Part shown: positions 1 through 64,000 of the stretch, one piece after another
How the letters are laid out: each line of letters opens with the position of its first letter
Position numbering within the stretch: position 1 is the first letter of the stretch
Assembly: GCA_021234155.1 (NCBI GenBank)
Contig: JAJEKV010000084.1
Span: 4,677,093 to 4,741,092 of the forward strand
Length of the DNA: 64,000 nt
DNA from: Isoetes taiwanensis
Taxonomy: Eukaryota > Streptophyta > Lycopodiopsida > Isoetales > Isoetaceae
Direction of reading: 5' to 3'
Position numbers and translations under genes: made by a program
The notes under the pieces: model-generated
Told to the model about the DNA's origin: nothing
Databases searched by the model: none
Seen by the model: only the letters and a program-made list of their open reading frames with translations

Positions 1-86
1 AAATAAATCTTTGGGCTTAAATCTGCTTGTATGGGTAAGGCCGAAATACATGGGTGAGGCCCAAAGATTCTACACAATCGTGCCCA

Positions 87-108
87 TTCTCGCCTCGTGA
101 GGCGAGAA
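87..108. repeat. Perfect 10-bp stem hairpin
   Basis: TTCTCGCCTC is followed by GT and then its exact reverse complement GAGGCGAGAA. It lies just before a very AT-rich stretch (120-215) built of TAATTAAT repeats. No gene is seen in 1-240. Function unknown. Confidence 0.6.
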
Positions 109-239
109 AAAGCTTCTCTTGTTTAATCATTTATTGTGTAATTAATTATAATTAATTAATTATATTATTAAGATAATTAATTATATTATGTAATTAATTA
201 TATTTATTAATTGTCGAATGGTTGTTTAGCCATGGAATT

Positions 240-570
240 GGAACCCCTCCTCCCTCCCTTCTTTTGTCATGTTCACGTTTTGCCCCTTCCCATATACCCC
301 ACCCCTTTGCCCCTACCCATACCCCTTTCCCTAACCCACCCCCTTTGCCCCTACCCATATACCCCAGCCCTTTCCCTACCCATACCCCTTTCCCTAACCC
401 ACCCCCTTTGCCCCTACCCATATACCCCATCCCTTTTGCCCCTACCCATACCCCTTTGGATATGGTCTCATAACCCCCTTTGCCTCTTTGCTCCCCCCCT
501 TTGCCCCTCCTCCTCTTTCCTAGCCCTCCCCTCCCCTCCCCTCCCCTCCCCCTGCCCTCCTACTCTTCAT
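240..570. repeat. Cytosine-rich low-complexity / imperfect tandem tract
   Basis: The plus strand is almost pure pyrimidine with A spacers. It contains irregular tandem copies of CCCCTTTGCCCCTACCCATA and CCCCTTTCCCTAACCCA, followed by runs of CCCCTCC. All three plus frames stay open for long stretches because the tract lacks stop triplets, so the proline-rich reading frames here are not credible genes. It could form C-rich/G-rich secondary structure. Confidence 0.7.
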
Positions 571-1094
571 TTTCTCGGATTGTCATATGCAACTGTTATC
601 CTTATTTTATCAAGAAGCAATCTAATAATGATTCAATGGCAACTTACTTTTTCTTTGCATGAGTCCCATTTTCAGTCCGAGTCCCAAAATTCGAGATTTG
701 TCCCACTTTAATTAAATACGACTTTCTGCCTCGGTAGCCTGTTGTTCCAACCCTATTAATACAAAAATTTCAAATAAGAATTGGCACGAATGTATCATCT
801 TGCTTCGAAACTGTATAAACAGAGAGTAGCACAGAAATACCTCCATTCCTCACATACAGTGGATTCTTGGACCCAAAATTGACCAAATTGGTTCGTGGTT
901 GGATTGGAGTAGCACTAAATCGGCCTCTCTACAAAAATAAGGTTGCATGAGGAAAGGAACAACAGAAAAACATGGGAGATCCACATTCTTGAAAGGGTCG
1001 AGTTCCACTATGGCTTGGCTTGAGCTCTTGTCGGTGAAAGCACCCGAGTATCCAGCACTTAGAATGAACTTGAGGTATGTATTTACAGGCTTGT

Positions 1095-1331
1095 CTATTG
1101 TTCCTTGTCTATTGTTCCTTCAACTGCGCATGCGGCACGGCAGCGATTTTCATCTTGTACAAAATTTGCTAATATAAAACATCTCATCATACTGTTTGTC
1201 CTTTGTGTAGGATGAAAGTTGTCCCAAAACACATACTTAGAAGCATCCTTGCATCTAAACCCTTCCAAGCTTTGTACAATATTGAGGCAGAAGGCAAACC
1301 CTTTCCAGAACAACCATGTGCATTGTCTCAA
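1095..1331 (-). pseudogene. GDSL esterase/lipase C-terminal fragment, copy A
   Basis: The minus-strand frame contains CKDASKYVFWDNFHPTQRTN. This matches the last conserved block of plant GDSL-type (SGNH hydrolase) lipases, where the Asp and His of D-x-x-H complete the catalytic triad. Both are present here (DNFHPT). Only about 78 residues are open, whereas plant GDSL lipases usually have around 350, and I see no Ser or Asn/Gly blocks nearby. This is therefore a dispersed exon fragment rather than a gene. Family assignment is confident; activity is excluded by length. Confidence 0.65.
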
Positions 1332-1562
1332 ACCTTGCCAACATAGACTAAGAATATGTAAATAATCTAAACTTAAATTTAAATAAGATAATCTACAAAA
1401 ATTTCAAATAAGAATTGGCACGAATGTATCATCTTGCTTCGAAACTGTATAAACAGAGAGTAGCACAGAAATACCTCCATTCCTCACATACAGAGGATTC
1501 TTGGACCCAAAATCGACCAAATTGGTTCGTGGTTGGATTGGAGTAGCACTAAATCGGCCTCT

Positions 1563-1931
1563 CTACAAAAATAAGGTTGCATGAGGAAAGGAACAACAGA
1601 AAAAACATGGGAGATCCACATTCTTGAAAGGATCGAGTTCCACTATGGCTTGGCTTGAGCTCTTGTCGGTGAAAGCACCCGATCCAGCACTTAGAATGAA
1701 CTTGAGATATGTATTTACAGGCTTGTCTATTGTTCCTTCAACTGCACATGAGGCAAGGCAGTGATTTTCATCTTGTACAAAATTTGCTAATATAAAACAT
1801 CTCATCATACTGTTTGTCCTTTGTGTAGGACGAAAGTTGTCCCAAAACACATACCTAGAAGCATCCTTGCATCTAAACCCTTCCAAGCTTTGCACAATAT
1901 TGAGGCAGAAGACAAACCCTTTCCAGAACAA
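1563..1931 (-). pseudogene. GDSL esterase/lipase C-terminal fragment, copy B, catalytic His lost
   Basis: This is the second tandem copy of the GDSL terminal block on the minus strand. The motif reads YVFWDNFRPTQRTN, so the catalytic His of D-x-x-H is replaced by Arg. The frame stays open for 122 codons, but residues beyond the GDSL block (for example the CFFCCSF stretch) have no family resemblance I can see. Copy A keeps the His, so the change arose after the tandem duplication. Confidence 0.6.
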
Positions 1932-2050
1932 TCATGTGCATTGTCTCAAACCTTGCCAACATAGACTAAGAATATGTAAATAATCTAAACTTAAATTTAA
2001 ATAAGAGAATCTACATTAACACAACCTCATTTGGCAATCAGAACCATTTC

Positions 2051-3325
2051 CACATCTAAGGATGCACATGATCCTGGAGAATCGCAGACTTTTATGGATT
2101 TCAAGCATCTAATGGTTCCAGACAGTAATGCAGATCCTTAATAAAAGCATGGGAAAAATGTAGAGTCACATGGCTCTTCCAATAAGCAAAGGGTTATCAA
2201 GAATTCCCCCCATCTTAGACCCAGAGCAAAAGAACTGGCCGTCTTTCCCTTTTGTAATGCAAAATTATGAAGGCAAAATCCTTGGAGAAATGTGAAAGCA
2301 AAGGGGCCTTACAGTACTAAGTCACTCTTGCATCACTATTGCAGCATGCAAAAGATGGCGAGAAGCTTATATGTGAATCCTTCTCTTTAAAATCCGAATT
2401 TGTTGTAGCATGCCAAAGACCATGTAGATCTTATATAAATCCTTCCCATTAATAGCCGATTTGACTAAAAATTTTGGCTATAGAGCTTGGTCGTTTTTTC
2501 CTGAAGGAAATTGAAGCTAGAAGCGAAACAGAGCACATACTTAGAAAGCTTTGTTAATCTGCTTGTGGTTTGTGCCTGAGCAATTGTACATAGACCACGG
2601 TTGTTGCTGGGGCTTGGGCGTAGGCACCAGGACTCACGGAGCCACATCTCCACATCTAAGGATGCACATGATCTTGGAGGATCGCAGACTTTTGTGGATC
2701 TCAAACATCCAATGGTCCAGACAATAGTGCCTCTAGCAATTTCGTTGTAGATTTGTCCTCTCGGAGACCTTGAGCAAGAAATGAGCAAGAATCGGCCATC
2801 TATATCATAATCCACCATTTATTCATTTCTACTGCAGATCTTTAATAAAAGCACGGGAAGAATGTAGAACAAAGTGTTCTTTCAATAAGCAAACGATTAT
2901 CAAGAATTCCCCCATCTTAGATCCAGAGCAAAAGAACTGGTCGTCTTTCACTTTTGTAATGCAACATTATGAAGACAAAATCCTTGGAAAAATGTAAAAG
3001 CAAAGGGGCCTTACAGTAGTAACTCTTGCATCACTGTTGCAACATGCAGAAGATAGCGAGGAGCTTATGTGAATCCTTCTCCTTGAACTCCAAATTTGTT
3101 GTAGCATGTCAAAGATTATGTAGACCTCATGTAGATCCTTCCCATTAATAGCCGATTTGACTAAAAATTCTGGCTAAAGAGCTTGGTCGTTTTTTTTTTG
3201 AAGGAAATTGAAGCTAACTGGAAAGCTTTCTTAATCTGCTTGTGGCTTGTGCCTGAGCAATTGTACATAGACCACGGTTGTTATGGGGCTTAGGCGTAGG
3301 CTCCAGAGCTCACAGAGCTCCCTAA
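2051..3325. repeat. Tandem duplication with 600-bp period
   Basis: The sequence beginning CACATCTAAGGATGCACATG at 2051 recurs at 2651, and the two units stay alignable (for example GCCTGAGCAATTGTACATAG near 2574 and 3248). The left arm of the giant inverted repeat begins inside the second unit, at 3216. No convincing coding sequence is seen; the minus-strand frame 2465-2818 is only partly conserved in the second unit. Confidence 0.75.
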
Positions 3326-3758
3326 ATTGCGGGCAGGCACTGATAGCCATAGCCGAGTGCTAGAGAACTCATTGCTAGAAGCCCGCTGCTAGTCTGAAGG
3401 TGAAAAAAACCTCAAGCCCTAAATCGATAGAGAAACTTGTAGGCATCTGGACCATTAAACCTTTAACTCAAAATCTGGGCCGTCTATTTTAGGGCGTGGT
3501 CCATTAGATGCTTGCACTAAAGCGTCATAATATAAGATTTGGATTGGGTCATCAAGGGGATCTTTTCGAGCTCTTTTTTGAGTAAAGGATGATAAAAAAA
3601 AGACATTAAAATAATTATGAAGATCGCCACGGCAAAACTTTCCAGCAATTGATTAGTCATTTGGCGAACTGCAAATGGAATTTACAGAATGACAATCCTT
3701 ACAGTTAATATTTGAAACACTAAGATGTAACATCATGTATAAGTACAATATGCTGGAG

Positions 3759-3778
3759 AAGATCACCGTGGCGATCTT
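3759..3778. repeat. Short palindrome AAGATC...GATCTT
   Basis: AAGATCACCGTGGCGATCTT is an imperfect 20-bp palindrome in the 3' flank of the degenerate methyltransferase-like gene. A partial copy (GAAGATCGCCACGG) lies at about 3620. See the related sites at 5874, 39738 and 41856. Confidence 0.6.
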
Positions 3779-4134
3779 CTCGGCAATAGTAAAGGATGTA
3801 ATCAATAAAAGACTTAAAAACATTGTCAAGCGAACACATAATTTCTATTCATCATTTGTCATAAAATTGACAAGACATCGCCTGAGCAATAAAATCACTG
3901 AGTTTCTGATACAGATTCAGGTATCACACTGAGTTCATTAGCCATACACCGAACATGCTTCTCACAATCTCTATAGCCTGCGAAGTGTCCATCTCTTAAT
4001 AGCCCGTCACATTGGGTACATCCACTTCCACGGCCTGGGCAACTTCTGCACATTTTCGGCTATGTGAAGCACTTTAGTGTCTCCAAGTAATTCCCGTTCT
4101 AGCTCATCTGAGAACTCGTAGGATGAAATATTTT

Positions 4135-6846
4135 TTATTTTTTACATGAAATAGAGTGCTTCTGTGTTCCAGTCGTCTCCATCTCGTCTTGTTCCTTGTC
4201 GTCGCTACCCAAATACTGAAATGTATTTTTACCTGCCGCAACAGCCATAGCCCGCTCAAAATATTGATTTATACGGTCTAGCTTTTGGAATGTAGGTTCC
4301 AAGGTGTCAATACCTTTCTGGGTGGACTCCAAAAGTCTCTTTATCTCCTGCATCCTTTCCTCATAGCTCTCCTCGTCCAGCTTGTTACAATATCATTCAG
4401 GTTGGATAAGTTTGTGCCTTGGGCAATCTTGAGATTGGGCATAGAATTGTCCCCCTGGTCTACATTCTTGTCCTCTGCTTTCTCTTCCTCCGAAATACCA
4501 GTTGACTGGTTTGGTATTTTGTCTAGTGTTTCCAAGAAAGATCGCAAGAAATGGTATATTTTGACATCCTTTATGAATGCCACACTTCGCTTTCCTTGCA
4601 TGAGCATTACATGCGAAGCTGTACCGGCTAAGAAGAAATCTAGGACACAACCATATTTAGGCACCAGCTGATCAATAATGTGATATGCTTATGATGTCTT
4701 CAACTGGCATTAAAAGACATGGTCACCATCCATTGCAGCCCAACTGTATCTCGGCTTGCCTGTGAATTACGTCTGATATTTCTTTTTTATTTTTGCATCT
4801 TAATCCTCCTTTCCAGTGAGAGGCATTGGCAGCAGGGGAGTGCTCTTCGGAGCATTATTCACCTGGTTGAGACGAAGTTCTAACTCTGGTTGCACTGGCA
4901 TAGCACGTGCCTCACTCCTGTTGATGCACATGTGGCTAATGTAATATTGATATTCTTTCTCTTTTCTCTTGCTCACACATCCCTGTTCATCATAAGTGCC
5001 CAAAGAAATATATGAACCGCGTTGGATTTAATTCTGACTGTACAAACTGTTTGGAAAGTTCACAGAACGCATTAGGATAACCAAAGAATAGACCTTAGCT
5101 TTTGTCATGCTCGCTATCCTCGTAAATGGTTCCATGTATTTCTTGCAATCCCATACTTTTGTGAAGCCATAAATATCAATAAACACCAGGGTTATATTCT
5201 CCGAAACAGAGGCAGGCATTGGAATGCCATCTTTTGTGATAACATGAAGTATGAACAACATTATTTTTCTCCTTTCTTTTCTTGGTCTCTTCTGATTTCA
5301 GTATATCTCTGATGGGTTCTAGAAAACAAATGGATGAGTTACCCAGCACATGATCTTTGTTCCAATTGGCCTTCGCGTATTCTGTGTTCGTGTGGGCAAT
5401 ATCTAATATTCTCTGCTCGGTGGAATCTGGAAAATCCACAAGCAGATCTTCAAAGAATGTATATTCTTTTTTGACCACACTACTGGCATAGAACAAAATT
5501 TCTCTCCGCAATAAAGGTTGAAGTTCTGGTATCGAGTGCTCTTTGTTTGCAATCAAACCTGCCGGAATATCCAGGCTGCACTTTCATGAAGGTCTTGCAT
5601 TCTAGAATTTAGTCAACCAGTTGGGAGAGTTCCGTATTAGACATGCCTCGGAGGTACCTAAGCCATATCTTGCTGAAAAAATCTTTGTTTGCTCTTTCAG
5701 GAGGCCCACCATGATCATCACACAACTTCTTACCAACCCATCTTGTAACCACTTCCATCAATTTCTTCCAAACTCTCTCCTTCAAAAAAATGAACAATTT
5801 TTCATCCTTCAATTTTTTTACCTTCAGAGTAGTGGTTGCTATCATAACAAAATCCTATAAAGAAGGGGTTATTAAGATCGCCACCGCGATCTTTACGACC
5901 TAAAAATCAACTCATACCTTCCATGTCAAGGTCGTTGCAGTGTCGATTGGTCCTTGAGCAGGACAATCATATGCCTTATGTTGATGCCATATTTGCTGGA
6001 ACTTTTCTATGAGTGATTCTTTATATATTGTATTCGCTATCAATTCGTTACATTGAATGCTTAACTCGATGTATTCCTTGCTAGTCAAGTTCCCGTTAAG
6101 CACTCTTGTTCTTCTTTTCATATATGCTTTAGCAATTTCTAGTTGTTGCTGCAACCAACCACTTCCACAAAGTAACTGTGCAGCACAAATGCTGTGATTA
6201 CCAGATATTATAAAGGATTTTTTCCCTTGCAAATCCTTAAACGTGCTTCAGGTGACCTTCTTTCTGAAAAATAAAATCTATTTAAGTTCTCTACAATTAA
6301 TTGCATTCAAGAGACTCTTCCAAAAGAATTACCTGGTAATGGGGTCAAACGGCACCACGTCAGCAGGTATCAGCAACTTCTGAAGGTAACTGTGGAAGCT
6401 CTTAACCAATGTTTGCATATGGTCATTGGAGCGCATTTTGTGCATTAGATTACCCGGAGCTAGTAAACAATCAAATATCGATACTTTCATAAACCAATTC
6501 AAACCCATGGGATAAAACCGTTTGAACTGCTTCGTTTGAGAGCAGTTTGCTGAGCCATATTCTTTTCTTCCTGATTGAACCTCAAATCAGAAGTGATGCG
6601 GGTGCATTGGACCATGCGAGGGCATTGGAGGTAGAAGGAGCATTCACAAAGAGGAATTTGGGAACCGGAGGGCTAGCCACCGCCATCGGTGATTTAGCCA
6701 GTAGTTTAATCTTAAAAGTGGATAATTTCCTAGCGGTGTGCCTTCTCGTGAGAGATCGGGGCTTTGATAGCTAGGGGTTGGATAGGGTTAACGACGGCAG
6801 ATGGCTCAATCCTAGTAGCGGGTTGTGCATCTGGGGTTCTTGCCAT
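4135..6846 (-). pseudogene. Degenerate ParB-like / N4-N6 amino-methyltransferase-like gene, left arm
   Basis: A multi-exon minus-strand gene, possibly starting at the ATG at 6844-6846 (MARTPDAQPAT). Later pieces are LLAPGNLMHKMRSNDHMQTL (about 6350-6480); a ParB-like stretch with SGNHSICAAQLL (5912-6232); an alpha-rich part (5609-5845); a methyltransferase motif IV-like segment LVFIDIYGFTKVWD (about 5150-5200); a motif I-like segment VLDFFLAGTASHVMLMQGKR (about 4590-4650); and a coiled-coil C-terminus ending at the stop at 4135. The order ParB, motif IV, motif I fits beta-class N4C/N6A methyltransferases. The catalytic DPPY-type motif appears as DIYG, and several frameshifts and stops break the frame. 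The family call is inference from motifs. Confidence 0.45.
5874..5893. repeat. Short palindrome in an intron of the methyltransferase-like gene
   Basis: AAGATCGCCACCGCGATCTT pairs with itself (AAGATCGC ... GCGATCTT). It sits in an apparent intron between the ParB-like exon and the next exon. Confidence 0.6.
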
Positions 6847-7034
6847 TGACAGTTCTCCAAGTGCAGCTAAGGGTTTCACACTTTTTTTTTGCAGTTGCCC
6901 TTAGCAATTGGTGTCCACTCTTGAGGGCATTTTTTCATTTCATTTAGCCTTTAAAGTTATGGTTAGAGGCTTCTTATCGTTTGATAGCCCTTTCCTACAT
7001 GTAGAAAACCCTATAAAAATATCCATGTTTCCTT

Positions 7035-7767
7035 TTATACCTGATAGGGGCAAAGACTCATAGGACAAATAGATCCATCCAAAGCCCTTTGCGCTTGTAG
7101 GAACATTCTTTCCTGTGGCCGCCTTGTTCCCTTCCTAGCAGACATCATCGAGGGGTCATAGTTTATCCACTTCAAAACAAACTCTAGGAACTGGAGTTGC
7201 TGGGTGTCCTCAACACTGCATATGAGAGCATCCTGAACATTGTTCTTTGTGCCTTCCCACATCGCAACTACAATGCCTATATGTTCAATGTCATCCTGGT
7301 TTGTACCAGTGCGCAAAAACAACAGTTCTTGATACCAGGGATTGTGGACAGAAAAGCGAGGGACAAATTGCTTTGAATGCATTGAGTAGAGATGAACAAT
7401 ACAATCATGTTTAAAATTGTTTGTTTTCAGAATATATGACACAGGAAGACCATTTTATTTATGTGTTTATCCAAAAAGCTAAAGCAATAAACTTTTTCTT
7501 TTGCAGCGATTTGCTCTGATAAGGTTCCGCTCTCGGTTTGTGGCAGAGCCAGAGGGAGCCATCTCTTCGATCCATTTTCGAGCCACAGGGTTGGTTATAT
7601 CCGGAGCAACATGATGGTCTAATATAACTTGTAGCCATATAGCTAGCCCGAGGTATGCTCTTTTCCCTACTTTCTATTTTTTTTTTCCAGCCAAGTATTG
7701 TGTTGCTTATGGATTTGAATGGTAACATGTCATAATTGTTAATCAACCGCTTCTGGGCAAGCATCAT
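7035..7767 (-). pseudogene. Uncharacterised exon set, left arm
   Basis: Two conserved open stretches on the minus strand. The first, 7035-7442, includes EHIGIVVAMWEGTKNNVQDA and EFVLKWINYDPSMMSARKGT. The second, about 7460-7640, includes the frame HHVAPDITNPVARKWIEEMA. Both recur in the right arm with frameshifts. They lie just 5' of the methyltransferase-like gene on the same strand and may be its upstream exons or a separate gene. I do not recognise the family. Confidence 0.35.
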
Positions 7768-8640
7768 CTCATTATATATTCCAATTCTATCATGCAGGAA
7801 GACAAACTTTGATGTTTTTTAGTTTGGAGAGGAGAACATTTGTCTTTCTTTATGCTACTAAGTTTTTGTATTCAAGTTTGCTTTGTCAATGTGAGAAAAT
7901 GTGACTTGTTTGAAGACAAAGTAACATTCCAAATTTTATTCAGTAATTTTATTCACTACATCTTAGTGGTGCTTAATTGCTGAAATTTGTATTAGAAATG
8001 CTAGTACATGTGTTCTTTTTATTGCAAGACTTTCGTGAAAAGCAAGGACATATTTCGGATCAAAGGTCTAAGTTACATTCAGAAGTTTTAGCAAGTTTTG
8101 ATTGCATAATTAGAATCAACATGATCAAATTAATGAGGATCATGTTTTAAATTGTTGAAATTCTGATTGTGTTTTGGCAAAAACATAACGTATTATTAGG
8201 TCCGCAGCTAAGGCATTACACATTATTTTAGCATTAGGTAACGGCCAACTTAACTGCTAACTATGGTTTGTAAGTGTAGTTCAAACTCTTAAAAAACACA
8301 TGAAACTCTCCAACAACTCGTTTGTTTTTCAAACTGGAAAGGGAGATGACACTCAAAACCCATCACATCAACCACCGAAAAGAATCGGTGCACATGTTTA
8401 CCTTAAGCATGCAACATAAATCCTAAAAAGTAAATTGAATTAATTCCTACGGCTATTTACTTGGAACTATTTAATGCCACGAAATTGTTTAGAACTTGGG
8501 AACTATCAAAAAGAATGCCCAGATGCACGTTCACTTACACAAAAGAAATCTCAAACAGTTTTGCTCAGCAAAGTTACAAACTCATAATGCTCTCAAAATA
8601 AACAGCCAAGGAATGCTCAGTACCTTTATCTTTGGTCATT
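7768..8640. other. AT-rich intergenic stretch
   Basis: About 870 bp without a credible reading frame, RNA gene or tandem repeat. It is mirrored at about 36,970-37,850, so it belongs to the ancestral duplicated segment. Confidence 0.5.
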
Positions 8641-8680
8641 CTAGCCTAGACCAACCTATTTGAGCACTATTTTTGTTTTA

Positions 8681-8948
8681 TCACATGCTCTCACAGATCT
8701 CTCTGACAGTTTCTAGTCTTACCAAATTGTGTTTAACTTTTCTGCATCCCATGCTTAATTTCTTAAGCAGATCTCTTAACAGAAATGAAGGAAAGAAAAT
8801 GGAGCTGTAATATAATATTAATGATTCGTTGCAGTTCAATCTTTTTCTTAACCAGTTGATTAAACACGTCGACAAGCACAAAGTTAGGTAGAGATATTCC
8901 TTCTGCCTCTTCCATGGCCATTGTAACTTCTTTCATAAATTCAGACAA
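8681..8948 (-). pseudogene. Uncharacterised conserved fragment, left arm
   Basis: The minus-strand frame from 8948 includes SEFMKEVTMAMEEAEGISLP and NFVLVDVFNQLVKKKIELQ. A second frame downstream reads LRDLLKKLSMGCRKVKHNLV, suggesting either a frameshift or an intron between them. It is helix-rich with no motif I recognise. The same sequence is at 36660-36927 on the plus strand. Upstream text (9000-9200) contains further coding-like pieces such as RSELEKIAAQISEA, so this is probably the tail of a decayed gene. Confidence 0.35.
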
Positions 8949-9546
8949 CTAAATTCATCTGCAAACTTTTTTACAATCCCGTTCTAGCTGTATAGTGCAT
9001 GGCTTCATCATCAACAAAGCTAACAAAATTACTTTTATAGTTAAAAACTTCAGCTGCTGTCTAAGAAACCTGCAAGCTTCATCATGATGCTAGCTGCAGT
9101 CGCTTCTGAAATTTGGGCAGCTATTTTTTCAAGCTCTGACCTTTTATCAGAGAGTGCAGTGCTTAATCTTTAAACATATCTTTTAGAGACCTCCAGCCTG
9201 AATAGTTAACCTTTTTTCTAATGCAGGAATACCAACCACGGATTCATGTTAGATGACTTAGCTGTGGATGGCTTTGAAAAGCTTCATTTTTTCTATTCTA
9301 ACTTCTAAAATGCATCATCAGTGTTCACATCATCTGCAGTAAATTTGTTTTGTAAACCTAATAAATCTATCCACCTTGCTCACAACCACTAGGGTTCTTC
9401 GCCCTTCTTATCAACCATTTGAGACATCCTAATACTCTCACATTTAGGAAAATCTACACTAGCAAATCTCATAATATAAAAAACTCTGAACAATCTCATG
9501 AAAATTATGTGATTACTCACAATCTATCCTTTAAAAAAAACTGTTT

Positions 9547-9923
9547 TCATCGAAGCCTTCTTGCTTCTCTTTCCGATTCAAGAAGGGTAAGGATGTCCCC
9601 TGCAAAAAGGCAAGCTTACTTCATCAAAACACAGATACATATAATTTGCACAAAAAGAAAAGGGAACAAAGCAAGAGCAGATGTATATACCTTCCCGAAC
9701 CGGCCCCTTAACGTTTCTCATAATAAGACGATTCTGGTCATCCAGAAACTTTACACGAACTTGAGTCACCTGACCTCGGGATCTAGTTCTTCCGATTACT
9801 TTCATCACTACGGCGAGCTTTACAGGTTGATCCTGTAACAAAAAAGAAGATCTCAACAACGCTGCGCCAATACAGAAAATAATTTAATCTTCATAAACTT
9901 GGAGATTGAGAATTGAATACCAT
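9547..9923 (-). CDS. RPS28: 40S ribosomal protein eS28 (RPS28), three exons, left arm
   Basis: The proposed CDS is complement(join(9547..9599, 9691..9832, 9921..9923)), 65 residues, the usual eS28 length. Exon 1 is only the ATG, followed by a GT donor. Exon 2 begins [14 protein letters not shown] and contains [20 protein letters not shown] and NVKGPVREG. Exon 3 gives [16 protein letters not shown] and a stop. Introns of 88 and 91 bp both have GT...AG borders (acceptors TTACAG and TTTGCAG). eS28 is a small-subunit protein near the mRNA channel. One oddity is that the highly conserved GRTGSRGQ reads GRTRSRGQ here, a Gly-to-Arg change that the right-arm copy lacks. Splicing looks sound; full function is uncertain because of that substitution. 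Confidence 0.85.
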
Positions 9924-9994
9924 GGCGGTACTAGACTTTGGGTTGCAGAGGCCGCAGCAAGATCTTTACAAGAGAAAGCTCTCAAGCAACCCGG

Positions 9995-10002
9995 AAACCC
10001 TA
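9995..10002 (-). promoter_or_regulatory. telo-box upstream of eS28, left arm
   Basis: AAACCCTA on the plus strand, about 70 bp upstream of the eS28 start codon. Telo-boxes near the transcription start are a known feature of plant ribosomal protein gene promoters. A TGGGCT (site II-like) motif lies at 10140-10145, consistent with the usual telo-box plus site II pairing. Confidence 0.5.
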
Positions 10003-10139
10003 CAGAAAACCTAACCTTTCTACGGCTGTGATTGGTTAAATAAGAAAGGGACATTTTATTTTCGTCAAGGAAAGTGGATCAACATTCTTGGATATCATCC
10101 AATCGCTGATTGCCATGTGGCAACCACTCTAAGGTAATT

Positions 10140-10145
10140 TGGGCT
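10140..10145 (-). promoter_or_regulatory. site II-like element upstream of eS28
   Basis: TGGGCT about 220 bp upstream of the eS28 start. TGGGCY motifs bind TCP-type factors in plant ribosomal protein promoters. The motif is short and could occur by chance. Confidence 0.3.
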
Positions 10146-10339
10146 TGATGAACGCCACGTTGGGGGAGGAGGGGTTCTCAAGCGCCGTCTTGTTCCTTCT
10201 AGAATCTTGTTCCTTCTAGCATGACGTCAAGGAAATTTGGTGTGCGTTTTTGTTTGTAGTTCAATGATGAAGGTGATCATTCTATCCAAGAATGAAAAAT
10301 GGATGAGCATTCTGGAACGACCCCCTGTTGGGCCAAGCA

Positions 10340-11336
10340 TACCTCACCTGAAGCATCGCCATAATCAATCCGGAGCTTGAATCGCGCTCAAAATTCGATG
10401 GAAAAATACTTGGGACGCTTTGAATCATACTCAGAATCTGACAGAAAATCATCGTCTGTAGCCTAAAGCTTGAAACCTTTGCCATAGCCGAAGGTTTGCT
10501 TGAAGGAATCAGCAATGGCATGAGCTGAAGCATCGCCGGATCATCTGAGCTCAAAACCTGAAGCATCAAAACCTGAGCTGAGCTCCAAACCTTAAGAATA
10601 TCGTCGGATCACCTATGCCATAGCCGAATCTTTCCTTGATGCTGTGGAAATGGGAATAGGTTGCGCTTTTTGGGCTCGGCGGGGCAGCTGGCTACCGCCA
10701 AGAAATGAGCCACGAGCCATTTACCTCTTCATTGGTCTGCTCCTCGGCTATGATAGTTTGATCTACCATCTCAAATTGGAGATTTTGATATGAAATGCTT
10801 TCAACTGCAGTCCTTTGCCTTTTATGTGGGTGCTCTCCAACCACCTTGATAGTAATCTCGTCAGTAGAAACCTTAAACCTTACCTCTTGCCTTGATGTGA
10901 AGGCCAATCTCTATCTCCAAGAAATACAAATTCTTTTTCATCCTCTAGTAGCCCTCTCGGTTGGGCCAGTTACCTACACGGTGAAGCATCGCCATAGCTG
11001 AATCCAGGAGCTTGAATCGTGCTCAAAATCCGACGGAAAAACACTTGGGACGCTTGAATCATACTCAAAATCTGACGGAAAATCATCATCTGTAGCCTAA
11101 AGCCTAAAGCCTGAAACCTTCGCCATAGCCGAAAGTTTGCTTGAAGGAATCAGCAATGGCATGAGTTGAAGCATCGCTGGATCATCTGAGCTCAAAACCT
11201 GAAGCATCAAAACCTGGGCTGAGCTCTAAACCTTAAGAATATCGCCGGATCACCTGTGCCATAGCGGAATGTTTCCTTGACGCTCTGGAAATGGGAATAG
11301 GTCGCGCGTTCTGGGCCTGGCAGGGGCAGCTGGCTC
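10340..11336. repeat. Pair of ~350-bp direct repeats, left arm
   Basis: Units of about 10,340-10,692 and 10,979-11,336 share long stretches such as TGAAGCATCGCCATA and GGAATAGGTCGCG-like text. The uncharacterised frame at 10692-10907 lies between them. The arrangement is mirrored in the right arm, so it predates the inverted duplication. Confidence 0.75.
10692..10907 (-). pseudogene. Uncharacterised fragment with EHPHKRQRT, left arm
   Basis: A 71-codon minus-strand frame containing EVRFKVSTDEITIKVVGEHP and HKRQRTAVESISYQNLQFEM. It is conserved in the right arm with a different C-terminus, because the flanking repeat differs. No family recognised; probably one exon of a decayed gene. Confidence 0.3.
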
Positions 11337-11339
11337 TCC

Positions 11340-12249
11340 CGGCTGCTGGCGGTAGCAGAGGCTCTATATAATGGGTTTGCATGTCCAAGAGTTTTTCATC
11401 ATTTCTTGTCTTCTAAGGGCCAGATTCCACATGCGGCAGTGGCCCTTCTCTGTAATATCTCAACTTCCATCTCTCTTTTTTTAGGGCAACAACTCTGCGT
11501 TTAAGATCATGTTTTCAAGGAAATCTACGACAAGAGTTGTATGGCAGTTGATTCAAGTTTCAAAAGGCCAGGGGATCATCCCCGCCGCTTAAGCTTAGTG
11601 TTTTGGAGTTAAAGCGGCAAATAAGCTTCGATTTTAGGAGGAGTGTTTTGGTAATTGCTAACTGTTGCAATGGAATCAGAAGATAAGTGTTAGTTAGAAC
11701 GTGGCACGGTAAAATTGGTTCATGCACAACCAATACCCATCTAATTTCCACAGTCGAATCTGGCCCTAAGAACGGAAACAAAGTCTTCACTAGTAACGAT
11801 GATGGGCATAAGTTAAGAACGTGTCAATGATGAACCTTCACTCATATCTAATTCAGTGTCATTTTTTGTTTGATAAATATTTGTTTGATGGAATTTGTTT
11901 GAAGCGTCCTTGTGCTGACACGTAGCTTTTTGCTCGCTATGGCGATCCAACTCCGGCGTCGGGGCAAATGGGTCTTAGATATGGCTGGTCCAAGACCCTG
12001 CTTTTTGAACCCCGCTCCTTTTTTAGGACACGGCATTTGAGGCATCACGGCTATGAGCACGTCTTGAAGGAGAAGTCATCATGAGCAAGGTAAGCACCCA
12101 TCGAACAAACTATAAAAGAATGACTATCTTGGCTGTGATGATTTAAAGAGTGTTAGGTCTTCGCCGGCTGTGAGCAGGAAAATCACTACTTTGGCGAATC
12201 CTCCTCTTTCTTTGGCTCCTCCTCCATAGTCTGCTTTGGCGGATTAGGT
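11340..12249. other. No supportable gene
   Basis: Only short, poorly coding-like frames on both strands. A mirrored counterpart lies at about 33,360-34,270. I see no RNA gene or repeat here. Confidence 0.4.
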
Positions 12250-12480
12250 CTAATTCATGATGAAAGAGAGCGCATAACAAAATGCAAATGTAAAGGCGAA
12301 AGGGCTAGGCATGTTAAACCGAAAGCCCATCTCGCATTGATTTTTGAAGACACATTTGAGCACTATAAAATGGGTATTTTTAAAGCCGTTTGCATGCAAA
12401 ATACTTCTTTTCACAAGATCTGCCATGCCTCCGCCCACGCCAGTAACCCCTTCAGTGTCTGCAAGAAACAGCTGCTCCAA
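12250..12480 (-). pseudogene. Uncharacterised conserved fragment, left arm
   Basis: The minus-strand frame beginning MEQLFLADTEGVTGVGGGMA is shared with 33119-33346. It continues DLVKRSILHANGFKNTHFIV and then differs between arms through indels. Not recognised. Confidence 0.25.
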
Positions 12481-12599
12481 TTTGTCGCCACAATCAGGGC
12501 TTGGGAATTCTAAAGTCAGCCAACAAAATGTTGAAAGGAAATCTCAGATGATTTAGCTTAACTTAATATATCGACAGATTTGGCATACATAAAAACTAG

Positions 12600-12922
12600 T
12601 TTGTCGCATCAGAGCTGGTGTATCTGAGGGCCAATTCCAACAAGTTCTTTGGCATAAGAAGGAGGCCATTAAGAAGGTAAGCACTGCATTACCAGATTTG
12701 CTCCCTACATATAATGTATGTCAACCTTTTTGGTTTGTGTTACTGCCAGGGATGCAGAGATCTGCATGAGGATTATAAACCCACTCTGACATTTGTGCTG
12801 GTACAAAACGACATCATACAAGATTATTTGCTTCATTGTCACAGGAGCTTAAAGATAGAAGTGAGAACATTTTACCAGGTGACATTAGTTTTAATGAAGA
12901 ACTTGAGAACAATATATGCTAA
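12600..12922 (+). pseudogene. Argonaute PIWI-domain fragment, left arm
   Basis: Two exons. The first (about 12,600-12,676, GTAAGC donor) reads RAGVSEGQFQQVLWHKKEAI, matching the Argonaute block RDGVSEGQF...AI. The second (from about 12,750, acceptor TGCCAG) reads CRDLHEDYKPTLTFVLVQ and, after a one-base frameshift, KRHHTRLF, then DRSENILPGD. These are hallmark PIWI-domain blocks. The Asp of RDGVSEG, one of the slicer catalytic residues, is Ala in both arms. The fragment ends against the copia LTR, so copia probably inserted into this gene or pseudogene. Roughly 100 residues remain of a protein usually near 900-1000. Confidence 0.75.
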
Positions 12923-12929
12923 CTACTAG

Positions 12930-13477
12930 TCAAATTTTCTAGCAATAATCATTCACAATGCAATAATAACTTGAATAGTAGTGCCTTAGCAACAATGAAC
13001 GAGTTTAACCATTTAACTATTGAGTAAACATTCAAAGGTTACTGTTCATTTCAGATTGACCAGGTTACTGTAGCTGCATTGACCAAATTCCTTCTGCTCC
13101 AATTTGAACTTTAATCAATCGAATGCATCTCTAAACATGCCGAAAATGCCTGCAATCCACTATATTCTGAATGATCCCGATATGGGATATATGTACAAGA
13201 TTTTCTTCGTCGGTTTGGCTACAGATTCGACCGACACTGATGTGTTTAATTTTGAATGGTTTTTGGCTCCATGTCGGTCGCCTTCACCTCTTCAACATAT
13301 TTAGTATTAACTATTTACAATTAACCATTGAACAATGGTTCATATTTACAACCATGGCATAACCATAATATACTAGGTTAAAATGAAGTTACCTAGGTCT
13401 TTTGAATTCTTCCATGATCATGACCATTTGCATGCAGCTCCCAGAATATATGATGAACATATTCATAAATATCAACA
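12930..13477 (-). mobile_element. Copia 3' LTR, left arm (inner border approximate)
   Basis: The copia polypurine tract (GAAGGAGGAG on the minus strand) is followed by TGTTGATATTTATG, a standard copia LTR start, at 13477 reading downward. The far border is estimated from where Argonaute homology begins; no second LTR copy exists to define it. Confidence 0.5.
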
Positions 13478-13527
13478 CTCCTCCTTCATCATATATCCTT
13501 ATGATCCTCCAGAATACTGTCACGAAT

Positions 13528-14253
13528 TTATTCTTTAGCAAACTTTACCCTTTTTGAAACTGAGTTTGTTGATAAGCTTTCTGCTGAAACATTCATAGCC
13601 TGTTTAAACTTGACAAACTTATTTTTAACTAAAGCCTTTGTAAAGATGTCTGCAATCTGTCTTGTAGTATGCATATAACACATTTGTATATAGCCCTTTG
13701 CTGCCAAATCTCTTATAAAATGAACATTCAACTCAATATGTTTGGTCCTGTCATGGTCTACAGGATTTTTGACAATGGCCATGCAACTCTGACTGTCAGT
13801 GAAGATTTGAGTGGCATTTTCTTGTGTGCATTCTAACTCATCAATTAGCCTTCTCAACCAAGCAATCTCTTTAGCCACTAAGGATGCAGCAACATATTCA
13901 GCCTCAGCTGTTGACATAGCTATGGCACTTTGTTTCTTTGTTCTCCAAGCTATTACATCTCCTCCTAACATAATCACATACCCTGATGTGGATTTCCTGC
14001 AACTCAAATCTCCTCCCCAGTCAGCATCACTAAATGCCTCTAAGTTTAATGTAGATGAGTTGAATATTAATCCATCATTCATGGTTCCTTTCAAATACCT
14101 AAGTATTCTTTTCCCCTCGCTATCCAAAGGCCGCCATCGATTGTGGTTTCTCCCATCGAGAATATTTATCACTGCAGAGGCAATGTCCGGCCTTGTATTA
14201 TTGGCTAAGTAAAGTAGGCACCCTACAAGTGCTCGATATGGGTTCTCTTCCAT
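13528..14253 (-). pseudogene. Copia RNase H segment, left arm
   Basis: The frame contains DADWGGDLSCRKSTSGYV, AMSTAEAEYVAA and DRTKHIELNVHFIRD, the conserved blocks of copia RNase H. It is separated from the upstream RT frame by frameshifts around 14,270-14,510. The right-arm homologue keeps RT and RNase H in one frame. Confidence 0.85.
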
Positions 14254-14512
14254 TTCCTTCCTTTCAGCCTCTGGTATTTCTACTTCACCGTGAGTTTGTG
14301 GCCTTGAACTATAGGAGTTCTGACTGCATTTGCATATTCAAGGTTAAACCTCTTTAACATGTTGTCAATATGTCTGCATTGAGTAAGCTTTAAAACCTTT
14401 TTCTGCCTATCCCTTGTAACTTCTATCCCAAGAAAATGTTTCAATTCTCCAAGGTCCGGCTATTCTCAACTCGTTCTTAAGAATCTCCTTGCAATGATTC
14501 AAGCATGAAGTA

Positions 14513-16092
14513 CTATTTGTAAACATAATGCAGTCCGCCTACATAGAGTGCAATTACACAATATTCTCCTCCATTTCTGAACCTCAGATAGATTGCCATC
14601 ATTCTCAAGAACTTTTCAAATTTTTGTTCTCTAAGATACTTGTCAATGCAGTTGTACCATTCCCTGGGTGATTGCTTTAGTCCATAAACAGCTTTATTTA
14701 GCTTCCATACTGTGTTCTTTCCTTGTTCAAAACCAGCTGGTTGCTTTAGATAGACATTCTCCTCCAACTTTGCATTTAAGAAGGCAGTCTTTACATCCAT
14801 GTGATGTACTTCAAGATCTCGAGCATTAGCTATAGATAATAGCATTCTGAGACTTGTCAACTTAACAATTGGAGAGTAGGTCTCCTCATAATCCTCTCCC
14901 TTTTTCTGGGTACATCCCTGAGCTACTAGTCTGGCCTTGTGTTTCAGACTTCCATCTGCATTGGTTTTAAGCTTGAAAAGCCATTTGCTACCAATTATAT
15001 GTTTATGAGTTGTGTATTCCACTATGTCATATGTGTGTGTATCTCTAAAGGATGCCATCTCTTCATTCATTGCATTAATCCACATATCCTTATCTGGACT
15101 AGTTAACACTTCATCATATGACCTTGGGACACTGGCATCTTCTGTTATGCTTAGAATGTGATCATGCTCAATGTGTATTCCCTGTAATCTTCTACTTTTC
15201 CCTGCTTCAATCCTTCCATATTTGTCTAAATCAATCTGAGTGTCCTCTAACAGTTTATCAGCTTGGTTTTTCTTTTGTTTGACTAAGTTTTGCTCTTGCT
15301 GCCCTGCTTGCTTCTCTAGTTCATCTCCTTGTTGAATGTTCTCTGCTGGTGTTTCATTTGCATTGTCATCCTCTAGTGAGTCATCATCATCTGAATCCAC
15401 ATTGGTAAAGTCCTTGACCTGTTTGCTCATTAGTTTTCCTACTTTATCCTGCTTGTCTATTTCTGCTCCCTTTGCTTCATAATTTTTGAATCTGTCTTTG
15501 TAGGTGACATTCTCATTGAACACCACGTCCCTGCTAATGATTATTTGCTTGGTAAGTGGATTATAAATCCTGTATCCCTTGGCTTCCTCATCATACCCTA
15601 CTAAGTAGCCTACTTCAGCCTTGCTGTCCAGTTTCTTTCTTAATTCATGAGGAATATGAGTATAAGTTAGACATCCATAAGTCTTGAACCTGTCATAATC
15701 AATCTTTTCATGATCATTATGCCATAAATTTTGAGGTACATTACCTTTAATAGCTGTTGTAGGAAGTCTGTTTTGAACAAGGGTGGCAGTCTTCAAAGCC
15801 TCCTCCCATAAATAATTAGGAAGTCCACTTTGTTTTATCATAGACCTAACTACATCCATGAGTGTTCTATTCTTCCTTTCAGCCACTCCATTTTGTTGGG
15901 GCTAAACCTGCAAGTCATCTGTCTTTTTATTCCATTAGCAATGCAAAACAGCCTAAACTTGGTAGACAAATATTCTCCTCCTCGATCTGACCTAATGCAT
16001 TTCACTTTATTGCCGCTTTTTCTACCTCTGCTACATATTGTTTGAAAGCTTGTAATGCTTGGGATTTTCTTGCAAGACAATAAACTTTGCAT
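14513..16092 (-). pseudogene. Copia integrase-RT segment, left arm, YVDD lost
   Basis: Frames at 15850-16092 (IRSDRGGEYLSTKFRLFC, second integrase Asp) and 14513-15886 (AERKNRTLMDVVRSM, third catalytic Glu; then RT). Integrase is split by the same one-base deletion (near 15,890) seen in the right arm. The RT active-site YVDD has become YVGG with an adjacent insertion that frameshifts the chain, a lesion private to this arm. The GCLTYTHIP stretch, deleted in the right arm, is kept here. Confidence 0.85.
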
Positions 16093-16401
16093 TTTTTAGA
16101 GTAATCATCTATGAAGGTGATAAAATACCGGTTGTTTGATCTGCTCCTTATGTTTAGTGGTCCACAAAGGTCTCAGATGTACTAACTCAAGAACATGCTT
16201 GGCTCTGCTTTGTGACTTCTTGAAAGGCAAATGCTTATTTTACCAAGCATGCATCCTTCACACATAAGTTTGTGTGACTTATCATCTCTACAAGAAATTT
16301 TTTTGCCAAATATTTAATGTTGTTGCAATGAGTGTGAGCTAACCTGTTGTGCCATAACTCTGTGTCAGAATTAATAATACAATTTATGCTATTTTTAATT
16401 A

Positions 16402-16762
16402 GGGAAAATTACCAAAATACCATTAAAGTTTGTCAAATTTACCAAAATGCCACTAAACCCAGTGGTATTTTGGAAAACTTAGCAATAACGTTTTCTTAAT
16501 GATCTGAATGCAAATGTGCCCTTCAGATGAATTGTAGATTAAGTTGAGATCTTTCCAATAAGCATAAGATCGTCTTGATTGGAGATGAAAATTTCAAGTT
16601 ATAAGCTCTTGAGTTCTTCAGAATTTAAGAAATGAAAAATCTCATAACTTGAGATTGTAGTCTTAGAATTGAATGATCTTATGCTTGTTGGAAAGATCTC
16701 AGCTTAATCTACAATTCATCTGAAGGACACATTTGCATTCAAATCATTAGAAAAATATTATT
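16402..16762 (-). mobile_element. Foldback MITE, left part, left arm
   Basis: Begins GGGAAAATTACCAAAATACC beside the 9-bp target duplication TTTTAATTA (16393-16401). It is interrupted at 16762 by the 10-kb transposon and resumes at 26733. Joined, it measures 443 bp, exactly like the right-arm copy. Confidence 0.85.
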
Positions 16763-17104
16763 GGGTAAAAGCATGCTAGGGTGTCATACATTAGTTCTAA
16801 ATTCATGTACTATTTTGCACTAGAAACCCGTTTTTTATGTAGGAGGCCACGTGCTTGTCGTTATATATTTAAAAAAGGAATATATTTGATTGTTTGTCAT
16901 CATGACATGAAGTGGCCGACGGTTGTTGCGAAATTTTGGGCACAATCACTGGATTCCCTCCGATCCAAGCAAATTCCCTCCAATCCATCCGAAACAAGCA
17001 AATTCCCTCCAATTTACGGTCTAAGAATCTAAAACAAAGAAAAGAATTTCAAATTCTTGCCGGATCTTTGCATGCATATCAGTTTTCATAGTAGTAGTAG
17101 TGGC

Positions 17105-20100
17105 ATGGCACAAGAAAATCAAAGTATGAACAGAATTACTCAGGCTGATGTCCAAAATGAGGACGGTGATACCGAAATCGACAAAGGGAAGCAGAAAATG
17201 GTTGAACAAGATACTCTAAATGACATGCTGAATGAAGTGATAGAGAGTGATACTGTCAACAGTGAGAATGGCATATCATATTTCAGGTACTTCACCAAAA
17301 AAATCAGGAAAAGAGCAGAAAAGGTTGTTGAATGCTTTAGAAATGAAGCCAGTTCTCTATCTCCTGGTGAAAGAGAGGTATTGGTTTCCAGGATCTTGCA
17401 AGATAACAGGCTCTTGGGGTTGTTTAAACCTGTGATTGGGCTACCTTCAGAAGCGGTGGTGAAACATTCATTGTTACAAAATCTCAAAGATGGATTAGAA
17501 GAGGTTAATTCTTCTAATAGCAGTGACAAGTTGGCAGCCAAGCACTCTGTTTTATCCATGATTGTTGGGAAAAATGGGGAATTGAAGCAAAAAGGAGTTG
17601 CTTCAAAAATGTTGAACTGCCATCCTCGAAATTTGTCATACGCTGCAGGCAGAAGAAAGAGAATGAAAATTGCAGGTCCAAGTATATGGGCATTAGCAGG
17701 CAGAAAGAGAAGATCTGATTGTTTGGACGAAGACACAAAGCAATTAGTCATCCAATTTTGGTTAAACAACACCAAGGTTTCACCTAAATACAGGGATGTA
17801 AGAAAGAAAAGGCATCAGGCAATCCAGTTTCTTGATATACCACAGGTATTTCATTCTTTACTGTGTGAAATGCTTCTGATCCCTCATGTATATGTTCATT
17901 TTTATTGGAATTTATAGTATCTTCTTTGTTTTGATGTATGAATGCTTTCTAATGACTGATCTATTATTTATGTATTCACTTTTACTTACTTTTACATATG
18001 CAATCACCTTTGTTGGTTTGCTTACATTTATTGACCATGTATATTACACTAAATCTTCCTTTCTTATTTATGCAGTGACTCCAAAATTCTTAAGCAATGT
18101 ACAGATTAGATATTTGCATAATATTGTATGTTATACATGTCTATAGAGTACATATCTTGTACTCAGACTTTCAGATAGTGCCAATGGACTTCAAGAATCT
18201 ACTCTAGAACATTAATATGCTCTAGGGTACAGTAATGTACCCACACTGCTACTTTATCCTTACACACGTATTTAATGTACATGTGTAATGTATATTCTGT
18301 TGTCCTTATGTATATTGTAAGTACATTCTGAGTACATATGAGTACATATGAGTGCATATGAGTACATCTGAGTATATATTAGTACATTATGAGTACATGT
18401 TAGTACATTTTGACTCCGCATGTACTCAATTGCACATACAAAATCTTTTATTAACTATGATGATTTGAATGCACAGGCTGAGCTGTACCAGAACTTTGTG
18501 GAGCAACACCCAGAGGTAGACATTGGCATCAGATTGTTCGAATACCTCAAACTTGATTGTGTAAGGAAGCTAAAGGAAAGAAACACATGTTGTTGTGTCA
18601 AGCATGAGCAAGAGAGAACTTCAGGAAGGCATTTAATTCTATGAGGGCTAAGCTTCACATCAATTGTAGCTGCAATTGTGAAGTTTGTGCTGCTAACAAA
18701 AATGATGGAATTTGTTAGGCTCACAAGCATACATACTGTAATGTCAGCACTCTATGGAGGAGTATGGTTTGTCCAAAACAGGATAGTGATGAGTGGCACA
18801 AATTAAATTGTATTACAAGTGATTGCAAGAACTGTGGTAAGCAGAACATTAGCTTGTGTCCAAAAGAAACAGAAAATGACATTGAAAGTAAAGTCAATTG
18901 GCAAATATACTCTTATGTGGATGAGAAGTCTAAAAAAGGAGTCTCAAGAAGGCTCAGATTGGTGGAGAAGACAACAAATGCACCTGTAATGCTGGATGCC
19001 ATGTTTGGTCACATGAAGACATTTATCCATCACAACTTTGCAGCTCACTGGCAAAGCAAGGAATTCGTAAGATGTGTTCAAAACCCGAGAGATGATTCAA
19101 AGGATATCGCTGGTTGACTTTGCAGAAAAATTATACATTGAAGCCTTTCAAAGAGGTTCAAATGTAACATTGGAATGCGTACTGTTACTATAATGGTACG
19201 ATTACCATGCTAAAGGTAAATGGCATCTTGAAGAAGACTGTTCACTTGTATATTTCTCGATGACGTAAATCATGATACACATTTTGTACAACATGCATTT
19301 AAGCTTCATCTAAAATGGCTGAAAGAGAATGGTGGATCTCATGTACAGTATCATATTGTGTGGTCTGATGGTTGTGCTGCACAATACAAGTCCAGAAGAA
19401 ATTCATATTTCATTACCAGGTACTATGTTGAATATGTCATTCGTTTACAATGGAACTACTTTGGTTCTGGGCATGGAAAAGGTGAACATGATGGAGAGTC
19501 TCGCCAAGGCCAAGCTGTACTTGCAGCCAACAGCGATTCTTAGAACATGGAACAGAGATTAGAGGTGCACATGATGCTTGTGTTGTCTTGAGGAGCAAGC
19601 AATCTAATGTTAACAAGGTATACTGGGAAGTGAAGGAGTCAGATATTGATAGAACCAATGCATTGGATGTGCAACCTCTTCCTAGTATTCAGAAATTGCA
19701 TGCTATAGCTTCTATAAGTCCAACTGACCCCACCTTAGTAATGGTGAGACCATTATCTTGCTTCTGCAATGCTTGCATTAACTTTGAATGGGATGCTTGT
19801 GAGTCCATTTCATTCTGTGGGAAGTGGCAATTAAAGAAGCTAGTACCCCGAGTAAGTACTCATTGTGAAGTAGAGAATGAGGAAACTGCTGCTTTTGCAA
19901 ATGAAAATGAAGAGCTAGAAGATCTAGTACAGGTAGGTGATATGTTTGCTTCTTTTGCTGCACCAGGAAATGAAGAAAATGTGCCATACTATATCCTTCT
20001 TTGCAAGAAAACAAAATTTGTTTTGCAGGAAAATGTTATTGACGATTACAAAAATTATCACCATACAATTGAAACAAATCATATCCGCTGCAGATTACTA

Positions 20101-20301
20101 TCAAAAAATTGCCCGGTTGTCACCACAAGTATAAGTTATTGGATGACAATTGTACCTGCAGAGTCTGTTATTGGAGCAAAGTTTGCAATGCCAAAAGTAA
20201 ATCATAAGGTGAAGGGTGCTTCTGCAGCTTATGCATTGTCTACTGATGTGCATGAGATGCTACTGGGAAGTCTGCCTGAAATGCTACATGATCTGGAATA
20301 G
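17105..20301 (+). pseudogene. Transposase-like gene of element 1 (DFAENY / WSDG / HGKG family)
   Basis: Exon 1 runs 17105-17845 (acidic N-terminus, then NLKDGLEEVNSS, SDKLAAKHSVLSMIVGK, ending QAIQFLDIPQ); the intron 17846-18476 is GT-AG; exon 2 starts AELYQNFVEQHP. Further blocks are CVRKLKERNTCCCVKHEQ, a Cys cluster near 18,660-18,850, SKKGVSRRLRLV, DFAENYTLKP (about 19,117), WSDGCAAQYKS (about 19,362), FGSGHGKGEHDGES (about 19,463) and CFCNACINFEWD. The spaced Asp residues suggest an RNase H-fold nuclease (inference). Frameshifts near 18,615, 19,090-19,330 and 19,500 plus an in-frame TAG near 18,717 inactivate it. The last frame, 19588-20301, is long and well kept. Confidence 0.7.
17846..18476 (+). 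repeat. GTACA-rich intron of the element 1 transposase
   Basis: The intron is packed with GTACAT/TGTACA motifs, with at least ten between 18,100 and 18,430, including a run of GAGTACATATGA-like units. The intron of the third copy at 61,045-61,700 sits at the identical codon position and is equally dense. Confidence 0.65.
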
Positions 20302-20556
20302 CTTGAACAGATTATATGTTGGACAGATTATATGTTGGAGAGAAATCTGAAAAGAGAAAAGTGCAGGAGTAACATGATTTATATTACATTGTAATTGAGT
20401 ACATCAACTTATTTCAAAACATGTTTCTTGTTATTGATAACTTTACGTAATATATCAACTTTTTTATGCCTAACTATTACATCCTCGTGGTGGCTGAAAT
20501 CTCATAGGTATTGCATCCATTCTCCTAAGATTTCCTGAGCCCATATAATGTTAGGA

Positions 20557-20940
20557 CTAGTTGTGGCAGAGGCCAACGCTACTTCTCTTGCAATTGGAAG
20601 CCCACTCCAGCCCTCGCAAATAAGCAGCTTGACTCGTCAAGATTGGCAACCCATTCCTTCCCAAGGATCGATCATAGATCTTGTGAATTGCCCAAAGTAT
20701 TGTTAGCATCTCATCCCCTCGGTGCTTCGCCTTCAACCGCTCGACTGTTCCCATAATCCAGTGCAGTCGGTAAGGAATCTTGCTTCATACATTAAGCCAC
20801 AAGAGAATGGTACATCCGAACATATTCTCGCTTCAGTCTCTAAAGTAGAAGGTGGTTCATCCGTTCAACCTCTCGCCCCATGTACATGTACAAGTTCCTT
20901 TTGTTCTGTTCAACCTCCTCGCCTCCATGTATAAATTCCT
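20557..20940. other. Spacer between convergent genes of element 1
   Basis: A short minus-strand frame (20557-20754, TVERLKAKHRGDEMLTILWA) may be the decayed end of the minus-strand gene. Nothing else is supportable between 20,302 and 21,112. Confidence 0.25.
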
Positions 20941-21112
20941 CTTCAATTTCATTTTCCTCAACTTCTAATCCAATAACAAAAGTTAAAAATTATTAGCATT
21001 TTAAATCTAAAACTTCCTCAACCTTAAATATTAATAATAGATATAATTTAACAAGTACTCAAAAGAGTTATGAAAGCAAATCAACATCAAGAAAAGTTAC
21101 AAAGAAATGTAT

Positions 21113-21787
21113 TCAGTTTATCAAAGGCATTGTACATAGGGCCTTTATTCTGTTCATATCTTCGCCGTATTCATCCACTATAGTCTTGATGATAATGTCA
21201 CCATATATGTCCCAAGATTCATCCAACTTATGCTCCTTTATGTAATTGGTAAAATCTGGTGCATATTTCAACCCTACCAACCAATCAAATAAGAAGGACA
21301 GATGGTTGTCGCGTTCTATCAAAGGTGTCCATAGTGGCACACAAACATAACTTTCTTTGTTGAAAAGAGCTTTGTGCTTAGACTCAAACACACCACAGAG
21401 TCGACCATTGTATTTAGGATATTCAATGACAATACTATCCATAGGTACTACTTGAGGGGTTACACCAACTGAATTTGTGTAAGGAAGTCCCCAACATCTC
21501 TCTTTTCCATAAACATGTTTAAATTTTGGGATGCCATCTTCATAGAGCTTGTCCAAAATTGATGTTATGATATCTAAGGTAAGAGTTGACCATATGGCCA
21601 AATCCCAATGAAAGGAGGCATATTGAAGCATTGCTTTCATTGTTGGTCCGCAGAGAGAAAACTCCATGTTCTCAGAATTATGGGCTTGTAAGAGGAAATA
21701 TTCATTTCGAGTTCTATAAAAGTAACCCGTAACACCTTGGATCTCAAATATTAGGAGTCCTGTAAGGAAGCAAAATATAATTAACAT
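21113..21787 (-). pseudogene. FCP1/NIF-type HAD-like domain of element 1
   Basis: The 224-codon frame has the layout of plant FCP1-like (NLI-interacting factor) phosphatase domains. It shows LLIFEIQGVTGYFYR at the motif I position, HWDLAIWSTLTLDIITSILD (the IWSS helix block), KERCWGLPYT, and ESKHKALFNKESYVCVPLW at the DDSPxKA position, then an aromatic helix block. The motif I acidic pair appears as E and Q, and the late DD pair as ES, so the usual phosphatase chemistry is not expected. It follows the Ulp1 exons on the same strand and may be a terminal domain of the same protein or a separate gene. Fold assignment is by eye. Confidence 0.4.
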
Positions 21788-22118
21788 ACAGTAGCACTAG
21801 GATTGCAACCATTCATTGATTACATTATCAAGATTACATAAAGCCAAATGGCTTAGTGTTGTTTCCAATAAGAAAAAAGCCAATTGGCCTCATTTGATAA
21901 AGAGTTATGAAAGAAGTTAAGCACTACCATGCTTCTCTTGCGAGGTGCTAGTAGTGCCTGTTTCGATGAGATGGCTCTTATAATTAATCATAGCCTTAAT
22001 GAGCACATGTCTCCTGGACTGTGCATACTCCGCATCAAACCAATATTAAGAGAACTGAAAGAATGAAAACAAATAGTTTTCAGAATTAAATATTATATAA
22101 AAAGCAATTGTGTATATG

Positions 22119-22560
22119 TTATCTCACCATGCTCTTAGCTTGCACCTGGGCATCCACAAAGGCTTGCATATAAGCCATGACATAAAGACCACAAGAGGCC
22201 AGGTCACCTTGTTGTGGAACCTCAGGTCTAATTTCTTTCTGCACTGAATTCTTTACATAAATATCAATCTTACGAGAACTGGAATTAGTCAATGTTGTAA
22301 TGATATCTTTATGAAGCCTGCAATAGAAAATAACATCAGAATTATGAAGCATTACACTGAATTAATAGTGAGTGCACTTACATCATAACCATCCTCGTGT
22401 CGACCGCACATTCTTTAGCGAAGTTCGTAATAAGGATAGCTGGAGAAGACAAAGGGGTGCTGCTACAGTTCTTGGCCTTATCTAAAACAATGATGACTAA
22501 TGCATGGTGCATAGGATCCTCAATCTGGATTGGAATCATAATATACTGGCATTTGCTCAA
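22119..22560 (-). pseudogene. Ulp1-type (C48) cysteine protease exons of element 1
   Basis: Exon 22378-22560 contains YIMIPIQIEDPMHHALVIIV, matching the catalytic-His strand of Ulp1/SENP proteases (W/H-H-x3-V). Exon 22119-22352 contains PEVPQQGDLASCGLYVMAYM, matching the Gln...Cys-Gly catalytic block, with an acceptable intron between. Ulp1 proteases process SUMO; related domains are repeatedly found in plant and fungal DNA transposons. No complete frame is seen, but the catalytic His, Gln and Cys all remain. Confidence 0.65.
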
Positions 22561-22796
22561 TATGATTCCCTGAAGCCCTTTTTGAACTACAAACCAATCC
22601 GCATCGTACCATCAAAGTTGCATCGATGACGCTTTGTTAAAGGTCGCTTACAGAGGCTAAGAAATTCTCTGAAGGGAAGAAAAAAAATGCATCACGCCAT
22701 TTGTCAGGCATAATGCTAATCAGATACCTATTCACAAAGAAAGTGAGGTTAGATGTTCAGTAGTTAACCATAATGCAAAAAAAGAATCTGATCAAG

Positions 22797-24053
22797 TTAC
22801 CTTCCAAATATATCTATATGCCTGTTGGACATGTGCCTGTCTCTGCAAAGACCTTCCACACAATATTTAGTCACCTTGATTAGAGGCTTTTGCTGGAAAG
22901 GGTAGCATGGAACTATTTTCAACAAGCTCTCCGTGTCTCTCAGTAAAAGCGGACTTTGCATTATTGAGAGACAAATGAATTGCAACTACAACAAAATCTT
23001 ACTTACTCTCCTGTGCTATCATCTCCAGATCGAGCACTTTCAGATGATGTTTGGCTTCTAGTCCTGCAGAAGTCATCATAAAATTGTTCAGATATTACAC
23101 TTTAAAAGCTTCAATTAACATAATAAATATTCACCTTTTGGTTGAAGTTGTATTTTGCATGCACTCCTTCCTTTTTCTTGTCTGCTTCTCCTGTTTAACA
23201 ACCTTGGTCTCCGCAACCTTGGTCTCCTCTATGTCATCAACCTTAGTGGCCTCAACCTTTGTTTCCTCAACCTTTGTTTCCTCAACCCTGGTTTCCTCCA
23301 CTGCCACATCATCCTTTTGGATCTCTTGTACCTCCACCATCTCTTCCTCTCCCTTAATATGGCTACTATCCTCTATCTTTTCAATGGTTGCCTGAACAAA
23401 GGCTGCAGAAGATTCACCAATTTCCAACACTTCTGCATAAATTAGTCACCAAAGTTAATCAGTATTGTGAATCCTAATTTTAAGTTAATGGTATACCTGT
23501 TGAATCATCAATAACAAAGATTTGAATTTCCTGCTGAAATGATGGCATTGGCTTAATAGGTTTCCAAATTGGTTTCTCCGAAATTTGTATTGTGAAGAAA
23601 GACCTCGACTCGAACTTTATAATCGTGAAGAAAAACTTGAAGAACCTACAAAAAATGGTGTTTAATAATTGCAAGACACACAAGCAAAAAGAAGATGCAA
23701 CATACCCGCAGATAACTACTCGCCTTCGCTTTAACTTTTCAACCTCTCACGCATAATCCACAAATGTTCGAATCGGTATGCTCGTGGCTATATGGAATTC
23801 CAAGTGACATATGAAGCTCATATGACATGAAAATTAAATTCCAGGGATTGTAAATCAATCAAATGTGATATTTACTTACATGTATCCGAGGACTTCACCG
23901 GGTACCTCAAGCTCTTCCTCAAAAGACTTTATAAGGTTTACGTGTGATGCCCATGTAGAAGTATTTCCCAAATCCTCCCGACCTTCACAAAATCCAACAC
24001 CTTGGAAGAAAGTGTTGTTGGCTTCTGCTGTCATCATCTACAATAAAGAGTAG
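22797..24053 (-). pseudogene. Additional minus-strand exons of element 1, acidic repeat linker
   Basis: Pieces in gene order: an exon with ANNTFFQGVGFCEGREDLGN ending at a GTAAGT donor (about 23,870-24,037); an exon with SEKPIWKPIKPMPSFQQE (about 23,500-23,660); an exon with tandem EETKVEETKVEATKV repeats and a basic KQEKQTRKRK tail (23131-23430); and an exon with KIVPCYPFQQKPLIKVTKYC (22797-22985). These probably link the RING-like N-terminal gene with the Ulp1 domain. The lysine/arginine run looks like a nuclear localisation signal. No domain recognised. Confidence 0.45.
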
Positions 24054-24169
24054 AAAAGACTTGAGATAAGAAAAGGAATATGCATGATTAACAAGACTAC
24101 AATATCATACCCTTTTCTCGGTTTCCTTATGCTACCAAAATCACCGTGCATCACCAAACATTGAGTATA

Positions 24170-24400
24170 TCGATCATCAGCTAAGAAATGTATTCTCAAT
24201 GTACTCTACAAGTACAAATCAATGAAAAAATTAACCGACAATGTACTCCAATGTATCCATCTGATAATGTACTCTGATTTATCATGTAAATGTACCCAAT
24301 GTACTGTTGAAATGTACTGAATGTACTCTTAAATGCATTGTTCTGAAGTACAATCAATGTAACAAAGCTAGCTGATATTGTACTCTGCCCACTGATGAGT
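24170..24400. repeat. GTAC-rich cluster in right half of element 1
   Basis: A cluster of ATGTACTC/TGTACC-type motifs in a non-coding stretch between minus-strand exons, about 2.4 kb from the right terminus. Element 2 has a comparable cluster at 44,630-45,070. Confidence 0.5.
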
Positions 24401-24999
24401 CATGAAGTATTCAATAATAACTCAAAATGTAATTTTGACAGCAACAATAGCAATGTATCTGTCAATTGCTACACTATACAGTTCTCAATAACAAGTAATT
24501 AGCTACCTACATTACTGAGCTGATGAGCACATGAAATTAAAAACTCTCATCTTTAAAAATAAGTAGTCTATTTGGCAGATTATACATGACTGAACCCACA
24601 TTATCCAACTACAAAAACTATGTATCTAAATACGGGTAACTTTTTTATTGACCTACCCAGTTTTTTGACCATCACAGCACATACAAGCACCTTCACCAAA
24701 TAATTTATGTCATCATCATTTGCATCACTAATATGCTAATTATATCCTTTATATAATAGAAAACACTCATGATTTTTTGAAGGGCAATGAAGGGCTATGG
24801 AAGGGCAATGAAGGGCAGTTTGAAGGGCAATGAAGGGCAGTCAGCACCTGTGCAGCACATGTGTCGCCCACATGCTTTTTTGAGTATGTGAATTAAAAAA
24901 CCACCCATACTCAATGTAAATGCAAGCCTAAATCCTTCATGCAAAAAAGAATCTAACTATTAAAATAAGAAAAGAAATTGTAAATTAAATGTACATCTA

Positions 25000-26213
25000 C
25001 TAACCTTTTGTTGCAAGTAGTCCAAGTGCTACAGGCAAATTGCTATTCCATGAGCAGTCAGGATCAACACATGAAATCTTTGTGCTAGCAAGATAGGATA
25101 TACACAGCAGACAATAAGGGTGTCTGCAGGGTGCCAGAACCACTGGATTCACACCAAAAGATTGCTCACAATATGTACATGAAGAAAAAGGTGAACAATA
25201 ACTGATCCGCAAGAATTGTAGACCGGAGAGGAGGGGGTCAAAAGTAAGGATCGAGGAATGTTCTAAAAATTCCCTGAGTTCCATAATTTTTTTGTCTCCT
25301 GCCTCAGCTGAGCTCATATCAACAGATGTAGCTTCAATCTTTGCATCTACATGTTTCAATTCGGTAAGATTCATGTCAATATGTTTCTGGAGCTCAGCGT
25401 GATCCTGCATTCTTGATTCCTTTTGCTCGATAGCATCCTCAACTTTCCATTTTAGGTGCTGAAATCTTATGGCACTTTCAGATGTTTGGTCCAGTTTTGA
25501 TTGTTGATCCTCCAATGCTGCCATTTTTGCTTCAACATTCCTCTCTGCTTCCTGGACCAACCTGATATAAACTGCTCTCTCCCCTTCCTTGTGCTTCAAT
25601 GTATCAAGGATCTCTTGCCTTCTTTCCTTTAACTCAGTTAATTTCTTGCTTAAAGATGTTTTCACAATAGATCTGCTGTCTAAGAAGTTACTGAAAACTT
25701 CTAATTGCTCCTTTGTGTAACTCTTAGCTGAAGTTCTATTTGCATTGCTAGATTTCACTGTCACCACCTCACTAGATAGATCCGAATCCTTTTGCTTCGA
25801 TCTGGCCCATGCTTTGACATCTTCCCAGTCCACTTCTGCACCTTTCAGATGCAATGCAAATGCCCTTGCGAAGTACAGAGGGACATAGTGATTCATAACA
25901 TCTTTTCTTCCAAAAGCAAACTCATACCATTTGCAGAATTCTTCTGTCCACTTCATATCAATTCTGTCATCCTTATAGCCATACCTGCTTGGTGCTTCAT
26001 CACCCCATATCTCTCTTACCATAGCATCATACTGCTCGTAAACATCACAAAAATTCAGTTGTCTGAGCCGTCTTACAGAAAACCTGGTATCATCAGGAGG
26101 TAAAATTTCCCTTTTGGCATGCGAACTTGAAGCTTTCTATTTGCTGGAGGCTTTCCGGTCCTTGGAGACTTTCTTGAACCCTTGATTGGTGTCTTCTTTG
26201 GGGTCTTTGCCAT
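25000..26213 (-). pseudogene. Basic coiled-coil protein with C-terminal RING-like Cys/His cluster (element 1)
   Basis: The ATG at 26211-26213 opens a lysine/proline-rich N-terminus (KTPKKTPIKGSRKSPRTGKP, AT-hook-like). After a frameshift near 26,110 comes the long frame 25000-26022. It has DDRIDMKWTEEFCKWYEFAF, ALHLKGAEVDWEDVKAWARS, about 130 residues of charged coiled coil, then CTYC-x13-CRHPYCLLC-x9-CVDPDC, which fits a RING-type zinc site (C-x2-C, C-x-H-x2-C-x2-C, C-x4-C). A truncated, frameshifted homologue occupies 45,135-46,150 in element 2, so this is a regular component of the family. Role unknown; RING domains usually act as E3 ligases, which would pair logically with a Ulp1 protease. 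Confidence 0.6.
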
Positions 26214-26732
26214 GTTTATAGTACCTGCAAAATGAACAAAGCAACAAATTTGATTTCATAAGATAAATTTGCCCGAAATATTTGAAGATCAGACCGTAAA
26301 CCAAACGCATTGTTTATATTCATGTTAAACCTACATCGATTTAGCTTGAAAAATACCGCTTTTCGATTTTTAATCCATAGAACCAGTTCTATTACTTCTT
26401 GAATTCATTTTCGGACTGAAATCACAGAAAATTAAAACTACAAAATAAAGAAAACAAAACTTACAGGGCAGATCACACGGATATGCAGTGTTCCGAGCCG
26501 GTTCAAACGTTCTTAGCAGTGCCAATTTTCGGAAAACAAACCAATTCTTGCTCCACTCGGTTAGCCAAGAAACAGGGGGAACAAAATGGAGGGAAATTTT
26601 GGTACACTCGAATAATGACATTTTCTTTAATGATGGCAATCAAAAACTTGCTATAATTAAAATACATAACATTATATGTAATGTATTCGAATGGCCCTTT
26701 TTTTTATCACCCTAGCGTGCTTATACCCTATT

Positions 26733-26814
26733 GCCAATTTTCCCAAAATACCACTGGGTTTAGTGGCATTTTGGTAATTTTGGCAAACTTTCGTGGTATT
26801 TTGGTAATTTTCCC
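26733..26814 (-). mobile_element. Foldback MITE, right part, left arm
   Basis: Completes the MITE begun at 16402. It ends ...GGTAATTTTCCC beside the target duplication TTTTAATTA (26815-26823). Confidence 0.85.
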
Positions 26815-26823
26815 TTTTAATTA

Positions 26824-27703
26824 TCCCCTCCATTTGAAAAAGATTTCCAAATCTTTTAGCATAAAACTTCAATATATTATCAAGATAAATGCTACATCCT
26901 TTGGAATCAAAATTTATCTCGTATCCCACGTCAACTAGTTGACTAACAGAGATCAAGTTTTTGATCAAGGTAGGCACACACAAGACATTTTCTATGTCAA
27001 CAACATTTTTATCTAAATCTATCTGCTGCAATAATCCAGATCCTTCAGCAAGTTGCACTTCTCCATTTCCAACTTGAATTTTGCTTTTTTGAGTTGCATC
27101 AATGGCTTGAAGTAGATCAGTAGTTTGTACTACTGATCTCTCAGCTCCACTATCAACTACAACAACATCATGCTTTTTATTAGTTTCAGAATTTGCATTT
27201 TGTGCTACCAATAATTTATTTACCTCATTCTCATCTTGAGTTTCTTCTTTGTTTGCTTCCTCAGTTTCCTTGGTGATATGAACACCTGCAGGCATGTTCC
27301 CTTCTTTTCTTCCACCACCTCTTCCTCCCCTAGGAGCTTTTCCCCTTCCTCTCCCTTGACTATAGTCTTTTGGAGTTGAGCATTTGGCTGCCACATGCCC
27401 CTTGCCTCCACAATTATAACAGTTAAATTCCTTTTTTAATTTGGGACATTGGCTTTTAAAATGACCATTCTCATGGCAATAATAGCATGTAACCTGCTTC
27501 TTTGTACCAGTGAGAAGTATTTCAGCAGTATCTTCTCCTTCTTTTAATTTCTTTTGCTCAAATTCTGTTCTCAACACCCTTTCAGCCTCTTCTCGGGTTT
27601 TACACATATTTCTTATGAATAATCCTAGTTGTTCATTTTCAATGGCTCTAGAAATTTGTAAAACTTGGCTTCTCTCTGATACATTGATCACGGCCGCCGA
27701 CAA
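26824..27703 (-). pseudogene. Copia gag-protease segment, left arm
   Basis: Contains two CCHC zinc knuckles (CYYCHENGHFKSQC and CYNCGGKGHVAAKC), a Gly/Arg-rich linker, and the aspartic protease motif VVVVDSGAERSV. Homology starts at the palindrome spacer, so the gag N-terminus and 5' LTR are absent. Downstream the frame runs into the MITE. Confidence 0.85.
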
Positions 27704-27769
27704 ATCAGCAATAATGTTATCAAACTGATTGAAATATTCTGAAACATCGGATGAAAAATCTTTGTATCA

Positions 27770-27820
27770 ACAATAGTCCATGTAATAACTTATACATTAG
27801 CTATCAAACTTGCAAGGATG
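27770..27820. other. 51-bp spacer at the palindrome centre
   Basis: Unique sequence between the two arms. The arms meet it with TGATACAAAG (27821-27830) and its reverse complement (27760-27769). Both sides are copia gag sequence, so two truncated copia elements face away from each other head to head. Confidence 0.8.
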
Positions 27821-27891
27821 TGATACAAAGAAGGGGATGTTTCAGAATATTTCAATCAGTTTGATAACATTATTGCTGATTTGTCGCCAAA

Positions 27892-28871
27892 TGCCAAATA
27901 ATGTATCAGAGAGAAGCCAAGTTTTACAAATTTCTAGAGCCATTGAAAATGAACAACTAGGATTATTCATAAGAAATATGTGTAAAACCCGAGAAGAGGC
28001 TGAAAGGGTGTTGAGAACAGAATTTGAGCAAAAGAAATTAAAAGAAGGAGAAGATATCACTGAAATACTTTCACCGGGTACAAAGAAGCAAAAGTTACAT
28101 GCTATTATTGCCATGAGAATGGTCATTTTAAAAGCCAATGTCCCAAATTAAAAAAGGAATTTAACTGTTATAATTGTGGAGGCAAGGGGCATGTGGCAGC
28201 CAAATGCTCAACTCCAAAAGACTATAGTCAAGGGAGAGGAAGGGGAAAAGCTCCTAGGGGAGGAAGAGGTGGTGGAAGAAAAGAAGGGAACAGGCCTGCA
28301 GGGTGTTCATATCACCAAGGAAACTGAGGAAGCAAACAAAGAAGAAACTCAAGATGAGAATGAGGTAAATAAATTATTGGTAGCACAAAATGCAAATTCT
28401 GAAACTAATAAAAAGCATGATGTTGTTGTAGTTGATAGTGGAGCTGAGAGATCAGTAGTACAAACTACTGATCTACTTCAAGCCATTGATGCAACTCAAA
28501 AAAGCAAAATTCAAGTTGGAAATGGAGAAGTGCAACTTGCTGAAGGATCTGGATTATTGCAGCAGATAGATTTAGATAAAAATGTTGTTGACATAGAAAA
28601 TGTCTTGTGTGTGCCTACCTTGATCAAAAACTTGATCTCTGTTAGTCAACTAGTTGACGTGGGATACGAGATAAATTTTGATTCCAAAGGATGTAGCATT
28701 TATCTTGATAATATATTGAAGTTTTATGCTAAAAGATTTGGAAATCTTTTTCAAATGGAGGGGATAATTAAAAGGGAAAATTACCAAAATACCACGAAAG
28801 TTTGCCAAAATTACCAAAATGCCACTAAACCCAGTGGTATTTTGGGAAAATTGGCAATAATATTTTTCTAA
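27892..28871 (+). pseudogene. Copia gag-protease segment, right arm
   Basis: Mirror of the left copy: ERSQVLQISRAIENEQLGLF, both zinc knuckles (frameshifted near 28,080-28,180), and the protease DSGA block in frame 28176-28871. The last codons of that frame are MITE sequence. The N-terminus is lost at the palindrome centre. Confidence 0.85.
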
Positions 28872-29216
28872 TGATTTGAATGCAAATGTGTCCTTCAGAT
28901 GAATTGTAGATTAAGCTGAGATCTTTCCAACAAGCATAAGATCATTCAATTCTAAGACTACAATCTCAAGTTATGAGATTTTTCATTTCTCAAATTCTGA
29001 AGAACTCAAGAGCTTATAACTTGAAATTTTCATCTCCAATCAAGACGATCTTATGCTTATTGGAAAGATCTCAACTTAATCTACAATTCATCTGAAGGGC
29101 ACATTTGCATTCAGATCATTAAGAAAACGTTATTGCTAAGTTTTCCAAAATACCACTGGGTTTAGTGGCATTTTGGTAAATTTGACAAACTTTAATGGTA
29201 TTTTGGTAATTTTCCC
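28774..29216. mobile_element. 443-bp foldback MITE, right arm (Mutator-like)
   Basis: Starts GGGAAAATTACCAAAATACC and ends with its reverse complement. The two halves are largely complementary over about 200 bp each, so the element is a long hairpin. The 9-bp target duplication TAATTAAAA at 28765-28773 and 29217-29225 fits Mutator-type insertion. It has no coding capacity. It sits between protease and integrase of copia. Confidence 0.85.
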
Positions 29217-29263
29217 TAATTAAAAATAGCATAAATTGCATTATTAATTCTGACACAGAGTTA

Positions 29264-30261
29264 TGGCACAACAGGTTAGCTCACACTCATTGCAACAACA
29301 TTAAATATTTGGCAAAAAAGGGATGGATTTCTTGTAGAGATGATAAGTCACACAAACTTATGTGTGAAGGATGCATGCTTGGTAAAATAAACAGACTGCC
29401 TTTCAAGAAGTCAGCAAACAGAGCCAAGCATGTTCTTGAGTTAGTACATACAGACCTTTATGGACCACTAAACATAAGGAGCAGATCAAACAACCGGTAT
29501 TTTATCACCTTCATAGATGATTACTCTCAAAAATGCAAAGTTTATTGTCTTGCAAGAAAATCCCAAGCATTACAAGCTTTCAAACAATATGTAGCAGAGG
29601 TAGAAAGAGAAACTGGCAATAAAGTGAAATGCATTAGGTCAGATCGAGGAGGAGAATATTTGTCTACCAAGTTTAGGCTGTTTTGCATTGCTAATGGAAT
29701 AAAAAGACAGATGACTTGCAGGTTTAGCCCCAACAAAATGGAGTGGCTGAAAGGAAGAATAGAACACTCATGGATGTAGTTAGGTCTATGATAAAACAAA
29801 GTGGACTTCCTAATTATTTATGGGAGGAGGCTTTGAAGACTGCCACCCTTGTTCAAAACAGACTTCCTACAACAGCTATTAAAGGTAATGTACCTCAAAA
29901 TTTATGGCATAATGATCATGAAAAGATTGATTATGACAGGTTCAAGACTTATCATGAATTAAGAAAGAAACTGGACAGCAAGGCTGAAGTAGGCTACTTA
30001 GTAGGGTATGATGAGGAAGCCAAGGGATACAGGATTTATAATCCACTTACCAAGCAAATAATCATTAGCAGGGACGTGATGTTCAATGAGAATGTCACCT
30101 ACAAAGACAGATTCAAAAATTATGAAGCAAAGGGAGCAGAAATAGAAAAGCAGGATAAAGCAGGAAAACTAATGAGCAAACAGGTCAAGGACTTTACCAA
30201 TGTGGATTCAGATGATGATGACTCACTAGAGGATGACAATGCAAATGAAACACCAGCATAG
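29264..30261 (+). pseudogene. Copia integrase segment, right arm
   Basis: An HHCC zinc site (LWHNRLAHTHCNN...CEGCMLGK) is followed by HTDLYGP (first Asp), IRSDRGGEY (second Asp) and AERKNRTL (Glu). A one-base deletion near 29,730 separates Asp and Glu and is shared with the left arm. A 27-bp deletion removes GCLTYTHIP, and a TAG at 30259-30261 replaces the Glu codon (GAG) present in the left arm. Confidence 0.85.
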
Positions 30262-32067
30262 AACATTCAACAAGGAGATGAACTAGAGAAGCAAGCAGGG
30301 CAGCAAGAGCAAAACTTAGTCAAACAAAAGAAAAACCAAGCTGATAAACTGTTAGAGGACACTCAGATTGATTTAGACAAATATGGAAGGACTGAAGCAG
30401 GGAAAAGTAGAAGATTACAGGGAATACACATTGAGCATGATCACATTCTAAGCATAACAGAAGATGCCAGTGTCCCAAGGTCATATGATGAAGTGTTAAC
30501 TAGTCCAGATAAGGATATGTGGATTAATGCAATGAATGAAGAGATGGCATCCTTTAGAGATACACACACATATGACATAGTGGAATACACAGCTCATAAA
30601 CATATAATTGGTAGCAAATGGCTTTTTAAGCTTAAAACCAATGCAGATGGAAGTCTGAAACACAAGGCCAGACTAGTAGCTCAGGGATGTACCCAGAAAA
30701 AGGGAGAGGATTATGAGGAGACATACTCTCCAATTGTTAAGTTGACAAGTCTCAGAATGCTATTATCTATAGCTAATGCTCGAGATCTTGAAGTACATCA
30801 CATGGATGTAAAGACTGCCTTCTTAAATGCAAAGTTGGAGGAGAATGTCTATCTAAAGCAACCAGCTGGTTTTGAACAAGGAAAGAACACAGTATGGAAG
30901 CTAAATAAAGCTGTTTATGGACTAAAGCAATCACCCAGGGAATGGTACAACTGCATTGACAAGTACCTTAGAGAACAAAAATTTGAAAAGTTGCAGAATG
31001 ATGGCAATCTATACAGGTTCAGAAATGGAGGAGAATATTGTGTAATTGCACTCTATGTAGACGACTGCATTATGTTTACAAATAGTACTTCATGCTTGAA
31101 TCATTGCAAGGAGATTCTTAAGAACAGGTTCAGAATGACAGACCTTGGAGAATTGAAACATTTTCTTGGGATAGAAGTTACAAGGGATAGGCAGAAAAAG
31201 GTTTTAAAGCTTACTCAATGCAGACATACTGACAACATGTTAAAGAGGTTTAACCTTGAATATGCAAATGCAGTCAGAACTCCTATAGTTCCAGGACACA
31301 AACTCACAGCAGAAGTAGAAATACCAGAGGCTGAAAGGAAGGAAATGGAAGAGAACCCATATCGAGCACTTGTAGGGTGCCTACTTTACTTAGCCAATAA
31401 TACAAGGCCAGACATTGCCTACGCAGTAAATATTCTCAGTAGGAGAAACCACAATCCCAGTAAGCGGCACTGGATAGCAGGGAAAAGAATACTTAGGTAT
31501 TTGAAAGGAACCATGAATGATGGATTAATATTCAACTCATCTACATTAAACTTAGAGGCATTTAGTGATGCTGACTGGGGAGGAGATTTGAGTTGCAGGA
31601 AATCCACATCAGGGTATGTGATTATGTTAGGAGGAGGTGTAATAGCTTGGAGAACAAAGAAACAAAGTGCCATGGCTATGTCAACAGCTGAGGCTGAATA
31701 TGTTGCTGCATCCTTAGTGGCTAAAGAGATTGCTTGGTTGAGAAGGCTAATTGATGAGTTAGAATGCACACAAGAAAATGCCACTCAAATCTTCACTGAC
31801 AGTCAGAGTTGCATGGCCATTGTCAAAAATCCTGTAGACCATGACAGGACCAAACATATTGAGTTGAATGTTCATTTTATAAGAGATTTGGCAGCAAAGG
31901 GCTATATACAAATGTGTTATATGCATACTACAAGACAGATTGCAGACATCTTTACAAAGGCTTTATTTGAAAATAAGTTTGTCAAGTTTAAACAGGCTAT
32001 GAATGTTTCAGCAGAAAGCTTATCAACAAACTCAGTTTCAAAAAGGGTAAAGTTTGCTAAAGAATAA
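30262..32067 (+). pseudogene. Copia RT-RNase H segment, right arm
   Basis: The frame 30493-32067 (524 codons) holds a complete RT core with YVDD (about 31,055) and RNase H with DADWGGD, AMSTAEAEYVAA and KHIELNVHFIRD. It is the best preserved copia domain set in the window, but it is uncoupled from integrase by the stop at 30261. It ends about 50 bp before the polypurine tract. Confidence 0.85.
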
Positions 32068-32117
32068 ATTCGTGACAGTATTCTGGAGGATCATAAGGTT
32101 ATATGATGAAGGAGGAG

Positions 32118-32679
32118 TGTTGATATTTATGAATATGTTCATCATATATTCTGGGAGCTGCATGCAAATGGTCATGATCATGGAAGAATTCAAAAGACCT
32201 AGGTAACTTCATTTTAACCTAGTATATTATGGCTATGCCATGGTTGTAAATATGAACCATTGCTCAATGGTTAATTGTAAATAGTTAATACTAAATATGT
32301 TGAAGAGGTGAAGGCGACCGACATGGAGCCAAAAACCATTCAAAATTAAACACATCAGTGTCGGTCGAATCTGTAGCCAAAACCGACGAAGAAAATCTTG
32401 TACATATATCCCATATCGGGATCATTCAGAATATAGTGGATTGCAGGCATTTCCGGCATGTTTAGAGATGCATTCGATTGATTAAAGTTCAAATTGGAGC
32501 AGAAGGAATTTGGTCAATGCAGCTACAGTAACCTGGTCAATCTGAAATGAACAGTAACCTTTGAATGTTTACTCAATAGTTAAATGGTTAAACTCGTTCA
32601 TTGTTGCTAAGGCACTACTATTCAAGTTATTATTGCATTGTGAATGATTATTGCTAGAAAATTTGACTAGTAGTTAGCA
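32118..32679 (+). mobile_element. Copia 3' LTR, right arm (end approximate)
   Basis: Follows GAAGGAGGAG and begins TGTTGATATTTATG. The end is placed at a CA just before Argonaute homology resumes; without a second LTR this border is an estimate. Confidence 0.5.
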
Positions 32680-33000
32680 TATATTGTTCTCAAGTTCTTC
32701 ATTAAAACTAATGTCACCTGGTAAAATGTTCTCACTTCTATCTGTTAAGCTCCTGTGACAATGAAGCAAATAATCTTGTATGATGTCGTTTTGTACCAAA
32801 GACAAATGTCGAGTGGGTTTATAATCCTCATGCGATCTCTCGATCCCCTCGGCAAATAACACAAACCAAAAAGGTTGACATACATTATATGTAGGGAGCA
32901 AATCTGGTAATGCAGTGCTTACCTTCTTAATGGCCTCCTTCTTATGCCAAAGAACTTGTTGGAATTGGCCCTCAGATACACCAGCTCTGATGTGACAAAC
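32680..33000 (-). pseudogene. Argonaute PIWI-domain fragment, right arm
   Basis: Mirror of 12600-12922. Reads RAGVSEGQF (Asp-to-Ala shared with the left arm) up to the donor at 32,922, then HEDYKP, a frameshifted KRHHTRLF region, and DRSENILPGD. Additional private indels shift the frame around 32,800-32,850. Confidence 0.7.
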
Positions 33001-33118
33001 TAGTTTTTATGTATGCCAAATCTGTCGATACATTAAGTTAAGCTAAATCATCTGAGATTTCCTTTCAACATTTTGTTGGCTGACTTTAGAATTCCCAAGC
33101 CCTGATTGTGGCGACAAA

Positions 33119-33346
33119 TTGGAGCAGCTGTTTCTTGCAGACACTGAAGGGGTTACTGGCGTGGGCGGAGGCATGGCAGATCTTGTGAAAAGAAGTATTT
33201 TGCATGCAAACGGCTTTAAAAATACCCATTTTATAGTGCTCAAATGTGTCTTCAAAAATCAATGCAGATGGGCTTTCGGTTTAACATGCCTAGCCACTCG
33301 CCTTTCTGTTGCATTTTGTTGTCTGCTCTCTTTCATCATGAATTAG
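33119..33346 (+). pseudogene. Uncharacterised conserved fragment, right arm
   Basis: Mirror of 12250-12480, starting MEQLFLADTEGVTGVGGGMA. It diverges after KCVFKNQC through an indel. Not recognised. Confidence 0.25.
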
Positions 33347-34274
33347 ACCTAATCCGCCAAAGCAGACTATGGAGGAGGAGCCAAAGAAAGAGGAGGATTC
33401 GCCAAAGTAGTGATTTTCCTGCTCACAATTTCAACGGAACAAAGCCGGCGAAGACCTAACACTCTTTAAATCATCACAGCCAAGATAGTCATTCCTTTAT
33501 AGTTTGTTCGATGGGTGCTTACCTTGCTCATGATGACTTCTCCTTCAAGACGTGCTCATAGCCGTGATGCCTCAAATGCCGTGTCCTAAAAGAGGAACAG
33601 GGTTCAAAAATAGGGTCTTGGACCAGCCATATCTAAGACCGCTGCCAGCATCGGAGTTGGATCTGCCATAGCCAGAGCAAAGAAGCTACGTGTCAGCACA
33701 AGGACGCTTCAAACAAATTCCATCAAACAAATATTTATCAAACAAAAAATGACACTGAATTAGATATGAGTGAAGGTTCATCATTGACACGTTCTTAACT
33801 TATGCCCATCATCGTTACTAGTGAAGACTTTGTTTCCGTTCTTAGGGCCAGATTCGACTGTGGAAATTAGATGGGTATTGGTTGTGCATGAACCAATTTT
33901 ACCGTGCCACGTTCTAACTAACACTTATCTTCTGATTCCATTGCAACAGTTAGCAATTACCAAAACACTCCTCCTAAAATCAGAAACGCTGCCGCTTTAA
34001 CTCCAAAACACTCGCTTAACTGACAGGGATGATCCCCTGGCCTTTTGAAACTTGAATCAACTGCCATACAACTCTTGTCGTAGATTTCCTTGAAAACATG
34101 ATCTTAAACGCAGAGTTGTTGCCCTAAAAAAAGAGAGATGGAAGTTGAGATATTACAGAGAAGGGCCACTGCCGCATGTGGAATCTGGCCCTTAGAAGAC
34201 AAGAAATGATGAAAAACTCTTGGACATGCAAACCCATTATATAGAGCCTCTGCTACCGCCAGCAGCCGGGAGAG

Positions 34275-35271
34275 CCAGCTGCCCCTGCCAGGCCCAGAAC
34301 GCGCGACCTATTCCCATTTCCAGAGCGTCAAGGAAACATTCCGCTATGGCACAGGTGATCCGGCGATATTCTTAAGGTTTAGAGCTCAGCCCAGGTTTTG
34401 ATGCTTCAGGTTTTGAGCTCAGATGATCCAGCGATGCTTCAACTCATGCCATTGCTGATTCCTTCAAGCAAACTTTCGGCTATGGCGAAGGTTTCAGGCT
34501 TTAGGCTTTAGGCTACAGATGATGATTTTCCGTCAGATTTTGAGTATGATTCAAGCGTCCCAAGTGTTTTTCCGTCGGATTTTGAGCACGATTCAAGCTC
34601 CTGGATTCAGCTATGGCGATGCTTCACCGTGTAGGTAACTGGCCCAACCGAGAGGGCTACTAGAGGATGAAAAAGAATTTGTATTTCTTGGAGATAGAGA
34701 TTGGCCTTCACATCAAGGCAAGAGGTAAGGTTTAAGGTTTCTACTGACGAGATTACTATCAAGGTGGTTGGAGAGCACCCACATAAAAGGCAAAGGACTG
34801 CAGTTGAAAGCATTTCATATCAAAATCTCCAATTTGAGATGGTAGATCAAACTATCATAGCCGAGGAGCAGACCAATGAAGAGGTAAATGACGAGGCGCT
34901 CCCGGCTGCTGGCAGTAGCCAGCTGCCCCTGCCAGGCCCAGAACGCGCAACCTATTCCCATTTCCACAGCGTCAAGGAAAGATTCGGCTATGGCATAGGT
35001 GATCCGACGATATTCTTAAGGTTTGGAGCTCAGCCCAGGTTTTGATGCTTCAGGTTTTGAGCTCAGATGATCCAGCGATGCTTCAGCTCATGCCATTGCT
35101 GATTCCTTCAAGCAAACCTTCGGCTATGGCAAAGGTTTCAAGCTTTAGGCTACAGACGATGATTTTCTGTCAGATTCTGAGTATGATTCAAGCGTCCCAA
35201 GTATTTTTCCATCGAATTTTGAGCACGATTCAAGCTCCCGGATTCAGTTATGGCGATGCTTCACCGTGAGG
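34275..35271. repeat. Pair of ~350-bp direct repeats, right arm
   Basis: Mirror of the left-arm pair (about 34,275-34,632 and 34,919-35,271), flanking the EHPHKRQRT fragment. Confidence 0.75.
34701..35045 (+). pseudogene. Uncharacterised fragment with EHPHKRQRT, right arm
   Basis: Mirror of 10692-10907; the frame extends further (114 codons) because of indels in the adjoining repeat. Not recognised. Confidence 0.3.
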
Positions 35272-35607
35272 TAACTGGCCCAACCGGGGTCGTTCCAGAA
35301 TGCTCATCCATTTTTCATTCTTGGATAGAATGATCACCTTCATCATTGAACTACAAACAAAAACGCACACCAAATTTCCTTGACGTCATGCTAGAAGGAA
35401 CAAGATTCTAGAAGGAACAAGACGGCGCTTGAGAACCCCTCCTCCCCCAACGTGGCGTTCATCAAGCCCAAATTACCTTAGAGTGGTTGCCACATGGCAA
35501 TCAGCGATTGGATGATATCCAAGAATGTTGATCCACTTTCCTTGACGAAAATAAAATGTCCCTTTCTTATTTAACCAATCACAGCCGTAGAAAGGTTAGG
35601 TTTTCTG

Positions 35608-35615
35608 TAGGGTTT
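35608..35615 (+). promoter_or_regulatory. telo-box upstream of eS28, right arm
   Basis: TAGGGTTT, the reverse complement of AAACCCTA, 72 bp before the ATG at 35687. A site II-like AGCCCA lies at 35465-35470. Confidence 0.5.
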
Positions 35616-35686
35616 CCGGGTTGCTTGAGAGCTTTCTCTTGTAAAGATCCTGCTGCGGCCTCTGCAACCCAAAGTCTAGTACCGCC

Positions 35687-36065
35687 ATGGTATTCAATTC
35701 TCAATCTCCAAGTTTATGAAGATTAAATTATTTTCTGTATTGGCGCAGCGTTGTTGAGATCTTCTTTTTTGTTACAGGATCAACCTGTAAAGCTCGCCGT
35801 AGTGATGAAAGTAATCGGAAGAACTGGATCCCGAGGTCAGGTGACTCAAGTTCGTGTAAAGTTTCTGGATGACCAGAATCGTCTTATTATGAGAAACGTT
35901 AAGGGGCCGGTTCGGGAAGGTATATACATCTGCTCTTGCTTTGTTCCCTTTTCTTTTTGTGCAAATTATCTCAGATCTGTTTTTTGATGAAGTAAGCTTG
36001 CCTTTTGCGGTGGGGACATCCTTACCCTTCTTGAATCGGAAAGAGAAGCAAGAAGGCTTCGATGA
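35687..36065 (+). pseudogene. RPS28: eS28 copy with destroyed splice acceptor, right arm
   Basis: Exons would be 35687-35689, 35778-35919 and 36013-36065. Exon 2 keeps the canonical GRTGSRGQ motif that the left copy has lost, and exon 3 still encodes [16 protein letters not shown]. However, the second intron ends TTTTGCGGTG instead of TTTTTGCAG, so the AG acceptor is gone. The nearest upstream AG (GAAGTAAG, near 35,994) would shift the frame. Normal splicing to the C-terminal exon should fail, so I call it a pseudogene. The C-terminal residues it would lose are part of the conserved eS28 core. Confidence 0.75.
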
Positions 36066-36659
36066 AAACAGTTTTTTTTAAAGGATAGATTGTGAGTAAT
36101 CACATAATTTTCATGAGATTGTTCAGAGTTTTTTATATTATGAGATTTGCTAGTGTAGATTTTCCTAAATATGAGAGTATTAGGATGTCTCAAATGGTTG
36201 ATAAGAAGGGCGAAGAACCCTAGTGGTTGTGAGCAAGGTGGATAGATTTATTAGGTTTACAAAACAAATTTACTGCAGATGATGTGAACACTGATGATGC
36301 ATTTTAGAAGTTAGAATAGAAAAAATGAAGCTTTTCAAAGCCATCCACAGCTAAGTCATCTAACATGAATCCGTGGTTGGTATTCCTGCATTAGAAAAAA
36401 GGTTAACTATTCAGGCTGGAGGTCTCTAAAAGATATGTTTAAAGATTAAGCACTGCACTCTCTGATAAAAGGTCAGAGCTTGAAAAAATAGCTGCCCAAA
36501 TTTCAGAAGCGCAGCTAGCATCATGATGAAGCTTGCAGGTTTCTTAGACAGCAGCTGAAGTTTTTAACTATAAAAGTAATTTTGTTAGCTTTGTTGATGA
36601 TGAAGCCATGCACTATACAGCTAGAACGGGATTGTAAAAAAGTTTGCAGATGAATTTAG

Positions 36660-36927
36660 TTGTCTGAATTTATGAAAGAAGTTACAATGGCCATGGAAGA
36701 GGCAGAAGGAATATCTCTACCTAACTTTGTGCTTGTCGACGTGTTTAATCAACTGGTTAAGAAAAAGATTGAACTGCAACGAATCATTAATATTATATTA
36801 CAGCTCCATTTTCTTTCCTTCATTTCTGTTAAGAGATCTGCTTAAGAAATTAAGCATGGGATGCAGAAAAGTTAAACATAATTTGGTAAGACTAGAAACT
36901 GTCAGAGAGATCTGTGAGAGCATGTGA
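36660..36927 (+). pseudogene. Uncharacterised conserved fragment, right arm
   Basis: Mirror of 8681-8948 (SEFMKEVTMAMEEAEGISLP). The open part is nearly identical to the left copy. Confidence 0.35.
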
Positions 36928-36969
36928 TAAAACAAAAATAGTGCTCAAATAGGTTGGTCTAGGCTAGAA

Positions 36970-37850
36970 TGACCAAAGATAAAGGTACTGAGCATTCCTT
37001 GGCTGAGTTTATTTTGAGAGCATTATGAGTTTGTAACTTTGCTGAGCAAAACTGTTTGAGATTTCTTTTGTGTAAGTGAACGTGCATCTGGGCATTCTTT
37101 TTGATAGTTCCCAAGTTCTAAACAATTTCGTGGCATTAAATAGTTCCAAGTAAATAGCCGTAGGAATTAATTCAATTTACTTTTTAGGATTTATGTTGCA
37201 TGCTTAAGGTAAACATGCGCACCGATTCTTTTCGGTGGTTGATGTGATGGGTTTTGAGTGTCATCTCCCTTTCCAGTTTGAAAAACAAACGAGTTGTTGG
37301 AGAGTTTCATGTGTTTTTTAAGAGTTTGAACTACACTTACAAACCGTAGTTAGCAGTTAAGTTGGCCGTTACCTAATGCTAAAATAATGTGTAATGCCTT
37401 AGTCAAGGACCTAATAATACGTTATGTTTTTGCCAAAACACAATCAAATTTCAACAATTTAAAACATGATCCTCATTAATTTGATCATGTTGATTCTAAT
37501 TATGCAATCAAAACTTGCTAAAACTTCAATGTAACTTAGACCTTTGATCCGAAATATGTCCTTGCTTTTCACGAAAGTCTTGCAATAAAAAGAACACATG
37601 TACTAGCATTTCTAATACAAATTTCAGCAATTAAGCACCACTAAGATGTAGTGAATAAAATTACTGAATAAAATTTGGAATGTTACTTTGTCTTCAAACA
37701 AGTCACATTTTCTCACATTGACAAAGCAAACTTGAATACAAAAACTTAGTAGCATAAAGAAAGACAAATGTTCTCCTCTCCAAACTAAAAAACATCAAAG
37801 TTTGTCTTCCTGCATGATAGAATTGGAATATATAATGAGATGATGCTTGC
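36970..37850. other. AT-rich intergenic stretch, right arm
   Basis: Mirror of 7768-8640; nothing supportable. Confidence 0.4.
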
Positions 37851-38003
37851 CCAGAAGCGGTTGATTAACAATTATGACATGTTACCATTCAAATCCCGTT
37901 CCCATTCTAAAAATTGACAAAAAAATGAAGCATAAGCAACACAATACTTGGCTGGAAAAAAAAAATAGAAAGTAGGGAAAAGAGCATACCTCGGGCTAGC
38001 TAT

Positions 38004-38601
38004 ATGGCTACAAGTTATATTAGACCATCATGTTGCTCCGGATATAACCAACCCTGTGGCTCGAAAATGGATCGAAGAGATGGCTCCCTCCTCGCTCGCC
38101 ACAAACCGAGAGCGAACCTTATCGAGCAAATCGCTGCAAAAGAAAAAGTTTATTGCTTTAGCTTTTTGGATAAACACATAAATAAAATGGTCTTCCTGTG
38201 TCATATATTATGAGAACAAACAATTTTAAACATGATTGTATTGTTCATCTCTACTCAATGCATTCAAAGCAATTTGTCCCTCGCTCATCCACAATCCCCG
38301 TATCAAGAATCAAGAGTTTTTGGCGACCGGTACAAACCAGATGACATTGAACATATAGGCATTGTAGTTGGCGATGTGGGAAGGCACAAAGAACAATGTT
38401 CGTGATGCTCTCATATGCAGTGTTGAGGACACCCAGCAACTCCAGTTCCTAGAGTTTGTTTTGAAGTGGATAAACTATGACCCCTCGATGATGTCTGCTA
38501 GGAAGGGAACAAGGCGGCCACAGGAAAGAATGTTCCTACAAGCGCAAAGGGCTTTGGATGGATCCTGCTGTCCTATGAGTCTTTGCCCCTATCAGGTATA
38601 A
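38004..38601 (+). pseudogene. Uncharacterised exon set, right arm
   Basis: Mirror of 7035-7767. The MWEGTKNNVRDALICSVEDT...EFVLKWINYDPSMM frame is retained at 38368-38601, while the upstream part has extra indels relative to the left arm. Lies about 190 bp before the methyltransferase-like start. Confidence 0.35.
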
Positions 38602-38789
38602 AAGGAAACATGGATATTTTTATAGGGTTTTCTACACGTAGGAAAGGGCTATCAAACGATAAGAAGCCTCTAACCATAACTTTAAAGGCTAAATGAAATG
38701 AAAAAATGCCCTCAAGAGTGGACACCAATTGCTAAGGGCAACTGCAAAAAAAAAGTGTGAAACCCTTAGCTGCACTTGGAGAACTGTCA

Positions 38790-41498
38790 ATGGCAAGAAC
38801 CCCAGATGCACAACCCGCTACTAGGATTGAGCCATCTGCCGTCGTTAACCCTATCCAACCCCTAGCTATCAAAGCCCCTGATCTCTCTGAGAAGGCACCT
38901 GCTAGGAAATTATCCACTTTTAAGATTAAACTACGAGCGCTAAATACTGATGACAGTGGCTAGCCCTCCAGTTCCCAAATTCCTCTTTTTGTGAATGCTC
39001 CTTCTACCTCCAATGCCCTCGCATGGTCCAATGCACCCCGCATCACTTCTGATTTGAGGTTCAATCCCGAGGAAGAAAAGAATATGGCTCAGCAAACTGC
39101 TCTCAAACGAAGCAGTTCAAACGGTTTTATCCCATGGGTTTGAATTGGTTTATGAAAGTATCGATATTTGATTGTTTACTAGCTCCGGGTAATCTAATGC
39201 ACAAAATGCGCTCCAATGACCATATGCAAACATTGGTTAAGAGCTTCCACAGTTACCTTACAGAAGTGCTGATACCTGCTGACGTGGTGCCGTTTGACCC
39301 CATTACCAGGTAATTCTTTTGGAAGAGTCTCTTGAATGCAATTAATTGTAGAGTACTTAAATAGATTTTATTTTTCAGAAAGAAGGTCACCTGAAGCACG
39401 CCTAAGGATTTGCAAGGGAAAAAATCCTTTATAATATCTGGTAATCACAGCATTTGTGCTGCACAGTTACTTTGTGGAAGTGGTTGGTTGCAGCAACAAC
39501 TAGAAATTGCTAAAGCATATATGAAAAGAAGAACAAGAGTGCTTAACGGGAACTTGACTAGCAAGGAATACATCGAGTTAAGCATTCAATGTAACGAATT
39601 GATAGCGAATACAATATATAAAGAATCACTCATAGAAAAGTTCCAGCAAATATGGCATCAACATAAGGCATATGATTGTCCTGCTCAACACTGCAACGAC
39701 CTTGACATGGAAGGTATGAGTTGATTTTTAGGTCGTAAAGATCGCGGTGGCGATCTTAATAACCCCTTCTTTATAGGATTTTGTTATGATAGCAACCACT
39801 ACTCTGAAGGTAAAAAAATTGAAGGATGAAAAATTGTTCATTTTTTTGAAGGAGAGAGTTTGGAAGAAATTGATGGAAGTGGTTACAAGATGGGTTGGTA
39901 AGAAGTTGTGTGATGATCATGGTGGGCCTCCTGAAAGAGCAAACAAAGATTTTTTCTGCAAGATATGGCTTAGGTACCTCCGAGGCATGTCTAATACGAA
40001 ACTCTCCCAACTGGTTGACTAAATTCTAGAATGCAAGACCTTCATGAAAGTGCAGCCTGGATATTCCGGCAGGTTTGATTGCAAACAAAGAGCACTTGAT
40101 ACCAGAACTTCAACGTTTACTGCGGAGAGAAATTTTGTTCTATGCCAGTAGTGTGGTCAAAAAAGAATATACATTCTTTGAAGATCTGCTTGTGGATTTT
40201 CCAGATTCCACCGAGCAGAGAATATTAGATATTGCCCACACGAACACAGAATACGCGAAGGCCAATTGGAACAAAGATCATGTGCTGGGTAACTCATCCA
40301 TTTGTTTTCTAGAACCCATCAGAGATATACTGAAATCAGAAGAGACCAAGAAAAGAAAGGAGAAAAATAATGTTGTTCATACTTCATGTTATCACAAAAG
40401 ATGGCATTCCAATGCCTGCCTCTGTTTCGGAGAATATAACCCTGGTGTTTATTGATATTTATGGCTTCACAAAAGTATGGGATTTCAAGAAATACATGGA
40501 ACCATTTACGAGGATAGCAAGCATGACAAAAGCTAAGGTCTATTCTTTGGTTATCCTAATGCGTTCTGTGAACTTTCCAAACAGTTTGTACAGTCAGAAT
40601 CAAATCCAACGCGGTTCATATATTTCTTTGGGCACTTATGATGAACGGATGTGTGAGCAAGAGAAAAGAGAAAGAATATCAATATTACATTAGCCACATG
40701 TGCATCAACAGGAGTGAGGCACGTGTTATGCCAGTGCAACCAGAGTTAGAACTTCGTCTCAACCAGGTGAATAATGCTCCGAAGAGCACTCCCCTGCTGC
40801 CAATGCCTCTCACTGGAAAGGAGGATTAAGATGCAAAAATAAAAAAGAAATATCAGACGTAATTCACAGGCAAGCCGAGATACAGTTGGGCTGCAATGGA
40901 TGGTGACCATGTCTTTTAATGCCAGTTGAAGACATCATAAGCATATCACATTATTGATCAGCTGGTGCCTAAATATGGTTGTGTCCTGGATTTCTTCTTA
41001 GCCGGTACAGCTTCGCATGTAATGCTCATGCAAGGAAAGCGAAGTGTGGCATTCATAACGGATGTCAAAATATACCATTTCTTGCGATCTTTCTTGGAAA
41101 CACTAGACAAAATACCAAACCAGTCAACTGGTATTTCGGAGGAAGAGAAAGCAGAGGACAAGAATGTAGACCAGGGGGACAATTCTATGCCCAATCTCAA
41201 GATTGCCCAAGGCACAAACTTATCCAACCTGAATGATATTGTAACAAGCTGGACGAGGAGAGCTATGAGGAAAGGATGCAGGAGATAAAGAGACTTTTGG
41301 AGTCCACCCAGAAAGGTATTGACGCCTTGGAACCTACATTCCAAAAGCTAGACCGTATAAATCAATATTTTGAGCGGGCTATGGCTGTTATAAGCGTGTA
41401 AAAATACATTTCAAGATTTGGGTAGCTTAATTTACAAGGAACAAGACGAGATGGAGACAACTGGAACACAGAAGCACTCTATTTCATGTAAAAAATAA
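38790..41498 (+). pseudogene. Degenerate ParB-like / N4-N6 amino-methyltransferase-like gene, right arm
   Basis: Starts MARTPDAQPAT at 38790. In order: N-terminal Pro/Ala-rich region with LSEKAPARKLSTFKIKLRAL; ParB-like region SGNHSICAAQLL (39,437-39,472); KKLMEVVTRWVGKKLCDDHG; motif IV-like LVFIDIYGFTKVWD (about 40,440-40,490); motif I-like VLDFFLAGTASHVM and GKRSVAFI (40,980-41,060); coiled-coil tail ending SISCKK and TAA at 41496-41498. Private frameshifts differ from the left arm, but the DIYG form of the catalytic motif is common to both. At least some catalytic loss therefore predates the duplication, or the domain never used DPPY. Confidence 0.45.
39738..39757. repeat. Short palindrome, right-arm intron
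   Basis: AAGATCGCGGTGGCGATCTT, mirror of 5874-5893. Confidence 0.6.
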
Positions 41499-41855
41499 AA
41501 AATATTTCATCCTACGAGTTCTCAGATGAGCTAGAACGGGAATTACTTGGAGACACTGAAGTGCTTCACATAGCCGAAAATGTGCAGAAGTTGCCCAGGC
41601 CGTGGAAGTGGATGTACCCAATGTGACGGGCTATTAAGAGATGGACACTTCACAGGCTATAGAGATTGTGAGAAGCATGTTCGGTGTATGGCTAATGAAC
41701 TCAGTGTGATACCTGAATCTGTATCAGAAACTCAGTGATTTTATTGCTCAGGCGATGTCTTGTCAATTTTATGACAAATGATGAATAGAAATTATGTGTT
41801 CGCTTGACAATGTTTTTAAGTCTTTTATTGATTACATCCTTTACTTATTGCCGAG

Positions 41856-41875
41856 AAGATCGCCACGGTGATCTT
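41856..41875. repeat. Short palindrome, right arm 3' flank
   Basis: AAGATCGCCACGGTGATCTT, mirror of 3759-3778. A related half (CCGTGGCGATCTTC) follows near 42,004. Confidence 0.6.
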
Positions 41876-42609
41876 ATCCAGCATATTGTGCTTATACATG
41901 ATGTTACATCTTAGTGTTTCAAATATTAAGTGTAAGGATTGTCATTCTGTAAATTCCATTTGCAGTTCGCCAAATGACTAATCAATTGCTGGAAAGTTTT
42001 GCCGTGGCGATCTTCATAATTATTTTAATGTCTTTTTTTTTATCATCCTTTACTCAAAAAAGAGCTCGAAAAGATCCCCTTGATGACCCAATCCAAATCT
42101 TATATTATGACGCTTTAGTGCAAGCATGTAATGGACCACGCCCTAAAATAGACGGCCCAGATTTTGAGTTAAAGGTTTAATGGTCCAGATGCCTACAAGT
42201 TTCTTTTGTTCTTCTCTCTCTATCGATTTATGGCTTGAGGTTTTTTTCACCTTCAGACTAGCAGCGGGCTTCTAGCAATGAGTTCTCTAGCACTCGGCTA
42301 TGGCTATCAGTGCCTGCAATTTAGGGAGCTCTGTGAGCTCTGGAGCCTACGCCTAAGCCCCATAACAACCGTGGTCTATGTACAATTGCTCAGGCACAAG
42401 CCACAAGCAGATTAAGAAAGATTTCCAGTTGAGAGTCTATTCACAATTTATAATTACATTTCAGATTACACAATTGAGAAAACACATTGATAATTACACA
42501 ATTGTTATTTGCACAGGTGTAAGTGAGCCAAATAAATTAATTTTTTCATTACTTATTGAGTACAAAGAAGCTCGGAGCATGGCTCATACAAAACTGTAAT
42601 TCACAAACA

Positions 42610-43260
42610 AGTCAAAGGGACTATCTACCCTGTGTAGGAACAACTGCTTGTATATTCATCTCGCCTTCTACAATTAATGCCTCCATTAGATGATCCCTCC
42701 GTGACTTGGCATAGGCATCAGTGAACCAACTGGGTGTCATCTGCATGGTGCACAAGTATTAGAGGACTATACCAACAAATAACTAATAGGAAAATAACAT
42801 GTTCTACTTACAAAAATGGAGCTTGGTCGCGGCATCAACCACGGCATCTATGAATTTGTGCATGTAAGCCACAATGTACATGCAAGGGTTGCTGGTACTA
42901 GTTTCTGGCATTTTAGGACGTAACACGAGCATCAAAGTTCTTCCTACCATGGTTTAAGCTGTTGGATCCGAGCATCATGTTATTGATCACAAGCTTATGA
43001 AACCTGCAAAATTGCAATGTGAGAATAAATCAAGCATAAGAAATTGCAATATGAGAATAATCAAATCATAAAACTAAAACAGAAACTCATACTTACTTCT
43101 GGACCACTTTAGCATCGGGTACATAGCCTTTGACAGAGAGAGAGGATCTCAGATACTTGGGGCTAGCTATAGATGGACAAGAGCTTTTCACCGACCAGCA
43201 AGCACAAGTATTGCCAATGCCACATTTGGGCCTTGCGTAATTGAACAAATATGTATTGGC
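42610..43260 (-). pseudogene. Ulp1-type protease remnant of element 2
   Basis: The minus-strand stretch near 42,830-42,950 reads LRPKMPETSTSNPCMYIVAY, aligning with EIRPEVPQQGDLASCGLYVMAY of element 1 (catalytic Cys kept, following Gly lost). The catalytic-His region is recognisable but frameshifted at about 43,190-43,250. Confidence 0.5.
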
Positions 43261-43855
43261 ATCTTGCAATCAAAATGCCATCCAGCCCTTCCTTTATGTT
43301 AGTGTTCTCGCATCCGCCCCTTGTTCTTGAGGGAATTCACAAAATTCTGAAGGTGTCCTGGCCGAACCAGAAAAACTTGTGTTTCCAATCGATGGAAGAT
43401 CGCTACAAAGGTACCGCACACAAATCCGTAATACATATTAATACATAAGATGAGTGACTTAGGGAATGAAATAACATAAATATGTTGAAATGCTAGCCTA
43501 CCTCCCATAGACATCTACCATCTTAGAGGTCAAGTCCAAATTTCCAAAAGAACTCGCCAACATCACTTTGAAAGATAGAGGGTGCAGCTTAGGAGGACAA
43601 ATCCCCTATAAGGAGTGAATGGAACCAACCTTTTCACCGGTTCACTAAACTCGCATAAGGAAACAATAGCATTAGCAAAAGAATATATCTATTGTAATCA
43701 ATTGTATATTACTCACCTTGTAAATTCATCACCGCTTCAAAGATCTTCTCGTGGACTGCTGCACCTTATTTGTTATCACATCAATATTTGCTTGTAGATC
43801 CTCATCCTCTTCCTCTTCCTGCCCCGACTCGTAAGGATCGTGGATCAGCTTTCCT

Positions 43856-44517
43856 TCACGGCCTGTGATCGTGTCCTATGTACAAAAAAAAAATGTGGTT
43901 AATTATCATAAATCTGAGATGTTTAACAAAAATTAGTTCATCTTGGACATACCTCTTTCTAGGTGGTGGTGGCACTTTTTGCCCGAGATTTTCTTTTCTG
44001 AGGACATTTTTTTTTGTTGCCGGAGATTTTGCCTGCTTTTTTCCTCTTGGAGTGCCATCACCAAAGATTCTTTTGCCTCCTCTTTGGAGTGGACTCAACT
44101 ACCAACTCAACTTCCTCTTCCCTGGTATCTCCCGATAAAATCTGATCTGATTCCTTTGTAGCTTTTTTCTCATAACAGTCCGTAATCGAGACCTCGCAGA
44201 TGATGCCGAGACGTAGTTTAATCTTTCTTAGCTTCTCCAATTACTAATTTAGCACTTGGTGATGAAGGAGTTTCTGTTGCAGCAGCCATTGAAGGGTCTG
44301 CACCTGCAACTGCTTTAGCTTTCTCAAGTGCCATCCTCTTAATTTCCTCAACTTCACTTTGCCATGTTCGAGGAGGCACCGCTGCGTATGGTTCTATTAC
44401 CGCATCAGAAATGTCATTGGTGATCCGAGCTGAAGGTTGAGGGTCTACGATTCGGGCCCGCTTATTATGCTCAAGAAAAATCAGAAGAGAGAGTCGATGC
44501 AGATGGCTCAAGAACAT
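43856..44517 (-). pseudogene. Basic linker exons of element 2
   Basis: Three short minus-strand frames rich in Lys/Arg (for example GGKRIFGDGTPRGKKQAKSP and EVEEIKRMALEKAKAVAG) occupy the place of the EETKV/KRK linker in element 1. They probably carry nuclear localisation signals. Not otherwise recognised. Confidence 0.4.
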
Positions 44518-44629
44518 CAGCCATTAAAGCTGCTTCTGGGATAGGAACAGCCTCATCTGCAAACAAACAAATGATCTAAATTTCAATAGACATAAAAGAA
44601 CATGAAAACAGAACTAATGAGAAATATCC

Positions 44630-45070
44630 GGGTACATTCTCGCCAAGCATGTACATTTCATGTACATAAAATGTACCAAATGTAATGTGAACTACATTTA
44701 ACTATAGCCAAATGTACATGTACATGTCCCTCAATGTACATAGAGGTACATCAATGTACCCAGATGTACCCAGATGTACCCAGGTATCAAGTTAGGGAAT
44801 GTAGATCTATGCCCAAAAAAAAGCACATATATGTAAAAAATGCACATACTTATGAATCCATCTACAGATGCACTCTAAAGATAAATGCATGTACATCTAT
44901 TTGCGTGATGTAGACTCCATTAGAGACATGTACAACCGATACAACCGCAGTCCAAGCTCAAAAATAAAAGCATCAATAAACAAGCAAATATATGCCTATG
45001 TACCTCTCAAGCATACGATGTACACTAAAAGTTATACATGTACAAGGAATAGCAATGCACTGAAAGCCAT
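44630..45070. repeat. GTACA-rich cluster of element 2
   Basis: Dense TGTACAT and TGTACC motifs, including a CAGATGTACC tandem near 44,760-44,785. Same relative location as 24,170-24,400 in element 1. Confidence 0.6.
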
Positions 45071-45134
45071 ACATGTAGAACTATGCAGATTACAATAACA
45101 AATATGAATTAAGAGAAATGTAAGTTTAAATTAG

Positions 45135-46150
45135 TTGAGAGCAATGCATACCTTTCACAGCAGGGAAACCAAGCTGAATTCAATGCCCTCATCCCGTGAT
45201 GCAACCTTTTATGCAATTGCCTTTTCATGGACCGTGGATAACACAAGCGTAAGAGGCAATAAGCATCTCTCGCATGGAGCTAGCAGCAACAAACCAGCTT
45301 TTGCCAAAGCCTTGGCCACAACAGTACATGAACCTAATGTGATGAACTGCTTCTATAGAAGTAGCTCCTACTGTGGTGGGGCCTCGCACGAACAATAGGT
45401 CCTGCTCTCCCCATGAAATCCAAAATTTGTGAATGCCTTTGCTGAACCAATTCAATGCAATTAAGTTTTTCCTTTGCTTGTTCAATTGAGATTTCATGCC
45501 TTTCAATTTCTTTTTAGTTGCTTCCCTCGCAAAACCAATGTCTAGCTTAGAAGAGTGCTGCTCTTTATCATGTCTACTCATAACCAAGTCTTCCAACTTG
45601 TACTTCAACACCAAGATAACTTGATTTCCAAAGCAGATCCCGGGACAATTTGTCAAATTCCCTGTTTTGTCTCATCTATTTTCTCGCAGATCTGGCTGCA
45701 GATCTTCGAATAGCATATCCTTTCTACCCTCAATCCGCTTGATGACCTTCAATGCATCCCTCCTTTTTTCTTCCAAAGGCTTCTAATTCATTCAATAGGT
45801 TAGTTTTCCCTCCAACCCATGCTTAAGTAACTGCTTTATTGTGTCAACATCTGATCTAGAATAACCTGTGGCTCTAATATTCTCACCGCAATACAATGTC
45901 CTGCTTTGATAGTTGAGGATTTACCCGCTGTAGGGTCCTCTCAGAACGCCCGAAATGAGGGTTTTGGCAAGATCTTTGGCGGTCCTAGCCACGCCCATCC
46001 AATCAACAAGCCGCCCCTTCAAGTGAAGAGCAAATGCTCGCAAAATAGGTAGAAATATAATGGTTTGTAACCCTGCTTCTTGCCATAAACCAATTCATAA
46101 TATTAAAAAATCATCTTTCCATGCGCTTCGATTCTCCCTTCCTTGAATCC
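45135..46150 (-). pseudogene. RING/coiled-coil gene remnant of element 2
   Basis: A minus-strand frame near 46,000 reads LHLKGRLVDWMGVARTAK, aligning with LHLKGAEVDWEDVKAWAR of element 1. The coiled-coil part (45,400-45,660) and a frameshifted Cys cluster (YCCGQGFGK, LLLLAPCERC) follow. Several stops and frameshifts. Confidence 0.5.
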
Positions 46151-46617
46151 TCGCCTGCTTTTTGAGCTTCACCACATACCTCGCTCATAACCATCTCTAG
46201 GTTGGGTATGTGGGCCTCTCGTGATGTTTATCACGGAGGTCTTTGGCTTGGATCACCTCGTAACCCAAACATAAACTCCTTGAGGTAAAAATCCACCGCC
46301 GGAAGCACCGGCTTCTTGCTTACCGCTGTGGTGATGAGCAAGCACTCATCCGGGGTGTTTTGGGGCCATAGCTAGATGAAGAATTCGTGGATCGAATTCA
46401 AGCAGAAGAAGGCATGGGATAGTGAACGAGAGGCAAACCAAGAAAGAATTTGGGAAAGAATTTCAAAATCCGATAATTGCGGGTTCAGAGTAGTGGATAG
46501 CCATCATGGCAGTTACTAGCGGATCATGATGACAGTTATTCCAAAAATGTGCATTTTGTACATATGTATATGTACAAAAAGGACTACATTTATAGACACC
46601 CTTTCATGCTTTTACCC

Positions 46618-47080
46618 TGGACAGTGTATGTCATTGTAGGTCTTGGAGGTCAGTCAGTTAAATGTCAGCCAGGTGTGTACCATTTTGACAGCCTAGAAAT
46701 GTACAAGGGCTCCGAGCCTGTCATGAGTTTTGTTGAGGATGCAAACACAAAATTCCCAAGCACCATAAAGCTGTGCCACAAGAAAATTACAAGTTCCCCC
46801 ACTCAGTCTGATTGCTGGTCGTGTGGTCCTGCTATATGTGTCTTTGTAAAGAAAGTTGTGGCTGCAATGCGAGACTTGGACATACTATCCCAATGCAAGA
46901 TGAGTTCGTAAATTTGAAGGTATTACTCATCCAATGTGAGGCCTGATATGTTTGTTGTAGGGTGTACCAATTTCTACTGGCGAGCTGTTGGACACGCACA
47001 GAATGATGATTGATGTTGTGAAGCACAGTTGCTCTAGTAATGAAGCTGAGGTTGACAGATCAATAGATCTTTACTTGTAA
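46618..47080 (+). pseudogene. Second-type Ulp1 (C48) protease C-terminal fragment
   Basis: Just outside the element 2 terminus, the plus strand encodes VYHFDSLEMYKGSE (catalytic-Asp strand) and TQSDCWSCGPAICVFVKKVV (Gln and catalytic Cys block). After a likely intron at about 46,918-46,960 comes a tail ending SIDLYL-stop near 47,080. It is more canonical than the Ulp1 of elements 1 and 2 and is on the opposite strand. It is therefore probably from a different transposon or host gene into which element 2 inserted. The N-terminal half is missing. Confidence 0.6.
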
Positions 47081-47260
47081 TCACATGTTTGTATTATTGT
47101 AACCAAAGAGGTTATTCTTGTAACCTATTCTTTCATTGACACTCTAATGTACATTGTTGTATACTGTTGTATACAATAGACTTTTCTGGCTGACCAGAGC
47201 AACACTCTGGTGGAGTTCAAATCTCCAGAAGAAATTGATGTATTCAAAGATTCATGACAA

Positions 47261-47363
47261 TGTGGTGATACATGTCGTGATAGATGTGGTGATGCAAATG
47301 GTGCATGTGGTGAATCATGTGGTGCATGTGGTGAATCATGTGGTGAATCATGTGGTGAATCAT
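47261..47363. repeat. GTGGTGAATCAT minisatellite
   Basis: Tandem 12-15-bp units of GTGGTGAATCAT/GTGGTGCAT. Related arrays lie at 50,017 and 55,962. Confidence 0.7.
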
Positions 47364-47478
47364 AGGTGGCATGTTGGAGCTTACGTGGCATGTTGGAGCC
47401 TAGATGGCATGTTTGAGCCACCTTGGCATGTTGGAGCCTAGGTGGCATATTTGAGCCACCTTGGCATGCTTGAGCCTT
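47364..47478. repeat. TGGCATGTTGGAGCC minisatellite
   Basis: Six imperfect units of about 19-21 bp, TGGCATGTTGGAGCCTAGG, alternating with TGGCATGTTTGAGCCACCT, immediately after the GTGGTGA array. Confidence 0.7.
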
Positions 47479-47653
47479 TACATGACCTTTGTTACATGTT
47501 TGACTTTCATTGACCAACATGTTTGGTGAAGCGTAAGTCAACAATTGAAGTCAACAATCAATTTACACTAGCTAATTATAACTAAAATTACTAAAGAAGT
47601 GCCAAGCCAACATAATATGATTGGTGTCCAAAAAAGAATGGCCATTTCAGGAT

Positions 47654-47656
<3 letters not shown>

Positions 47657-47684
<28 letters not shown>
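47657..47684. repeat. 28-bp poly(T) run
   Basis: An uninterrupted T run in non-coding sequence. It could be the poly(A) tail of a minus-oriented retroposed sequence, but no SINE or LINE is recognised beside it. Confidence 0.4.
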
Positions 47685-47688
<4 letters not shown>

Positions 47689-47815
47689 AATAAAATTATG
47701 GTCATTACGAGGTAATTATTCGTATCCTACTAAATCATTACGATTAAGATACTAATGGTACGAAATCCTAAAATCGTAGCCTACGAAATTAATTTCACGC
47801 CAGCCTTTATAGGCT

Positions 47816-48274
47816 ATGGTCGTGAGGAAGAAGCATCGTCCAATTCTCCCAAACAGAATGCCGAAGCGCTGCCGCTCTCCTTCTTGCTCTGCTTCCCCTT
47901 CCCCTGGCCCGTTCAAGCGCCGGGCCTTGCTTACCTTGCCTTTGGCAGAGGTCCTAGCCAGTTATGGCATAGGATCATGGGTTATTCCTTTGCAGGATGA
48001 TCATGATGTCGAACTCGAAACCAAATCTGTCCCCAATTCAGAGGAGAGCCCTGAGGAGTACAGCAGCTCCTCTTCTGAAAGCTCTGAATACTCTCTTTTA
48101 GAGCTTTCAGAAAATTCCTCCAATTTTCATTCATCTGATGCAGATTCTTCAGAGGAGGAGGTTGATTCCGAAGACAACATCTGGAGCAAAGAAGAAGAGA
48201 CCAGCGAAGAACAAGACTTGGACAGTGAAGAAGAAATATTTGCAGAATTTCACAATTGGCTGGAGAGTAAGTAG
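47816..48274 (+). CDS. Small acidic Ser/Glu-rich protein, uncharacterised
   Basis: A 152-codon frame from the ATG at 47816. The N-terminus is basic and Pro/Arg-rich (KKHRPILPNRMPKRCRSP), followed by LPLAEVLASYGIGSWVIPLQ, then a long disordered acidic tail of Ser, Glu and Asp (for example YSSSSSESSEYSLLELSENS). It has no intron and no recognised domain. A second short gene-like frame follows at 49117. It could be a real lineage-specific gene or part of a mobile element. Confidence 0.4.
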   Translation: MVVRKKHRPILPNRMPKRCRSPSCSASPSPGPFKRRALLTLPLAEVLASYGIGSWVIPLQDDHDVELETKSVPNSEESPEEYSSSSSESSEYSLLELSENSSNFHSSDADSSEEEVDSEDNIWSKEEETSEEQDLDSEEEIFAEFHNWLESK

Positions 48275-48379
48275 CATGCAATTCAATTTTTTGCAATTTT
48301 TTTTACAGGCTTTCCAACTTTCTTTACTTTTCTTATAGATGAAGCTTGAAGTCCCGGAGCTGAGGAAGCCACTGTTTTT

Positions 48380-48740
48380 TTTTTTTGATCAAGTTCAACC
48401 ATAGGCCTTTTGTGCCTTTGTTATTTTTTGAAAAAACAGATACCACAGGCCTTAGTGCCTTTCTTTGATCTCATCCATATGTCTAACAGGCCTTAAGTGC
48501 CTTAAACTTGAAACACAGGCCTTAGTGCCTTGTAATATATGATGGCCTTAGTGCCTTTTTTTAATATATACAGGTCTTGTGCCTTTTTGAAGTCTTCTGT
48601 GTTGTAATATTCTGAAGTATTTTGTTCTGAAGTATTCTGTTTTCTGTTTTAATCAATTGGTTTTGTAATACCTTTATATTATGCCTTCAGTTTAATCCAG
48701 GCCTTGTGCAAGTTTAATTCAGTTTAATTCAGTTTAATCC
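48380..48740. repeat. Interspersed GGCCTTAGTGCCTT repeats
   Basis: At least seven imperfect copies of AGGCCTTAGTGCCTT at irregular spacing, downstream of the acidic ORF, followed by four units of CAGTTTAATT near 48,690-48,740. GGCCTT and its near-complement spacing may form small stems. Confidence 0.6.
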
Positions 48741-49116
48741 AGTTATACCTTGGAATTCATTCAACATTCAAGTACAAATTTCTGTAACTGAAGCATAAAA
48801 AATGAGAATGCAAAACAGAAACTTCTTTATATTCATAAAAGTACCTATACAATACCCTTTACACAATTGCCACAGTAAGTGGATTTTCCTAATACTTTCG
48901 GTCTATGTGGCATGCTTGAGGTGTGCAATTGTATGCATGCAAACGTCCCTTTCCTCTTCTGCCTCATTCCCAAAATCGTATGCATGCCTACGATTTGCAT
49001 CCCTTTTATTCCCAAAATTCTGCCCTGCAGCTTCATTCCGTCCATTCCGTCCCCATCGTCTATTCCGCCATCTCCTTCACTCCTTCCCCATTCCGTCCAT
49101 CTCCTTCACTTCCGCC

Positions 49117-49440
49117 ATGGCCAAGTTCAAGACTACACTCCGCAGGAATACTATCCCGGCCATTGTGCCTGCTCCTTCGTAGCCAGCACGGTCAGAATCC
49201 GTGTCTTCCTGCGGAGGATCCGTGTCTTCCTCCACCAGAGGAGGCTGCCCGGTTACAGTGGTGGCCAAGTTCACTCCACCAGAGGTGGAGAAGCTCATCA
49301 TGGATGCACAGGCTGTCGCTTCGATGCGGATGCTCGAGTGGGTGCATGCAGGTTATGATGACGAGGAGCGACTCCTCGAAATGAAGATATATGCCTGCGA
49401 GGACGACCTCCATATAGAGCTCACGATGGCCTCCGCCTGA
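49117..49440 (+). pseudogene. 107-codon ORF with one in-frame TAG
   Basis: Begins MAKFKTTLRRNTIPAIVPAP, hits TAG at 49180-49182, and continues in the same frame through CPVTVVAKFTPPEVEKLIMD and MRMLEWVHAGYDDEERLLEM to a TGA at 49440. Only one lesion is seen. Upstream 48,900-49,110 is pyrimidine-rich. Family unknown. Confidence 0.4.
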
Positions 49441-50016
49441 TTAGTTTAGATTTGTATTGTAATCCCTGGTTTCAATTTTTTTGGCAATAGTCCTTGTGAC
49501 TATTCTTTGTAAAGGCTTTTCATTAATGACAGAACTTGTTTTGCAATAGTCCTTGTTTTGCAATAGAACTTGTTTTGCTTTAACTGTTCTCTGAGTTTCC
49601 ACTGTTCTTTCAGTTAGCTGAACTGTTCAGTTAGCTGAACTTTTTGTCATTAATTATAAAATGCAAACAAGGAATTTGAAGGTGCAGAATCTATGATCTG
49701 CACACTAACAAAATATGGTAACCAAATCAAAGAAATAGGAAAATATGAGATGGATGGCTCGGGTTCAAAAGAAATAAAGTTCAAAAAGAAACCTAAAAAG
49801 AAAAACACGTAATTCCCCTCAAGCAAAAGTTAGTGGCCTTGCAAGAATCTTTGCACAAAGCGTAGCTTAATGAATTTTGGCCTCATATCAATTCAGGGGA
49901 CCTAATTTGGGATCCATATATTGCTGTCACCAAAATCAGTCAAGATACTATCAGGAATCTGAGAGCCATTCCATTTTCTGACCGGGTCAAAAAATGGTCA
50001 ATGCCCCTGGCTGATT

Positions 50017-50072
50017 ATGGTGAAATCTGTGGTGAAATCTGTGGTGAAAACTGTGGTGAAGCTGTGGTGATG
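50017..50072. repeat. GTGGTGAAATCT minisatellite
   Basis: Five units of GTGGTGAAATCT-like sequence, related to arrays at 47,261 and 55,962. Confidence 0.65.
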
Positions 50073-50183
50073 CAAACGTTGTTTTTATATTTCAAAGGGA
50101 GAAAAATACATATGGAAATCTACCATACCCTAGAATAGTTCATACTTCTTATGAAATGAAGTATGAAGAAAAATCGTGGAAAA

Positions 50184-50660
50184 CTATAACCCCGAGCTTC
50201 TAGTATTATCAAAATGCATTAGAGATATAATAATAGCTGTTTTGAAGAGGTTAATGATGACATACGCTTCTCGGGCCTCAATCGATCCCGCATTGTGAGA
50301 TCTCAGAACTCTTCTTCTTCCAAGTATGTTCAAGATGAGATCAAGTTTTTCTGCTGAATAGTTGGTGAAATCCAAAGAACACTAAAACATGAGCTTCTCA
50401 AGCTTTACCCCCCACTTATGATACAGATTCATAAAGTATTGTCTCAGGTTGTTGTGTCTCCATGCATCTGGCCTGTTGAGCACTTTTTTAATGGCTGAAG
50501 CATGGATCATTTCCTGCTTTAGTTGGATGAATATATCCTCTTCCTCAAGCATGGAGAGAGCTGCGACCTCATCCTCGGAATCATACGCCACCCCCAGATC
50601 CTGGTCGGCTGCACCAGCTCTGTTAAGTCTCCTGACTGCATCTGTGTAAAACAACGTCAT
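50184..50660 (-). CDS. Uncharacterised minus-strand exon(s) 3' of the Helitron
   Basis: The frame 50382-50660 reads VRRLNRAGAADQDLGVAYDS, ALSMLEEEDIFIQLKQEMIH and WRHNNLRQYFMNLYHKWGVK before a stop. A TTTTACACAG acceptor-like sequence precedes DAVRRLN at about 50,642. The separate frame 50184-50375 (NYSAEKLDLILNILGRRRVL) lies just downstream. The upstream exon may be at 54,411-54,674 on the other side of the Helitron. No family recognised. Confidence 0.35.
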
Positions 50661-50666
50661 TAGTAA

Positions 50667-53600
50667 CTAGTAATGGTGCCCAGCGTTGCTGGGCATAAGT
50701 TGAGAGCCTGCAAATTTTTTGAGCCACAATGAAAAAACGCTTAAAAGAAACCTCACTTCTTCATGTTACATAGTGATGCATCGATATTTCTGAGAGAAAG
50801 TGCTCTTCTCCAGTCTCCAGTCGCTCATCTTCTTCAATCTTGTCATAAATGAGTGTTATATAGCATAAGAGGACCCCTAAAGACCACGTCCAAAGAGGCA
50901 AAGTTTTAAAGGATGTGCCTTTCGCCCAAAAAGGGAACAGGATGTGCTTTTTTTACCAAGCGCCTTTTGTGCCTCCCCCTTTTGTTTTATAGAACTATAG
51001 GCTCTCGATTCGAGGGGTCATCCTCACCATCCAAATTAGGGTAAAAGTTGGAACATGTCAATGATGCCACAATATTATCAGCATTGGACTATAGGGGATT
51101 TGTTTTCATGTTGACAAAAAATTAGATCGAATATATAGAAAATATTGTATTATATGTTACATTGCGGGGCTTATATTGAGAGCTTGTAAATATGCTCGCT
51201 TTATAATTCTTATTTTTGTAATTGTCGTGCATATGGTTTGTTTTCCTAGTTTCCTCTACCATATACCTGCATGCTATTTGCATGTGACAGTTTTAGCAAA
51301 TAAAAGTGAGACGCTATTTATGTTTGGACGATATAGCTTATAGAAGGTGCTTTTACATAAAAAAAATTATCCATTACTTTTATGCATGAAACCAATATTC
51401 ATCTCACGGCATCAATAAGATTTTATAACATTGTTATAAGATATTAGAGGTTTATTAGTGTTTCTTTGTCAAGATTAAAGATTTATTAGGCCTTTCTTTG
51501 TCAAGATGATTTTGTAACAGTCTTATGATGTGTTGTAGTTCCATGGCTTTTATTTGTTTTGATTGTTGGTAAATGTTCGGTTTAGAGGTAGTTGTAAACA
51601 TAATGCATAGGAGATATTTTTATGCTTAATTGCTCTTTTTCTTACAACACCTTGAGCACCTTGACCACCGGTGTCAAGAAAGAGCTTTTGGCCAACTCCA
51701 AAGATTACCTCTAGGATAATGAACTTTGGTAACTCTGGCATCCCCTGAGGCCCATTAGAAAAGAAAATCTAGCCACAGAGGCTGCTGTTCCGACATCATT
51801 TCTTGCAACTAACATAAGTGCAGTCAGTGCTATAGTACTTAAAAAAAATGCATTGCTTGATCAAATTCAATTTAAGCAAATCCCATCTGCACAAGAAGTC
51901 GCCCCTGAGAACAACCGCCCATAGTGCTGCTTTCTGCCCATTACATAGAGCTAGTGGTACCGCGCCAATGAAGTACATGCTGCTAGCAGTATCTTGATGG
52001 GAGCTCCCATAGCAGTTCATATCTGATATTGTGGAACAAACAATAGCAGCCTTTAGCCATCATCTATCACTGTAGAAAAATATAATTTTGGAACTCCCAA
52101 GTATAAGACAACAATGCTTGAACAGGACAGCTCATATAATTTGAGAAGTATGCACAAATTAATCTGAGAAGTATGCACAAATTCACGAAAATTATCAATG
52201 TCTGCTTATATGGGGTACATAGATTAGAGTTCTTCTGGCAGTAAGTTCGGAATTTCAATAAAATTAATTGTTACGTTTTGGGTAAATAAGCAAGCCTCCG
52301 CAACATTGTTACAACCTATTGTAATATTGCCATCAACAATCTCTGCAGAATTTCAGTACAACTTACTGGCTGCATTTTTGCATACTCAATGCATAACCTA
52401 GAACAGGTGTAATAGCAGCTTTATGAGGCTTTATGAGAACAGGTATCTTAGGCTTTCTTCTCATCTTCAATCTTCTACTGCCATATTGAGGCCTCATATC
52501 TTCGTTGGCATTGCGTTAGAGCTTTGGAATACTCCTTCAGTTAAGAATCCATACACACTGCTAGTCCCTATAGTTTGCACCATTTGCTCTCAATGGGTTG
52601 ACAGCTTGTAGTATGGCTGAAAATTTTAATGGCTTGCATCGGGCCTGTTTCTTCCGTCTAGACAGAATTATATACAGTAGAAATATTAATTATTGTTATA
52701 TAGTTTCTGGCAATAAGCAAAAGCGCATGTAAAGAAAATAGCAAGAGACTAATTATTGCAAACATGGATAAGAAAGACTTTAGGCAAGGGTAGTATAGTT
52801 TATCTTTACCTCAATGATGCAGGTAGCTTCGGTCTTTGCTAGCGTAGGTGGATATCTGCTTCAGGCTAACAGCAGGGCTGAATTTAAACACTCTGTATAA
52901 ACCAAGCATGATGTTATGAGTAAAGACTATAAAATAAAATAAAAGCACTGTCTACTAACCGCATGGCAGTGTAAGAAAAGGGGTAAAATCGTTTGTTTTT
53001 ACTTGTTTCTCTATAAATGCACTGCTTTTATATGCTAGGCAAAGGATTAACAATAGATGAAGAAAATATGCTCTACAACAAACAGACATGTCAAATAAAA
53101 GCCACTTGCTAATGATAATGGGGAAATCTGGAGGAGAAATTACCCTTATTGTAGCTGCATAATCAATTAACAGCAAGTTAGTTGGAAATTTCAAGACAAA
53201 CTAAAACAAAGATCCAAATATTGTGGCTACGTGTATAAACAATCCCATAAACACTGATCAGTCTTTTAGATCAGTTTTACAGTGACCCAATGATTTACAA
53301 TTTTATGATTGTATTCCCAATTCCCAAAAACTCAATTCTGGAAGTTTTCAGCAAATATGTCCATGTGATAGGATCAGGTTGATATGTCATATGTTTGGCA
53401 AAACATTCAGCTCTATAAAAAATTAAATTGGAAATATTTCAAGCCTATGCAGATGGTTGACACTGGAATGCACTATGTATACTTCCACGTGGTAACATTT
53501 GACAATAACCACAAAGACCAAACAAATTTTAAGGTAACAATGATACGAAAGAGAAAAATATGTATAGTAGAGTAGAAGATGCAGCAGCAGAAGTTGCAGA

Positions 53601-54392
53601 GAATCAGTGGTCAAAGAAGCATACGGATCTGATCAACATTGATGTCTTCTTCAGCGTTAAGCATGGAAAACGAAATAAATTATCTTACGTTCTAGGTTCT
53701 AGGTACGCCAAAGAGCTCAAATGGGAGTCGTCTATAACTTGACCCTCATCTATCAATCTTGATTCCATCGGGTGGATTAAGCACAATCCGTAACAACCGT
53801 AGCTCTAATGCGATCCATATCACGATTAACACTTGCACAAATACTCTATGCACAAATACATTAAACGAAATGCTTGAAATGCGAGTTGTTACCTCAAGTG
53901 GTAGAAACCATTAGCCATGTAGAAGAAGATAGTCACATCTCCATCTTAGCCGCTCCTCGCTTATCTAATCTTCAAAGATGGGGCTCCAAACGATCATGAC
54001 CCAAGGCAAAATACTAAGCCGCGCTGAGAAAATAGGCGATGGTCAGAACAAAAATTGATCCTCTTCCAATTCTGCCCGACCACGCCACTTCTTCGCCCAA
54101 GCTCAAGAGCAAATGTAACGCATATAAAATGATGAGCACATCTCACAAAACGGAAGAAGCAAATATATAAGTTGCGGCAGTCTCTTCTGCGCTTGGAGAG
54201 CTCAGCCGCAAGACGCCTGTAAGGGCAAGACGCCCCGAGCTCGCAGACCGCCCAAAGCTCTACACCGCTGAAACCTAAAAAAAAAAAAGGGATGAGAAGA
54301 GAAGAAATCTTGGCCGCGGTAATGTCGATGGATCTCAGCCGTCCAAATTAGGGCTGGGTCCAACACTTACACTATAACATTATTATATAAGA
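50667..54392 (-). mobile_element. Non-autonomous Helitron (3,726 bp)
   Basis: On the minus strand the element begins TCTTATATAATAATGTTATA and ends with the hairpin GCCCAGC-AAC-GCTGGGC (50678-50694) followed by ACCATTACTAG at 50667. This is the classic Helitron 3' hairpin plus CTAG, inserted between A and T without target duplication. No Rep/helicase is seen. The interior (50,700-54,390) holds only short gene-like fragments, for example GMHYVYFHVVTFDNN near 53,490, that I cannot name. Confidence 0.7.
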
Positions 54393-54410
54393 TATAGAAA
54401 TCACATTCTA

Positions 54411-54756
54411 CTACAAAGAAAGGCAACCGCCTATCACTGCCTTGGCTTCTAATTCTTTAAGCCCATCAGGAATTAACCTATGTTTTAAGCCTAGAATACC
54501 TCGGAATTCATGGGTCCTCCACTCCTCTAATATCCGCCTCTGTTCCTGGTTTATTTGCTCCAGTATAGGTCCTACCAGATGCGACTGCATTTGAACTGGC
54601 GAAATTGTTTGTGCTCGTGTTCTCCTTCTGTTTTCTTCCGCCATAGCTGGATTGGGATAAGCCAATGTCTGCATGCAAAACTAGATTTAGGGTTTCCCTC
54701 CAATCTTTTCTGCACAGCCAGCTTTTGAATGATTGACCTTGCATTTGATATGACAT
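54411..54756 (-). CDS. Uncharacterised minus-strand exon 5' of the Helitron
   Basis: The frame reads AEENRRRTRAQTISPVQMQS, LVGPILEQINQEQRRILEEW and GLKHRLIPDGLKELEAK. Charged and helical. It lies directly upstream of the Helitron in transcription direction and may be spliced to 50,382-50,660. Not recognised. Confidence 0.3.
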
Positions 54757-54978
54757 TTGATGGTGGGTTTCATCATGTGTTTCTCTGTCCCATTATGTTC
54801 ATCCTTAATGTAATTTTTCTGTGTGTCACTTTCACCCTGTCAATTAAACAGTGAAGATTGAAGAGTGAAGATTTATATTAAACATATAAAATGATTACAT
54901 AAGGTTACATTTCAGATTACAAGCGAGGATTTGTATTCAGATTACATGAGAAACAAAACTTTTTATATACACTTGCTT

Positions 54979-55699
54979 TCATTCCTGTGGGTCTATCAAA
55001 AAGAGATCTGGGTCCAGCTCCTCCTCGTCATCTTCTATGATCACCAGATCAGTGGCCACCGGGTCAGCTTGCCAGCCTATTTCATCCCATTCTGGAGGGA
55101 AAGCAAAAAACCATAATGGTGCAAAGGTTACCAAAACGTAATAGCAAATTTTCTCCATGTGCATCCCGCAAGCCCTTGTGATGATAGAACATATCCCCTC
55201 AAGTGAAGGAATTGGTCCTCTCAGAAACAACCTATTATAACAAAAAAGCGTAACCCGCCTAGCGTAAAGGCTTGGTAGCCATTAAGCGTAAAAGGTCTCA
55301 ACCTTTGCGCATCCCGGTCAATAGTATGAGGAACGGGCCAAAGATGCCGGTGTGTAAAAATTTCAAGTGGCAAAGAGAGTTAGTTGAGAGGTCCGGGAGG
55401 TCCGGTGTACAATTCATCCTCCCGTGAGAGTTTTCAGCATTTCTGATCATATTCTCATCCAAAGAATAGAGAAATTTCTGTTGCTCGAGGATGTCCATCC
55501 ATTCTCGCATGGCTGAAAATCGACAAAGACGCCTGGGTATTATGGGCTCTTCTTCTCTCGTCACATTGTCCCATTCTCGCACTCCATCGCTTTTGCAAAG
55601 ATCCAAGAGGTGAAGTTGGCCATGTCTCGCTGAAGTAGTCTGCCGTAGTCGTAAACCAGAAACCGCTTCCACCCAATCAGAAATCAAACCGCTTCCCAA
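54979..55699 (-). CDS. Uncharacterised minus-strand frames
   Basis: The frame 55298-55699 includes RLCRFSAMREWMDILEQQKF; the frame 54979-55230 includes CYYVLVTFAPLWFFAFPPEW (a hydrophobic stretch) and a strongly acidic end LVIIEDDEEELDPDLFLIDP. Both could be exons of one gene with the downstream frames. No family recognised. Confidence 0.3.
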
Positions 55700-55961
55700 G
55701 GACCTCCTGTCAGAAATCGTAAGCTGCTCCCCAACTGCTGTAATAAACCGTAAACTCGGCCGGGAGCAAGAAGAATGGCATCTCGCCTTTTGGGTTGCCC
55801 GAGGTCATTAATTTTCGCCATCCCATAATGATTTTTCGCACGGGCCGCCCAAAGGATGATGAGAGGAATTGATGGGACCGAGAGAATTTAAGGAAAAGGA
55901 AAGCATTTCAGTGGAAAAGCTGTTCAGAAGGATCTATCTGTCTCAGGGGAAGAGACAGAAA

Positions 55962-56017
55962 GTGAAACACGTGGTGAAACATGTGGTGAAACACATGTGG
56001 TGAAACATGTGGTGAAC
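55962..56017. repeat. GTGGTGAAACAT minisatellite
   Basis: Five units of GTGGTGAAACATGTG-like sequence. Confidence 0.65.
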
Positions 56018-56199
56018 CTGGCGCATGTTACATCAGGGACATCAAAATACAATTACATATTACATCAAAAGCAAACATAGTACATTGAAACAAGGGACAT
56101 CAAAATACAATTGAGCATGGAATTGAGTTTCTTATATTATTCCCAAACAAGGCAAGATACAACAACATATATTCAAAATTTCTGAATCATTTCCTAACA

Positions 56200-59100
56200 T
56201 GTAAGAATGTGTTCAACTATTCTTCATCAGACATGCTATCTTCATCAGATAAAACCTCGGGCAAGTTTTCTAGAATCTTTTCCTCATCTGCCCCCCGGGG
56301 GGCTGCACGCTAATGGCCACCCTCCCGGAGCCCGGTTCCCCTATCCGACTGTTGGATCCTCCATTCAGGGGCCCCTCTTCGGGAAGGCCCAAAAGATTCC
56401 AGATCGGTCCAGGAGAACTTGTCAAACCACGGGGCGTCCTGAGGTCAGCCTTGTAGAAACCACAGTGTTTTGTCGTTCGGGCACCGGAGAGGCTCTGGAA
56501 TGGCAAATCGACCCTGCCAAATCGTCCGGAATGGCGAAATTACCCTAAGCAAGTTACAAGGCTCCACGACAGTATCCCGCATCCACATCCTAGGCCAATT
56601 GACTATGAGTGTGATGGAAGTGAGCTACTTTGGCGCTTCTGGGAGGTCGGGTGGTTTTCTGGCCACGAAACTTGATCCCCAAGGCAATGTCGATGTTCTG
56701 AGTCCATTGGCAGAGCCAAATCGTGATTCTGGAGAGGGGAGGTCGCCCGTCTGTCCCCAGGAGCCTTGGGGAGAGGAAATTCAGGGCAAGCAGCTTCCGG
56801 GGGGATTTTAGGGTCCCCGCTCTGGCGTCATTTGCAGTGGCAAGACATTCATAAATTCGTAATTAATGCATTGTACGAAAATAAATTCTGATCTTTTGCC
56901 AGCTGGATTCCTAATTCATCTCCAGCACACAGTCCAATTTTCAGAATTTTCGGAGAAGGTCTAGGTCAAAGGGTTAGCTAAGGTCAAAGGAATGGAGTTT
57001 GTGGGATCGTTGTACTTGGGGTTGACCTTGGCTGGCTGGACGTTATACTTGGTCTAAGATTGCATTGAGAATATAAGCATCATAACTATTAGAATGAAGA
57101 TAAATGATTACAGAAAAGCATCATAACTACTAGAATGAAGATAAATGATTACAGAAAAGCAAAAGACTACTGCTGGGTTGGGGGTTAGATTTGGTTGCTT
57201 GTGATGATGGTTGTGTTTCATTATCAAGGCATATGGATAGAGAGAATGCCCTTGTTCAACGGACTGCTCCCTAAAAGCTATTTGACATGGATGGCATAAT
57301 TAACTTGTAATGAACTCAATTCGGGCAAGCGGCTTCCGGGATTTTAGGATTTCCGCCTAGCGCCAACGCCCCCACTCCACGGAAGACACCTGTGCAAAGT
57401 CCCTACCAAATCGACAAGGAGAGGGCCTCCAAACGTAAACCCCGTGAGTTGCCGTGTTCTAGAAGAGTTTTCGCTTTGGGGCCAAGTTTTGGTCTTCGCC
57501 ACGTAACTTGGTCCCTAGGGCAATGTCGATGTTCGAGTCCATTGGCGAGCCAAATCGCAGCTCCTTCAGAGGGGAGGTCGCCTGTCCGGCCCCCGTGGGC
57601 CTTAGGGAGAGGAAATTCGGGCAAGCAGCCTTCCGAGGGGATTTTAGGGTCCGTGCTCAAGGCCAACACCCCCACTCCACGCCAAGTCACGGCCAAGAAG
57701 GTCCCGACCAAATCGACAAGGAGAGGGCCTCCAAACGTAAACTCGCGGAGTTGTCGTTCTAGAAGGGTTTGCGTTTTGGGGGTCGAAGTTTTGGTCTTCT
57801 CGCCACGTAACTTGGTCCCTAGGGCAATGTCGATGTTCCGAGTCCATTGGCGAGTCAAATCGTGGGTTCCCGAGAGGGGAGGTCGTCCATCCGTCCCCGT
57901 GGCCTTAGGGAGAGGAAAATTCGGGCAAGCAGCTTCCTGGGATTTTAGGGTCCATGCTCTGGCGTCAACACCCCCTACTCCACGCCAAGTCACTGCGGCG
58001 CAGGTCCCTACCGACCGACAAGGAGAGGGCCTCCAAAACGTAAACCCTGTGGGTTGCCAGGTTCTAGAAGGGTTTGCGTTTTGGGGGCCGAGACTTGGTC
58101 TGTTGCACTTGGGACCTAACCAAGAAGCTGCAGCCGAGAATACGGAGCAAGGGGTACTGACGGAGCAGAGTTTGGGCCTGTCCTCCTCCCGATGTGGCAA
58201 GTAGAAGTCGGGGGGCGCTTTTGCAGTGGCAAGACATTCATAAATTCGCAACTAATGCATTGTACGAAAATAAATTCTGATTTTTTGCTGACGTGACATC
58301 TCACAATAAAATCCTAACGTACTAGGGCCTGGACTATGAAGTCGGTGTAGGCTGTGAAGAATCTGAGGAGGTCGGGTGGTCTTCTGGCCACGGAACTTGG
58401 TCCCCAGGGCAATGTCGATGTTCTGAGTCCATTGGCTTGTGCTGATGGTTGTGTTTCAGTATCAAGGCGTATGGATAGAGAGAATGCCCCTGTTCAACGG
58501 ACTGCTCCCTAAAGCTATTTGACATGGATGGCATAACTAACTTGTAATGAACTGGTTTTGTTTCTCAGAAACAATTGTACCTTGATGAAAGATTGCTTTA
58601 TAGTTTCCAAGTAAAATTTTTTTTAATGTGTCCGCACCGCCTTGTTGCCCCCCTGGTCAAAGACTCGCCTTTTTTCAATGCACACTCTTTTAGTTATGCA
58701 TTTTATTGCATTTATGCTTCATAAATTCGTAGTTAATGCATGGCATGGAATTAAATTATGGTTTTTGGTCAGCTGGCTTCCAGGGTCATCACCAGCAGAC
58801 AGGAAAATTTCCAAAATTTTCGGATAAGGTCCAGACCCAAGCATTGGGGTTAGAACGGTCCGGGCAGCCCGTTGTTGGGCAAGCATGACTGGCACCCTTC
58901 CCCAAGTCAAACAAGGCCAGGACTTTGAACGGCCACCTCACTAGAGGTGAGAGTCCCGTCCCCAGGAGAGATGGACCCCAAAAAAGTTCTCGAGGCAGCC
59001 TGTCCTGGCACCGCCCCCTGGGGGACTGTATGCTAATGAACACCCTCCCGAAGCTCAGTTCCCCTATCCGACCGTTGAATCCTCCGTTCAAGGACCCAGC

Positions 59101-59260
59101 TCCGAGCAGGACCAAAAAAATCCAAGATCGGTCTGGGAGAACCTGTCAAACCGCGAAGCGTCCTGGGGCGACCGTCCCTAGGAACGGCGATTCGACTTCG
59201 CTCATACAAATAATTGTTCTTTTCATGACGATATTTCAGAAAACCAACTTCACGTTCTGG
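56200..59260. repeat. Scrambled GC-rich repeat block
   Basis: A mosaic of duplicated segments: block P at 56,291-56,460 and 59,010-59,170; block Q (ACATTCATAAATTCG...) at about 56,832, 58,222 and 58,712; block R at 57,198-57,311 and 58,436-58,551; and a tandem unit starting TCGGGCAAGC at 57,321, 57,617 and 57,921 (about 300 bp), with partial copies near 56,640 and 58,370. Long frames on both strands (for example 57,392-58,204 plus and 57,403-58,251 minus) repeat with the unit and are probably not genes. The source element is unknown. Confidence 0.7.
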
Positions 59261-59449
59261 TAGATATATTTAGGCCACTAAAATTTTTATTTGGTAGTAA
59301 TAGAATCCGGAATGTGATTGACTGCATGCATGCCTCAGGACTGTTCAAATAAGCCTAGGGACAAACTTTAATGAGCATCACATTAAAAAAAGACGCCAAA
59401 AAAAAAATATAAAGTCCTTAACGTCGCTATAACAAAATACGTCGCGGGG

Positions 59450-59465
59450 ACGTCGCATGCGACGT
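59450..59465. repeat. 16-bp perfect palindrome ACGTCGCATGCGACGT
   Basis: Exact palindrome. A second GTCGCATCGCATGCGACG site lies at about 59,496-59,513. GC-rich and CpG-rich compared with its surroundings. Confidence 0.6.
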
Positions 59466-59689
59466 AGAACCGTATGTATACGGATTTGAAATAATGTCGC
59501 ATCGCATGCGACGCTCTGTAATTTTTTGAACCCGCGGGCGGCCGGCTTTTCCGGAACTTCTTTTTGCCCTACTTCTTCGAGGTTCTTGGGCGTCTCTGGG
59601 CGCTAGTACCACGATCGACCTGCAAAGCAACTATTCTAAGGTTAGTATATCATATTTTTTTAGATTGAATAGGTTTTTGGATTGAATGA

Positions 59690-60113
59690 TGCATGCCCAA
59701 CCAACCTTCCTCTTTTTTTGGTTTCCTTTCCTTCCTCTTCTTCTTTGTTCTTGATTTTTTTTCTTCCCATTCTTCCATGCCTCATTCATTCTTCCTCCTT
59801 CTTTCTTCCTCATGCTTCATTTCTTCCTCCTCATTCTTCCTCATGCTTCATTTCTTTCTCCTTCTTTCTTCCTCATGCTTCATTTCTTCCTCATGCTTCA
59901 TTTCTTCCTCATTCTTCCTCATGCTTCATTTCTTCCTCCTTCTTCCATGCTTCATTCTTTCCTCATTCTTTCTTCCCATATTTCTTTTTTCCTCATTTCT
60001 TTCTCATCTTTCTCATTTTCTCATTTCTTTCTCATGCTTTCTCATTTCTTTCTCATTTCCATTCTTTCTCATGCTTTCTCATTCCTCATTCTTTCCCCTC
60101 CCTTCCCTCATTT
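59690..60113. repeat. Polypyrimidine (TTCTTCCTCATGC) tract
   Basis: About 420 bp of TTC/CTC-rich sequence with recurrent CATGCTTCATTTCTTCCTC units, ending exactly at the start of element 3. Ser/Phe/His-rich frames here are low-complexity artefacts. Confidence 0.75.
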
Positions 60114-60430
60114 GGGTAAAAGCATGAAAGGGTGTACGTACATCGTACTGAATTGAAGGACGAATTTGTGCTTTTTTTGGGTACATTTTAGATGTACATC
60201 AAGATACTATGGTTTGTCGTTTTGTGTCAGATATGCAATGATTGCAAGATCATCCCTGACATTCCCCCCGAAATTCTTGGTTAACCACCGAACCACCGAA
60301 CCAATTCGAATGGATCCGTCCCTCCCTTTCCGAAATCCCCCCCTTTCACAGGACGAACACCGAACGAATTCCAGAAGCAAACACATGCCAATTGAATCTA
60401 CAAGAAATACAAATCAATTTCAATTTGTTC

Positions 60431-63400
60431 ATGGAGGGTGAGAATTCCAATGGAAGTGATGGTTCTAAGCGCAAGTATGCCGACATTGGCCAGTGTTATG
60501 CCACAAAACAAATAAAGCGTGTTGACAGGTCGGTGGATTGCATCCTCGATTCTTGGCAAACGCCGTCCCGATCAAAGATTAGTTTTTGTGATCGTTTGTT
60601 GCAAGATGACGCTTTTTTTTCGTTTTCGAACCTGTAATTGGAAATCCTTCCGGGTTATTGTTATGAAATCAATGATCGAAACTTGAAAGATGGACTTCAA
60701 GAAGTAAAGTCTGCTAATAGCAAAGATAAATTGGCTGCAAAACATTCACTGTTATCAATGATTGTTGGAAAAAAAGGAGATATAAACAAGAATGTTTCTT
60801 CAAAATTGCTAAAGATACAGCCAAGAAATTTATCCAAAGCTGCAGCAAGAAGGAAGATAATGTCATTAAGTGGAGCAAATGTATGGGCTTTGGCAGGAAG
60901 GATGCCAAGATCAAATAGAATCGATGATTCAATCAAATGTCGTGTTTAAGTGAATTTTGGCTTGACAATACCAAAGTTTCACCAAAGGTTAGAGATGTCA
61001 TGAAGAGGAGAACACAAGCAATACAATACCTTGATATCTCACAGGTTTGCTCTTGTAATTGAATCAATTCAATTTTGGAGATTATGTTTTCTTCCAAAAT
61101 TCTTTCATGACTTTCTTCTGTACATTCTAGTTCTGTTCCGAGTGACCTGTTAATGAATACACATGGTTTTCATGAAATGTATTGCATTTTACATTGTTTA
61201 CATTTATACATTGTTTACATAGTAGCAGAAATCTTGCAGTGATGTGCTATTAGGTACTTTTTAGATGTACATCCATTAACACTTACATGTCCATGCAGCT
61301 GCATTTACATGTACTTGAATATCAAAATTACATCATTTTACATTTTAGTGTACTTTCAGGTAATGAAGCCAAACAAATCAGACATATGTACATTAGTTGT
61401 ACTAATATTGTAACATTAATGTGATGTACTAATATTGGAACATTAATTAGATGTACATTAGATGTACACTGGATGTACATTGGATGTACAGTAATAGATC
61501 AGTGGAACTGTTGGCTGTACATTAGATGTACTGATGTACATTAGATGTACTACAGTAACAGATCAGTGGAACTGTTGGATGGACATTTTATGTACATAGA
61601 ACATACATTAATTGTACAATAGTATAGTTCAATACTCTTTTGGCATCTGGTTGCGGACATCATTTTGCTGACATGGTCTTTAATGCTTTTGTTATTGCAG
61701 TCTGAGCTTTATCAACAGTTTGTATATTAGAATCCTGATACCAAAATTCGCCTTCGACAGTTCGAGTATCTGAAACCTGATTGCATAAGGAAATTGAAGG
61801 AGAGAAACACATGTTGTTGTGTCAAACATGAGCAAGCAGATCTGTACAGAAAGGCCTTCAATGATATGAGGAGATCCCTACATGTTAATTGCACTTGCTG
61901 CTGCAGTGTCTGTGCATCCCAGCAAAACAATGGAGTATGTCAAGCAAACAAGAAGACTTTTGATAATGTTAGTATCTTGTGGAGGTCAACAGTTTGCGAG
62001 AAATATGTGACGGATGAATGGCATAAACTAAAATGCATCAAAGGCGAATGTGATGAATGTGGAGTGAAGAAATTCGACATCTGTCCAAACGAGGAAGATG
62101 GAATTCAGAATGTGGACTGGCAAGTATATGCATATGTCAATGAGCCATCCAAAAAAGGTACATCCAGAAGGCTTAGATTAGTTGATCAGAATGACAAAGC
62201 ATCTGTTTTGTTAAAGAACATGAAAAATCAGCTTGCTAAGTTTATAGATCATAACTTTACAGCACACTGGCAGAGCAAACAGTTTAAAAGATGTGTTGAG
62301 AAACTCCTGGATAATAGTGTGTTGTCTGTTGTTGACTTTGCAGAGAACTACACATTGAAACCAGGGACAGAAGTGCAATCCAAGCATTGGAATCCTGATC
62401 AAATTAGTATTTTGGTCCATATTTCAATGATGAAAATAGAAGGTAAGCTTAAAAAAATAGTGCATTTCTATGTTTCAGATGACAGAAAGCATGACACTCA
62501 TTTTGTGCAACATGGTTTTAAATTACATTTGGGGTGGCTTAAGAATAATGGAGGTGGACACATAAACCTTCATTATGTGTGGTCGGATGGTTGTGCATCT
62601 CAATTCAAATCTGCACGGGCATAGTATGAAATCTGTAGATACCATGTTGAAAATAAAATTCGAGTGATATGGAATTTCTTTGGATCTGGCCATGGGAAAG
62701 GCACACATGATGGCGAGGCTGGTATAGCAAAGTTGTGGCTTGAGAGAGCGAGGAGAAAACAAAATGGCATGCCGGTGTGGTCTGAAAAGCTTGACAATGC
62801 GGTTTTAAGGGCCAAGGAATCGGATTGTGAAAGGGTGTTTTGGGAGGTTGGAAAAATAGATGTGAACAGGCAGCAAGCATTCAATTGCAAGACTTTACAC
62901 AGTACTCGGCCAGATACATTACGTGTCAACTATAAACCCAATGAGATCCAACAAAGTTGCTATCTCGGACCACTCTCGTGCTTTTGTGATGCTTGCATTA
63001 ACTTCAATTGGTTGAATTGTGAGAACATTAAATATTGTGGAGAATGGTCTCTAAAAAGTTTGGAGCCCACAGATCATATTGCCTCTCGTGTTGAAGCTGA
63101 AAATGATGTGGATGTTTTGTATGCAGAGGACAAGGCTGGTTTAGATGACACTGTAGCTGTTTTAGATGTATTTGTGTCTTTTGCAGCACCAGACAATGTG
63201 GAAGGTGTTTCATACTATGTTCTCATGTGCACCAGGGAAAAGCATGCATTGGAAGAAGATTCAATTGATGACTATGGAAATGAATACTCTGCTGGCACTA
63301 GTGTCATTGAAGAACAATATTATGAACTAATCCCAGGCTGCCACAATAAGTATAAACTGCTTCCTACTAAGAATGTTTTGGTACCTGCAGAATCTGTGAT

Positions 63401-63530
63401 TGGGGTTCGAATCCCATTCAAGAAAGTAAAACACAAGCTGAAGGGGGCAAGCACAGCATTTCACTTGCCAGATGAAGTCCATGAGACATTGTTATCACAA
63501 CTTCCAGCAATTGTAGATGACATGGACTAA
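60431..63530 (+). pseudogene. Transposase-like gene of element 3 (best preserved copy)
   Basis: ATG at 60431. Exon 1 runs to 61044 (NLKDGLQEVKSANSKDKLAA ... QAIQYLDISQ); the intron 61045-61700 is GT-AG; exon 2 begins SELYQQF. Then come LKERNTCCCVKHEQ, a Cys cluster CTCCCSVCA...CDECG, SKKGTSRRLRLVD, DFAENYTLKPGTEVQSKHW (about 62,336), WSDGCASQFKS (about 62,581), FGSGHGKGTHDGEAG (about 62,683-62,725), and CFCDACINFNW. The exon 2 frames 61794-62624 and 62664-63530 are long and clean. Lesions are frameshifts around the T8 run near 60,615 and near 60,945, a TAG at 61728-61730 and a TAG at 62622-62624. Compared with element 1, few changes separate it from an open frame. Confidence 0.75.
61045..61700 (+). 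repeat. GTACA-rich intron of the element 3 transposase
   Basis: At least ten TGTACA motifs, several as ATTAGATGTAC units in tandem near 61,440-61,560. Same intron position as 17846-18476. Confidence 0.65.
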
Positions 63531-63585
63531 GTCAGATCTGTAGTACTTTCCAGAAATATTGTAATACTTTGTTATAAGAACTGAT

Positions 63586-64000
63586 CTACATGGTATCTAC
63601 ATGGGCGGACGGTTTTGCCCCAGTGGTTAAGGGGATATGATTTAGGATCGTCACAGCAACCTGCAGAACATCTTCAACCACAATGTGATTCTCATTGTTT
63701 TCCAGATTCTCATTGTTTTCCTGTCCTAAGAAAATTAGAGGACCCTCCTCATCATCCTGCAACTCTGATTCCAGCATTTTTTGAGTCTTTTTTCTCATCC
63801 TTTTAGGCCTTGAAGAAGAGGCCCCTTCCAAAGCTGCATCTCTTTCCAATGCGGCAACTTCCCTTTCCAACATTAATGCTTTTTTCTTCTCCTCTCTCAA
63901 TCTCTTGTTCTCCTCCCTTCTCTTTTTTTCTTGCTCTTTTGCCTCTTTCCTATCAGCTTGCTGCTTCTTCTTATCATCAATCTGTTGTTTTCTAATTCTA
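63586..64000 (-). CDS. Convergent minus-strand gene of element 3, C-terminal part
   Basis: The frame runs off the window edge. It encodes a charged coiled coil (EQEKKRREENKRLREEKK, EREVAALERDAALE), a basic patch RPKRMRKKTQK, then an acidic/Asn-rich tail and a stop 56 bp from the transposase stop, tail to tail. Element 1 has a HAD-like domain in the corresponding place, so the cargo differs between family members. Confidence 0.5.
   Translation of the reverse strand, partial: RIRKQQIDDKKKQQADRKEAKEQEKKRREENKRLREEKKKALMLEREVAALERDAALEGASSSRPKRMRKKTQKMLESELQDDEEGPLIFLGQENNENLENNENHIVVEDVLQVAVTILNHIPLTTGAKPSAHVDTM

What the first reader, a model, noticed from the sequence alone, without database searches (positions are those of the whole stretch)
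16763..26728. Unassigned ~10-kb DNA transposon family coding for a DFAENY/WSDG/HGKG transposase plus Ulp1, HAD-like and RING-like proteins
Three related elements (16,763-26,728; 42,431-46,617; 60,114-end) share termini GGGTAAAAGCATG and a common gene order. The transposase-like protein has DFAENY, about 80 residues later WSDGCA-Q-K, about 40 later HGKG-HDGE, and several Cys clusters. That spacing suggests an RNase H-fold DDE/DDD nuclease. The motifs recall an uncharacterised transposase-like family I remember from animal genomes, but I cannot name a plant superfamily. The opposing gene set combines a SUMO-type protease, a RING-like protein and a HAD-like domain.
Basis: partly seen in the sequence, partly recalled or inferred. 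Interest (0 to 1): 0.85.

Follow-up and report, generated by a model that had tools for sequence, protein, structure and literature searches.

The report
Five-gene DNA transposon family in quillwort
A large family of cut-and-paste jumping genes in a plant genome (very probably the quillwort Isoetes taiwanensis) carries, besides its transposase, a conserved set of four extra genes including a SUMO-type protease and a RING-like protein, which hints that some transposons carry tools to manipulate their host's protein-control machinery.

Summary
16,763-26,728 is a complete insertion: 21-bp terminal inverted repeats, TATT duplication, and the empty site in the other arm of a 38-kb palindrome in the window. 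The genome holds 3,243 exact termini against 0 for the reversed pattern; 23 of 25 paired copies examined have perfect 4-bp duplications of varied sequence. The transposase (about 850 aa, two exons) keeps D(FAENY), D(WSDG) and D/E(HDGE) in 8 of 8 sequences and matches no searched family. Three subfamilies share one layout: transposase on one strand; a small GW gene, a HAD-like gene, a Ulp1 protease (PF02902, 8e-11) and a coiled-coil RING-like gene on the other. Between subfamilies dN/dS, where calculable, is 0.06-0.35 for transposase, HAD, Ulp1 and RING exons, against 0.97 for a recent pair: these extra genes look selected, not hitchhiking. DDD plus 4-bp duplication fits Sola, but no Sola sequence was available; AlphaFold models were too poor to test the fold. 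The copies at 42,439 and 60,114 are halves only.

The parts
16763..26728 (+). Element A, complete insertion (9,966 bp)
   Evidence: TIRs, TATT duplication, empty site in the other palindrome arm
16759..16762 (.). Target site duplication TATT, left
26729..26732 (.). Target site duplication TATT, right
16763..16783 (+). Left terminal inverted repeat GGGTAAAAGCATGCTAGGGTG
26708..26728 (-). Right terminal inverted repeat GGGTATAAGCACGCTAGGGTG (2 mismatches to the left one)
28855..28859 (.). Empty target site in the other palindrome arm
17105..17845 (+). Transposase exon 1 of element A (247 codons); start and splice site inferred from the sequence (ATG, GT) and homology
   Evidence: sequence; ORF; dN/dS 0.19 for A-type against L042
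18477..20301 (+). Transposase exon 2 of element A (Cys clusters, DFAENY region, WSDG, HGKGxHDGE); frameshifted copy
20547..20612 (-). Remnant of the small GWxGLPIARE gene
   Evidence: tblastx against L042; matches in 11 of 12 other copies or slices (the query came from one of them)
21113..21796 (-). HAD-like (NIF family) ORF; motif I reads FEIQG, motif IV FESKHK, so probably not a canonical phosphatase
22125..22949 (-). Ulp1 (C48) protease exons, partly decayed in this copy; HHALVI and PQQGDLASCGLYVM
   Evidence: (L039 relative)
25000..26136 (-). Coiled-coil plus C-terminal RING-like ORF (Cys/His cluster at 25015-25188)
42439..46617 (+). Copy C: right half of an element, right TIR ending at 46617, weak remnants of Ulp1 and RING genes
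60114..63584 (+). Copy B: left half of an element, left TIR at 60114
61701..63530 (+). Transposase exon 2 of copy B (one in-frame TAG at 62622-62624)

Best explanation
A multi-subfamily cut-and-paste (TIR) DNA transposon family of about 9-10 kb, active fairly recently. Shown: defined TIRs, 4-bp target duplications without a fixed sequence, an empty site, a conserved transposase with invariant acidic positions, short non-autonomous derivatives with the same ends, and a conserved opposite-strand module (GW gene, HAD-like, Ulp1, coiled-coil RING-like). Inferred: the transposase binds the TIRs (perhaps through its Cys-rich part), cuts with a DDD (D202, D286, D327 of P0004) RNase H-type active site, and joins the ends to 4-bp-staggered target cuts; the short elements move in trans. 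The co-conserved Ulp1, RING-like and HAD-like proteins most likely act on SUMO-, ubiquitin- or phosphorylation-controlled host factors, or on the transposase itself, to relieve silencing or stabilise the transposase. Most likely a Sola-like element with an accessory module that I did not find described.
For: Empty site and TATT duplication. 3,243 exact TIRs versus 0 in the control; 243 more of the CACG variant, control 0. Of the 100 TIR places listed, 66 form convergent pairs: 28 of 252-342 bp and 5 of 8.9-9.3 kb. 4-bp duplications in 23 of 25 fetched pairs, plus GTGG for C1063, ATGT for L039 and TCAA for L040. D202, D286, D327 and E329 invariant in 8 of 8 transposase sequences. Same gene order in three subfamilies. 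55 of 129 HAD loci have a RING-gene match on the same strand, upstream, at 1-12 kb (39 of the 55 at 3.2-4.6 kb), against about 0.2 pairs expected by chance within 15 kb. dN/dS between subfamilies: transposase exon 2 0.11-0.15, exon 1 0.19, HAD 0.32-0.35, two Ulp1 exons 0.06 and 0.15, RING end 0.11; recent pair L041/L006 0.97. Sola: DDD, 4-bp duplications, mostly 2-9 kb, in Physcomitrella (PMC10741241, passage).
Against: No fold evidence: AlphaFold mean pLDDT 30.3 and 44.4. No transposase family match in Pfam, NCBIfam, PHROGs or PDB sequences. RING below Pfam's cut-off. HAD motifs depart from DxD and motif IV, so enzyme activity is doubtful. Synonymous sites are near or at saturation: 9 of 15 transposase pairs and three accessory regions gave no ratio, and some finite ones rest on dS above 2. 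The GW gene was not tested for selection. Sola membership was not tested. One of five long paired copies (L038) carries no element gene. Two of 25 copies lack a duplication. Nine HAD-RING pairs within 15 kb have another arrangement, and only 8 of 150 listed transposase loci have a listed HAD gene in place (3 in another arrangement), 5 of 150 a RING gene (3 other); the lists are capped and sample different subfamilies.
Confidence: 0.82

Rival explanations
1. It is an ordinary member of the known Sola superfamily (probably the Sola1 group), only not recognised by the first reader; accessory genes are local captures.
For: Sola is described by a DDD transposase and 4-bp duplications, mostly 2-9 kb, in moss (PMC10741241, passage; PMC9033089, table passage); a Sola1 of a choanoflagellate has 4 in the duplication column as I read its table row (PMC6875170, passage); Sola is listed in the fern Ceratopteris (PMC6890710, table passage). 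A brown-algal Sola1 of 21.5 kb also carries an opposite-strand accessory gene (PMC12477816, passages).
Against: No Sola sequence could be compared (Bao 2009 and Yuan and Wessler 2011 not held). Accessory genes conserved in order in three subfamilies with low dN/dS are more than passing captures.
Confidence: 0.5
2. A new superfamily of eukaryotic DDD/E transposons, distinct from the Repbase superfamilies.
For: No match in Pfam, NCBIfam, PHROGs or PDB sequences. Duplication length and target choice exclude most plant superfamilies.
Against: Pfam covers the Repbase superfamilies incompletely (recalled). Sola fits the features that could be checked.
Confidence: 0.3
3. A Ulp1-bearing MULE or CACTA element, the usual plant carriers of Ulp1 (recalled).
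For: Ulp1 genes are known in such plant elements (recalled).
Against: 4-bp duplications instead of 7-12 bp (MULE; PMC10741241) or 3 bp (CACTA, recalled); termini GGG, not CACTA; no MULE or CACTA transposase match in Pfam.
Confidence: 0.02
4. The palindrome and the gene cluster are assembly artefacts or a chance cluster of host genes.
For: The window palindrome (arms about 97.5 percent identical) could be an assembly fold-back.
Against: TIR pairs, duplications and gene order recur on many other contigs.
Confidence: 0.01

Closest known systems
Sola superfamily (Bao et al. 2009, not held; described in PMC10741241, passage seen)
   Same: DDD-type transposase and 4-bp target duplications, 2-9 kb or longer, reported from seed-free plants
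   Different: Sequence homology untested here; the Sola passages seen mention no Ulp1, HAD or RING gene
Sola1-1_Ec32 of Ectocarpus (PMC12477816, passages seen)
   Same: Large Sola1 with an accessory gene on the strand opposite to the transposase
   Different: The accessory gene is ParB plus DNA methyltransferase, not Ulp1/HAD/RING
Plant MULEs and other elements with Ulp1 genes (recalled); Ginger elements (PMC2836005, search listing only: 21 occurrences of Ulp1)
   Same: A Ulp1 protease in an element with a DD(D/E) transposase
   Different: Other transposase, other duplication length or integrase type, other termini (partly recalled)
Kolobok (PMC9587614, passages seen)
   Same: Purine-rich termini (5'-RR), 4-bp duplications
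   Different: Kolobok is TTAA-specific; here 1 of 23 duplications is TTAA, and the C/DxxH signature is not conserved
Animal uncharacterised proteins with DFAENY, SDG and HGK..CDG motifs (recalled, no call)
   Same: Same three motifs and similar spacing, as recalled
   Different: Not retrieved, so not tested

Membership tests
Cut-and-paste TIR DNA transposon | Terminal inverted repeats with target site duplication | tested here: met
   23 of 25 paired copies with a perfect 4-bp duplication; element A with empty site
Cut-and-paste TIR DNA transposon | RNase H-fold DDD/E transposase | tested here: inconclusive
   D202, D286, D327 and E329 invariant in 8 of 8; AlphaFold mean pLDDT 30.3 and 44.4
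Sola | 4-bp target site duplications | tested here: met
   definition from PMC10741241
Sola | DDD catalytic triad | tested here: inconclusive
   the third residue may be D327 or E329; both invariant here; no activity or fold data
Sola | Significant sequence similarity to Sola1/2/3 transposases | not testable with these tools
   no Sola sequences at hand; Bao 2009 and Yuan and Wessler 2011 not held
MULE | 7-12-bp target site duplications | tested here: not met
   4 bp; definition
Tc1/mariner | TA duplications | tested here: not met
   4 bp of varied sequence; definition
Kolobok / piggyBac | TTAA-specific duplications | tested here: not met
   1 of 23 duplications is TTAA; definition
[quoted passage not shown]
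   not conserved: CRYH in 3 of 8 (P0004, P0007, P0008), TRYH in 4, CRYN in 1; definition
Ulp1 / C48 protease (accessory gene) | Match to PF02902 with conserved His and QxxxxxCG | tested here: met
   E 8.1e-11, above the gathering score, on L039 exons joined by hand; E 6.6e-7 on the single L039 exon; the usual Asp reads Asn (motif recalled)
HAD / NIF phosphatase (accessory gene) | Canonical DxD and DD motif IV (recalled) | tested here: not met
   FEIQG/FESKHK in A and FDLQG/TDLPFK in L039, FDING/DDSAYK in L006; fold family supported (1.8e-11)
RING E3 (accessory gene) | RING profile above cut-off | tested here: not met
   best E 0.012, 16 bits against a cut-off of 25.2; the Cys/His cluster is 69 percent identical between A and L039

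The most novel reading that the evidence does not exclude
A new plant transposon superfamily that carries a purpose-built anti-silencing kit: a SUMO protease, a RING-type ligase and an FCP1/NIF-like pseudo-phosphatase that together reprogramme SUMO/ubiquitin marks and transcription at transposon loci, kept by selection through at least three diverging subfamilies.
Probability: 0.2. Interest if true: 0.8.

Novelty: new variant of a known kind. Interest (0 to 1): 0.55.

Why it matters
DNA transposons with a Ulp1 gene are known (recalled; Ginger in a search listing), but what such genes do is, to my knowledge, an open question. Here a Ulp1 gene sits in a fixed module with a RING-like, a HAD-like and a fourth gene, in the same order in subfamilies whose transposases are only about 52-71 percent identical, with low dN/dS in the exons that could be measured. 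That makes the question testable in one system: does the module relieve host silencing or stabilise the transposase? The family is also abundant (over 3,000 exact termini), has many short derivatives, and would help repeat annotation of lycophytes; in the passages seen of the Isoetes taiwanensis paper transposable elements are 37.08 percent and LTR elements 15.72 percent of the assembly (PMC8566536).

Tried and rejected
Pfam (two calls on the transposase, E up to 1 and up to 10), NCBIfam, PHROGs and PADLOC: for the transposase only a few matches with E between 0.003 and 0.14 to unrelated families, or none; on the RING-gene protein PADLOC gave JetC and LmuB at E 0.0007 and 0.003 over the coiled coil, taken as coiled-coil noise. 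PDB profile search: none. Relatives in viral contigs, prokaryote genomes, plasmids and phages: none. The contig scans looked only for near-exact stretches of two peptides each, so distant relatives there are not excluded. AlphaFold on the copy-B exon-2 protein alone and on its core with window-only rows gave models too poor for a fold search, so none was run. I did not hand G000 proteins to the structure tool because its stated rule names only window sequences and loci of other tools.

Papers: search for the literal motif DFAENY, 0 papers; searches for Ulp1/RING/TIR transposons, for Sola and its groups and for Sola with lycophytes or Isoetes showed, in their listings and in the passages I opened, no description of this element. 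This does not show absence from the literature: subscription papers and Repbase are not held.

The chance reading of the 13-mer within the window (alone is weak) was rejected.
Full report
What is there. The window is G000:C1094:4,677,093-4,741,092 of a 1,658,258,908-base assembly in 1,110 contigs.

Element A (16,763-26,728) has 21-bp TIRs (2 mismatches) and TATT duplications. It lies in one arm of an inverted duplication (3,594-42,040; the two long aligned blocks are 97.4 and 97.6 percent identical). The other arm reads straight through the site with one TATT, so this is a clean insertion after the duplication or into one of two separately inherited copies; precise loss from the other arm is less likely but not excluded. 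The flanks lie among Copia-like retrotransposon ORFs (my reading of the translations).

Genome-wide. GGGTAAAAGCATGNNAGGGTG has 1,608 + 1,635 exact places and 0 for the reversed control; GGGTAAAAGCACGNNAGGGTG has 122 + 121 and 0. Of the 100 places listed, 28 convergent pairs span 252-342 bp and 5 span 8.9-9.3 kb; one further pair spans 20.6 kb. I fetched 20 of the 28 short and all 5 long pairs: 18 of 20 and 5 of 5 have a perfect 4-bp duplication, 21 different sequences among 23; L014 and L017 have none. Three further copies with readable flanks show GTGG (C1063), ATGT (L039) and TCAA (L040); L041 shares its flank with L039, so it may be a duplicate of the same insertion and is not counted. Seventeen of the 20 short elements are 320-342 bp and 94.2 percent identical on average (88.8-99.7); one of them, L018, matches the first 105 and last 218 bp of the 8.9-kb L038 at 97 and 99 percent. 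L038 has no detectable transposase or accessory gene and its translations look like low-complexity filler. So short elements share their ends with long ones and presumably move in trans (inference).

Transposase. Exon 1 (247 codons in A), an intron of about 630 bp with GT/AG ends, and exon 2 of about 607 codons, both exons open in L005. Among the matches listed (151 reported, 150 scored of 7,916 first-look candidates), 8 have open frames of 550 aa or more without a stop in the match. Eight exon-2 sequences from four transposase lineages (A-type P0001/P0005, P0002, P0003/P0006, B-type P0004/P0007/P0008; two rows partial; 53-89 percent identical to copy B) keep D202, D286, D327 and E329 (numbering of P0004) and many Cys and His residues. 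D286 is 84 positions after D202 and D327 is 41 after D286; the hydrophobic runs before the first two Asp look like a DDD/E core by eye, which is inference. AlphaFold could not test it. No library names it.

Accessory module. In opposite orientation, from the transposase outward: a small gene with GWxGLPIARE; a HAD-like gene; a Ulp1 protease; a coiled-coil gene with a C-terminal RING-like cluster. tblastn over 12 long copies or slices plus the three window copies: all five genes in the same order and orientation in 7 of 12 (E35, E37, E1063, L039, L040, L041, L042; L039 and L041 perhaps one insertion event; four queries came from these slices); E34 lacks HAD and Ulp1 matches; E36 lacks HAD; in E1034 Ulp1 is displaced and RING inverted, apparently by rearrangement; E1028 has only transposase and GW within its 11-kb slice; E38 (= L038) has none. 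Window A has transposase, HAD, Ulp1 and RING, with a GW remnant seen only by tblastx; copies B and C are halves.

From the genome lists (second fragments of a locus left out or merged: 150 transposase, 129 HAD, 100 RING loci), 55 of 129 HAD loci have a RING-gene match on the same strand, upstream, at 1-12 kb, 39 of them at 3.2-4.6 kb; 9 further pairs within 15 kb have another arrangement. 8 of 150 transposase loci have a HAD gene downstream on the opposite strand (seven at 2.3-2.5 kb; 3 pairs otherwise arranged) and 5 of 150 a RING gene (3 otherwise). About 0.2-0.4 pairs within 15 kb are expected by chance for each comparison. The lists are capped and rank by similarity to different subfamilies, which lowers the transposase counts.

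Ulp1: joined L039 exons match Peptidase_C48 at 8.1e-11, with HHALVI and PQQQDSVSCGLYVM; the usual Asp reads Asn (motif recalled). PDB: weak hits to SENP7 and Ulp2 (E 0.05-0.43). HAD: an ORF beside another transposase copy (L006:2-664) matches NIF at 1.8e-11 and is related to the L039 HAD (4e-10). Motif I is FDING, FDLQG or FEIQG and motif IV DDSAYK, TDLPFK or FESKHK in L006, L039 and A, so the window version is probably not an active phosphatase. RING: best E 0.012, below Pfam's cut-off.

Selection. dN/dS is 0.15 for transposase exon 2 of A-type against L041 or L006, 0.12 and 0.11 for two more distant pairs, 0.12 for L008 against L010; 9 of 15 transposase pairs gave no ratio because synonymous sites were saturated. 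Exon 1: 0.19. HAD: 0.32-0.35. Ulp1 exons: 0.06 (dS 4.2) and 0.15. RING end: 0.11 (dS 2.1). Three further regions (Ulp1 H exon, coil plus RING, N-terminal part of the RING gene) gave no ratio for the same reason, though the proportion of nonsynonymous change was far below that of synonymous change. The recent pair L041/L006 gives 0.97, as expected for copies decaying after insertion. The GW gene was not tested. So HAD, Ulp1 and RING-like genes appear to have been kept along with the transposase; the values are approximate.

Corrections to the finding. Copy C (42,439-46,617) is a right half and copy B (60,114-63,584) a left half.

How it most likely works. TIR recognition, DDD-type cleavage, 4-bp staggered integration: duplications and empty site shown, chemistry inferred. 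The accessory proteins probably modulate SUMO/ubiquitin states or transcription to favour transposition: inferred only from domains and conservation.

What it is. Duplication length excludes MULE and Tc1/mariner (definitions) and hAT and CACTA (recalled); lack of TTAA preference excludes Kolobok and piggyBac. Sola (DDD, 4-bp, moss) fits, and Sola has been listed in a fern (PMC6890710), but sequence membership could not be tested. I therefore call it Sola-like in behaviour, membership open: about 0.5 for Sola, about 0.3 for an unnamed superfamily. The most novel reading, a new superfamily with an anti-silencing kit, is not excluded.

Noticed in passing
window 3594-42040: A 38-kb near-perfect palindrome (arms about 14.1 kb without the element, about 97.5 percent identical, spacer about 0.2 kb) containing Copia-like retrotransposon sequence; could be a true inverted duplication or an assembly fold-back.
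   Followed up: partly
window 63585-64000: Sequence after 63,584 is not part of the element as known from five other copies; similarity stops sharply, so copy B is truncated or interrupted there.
   Followed up: partly
L006:2-664 and 1057-1578: HAD gene with nearly intact motifs and a GW-gene relative on the same strand as, and upstream of, a transposase copy: the reverse of the usual orientation, perhaps a neighbouring or rearranged element.
   Followed up: partly
L038 (G000:C22:249976-258971): An 8.9-kb element with perfect TIRs and duplication ATGG but no element gene found; its ends match a 322-bp MITE at 97-99 percent.
   Followed up: partly
window 59771-60058: A long TTC/CATTTC-rich imperfect repeat ends about 55 bp before the left end of copy B.
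   Followed up: no
window 760-3195 and 56290-59124: Families of long direct repeats, start-to-start spacing mostly 0.3-0.8 kb (up to 2.7 kb in the second stretch), the second in a G+C-richer region.
   Followed up: no
window 1-64000: No tRNA gene and no Rfam family at gathering threshold (ARAGORN run with the bacterial code).
   Followed up: yes
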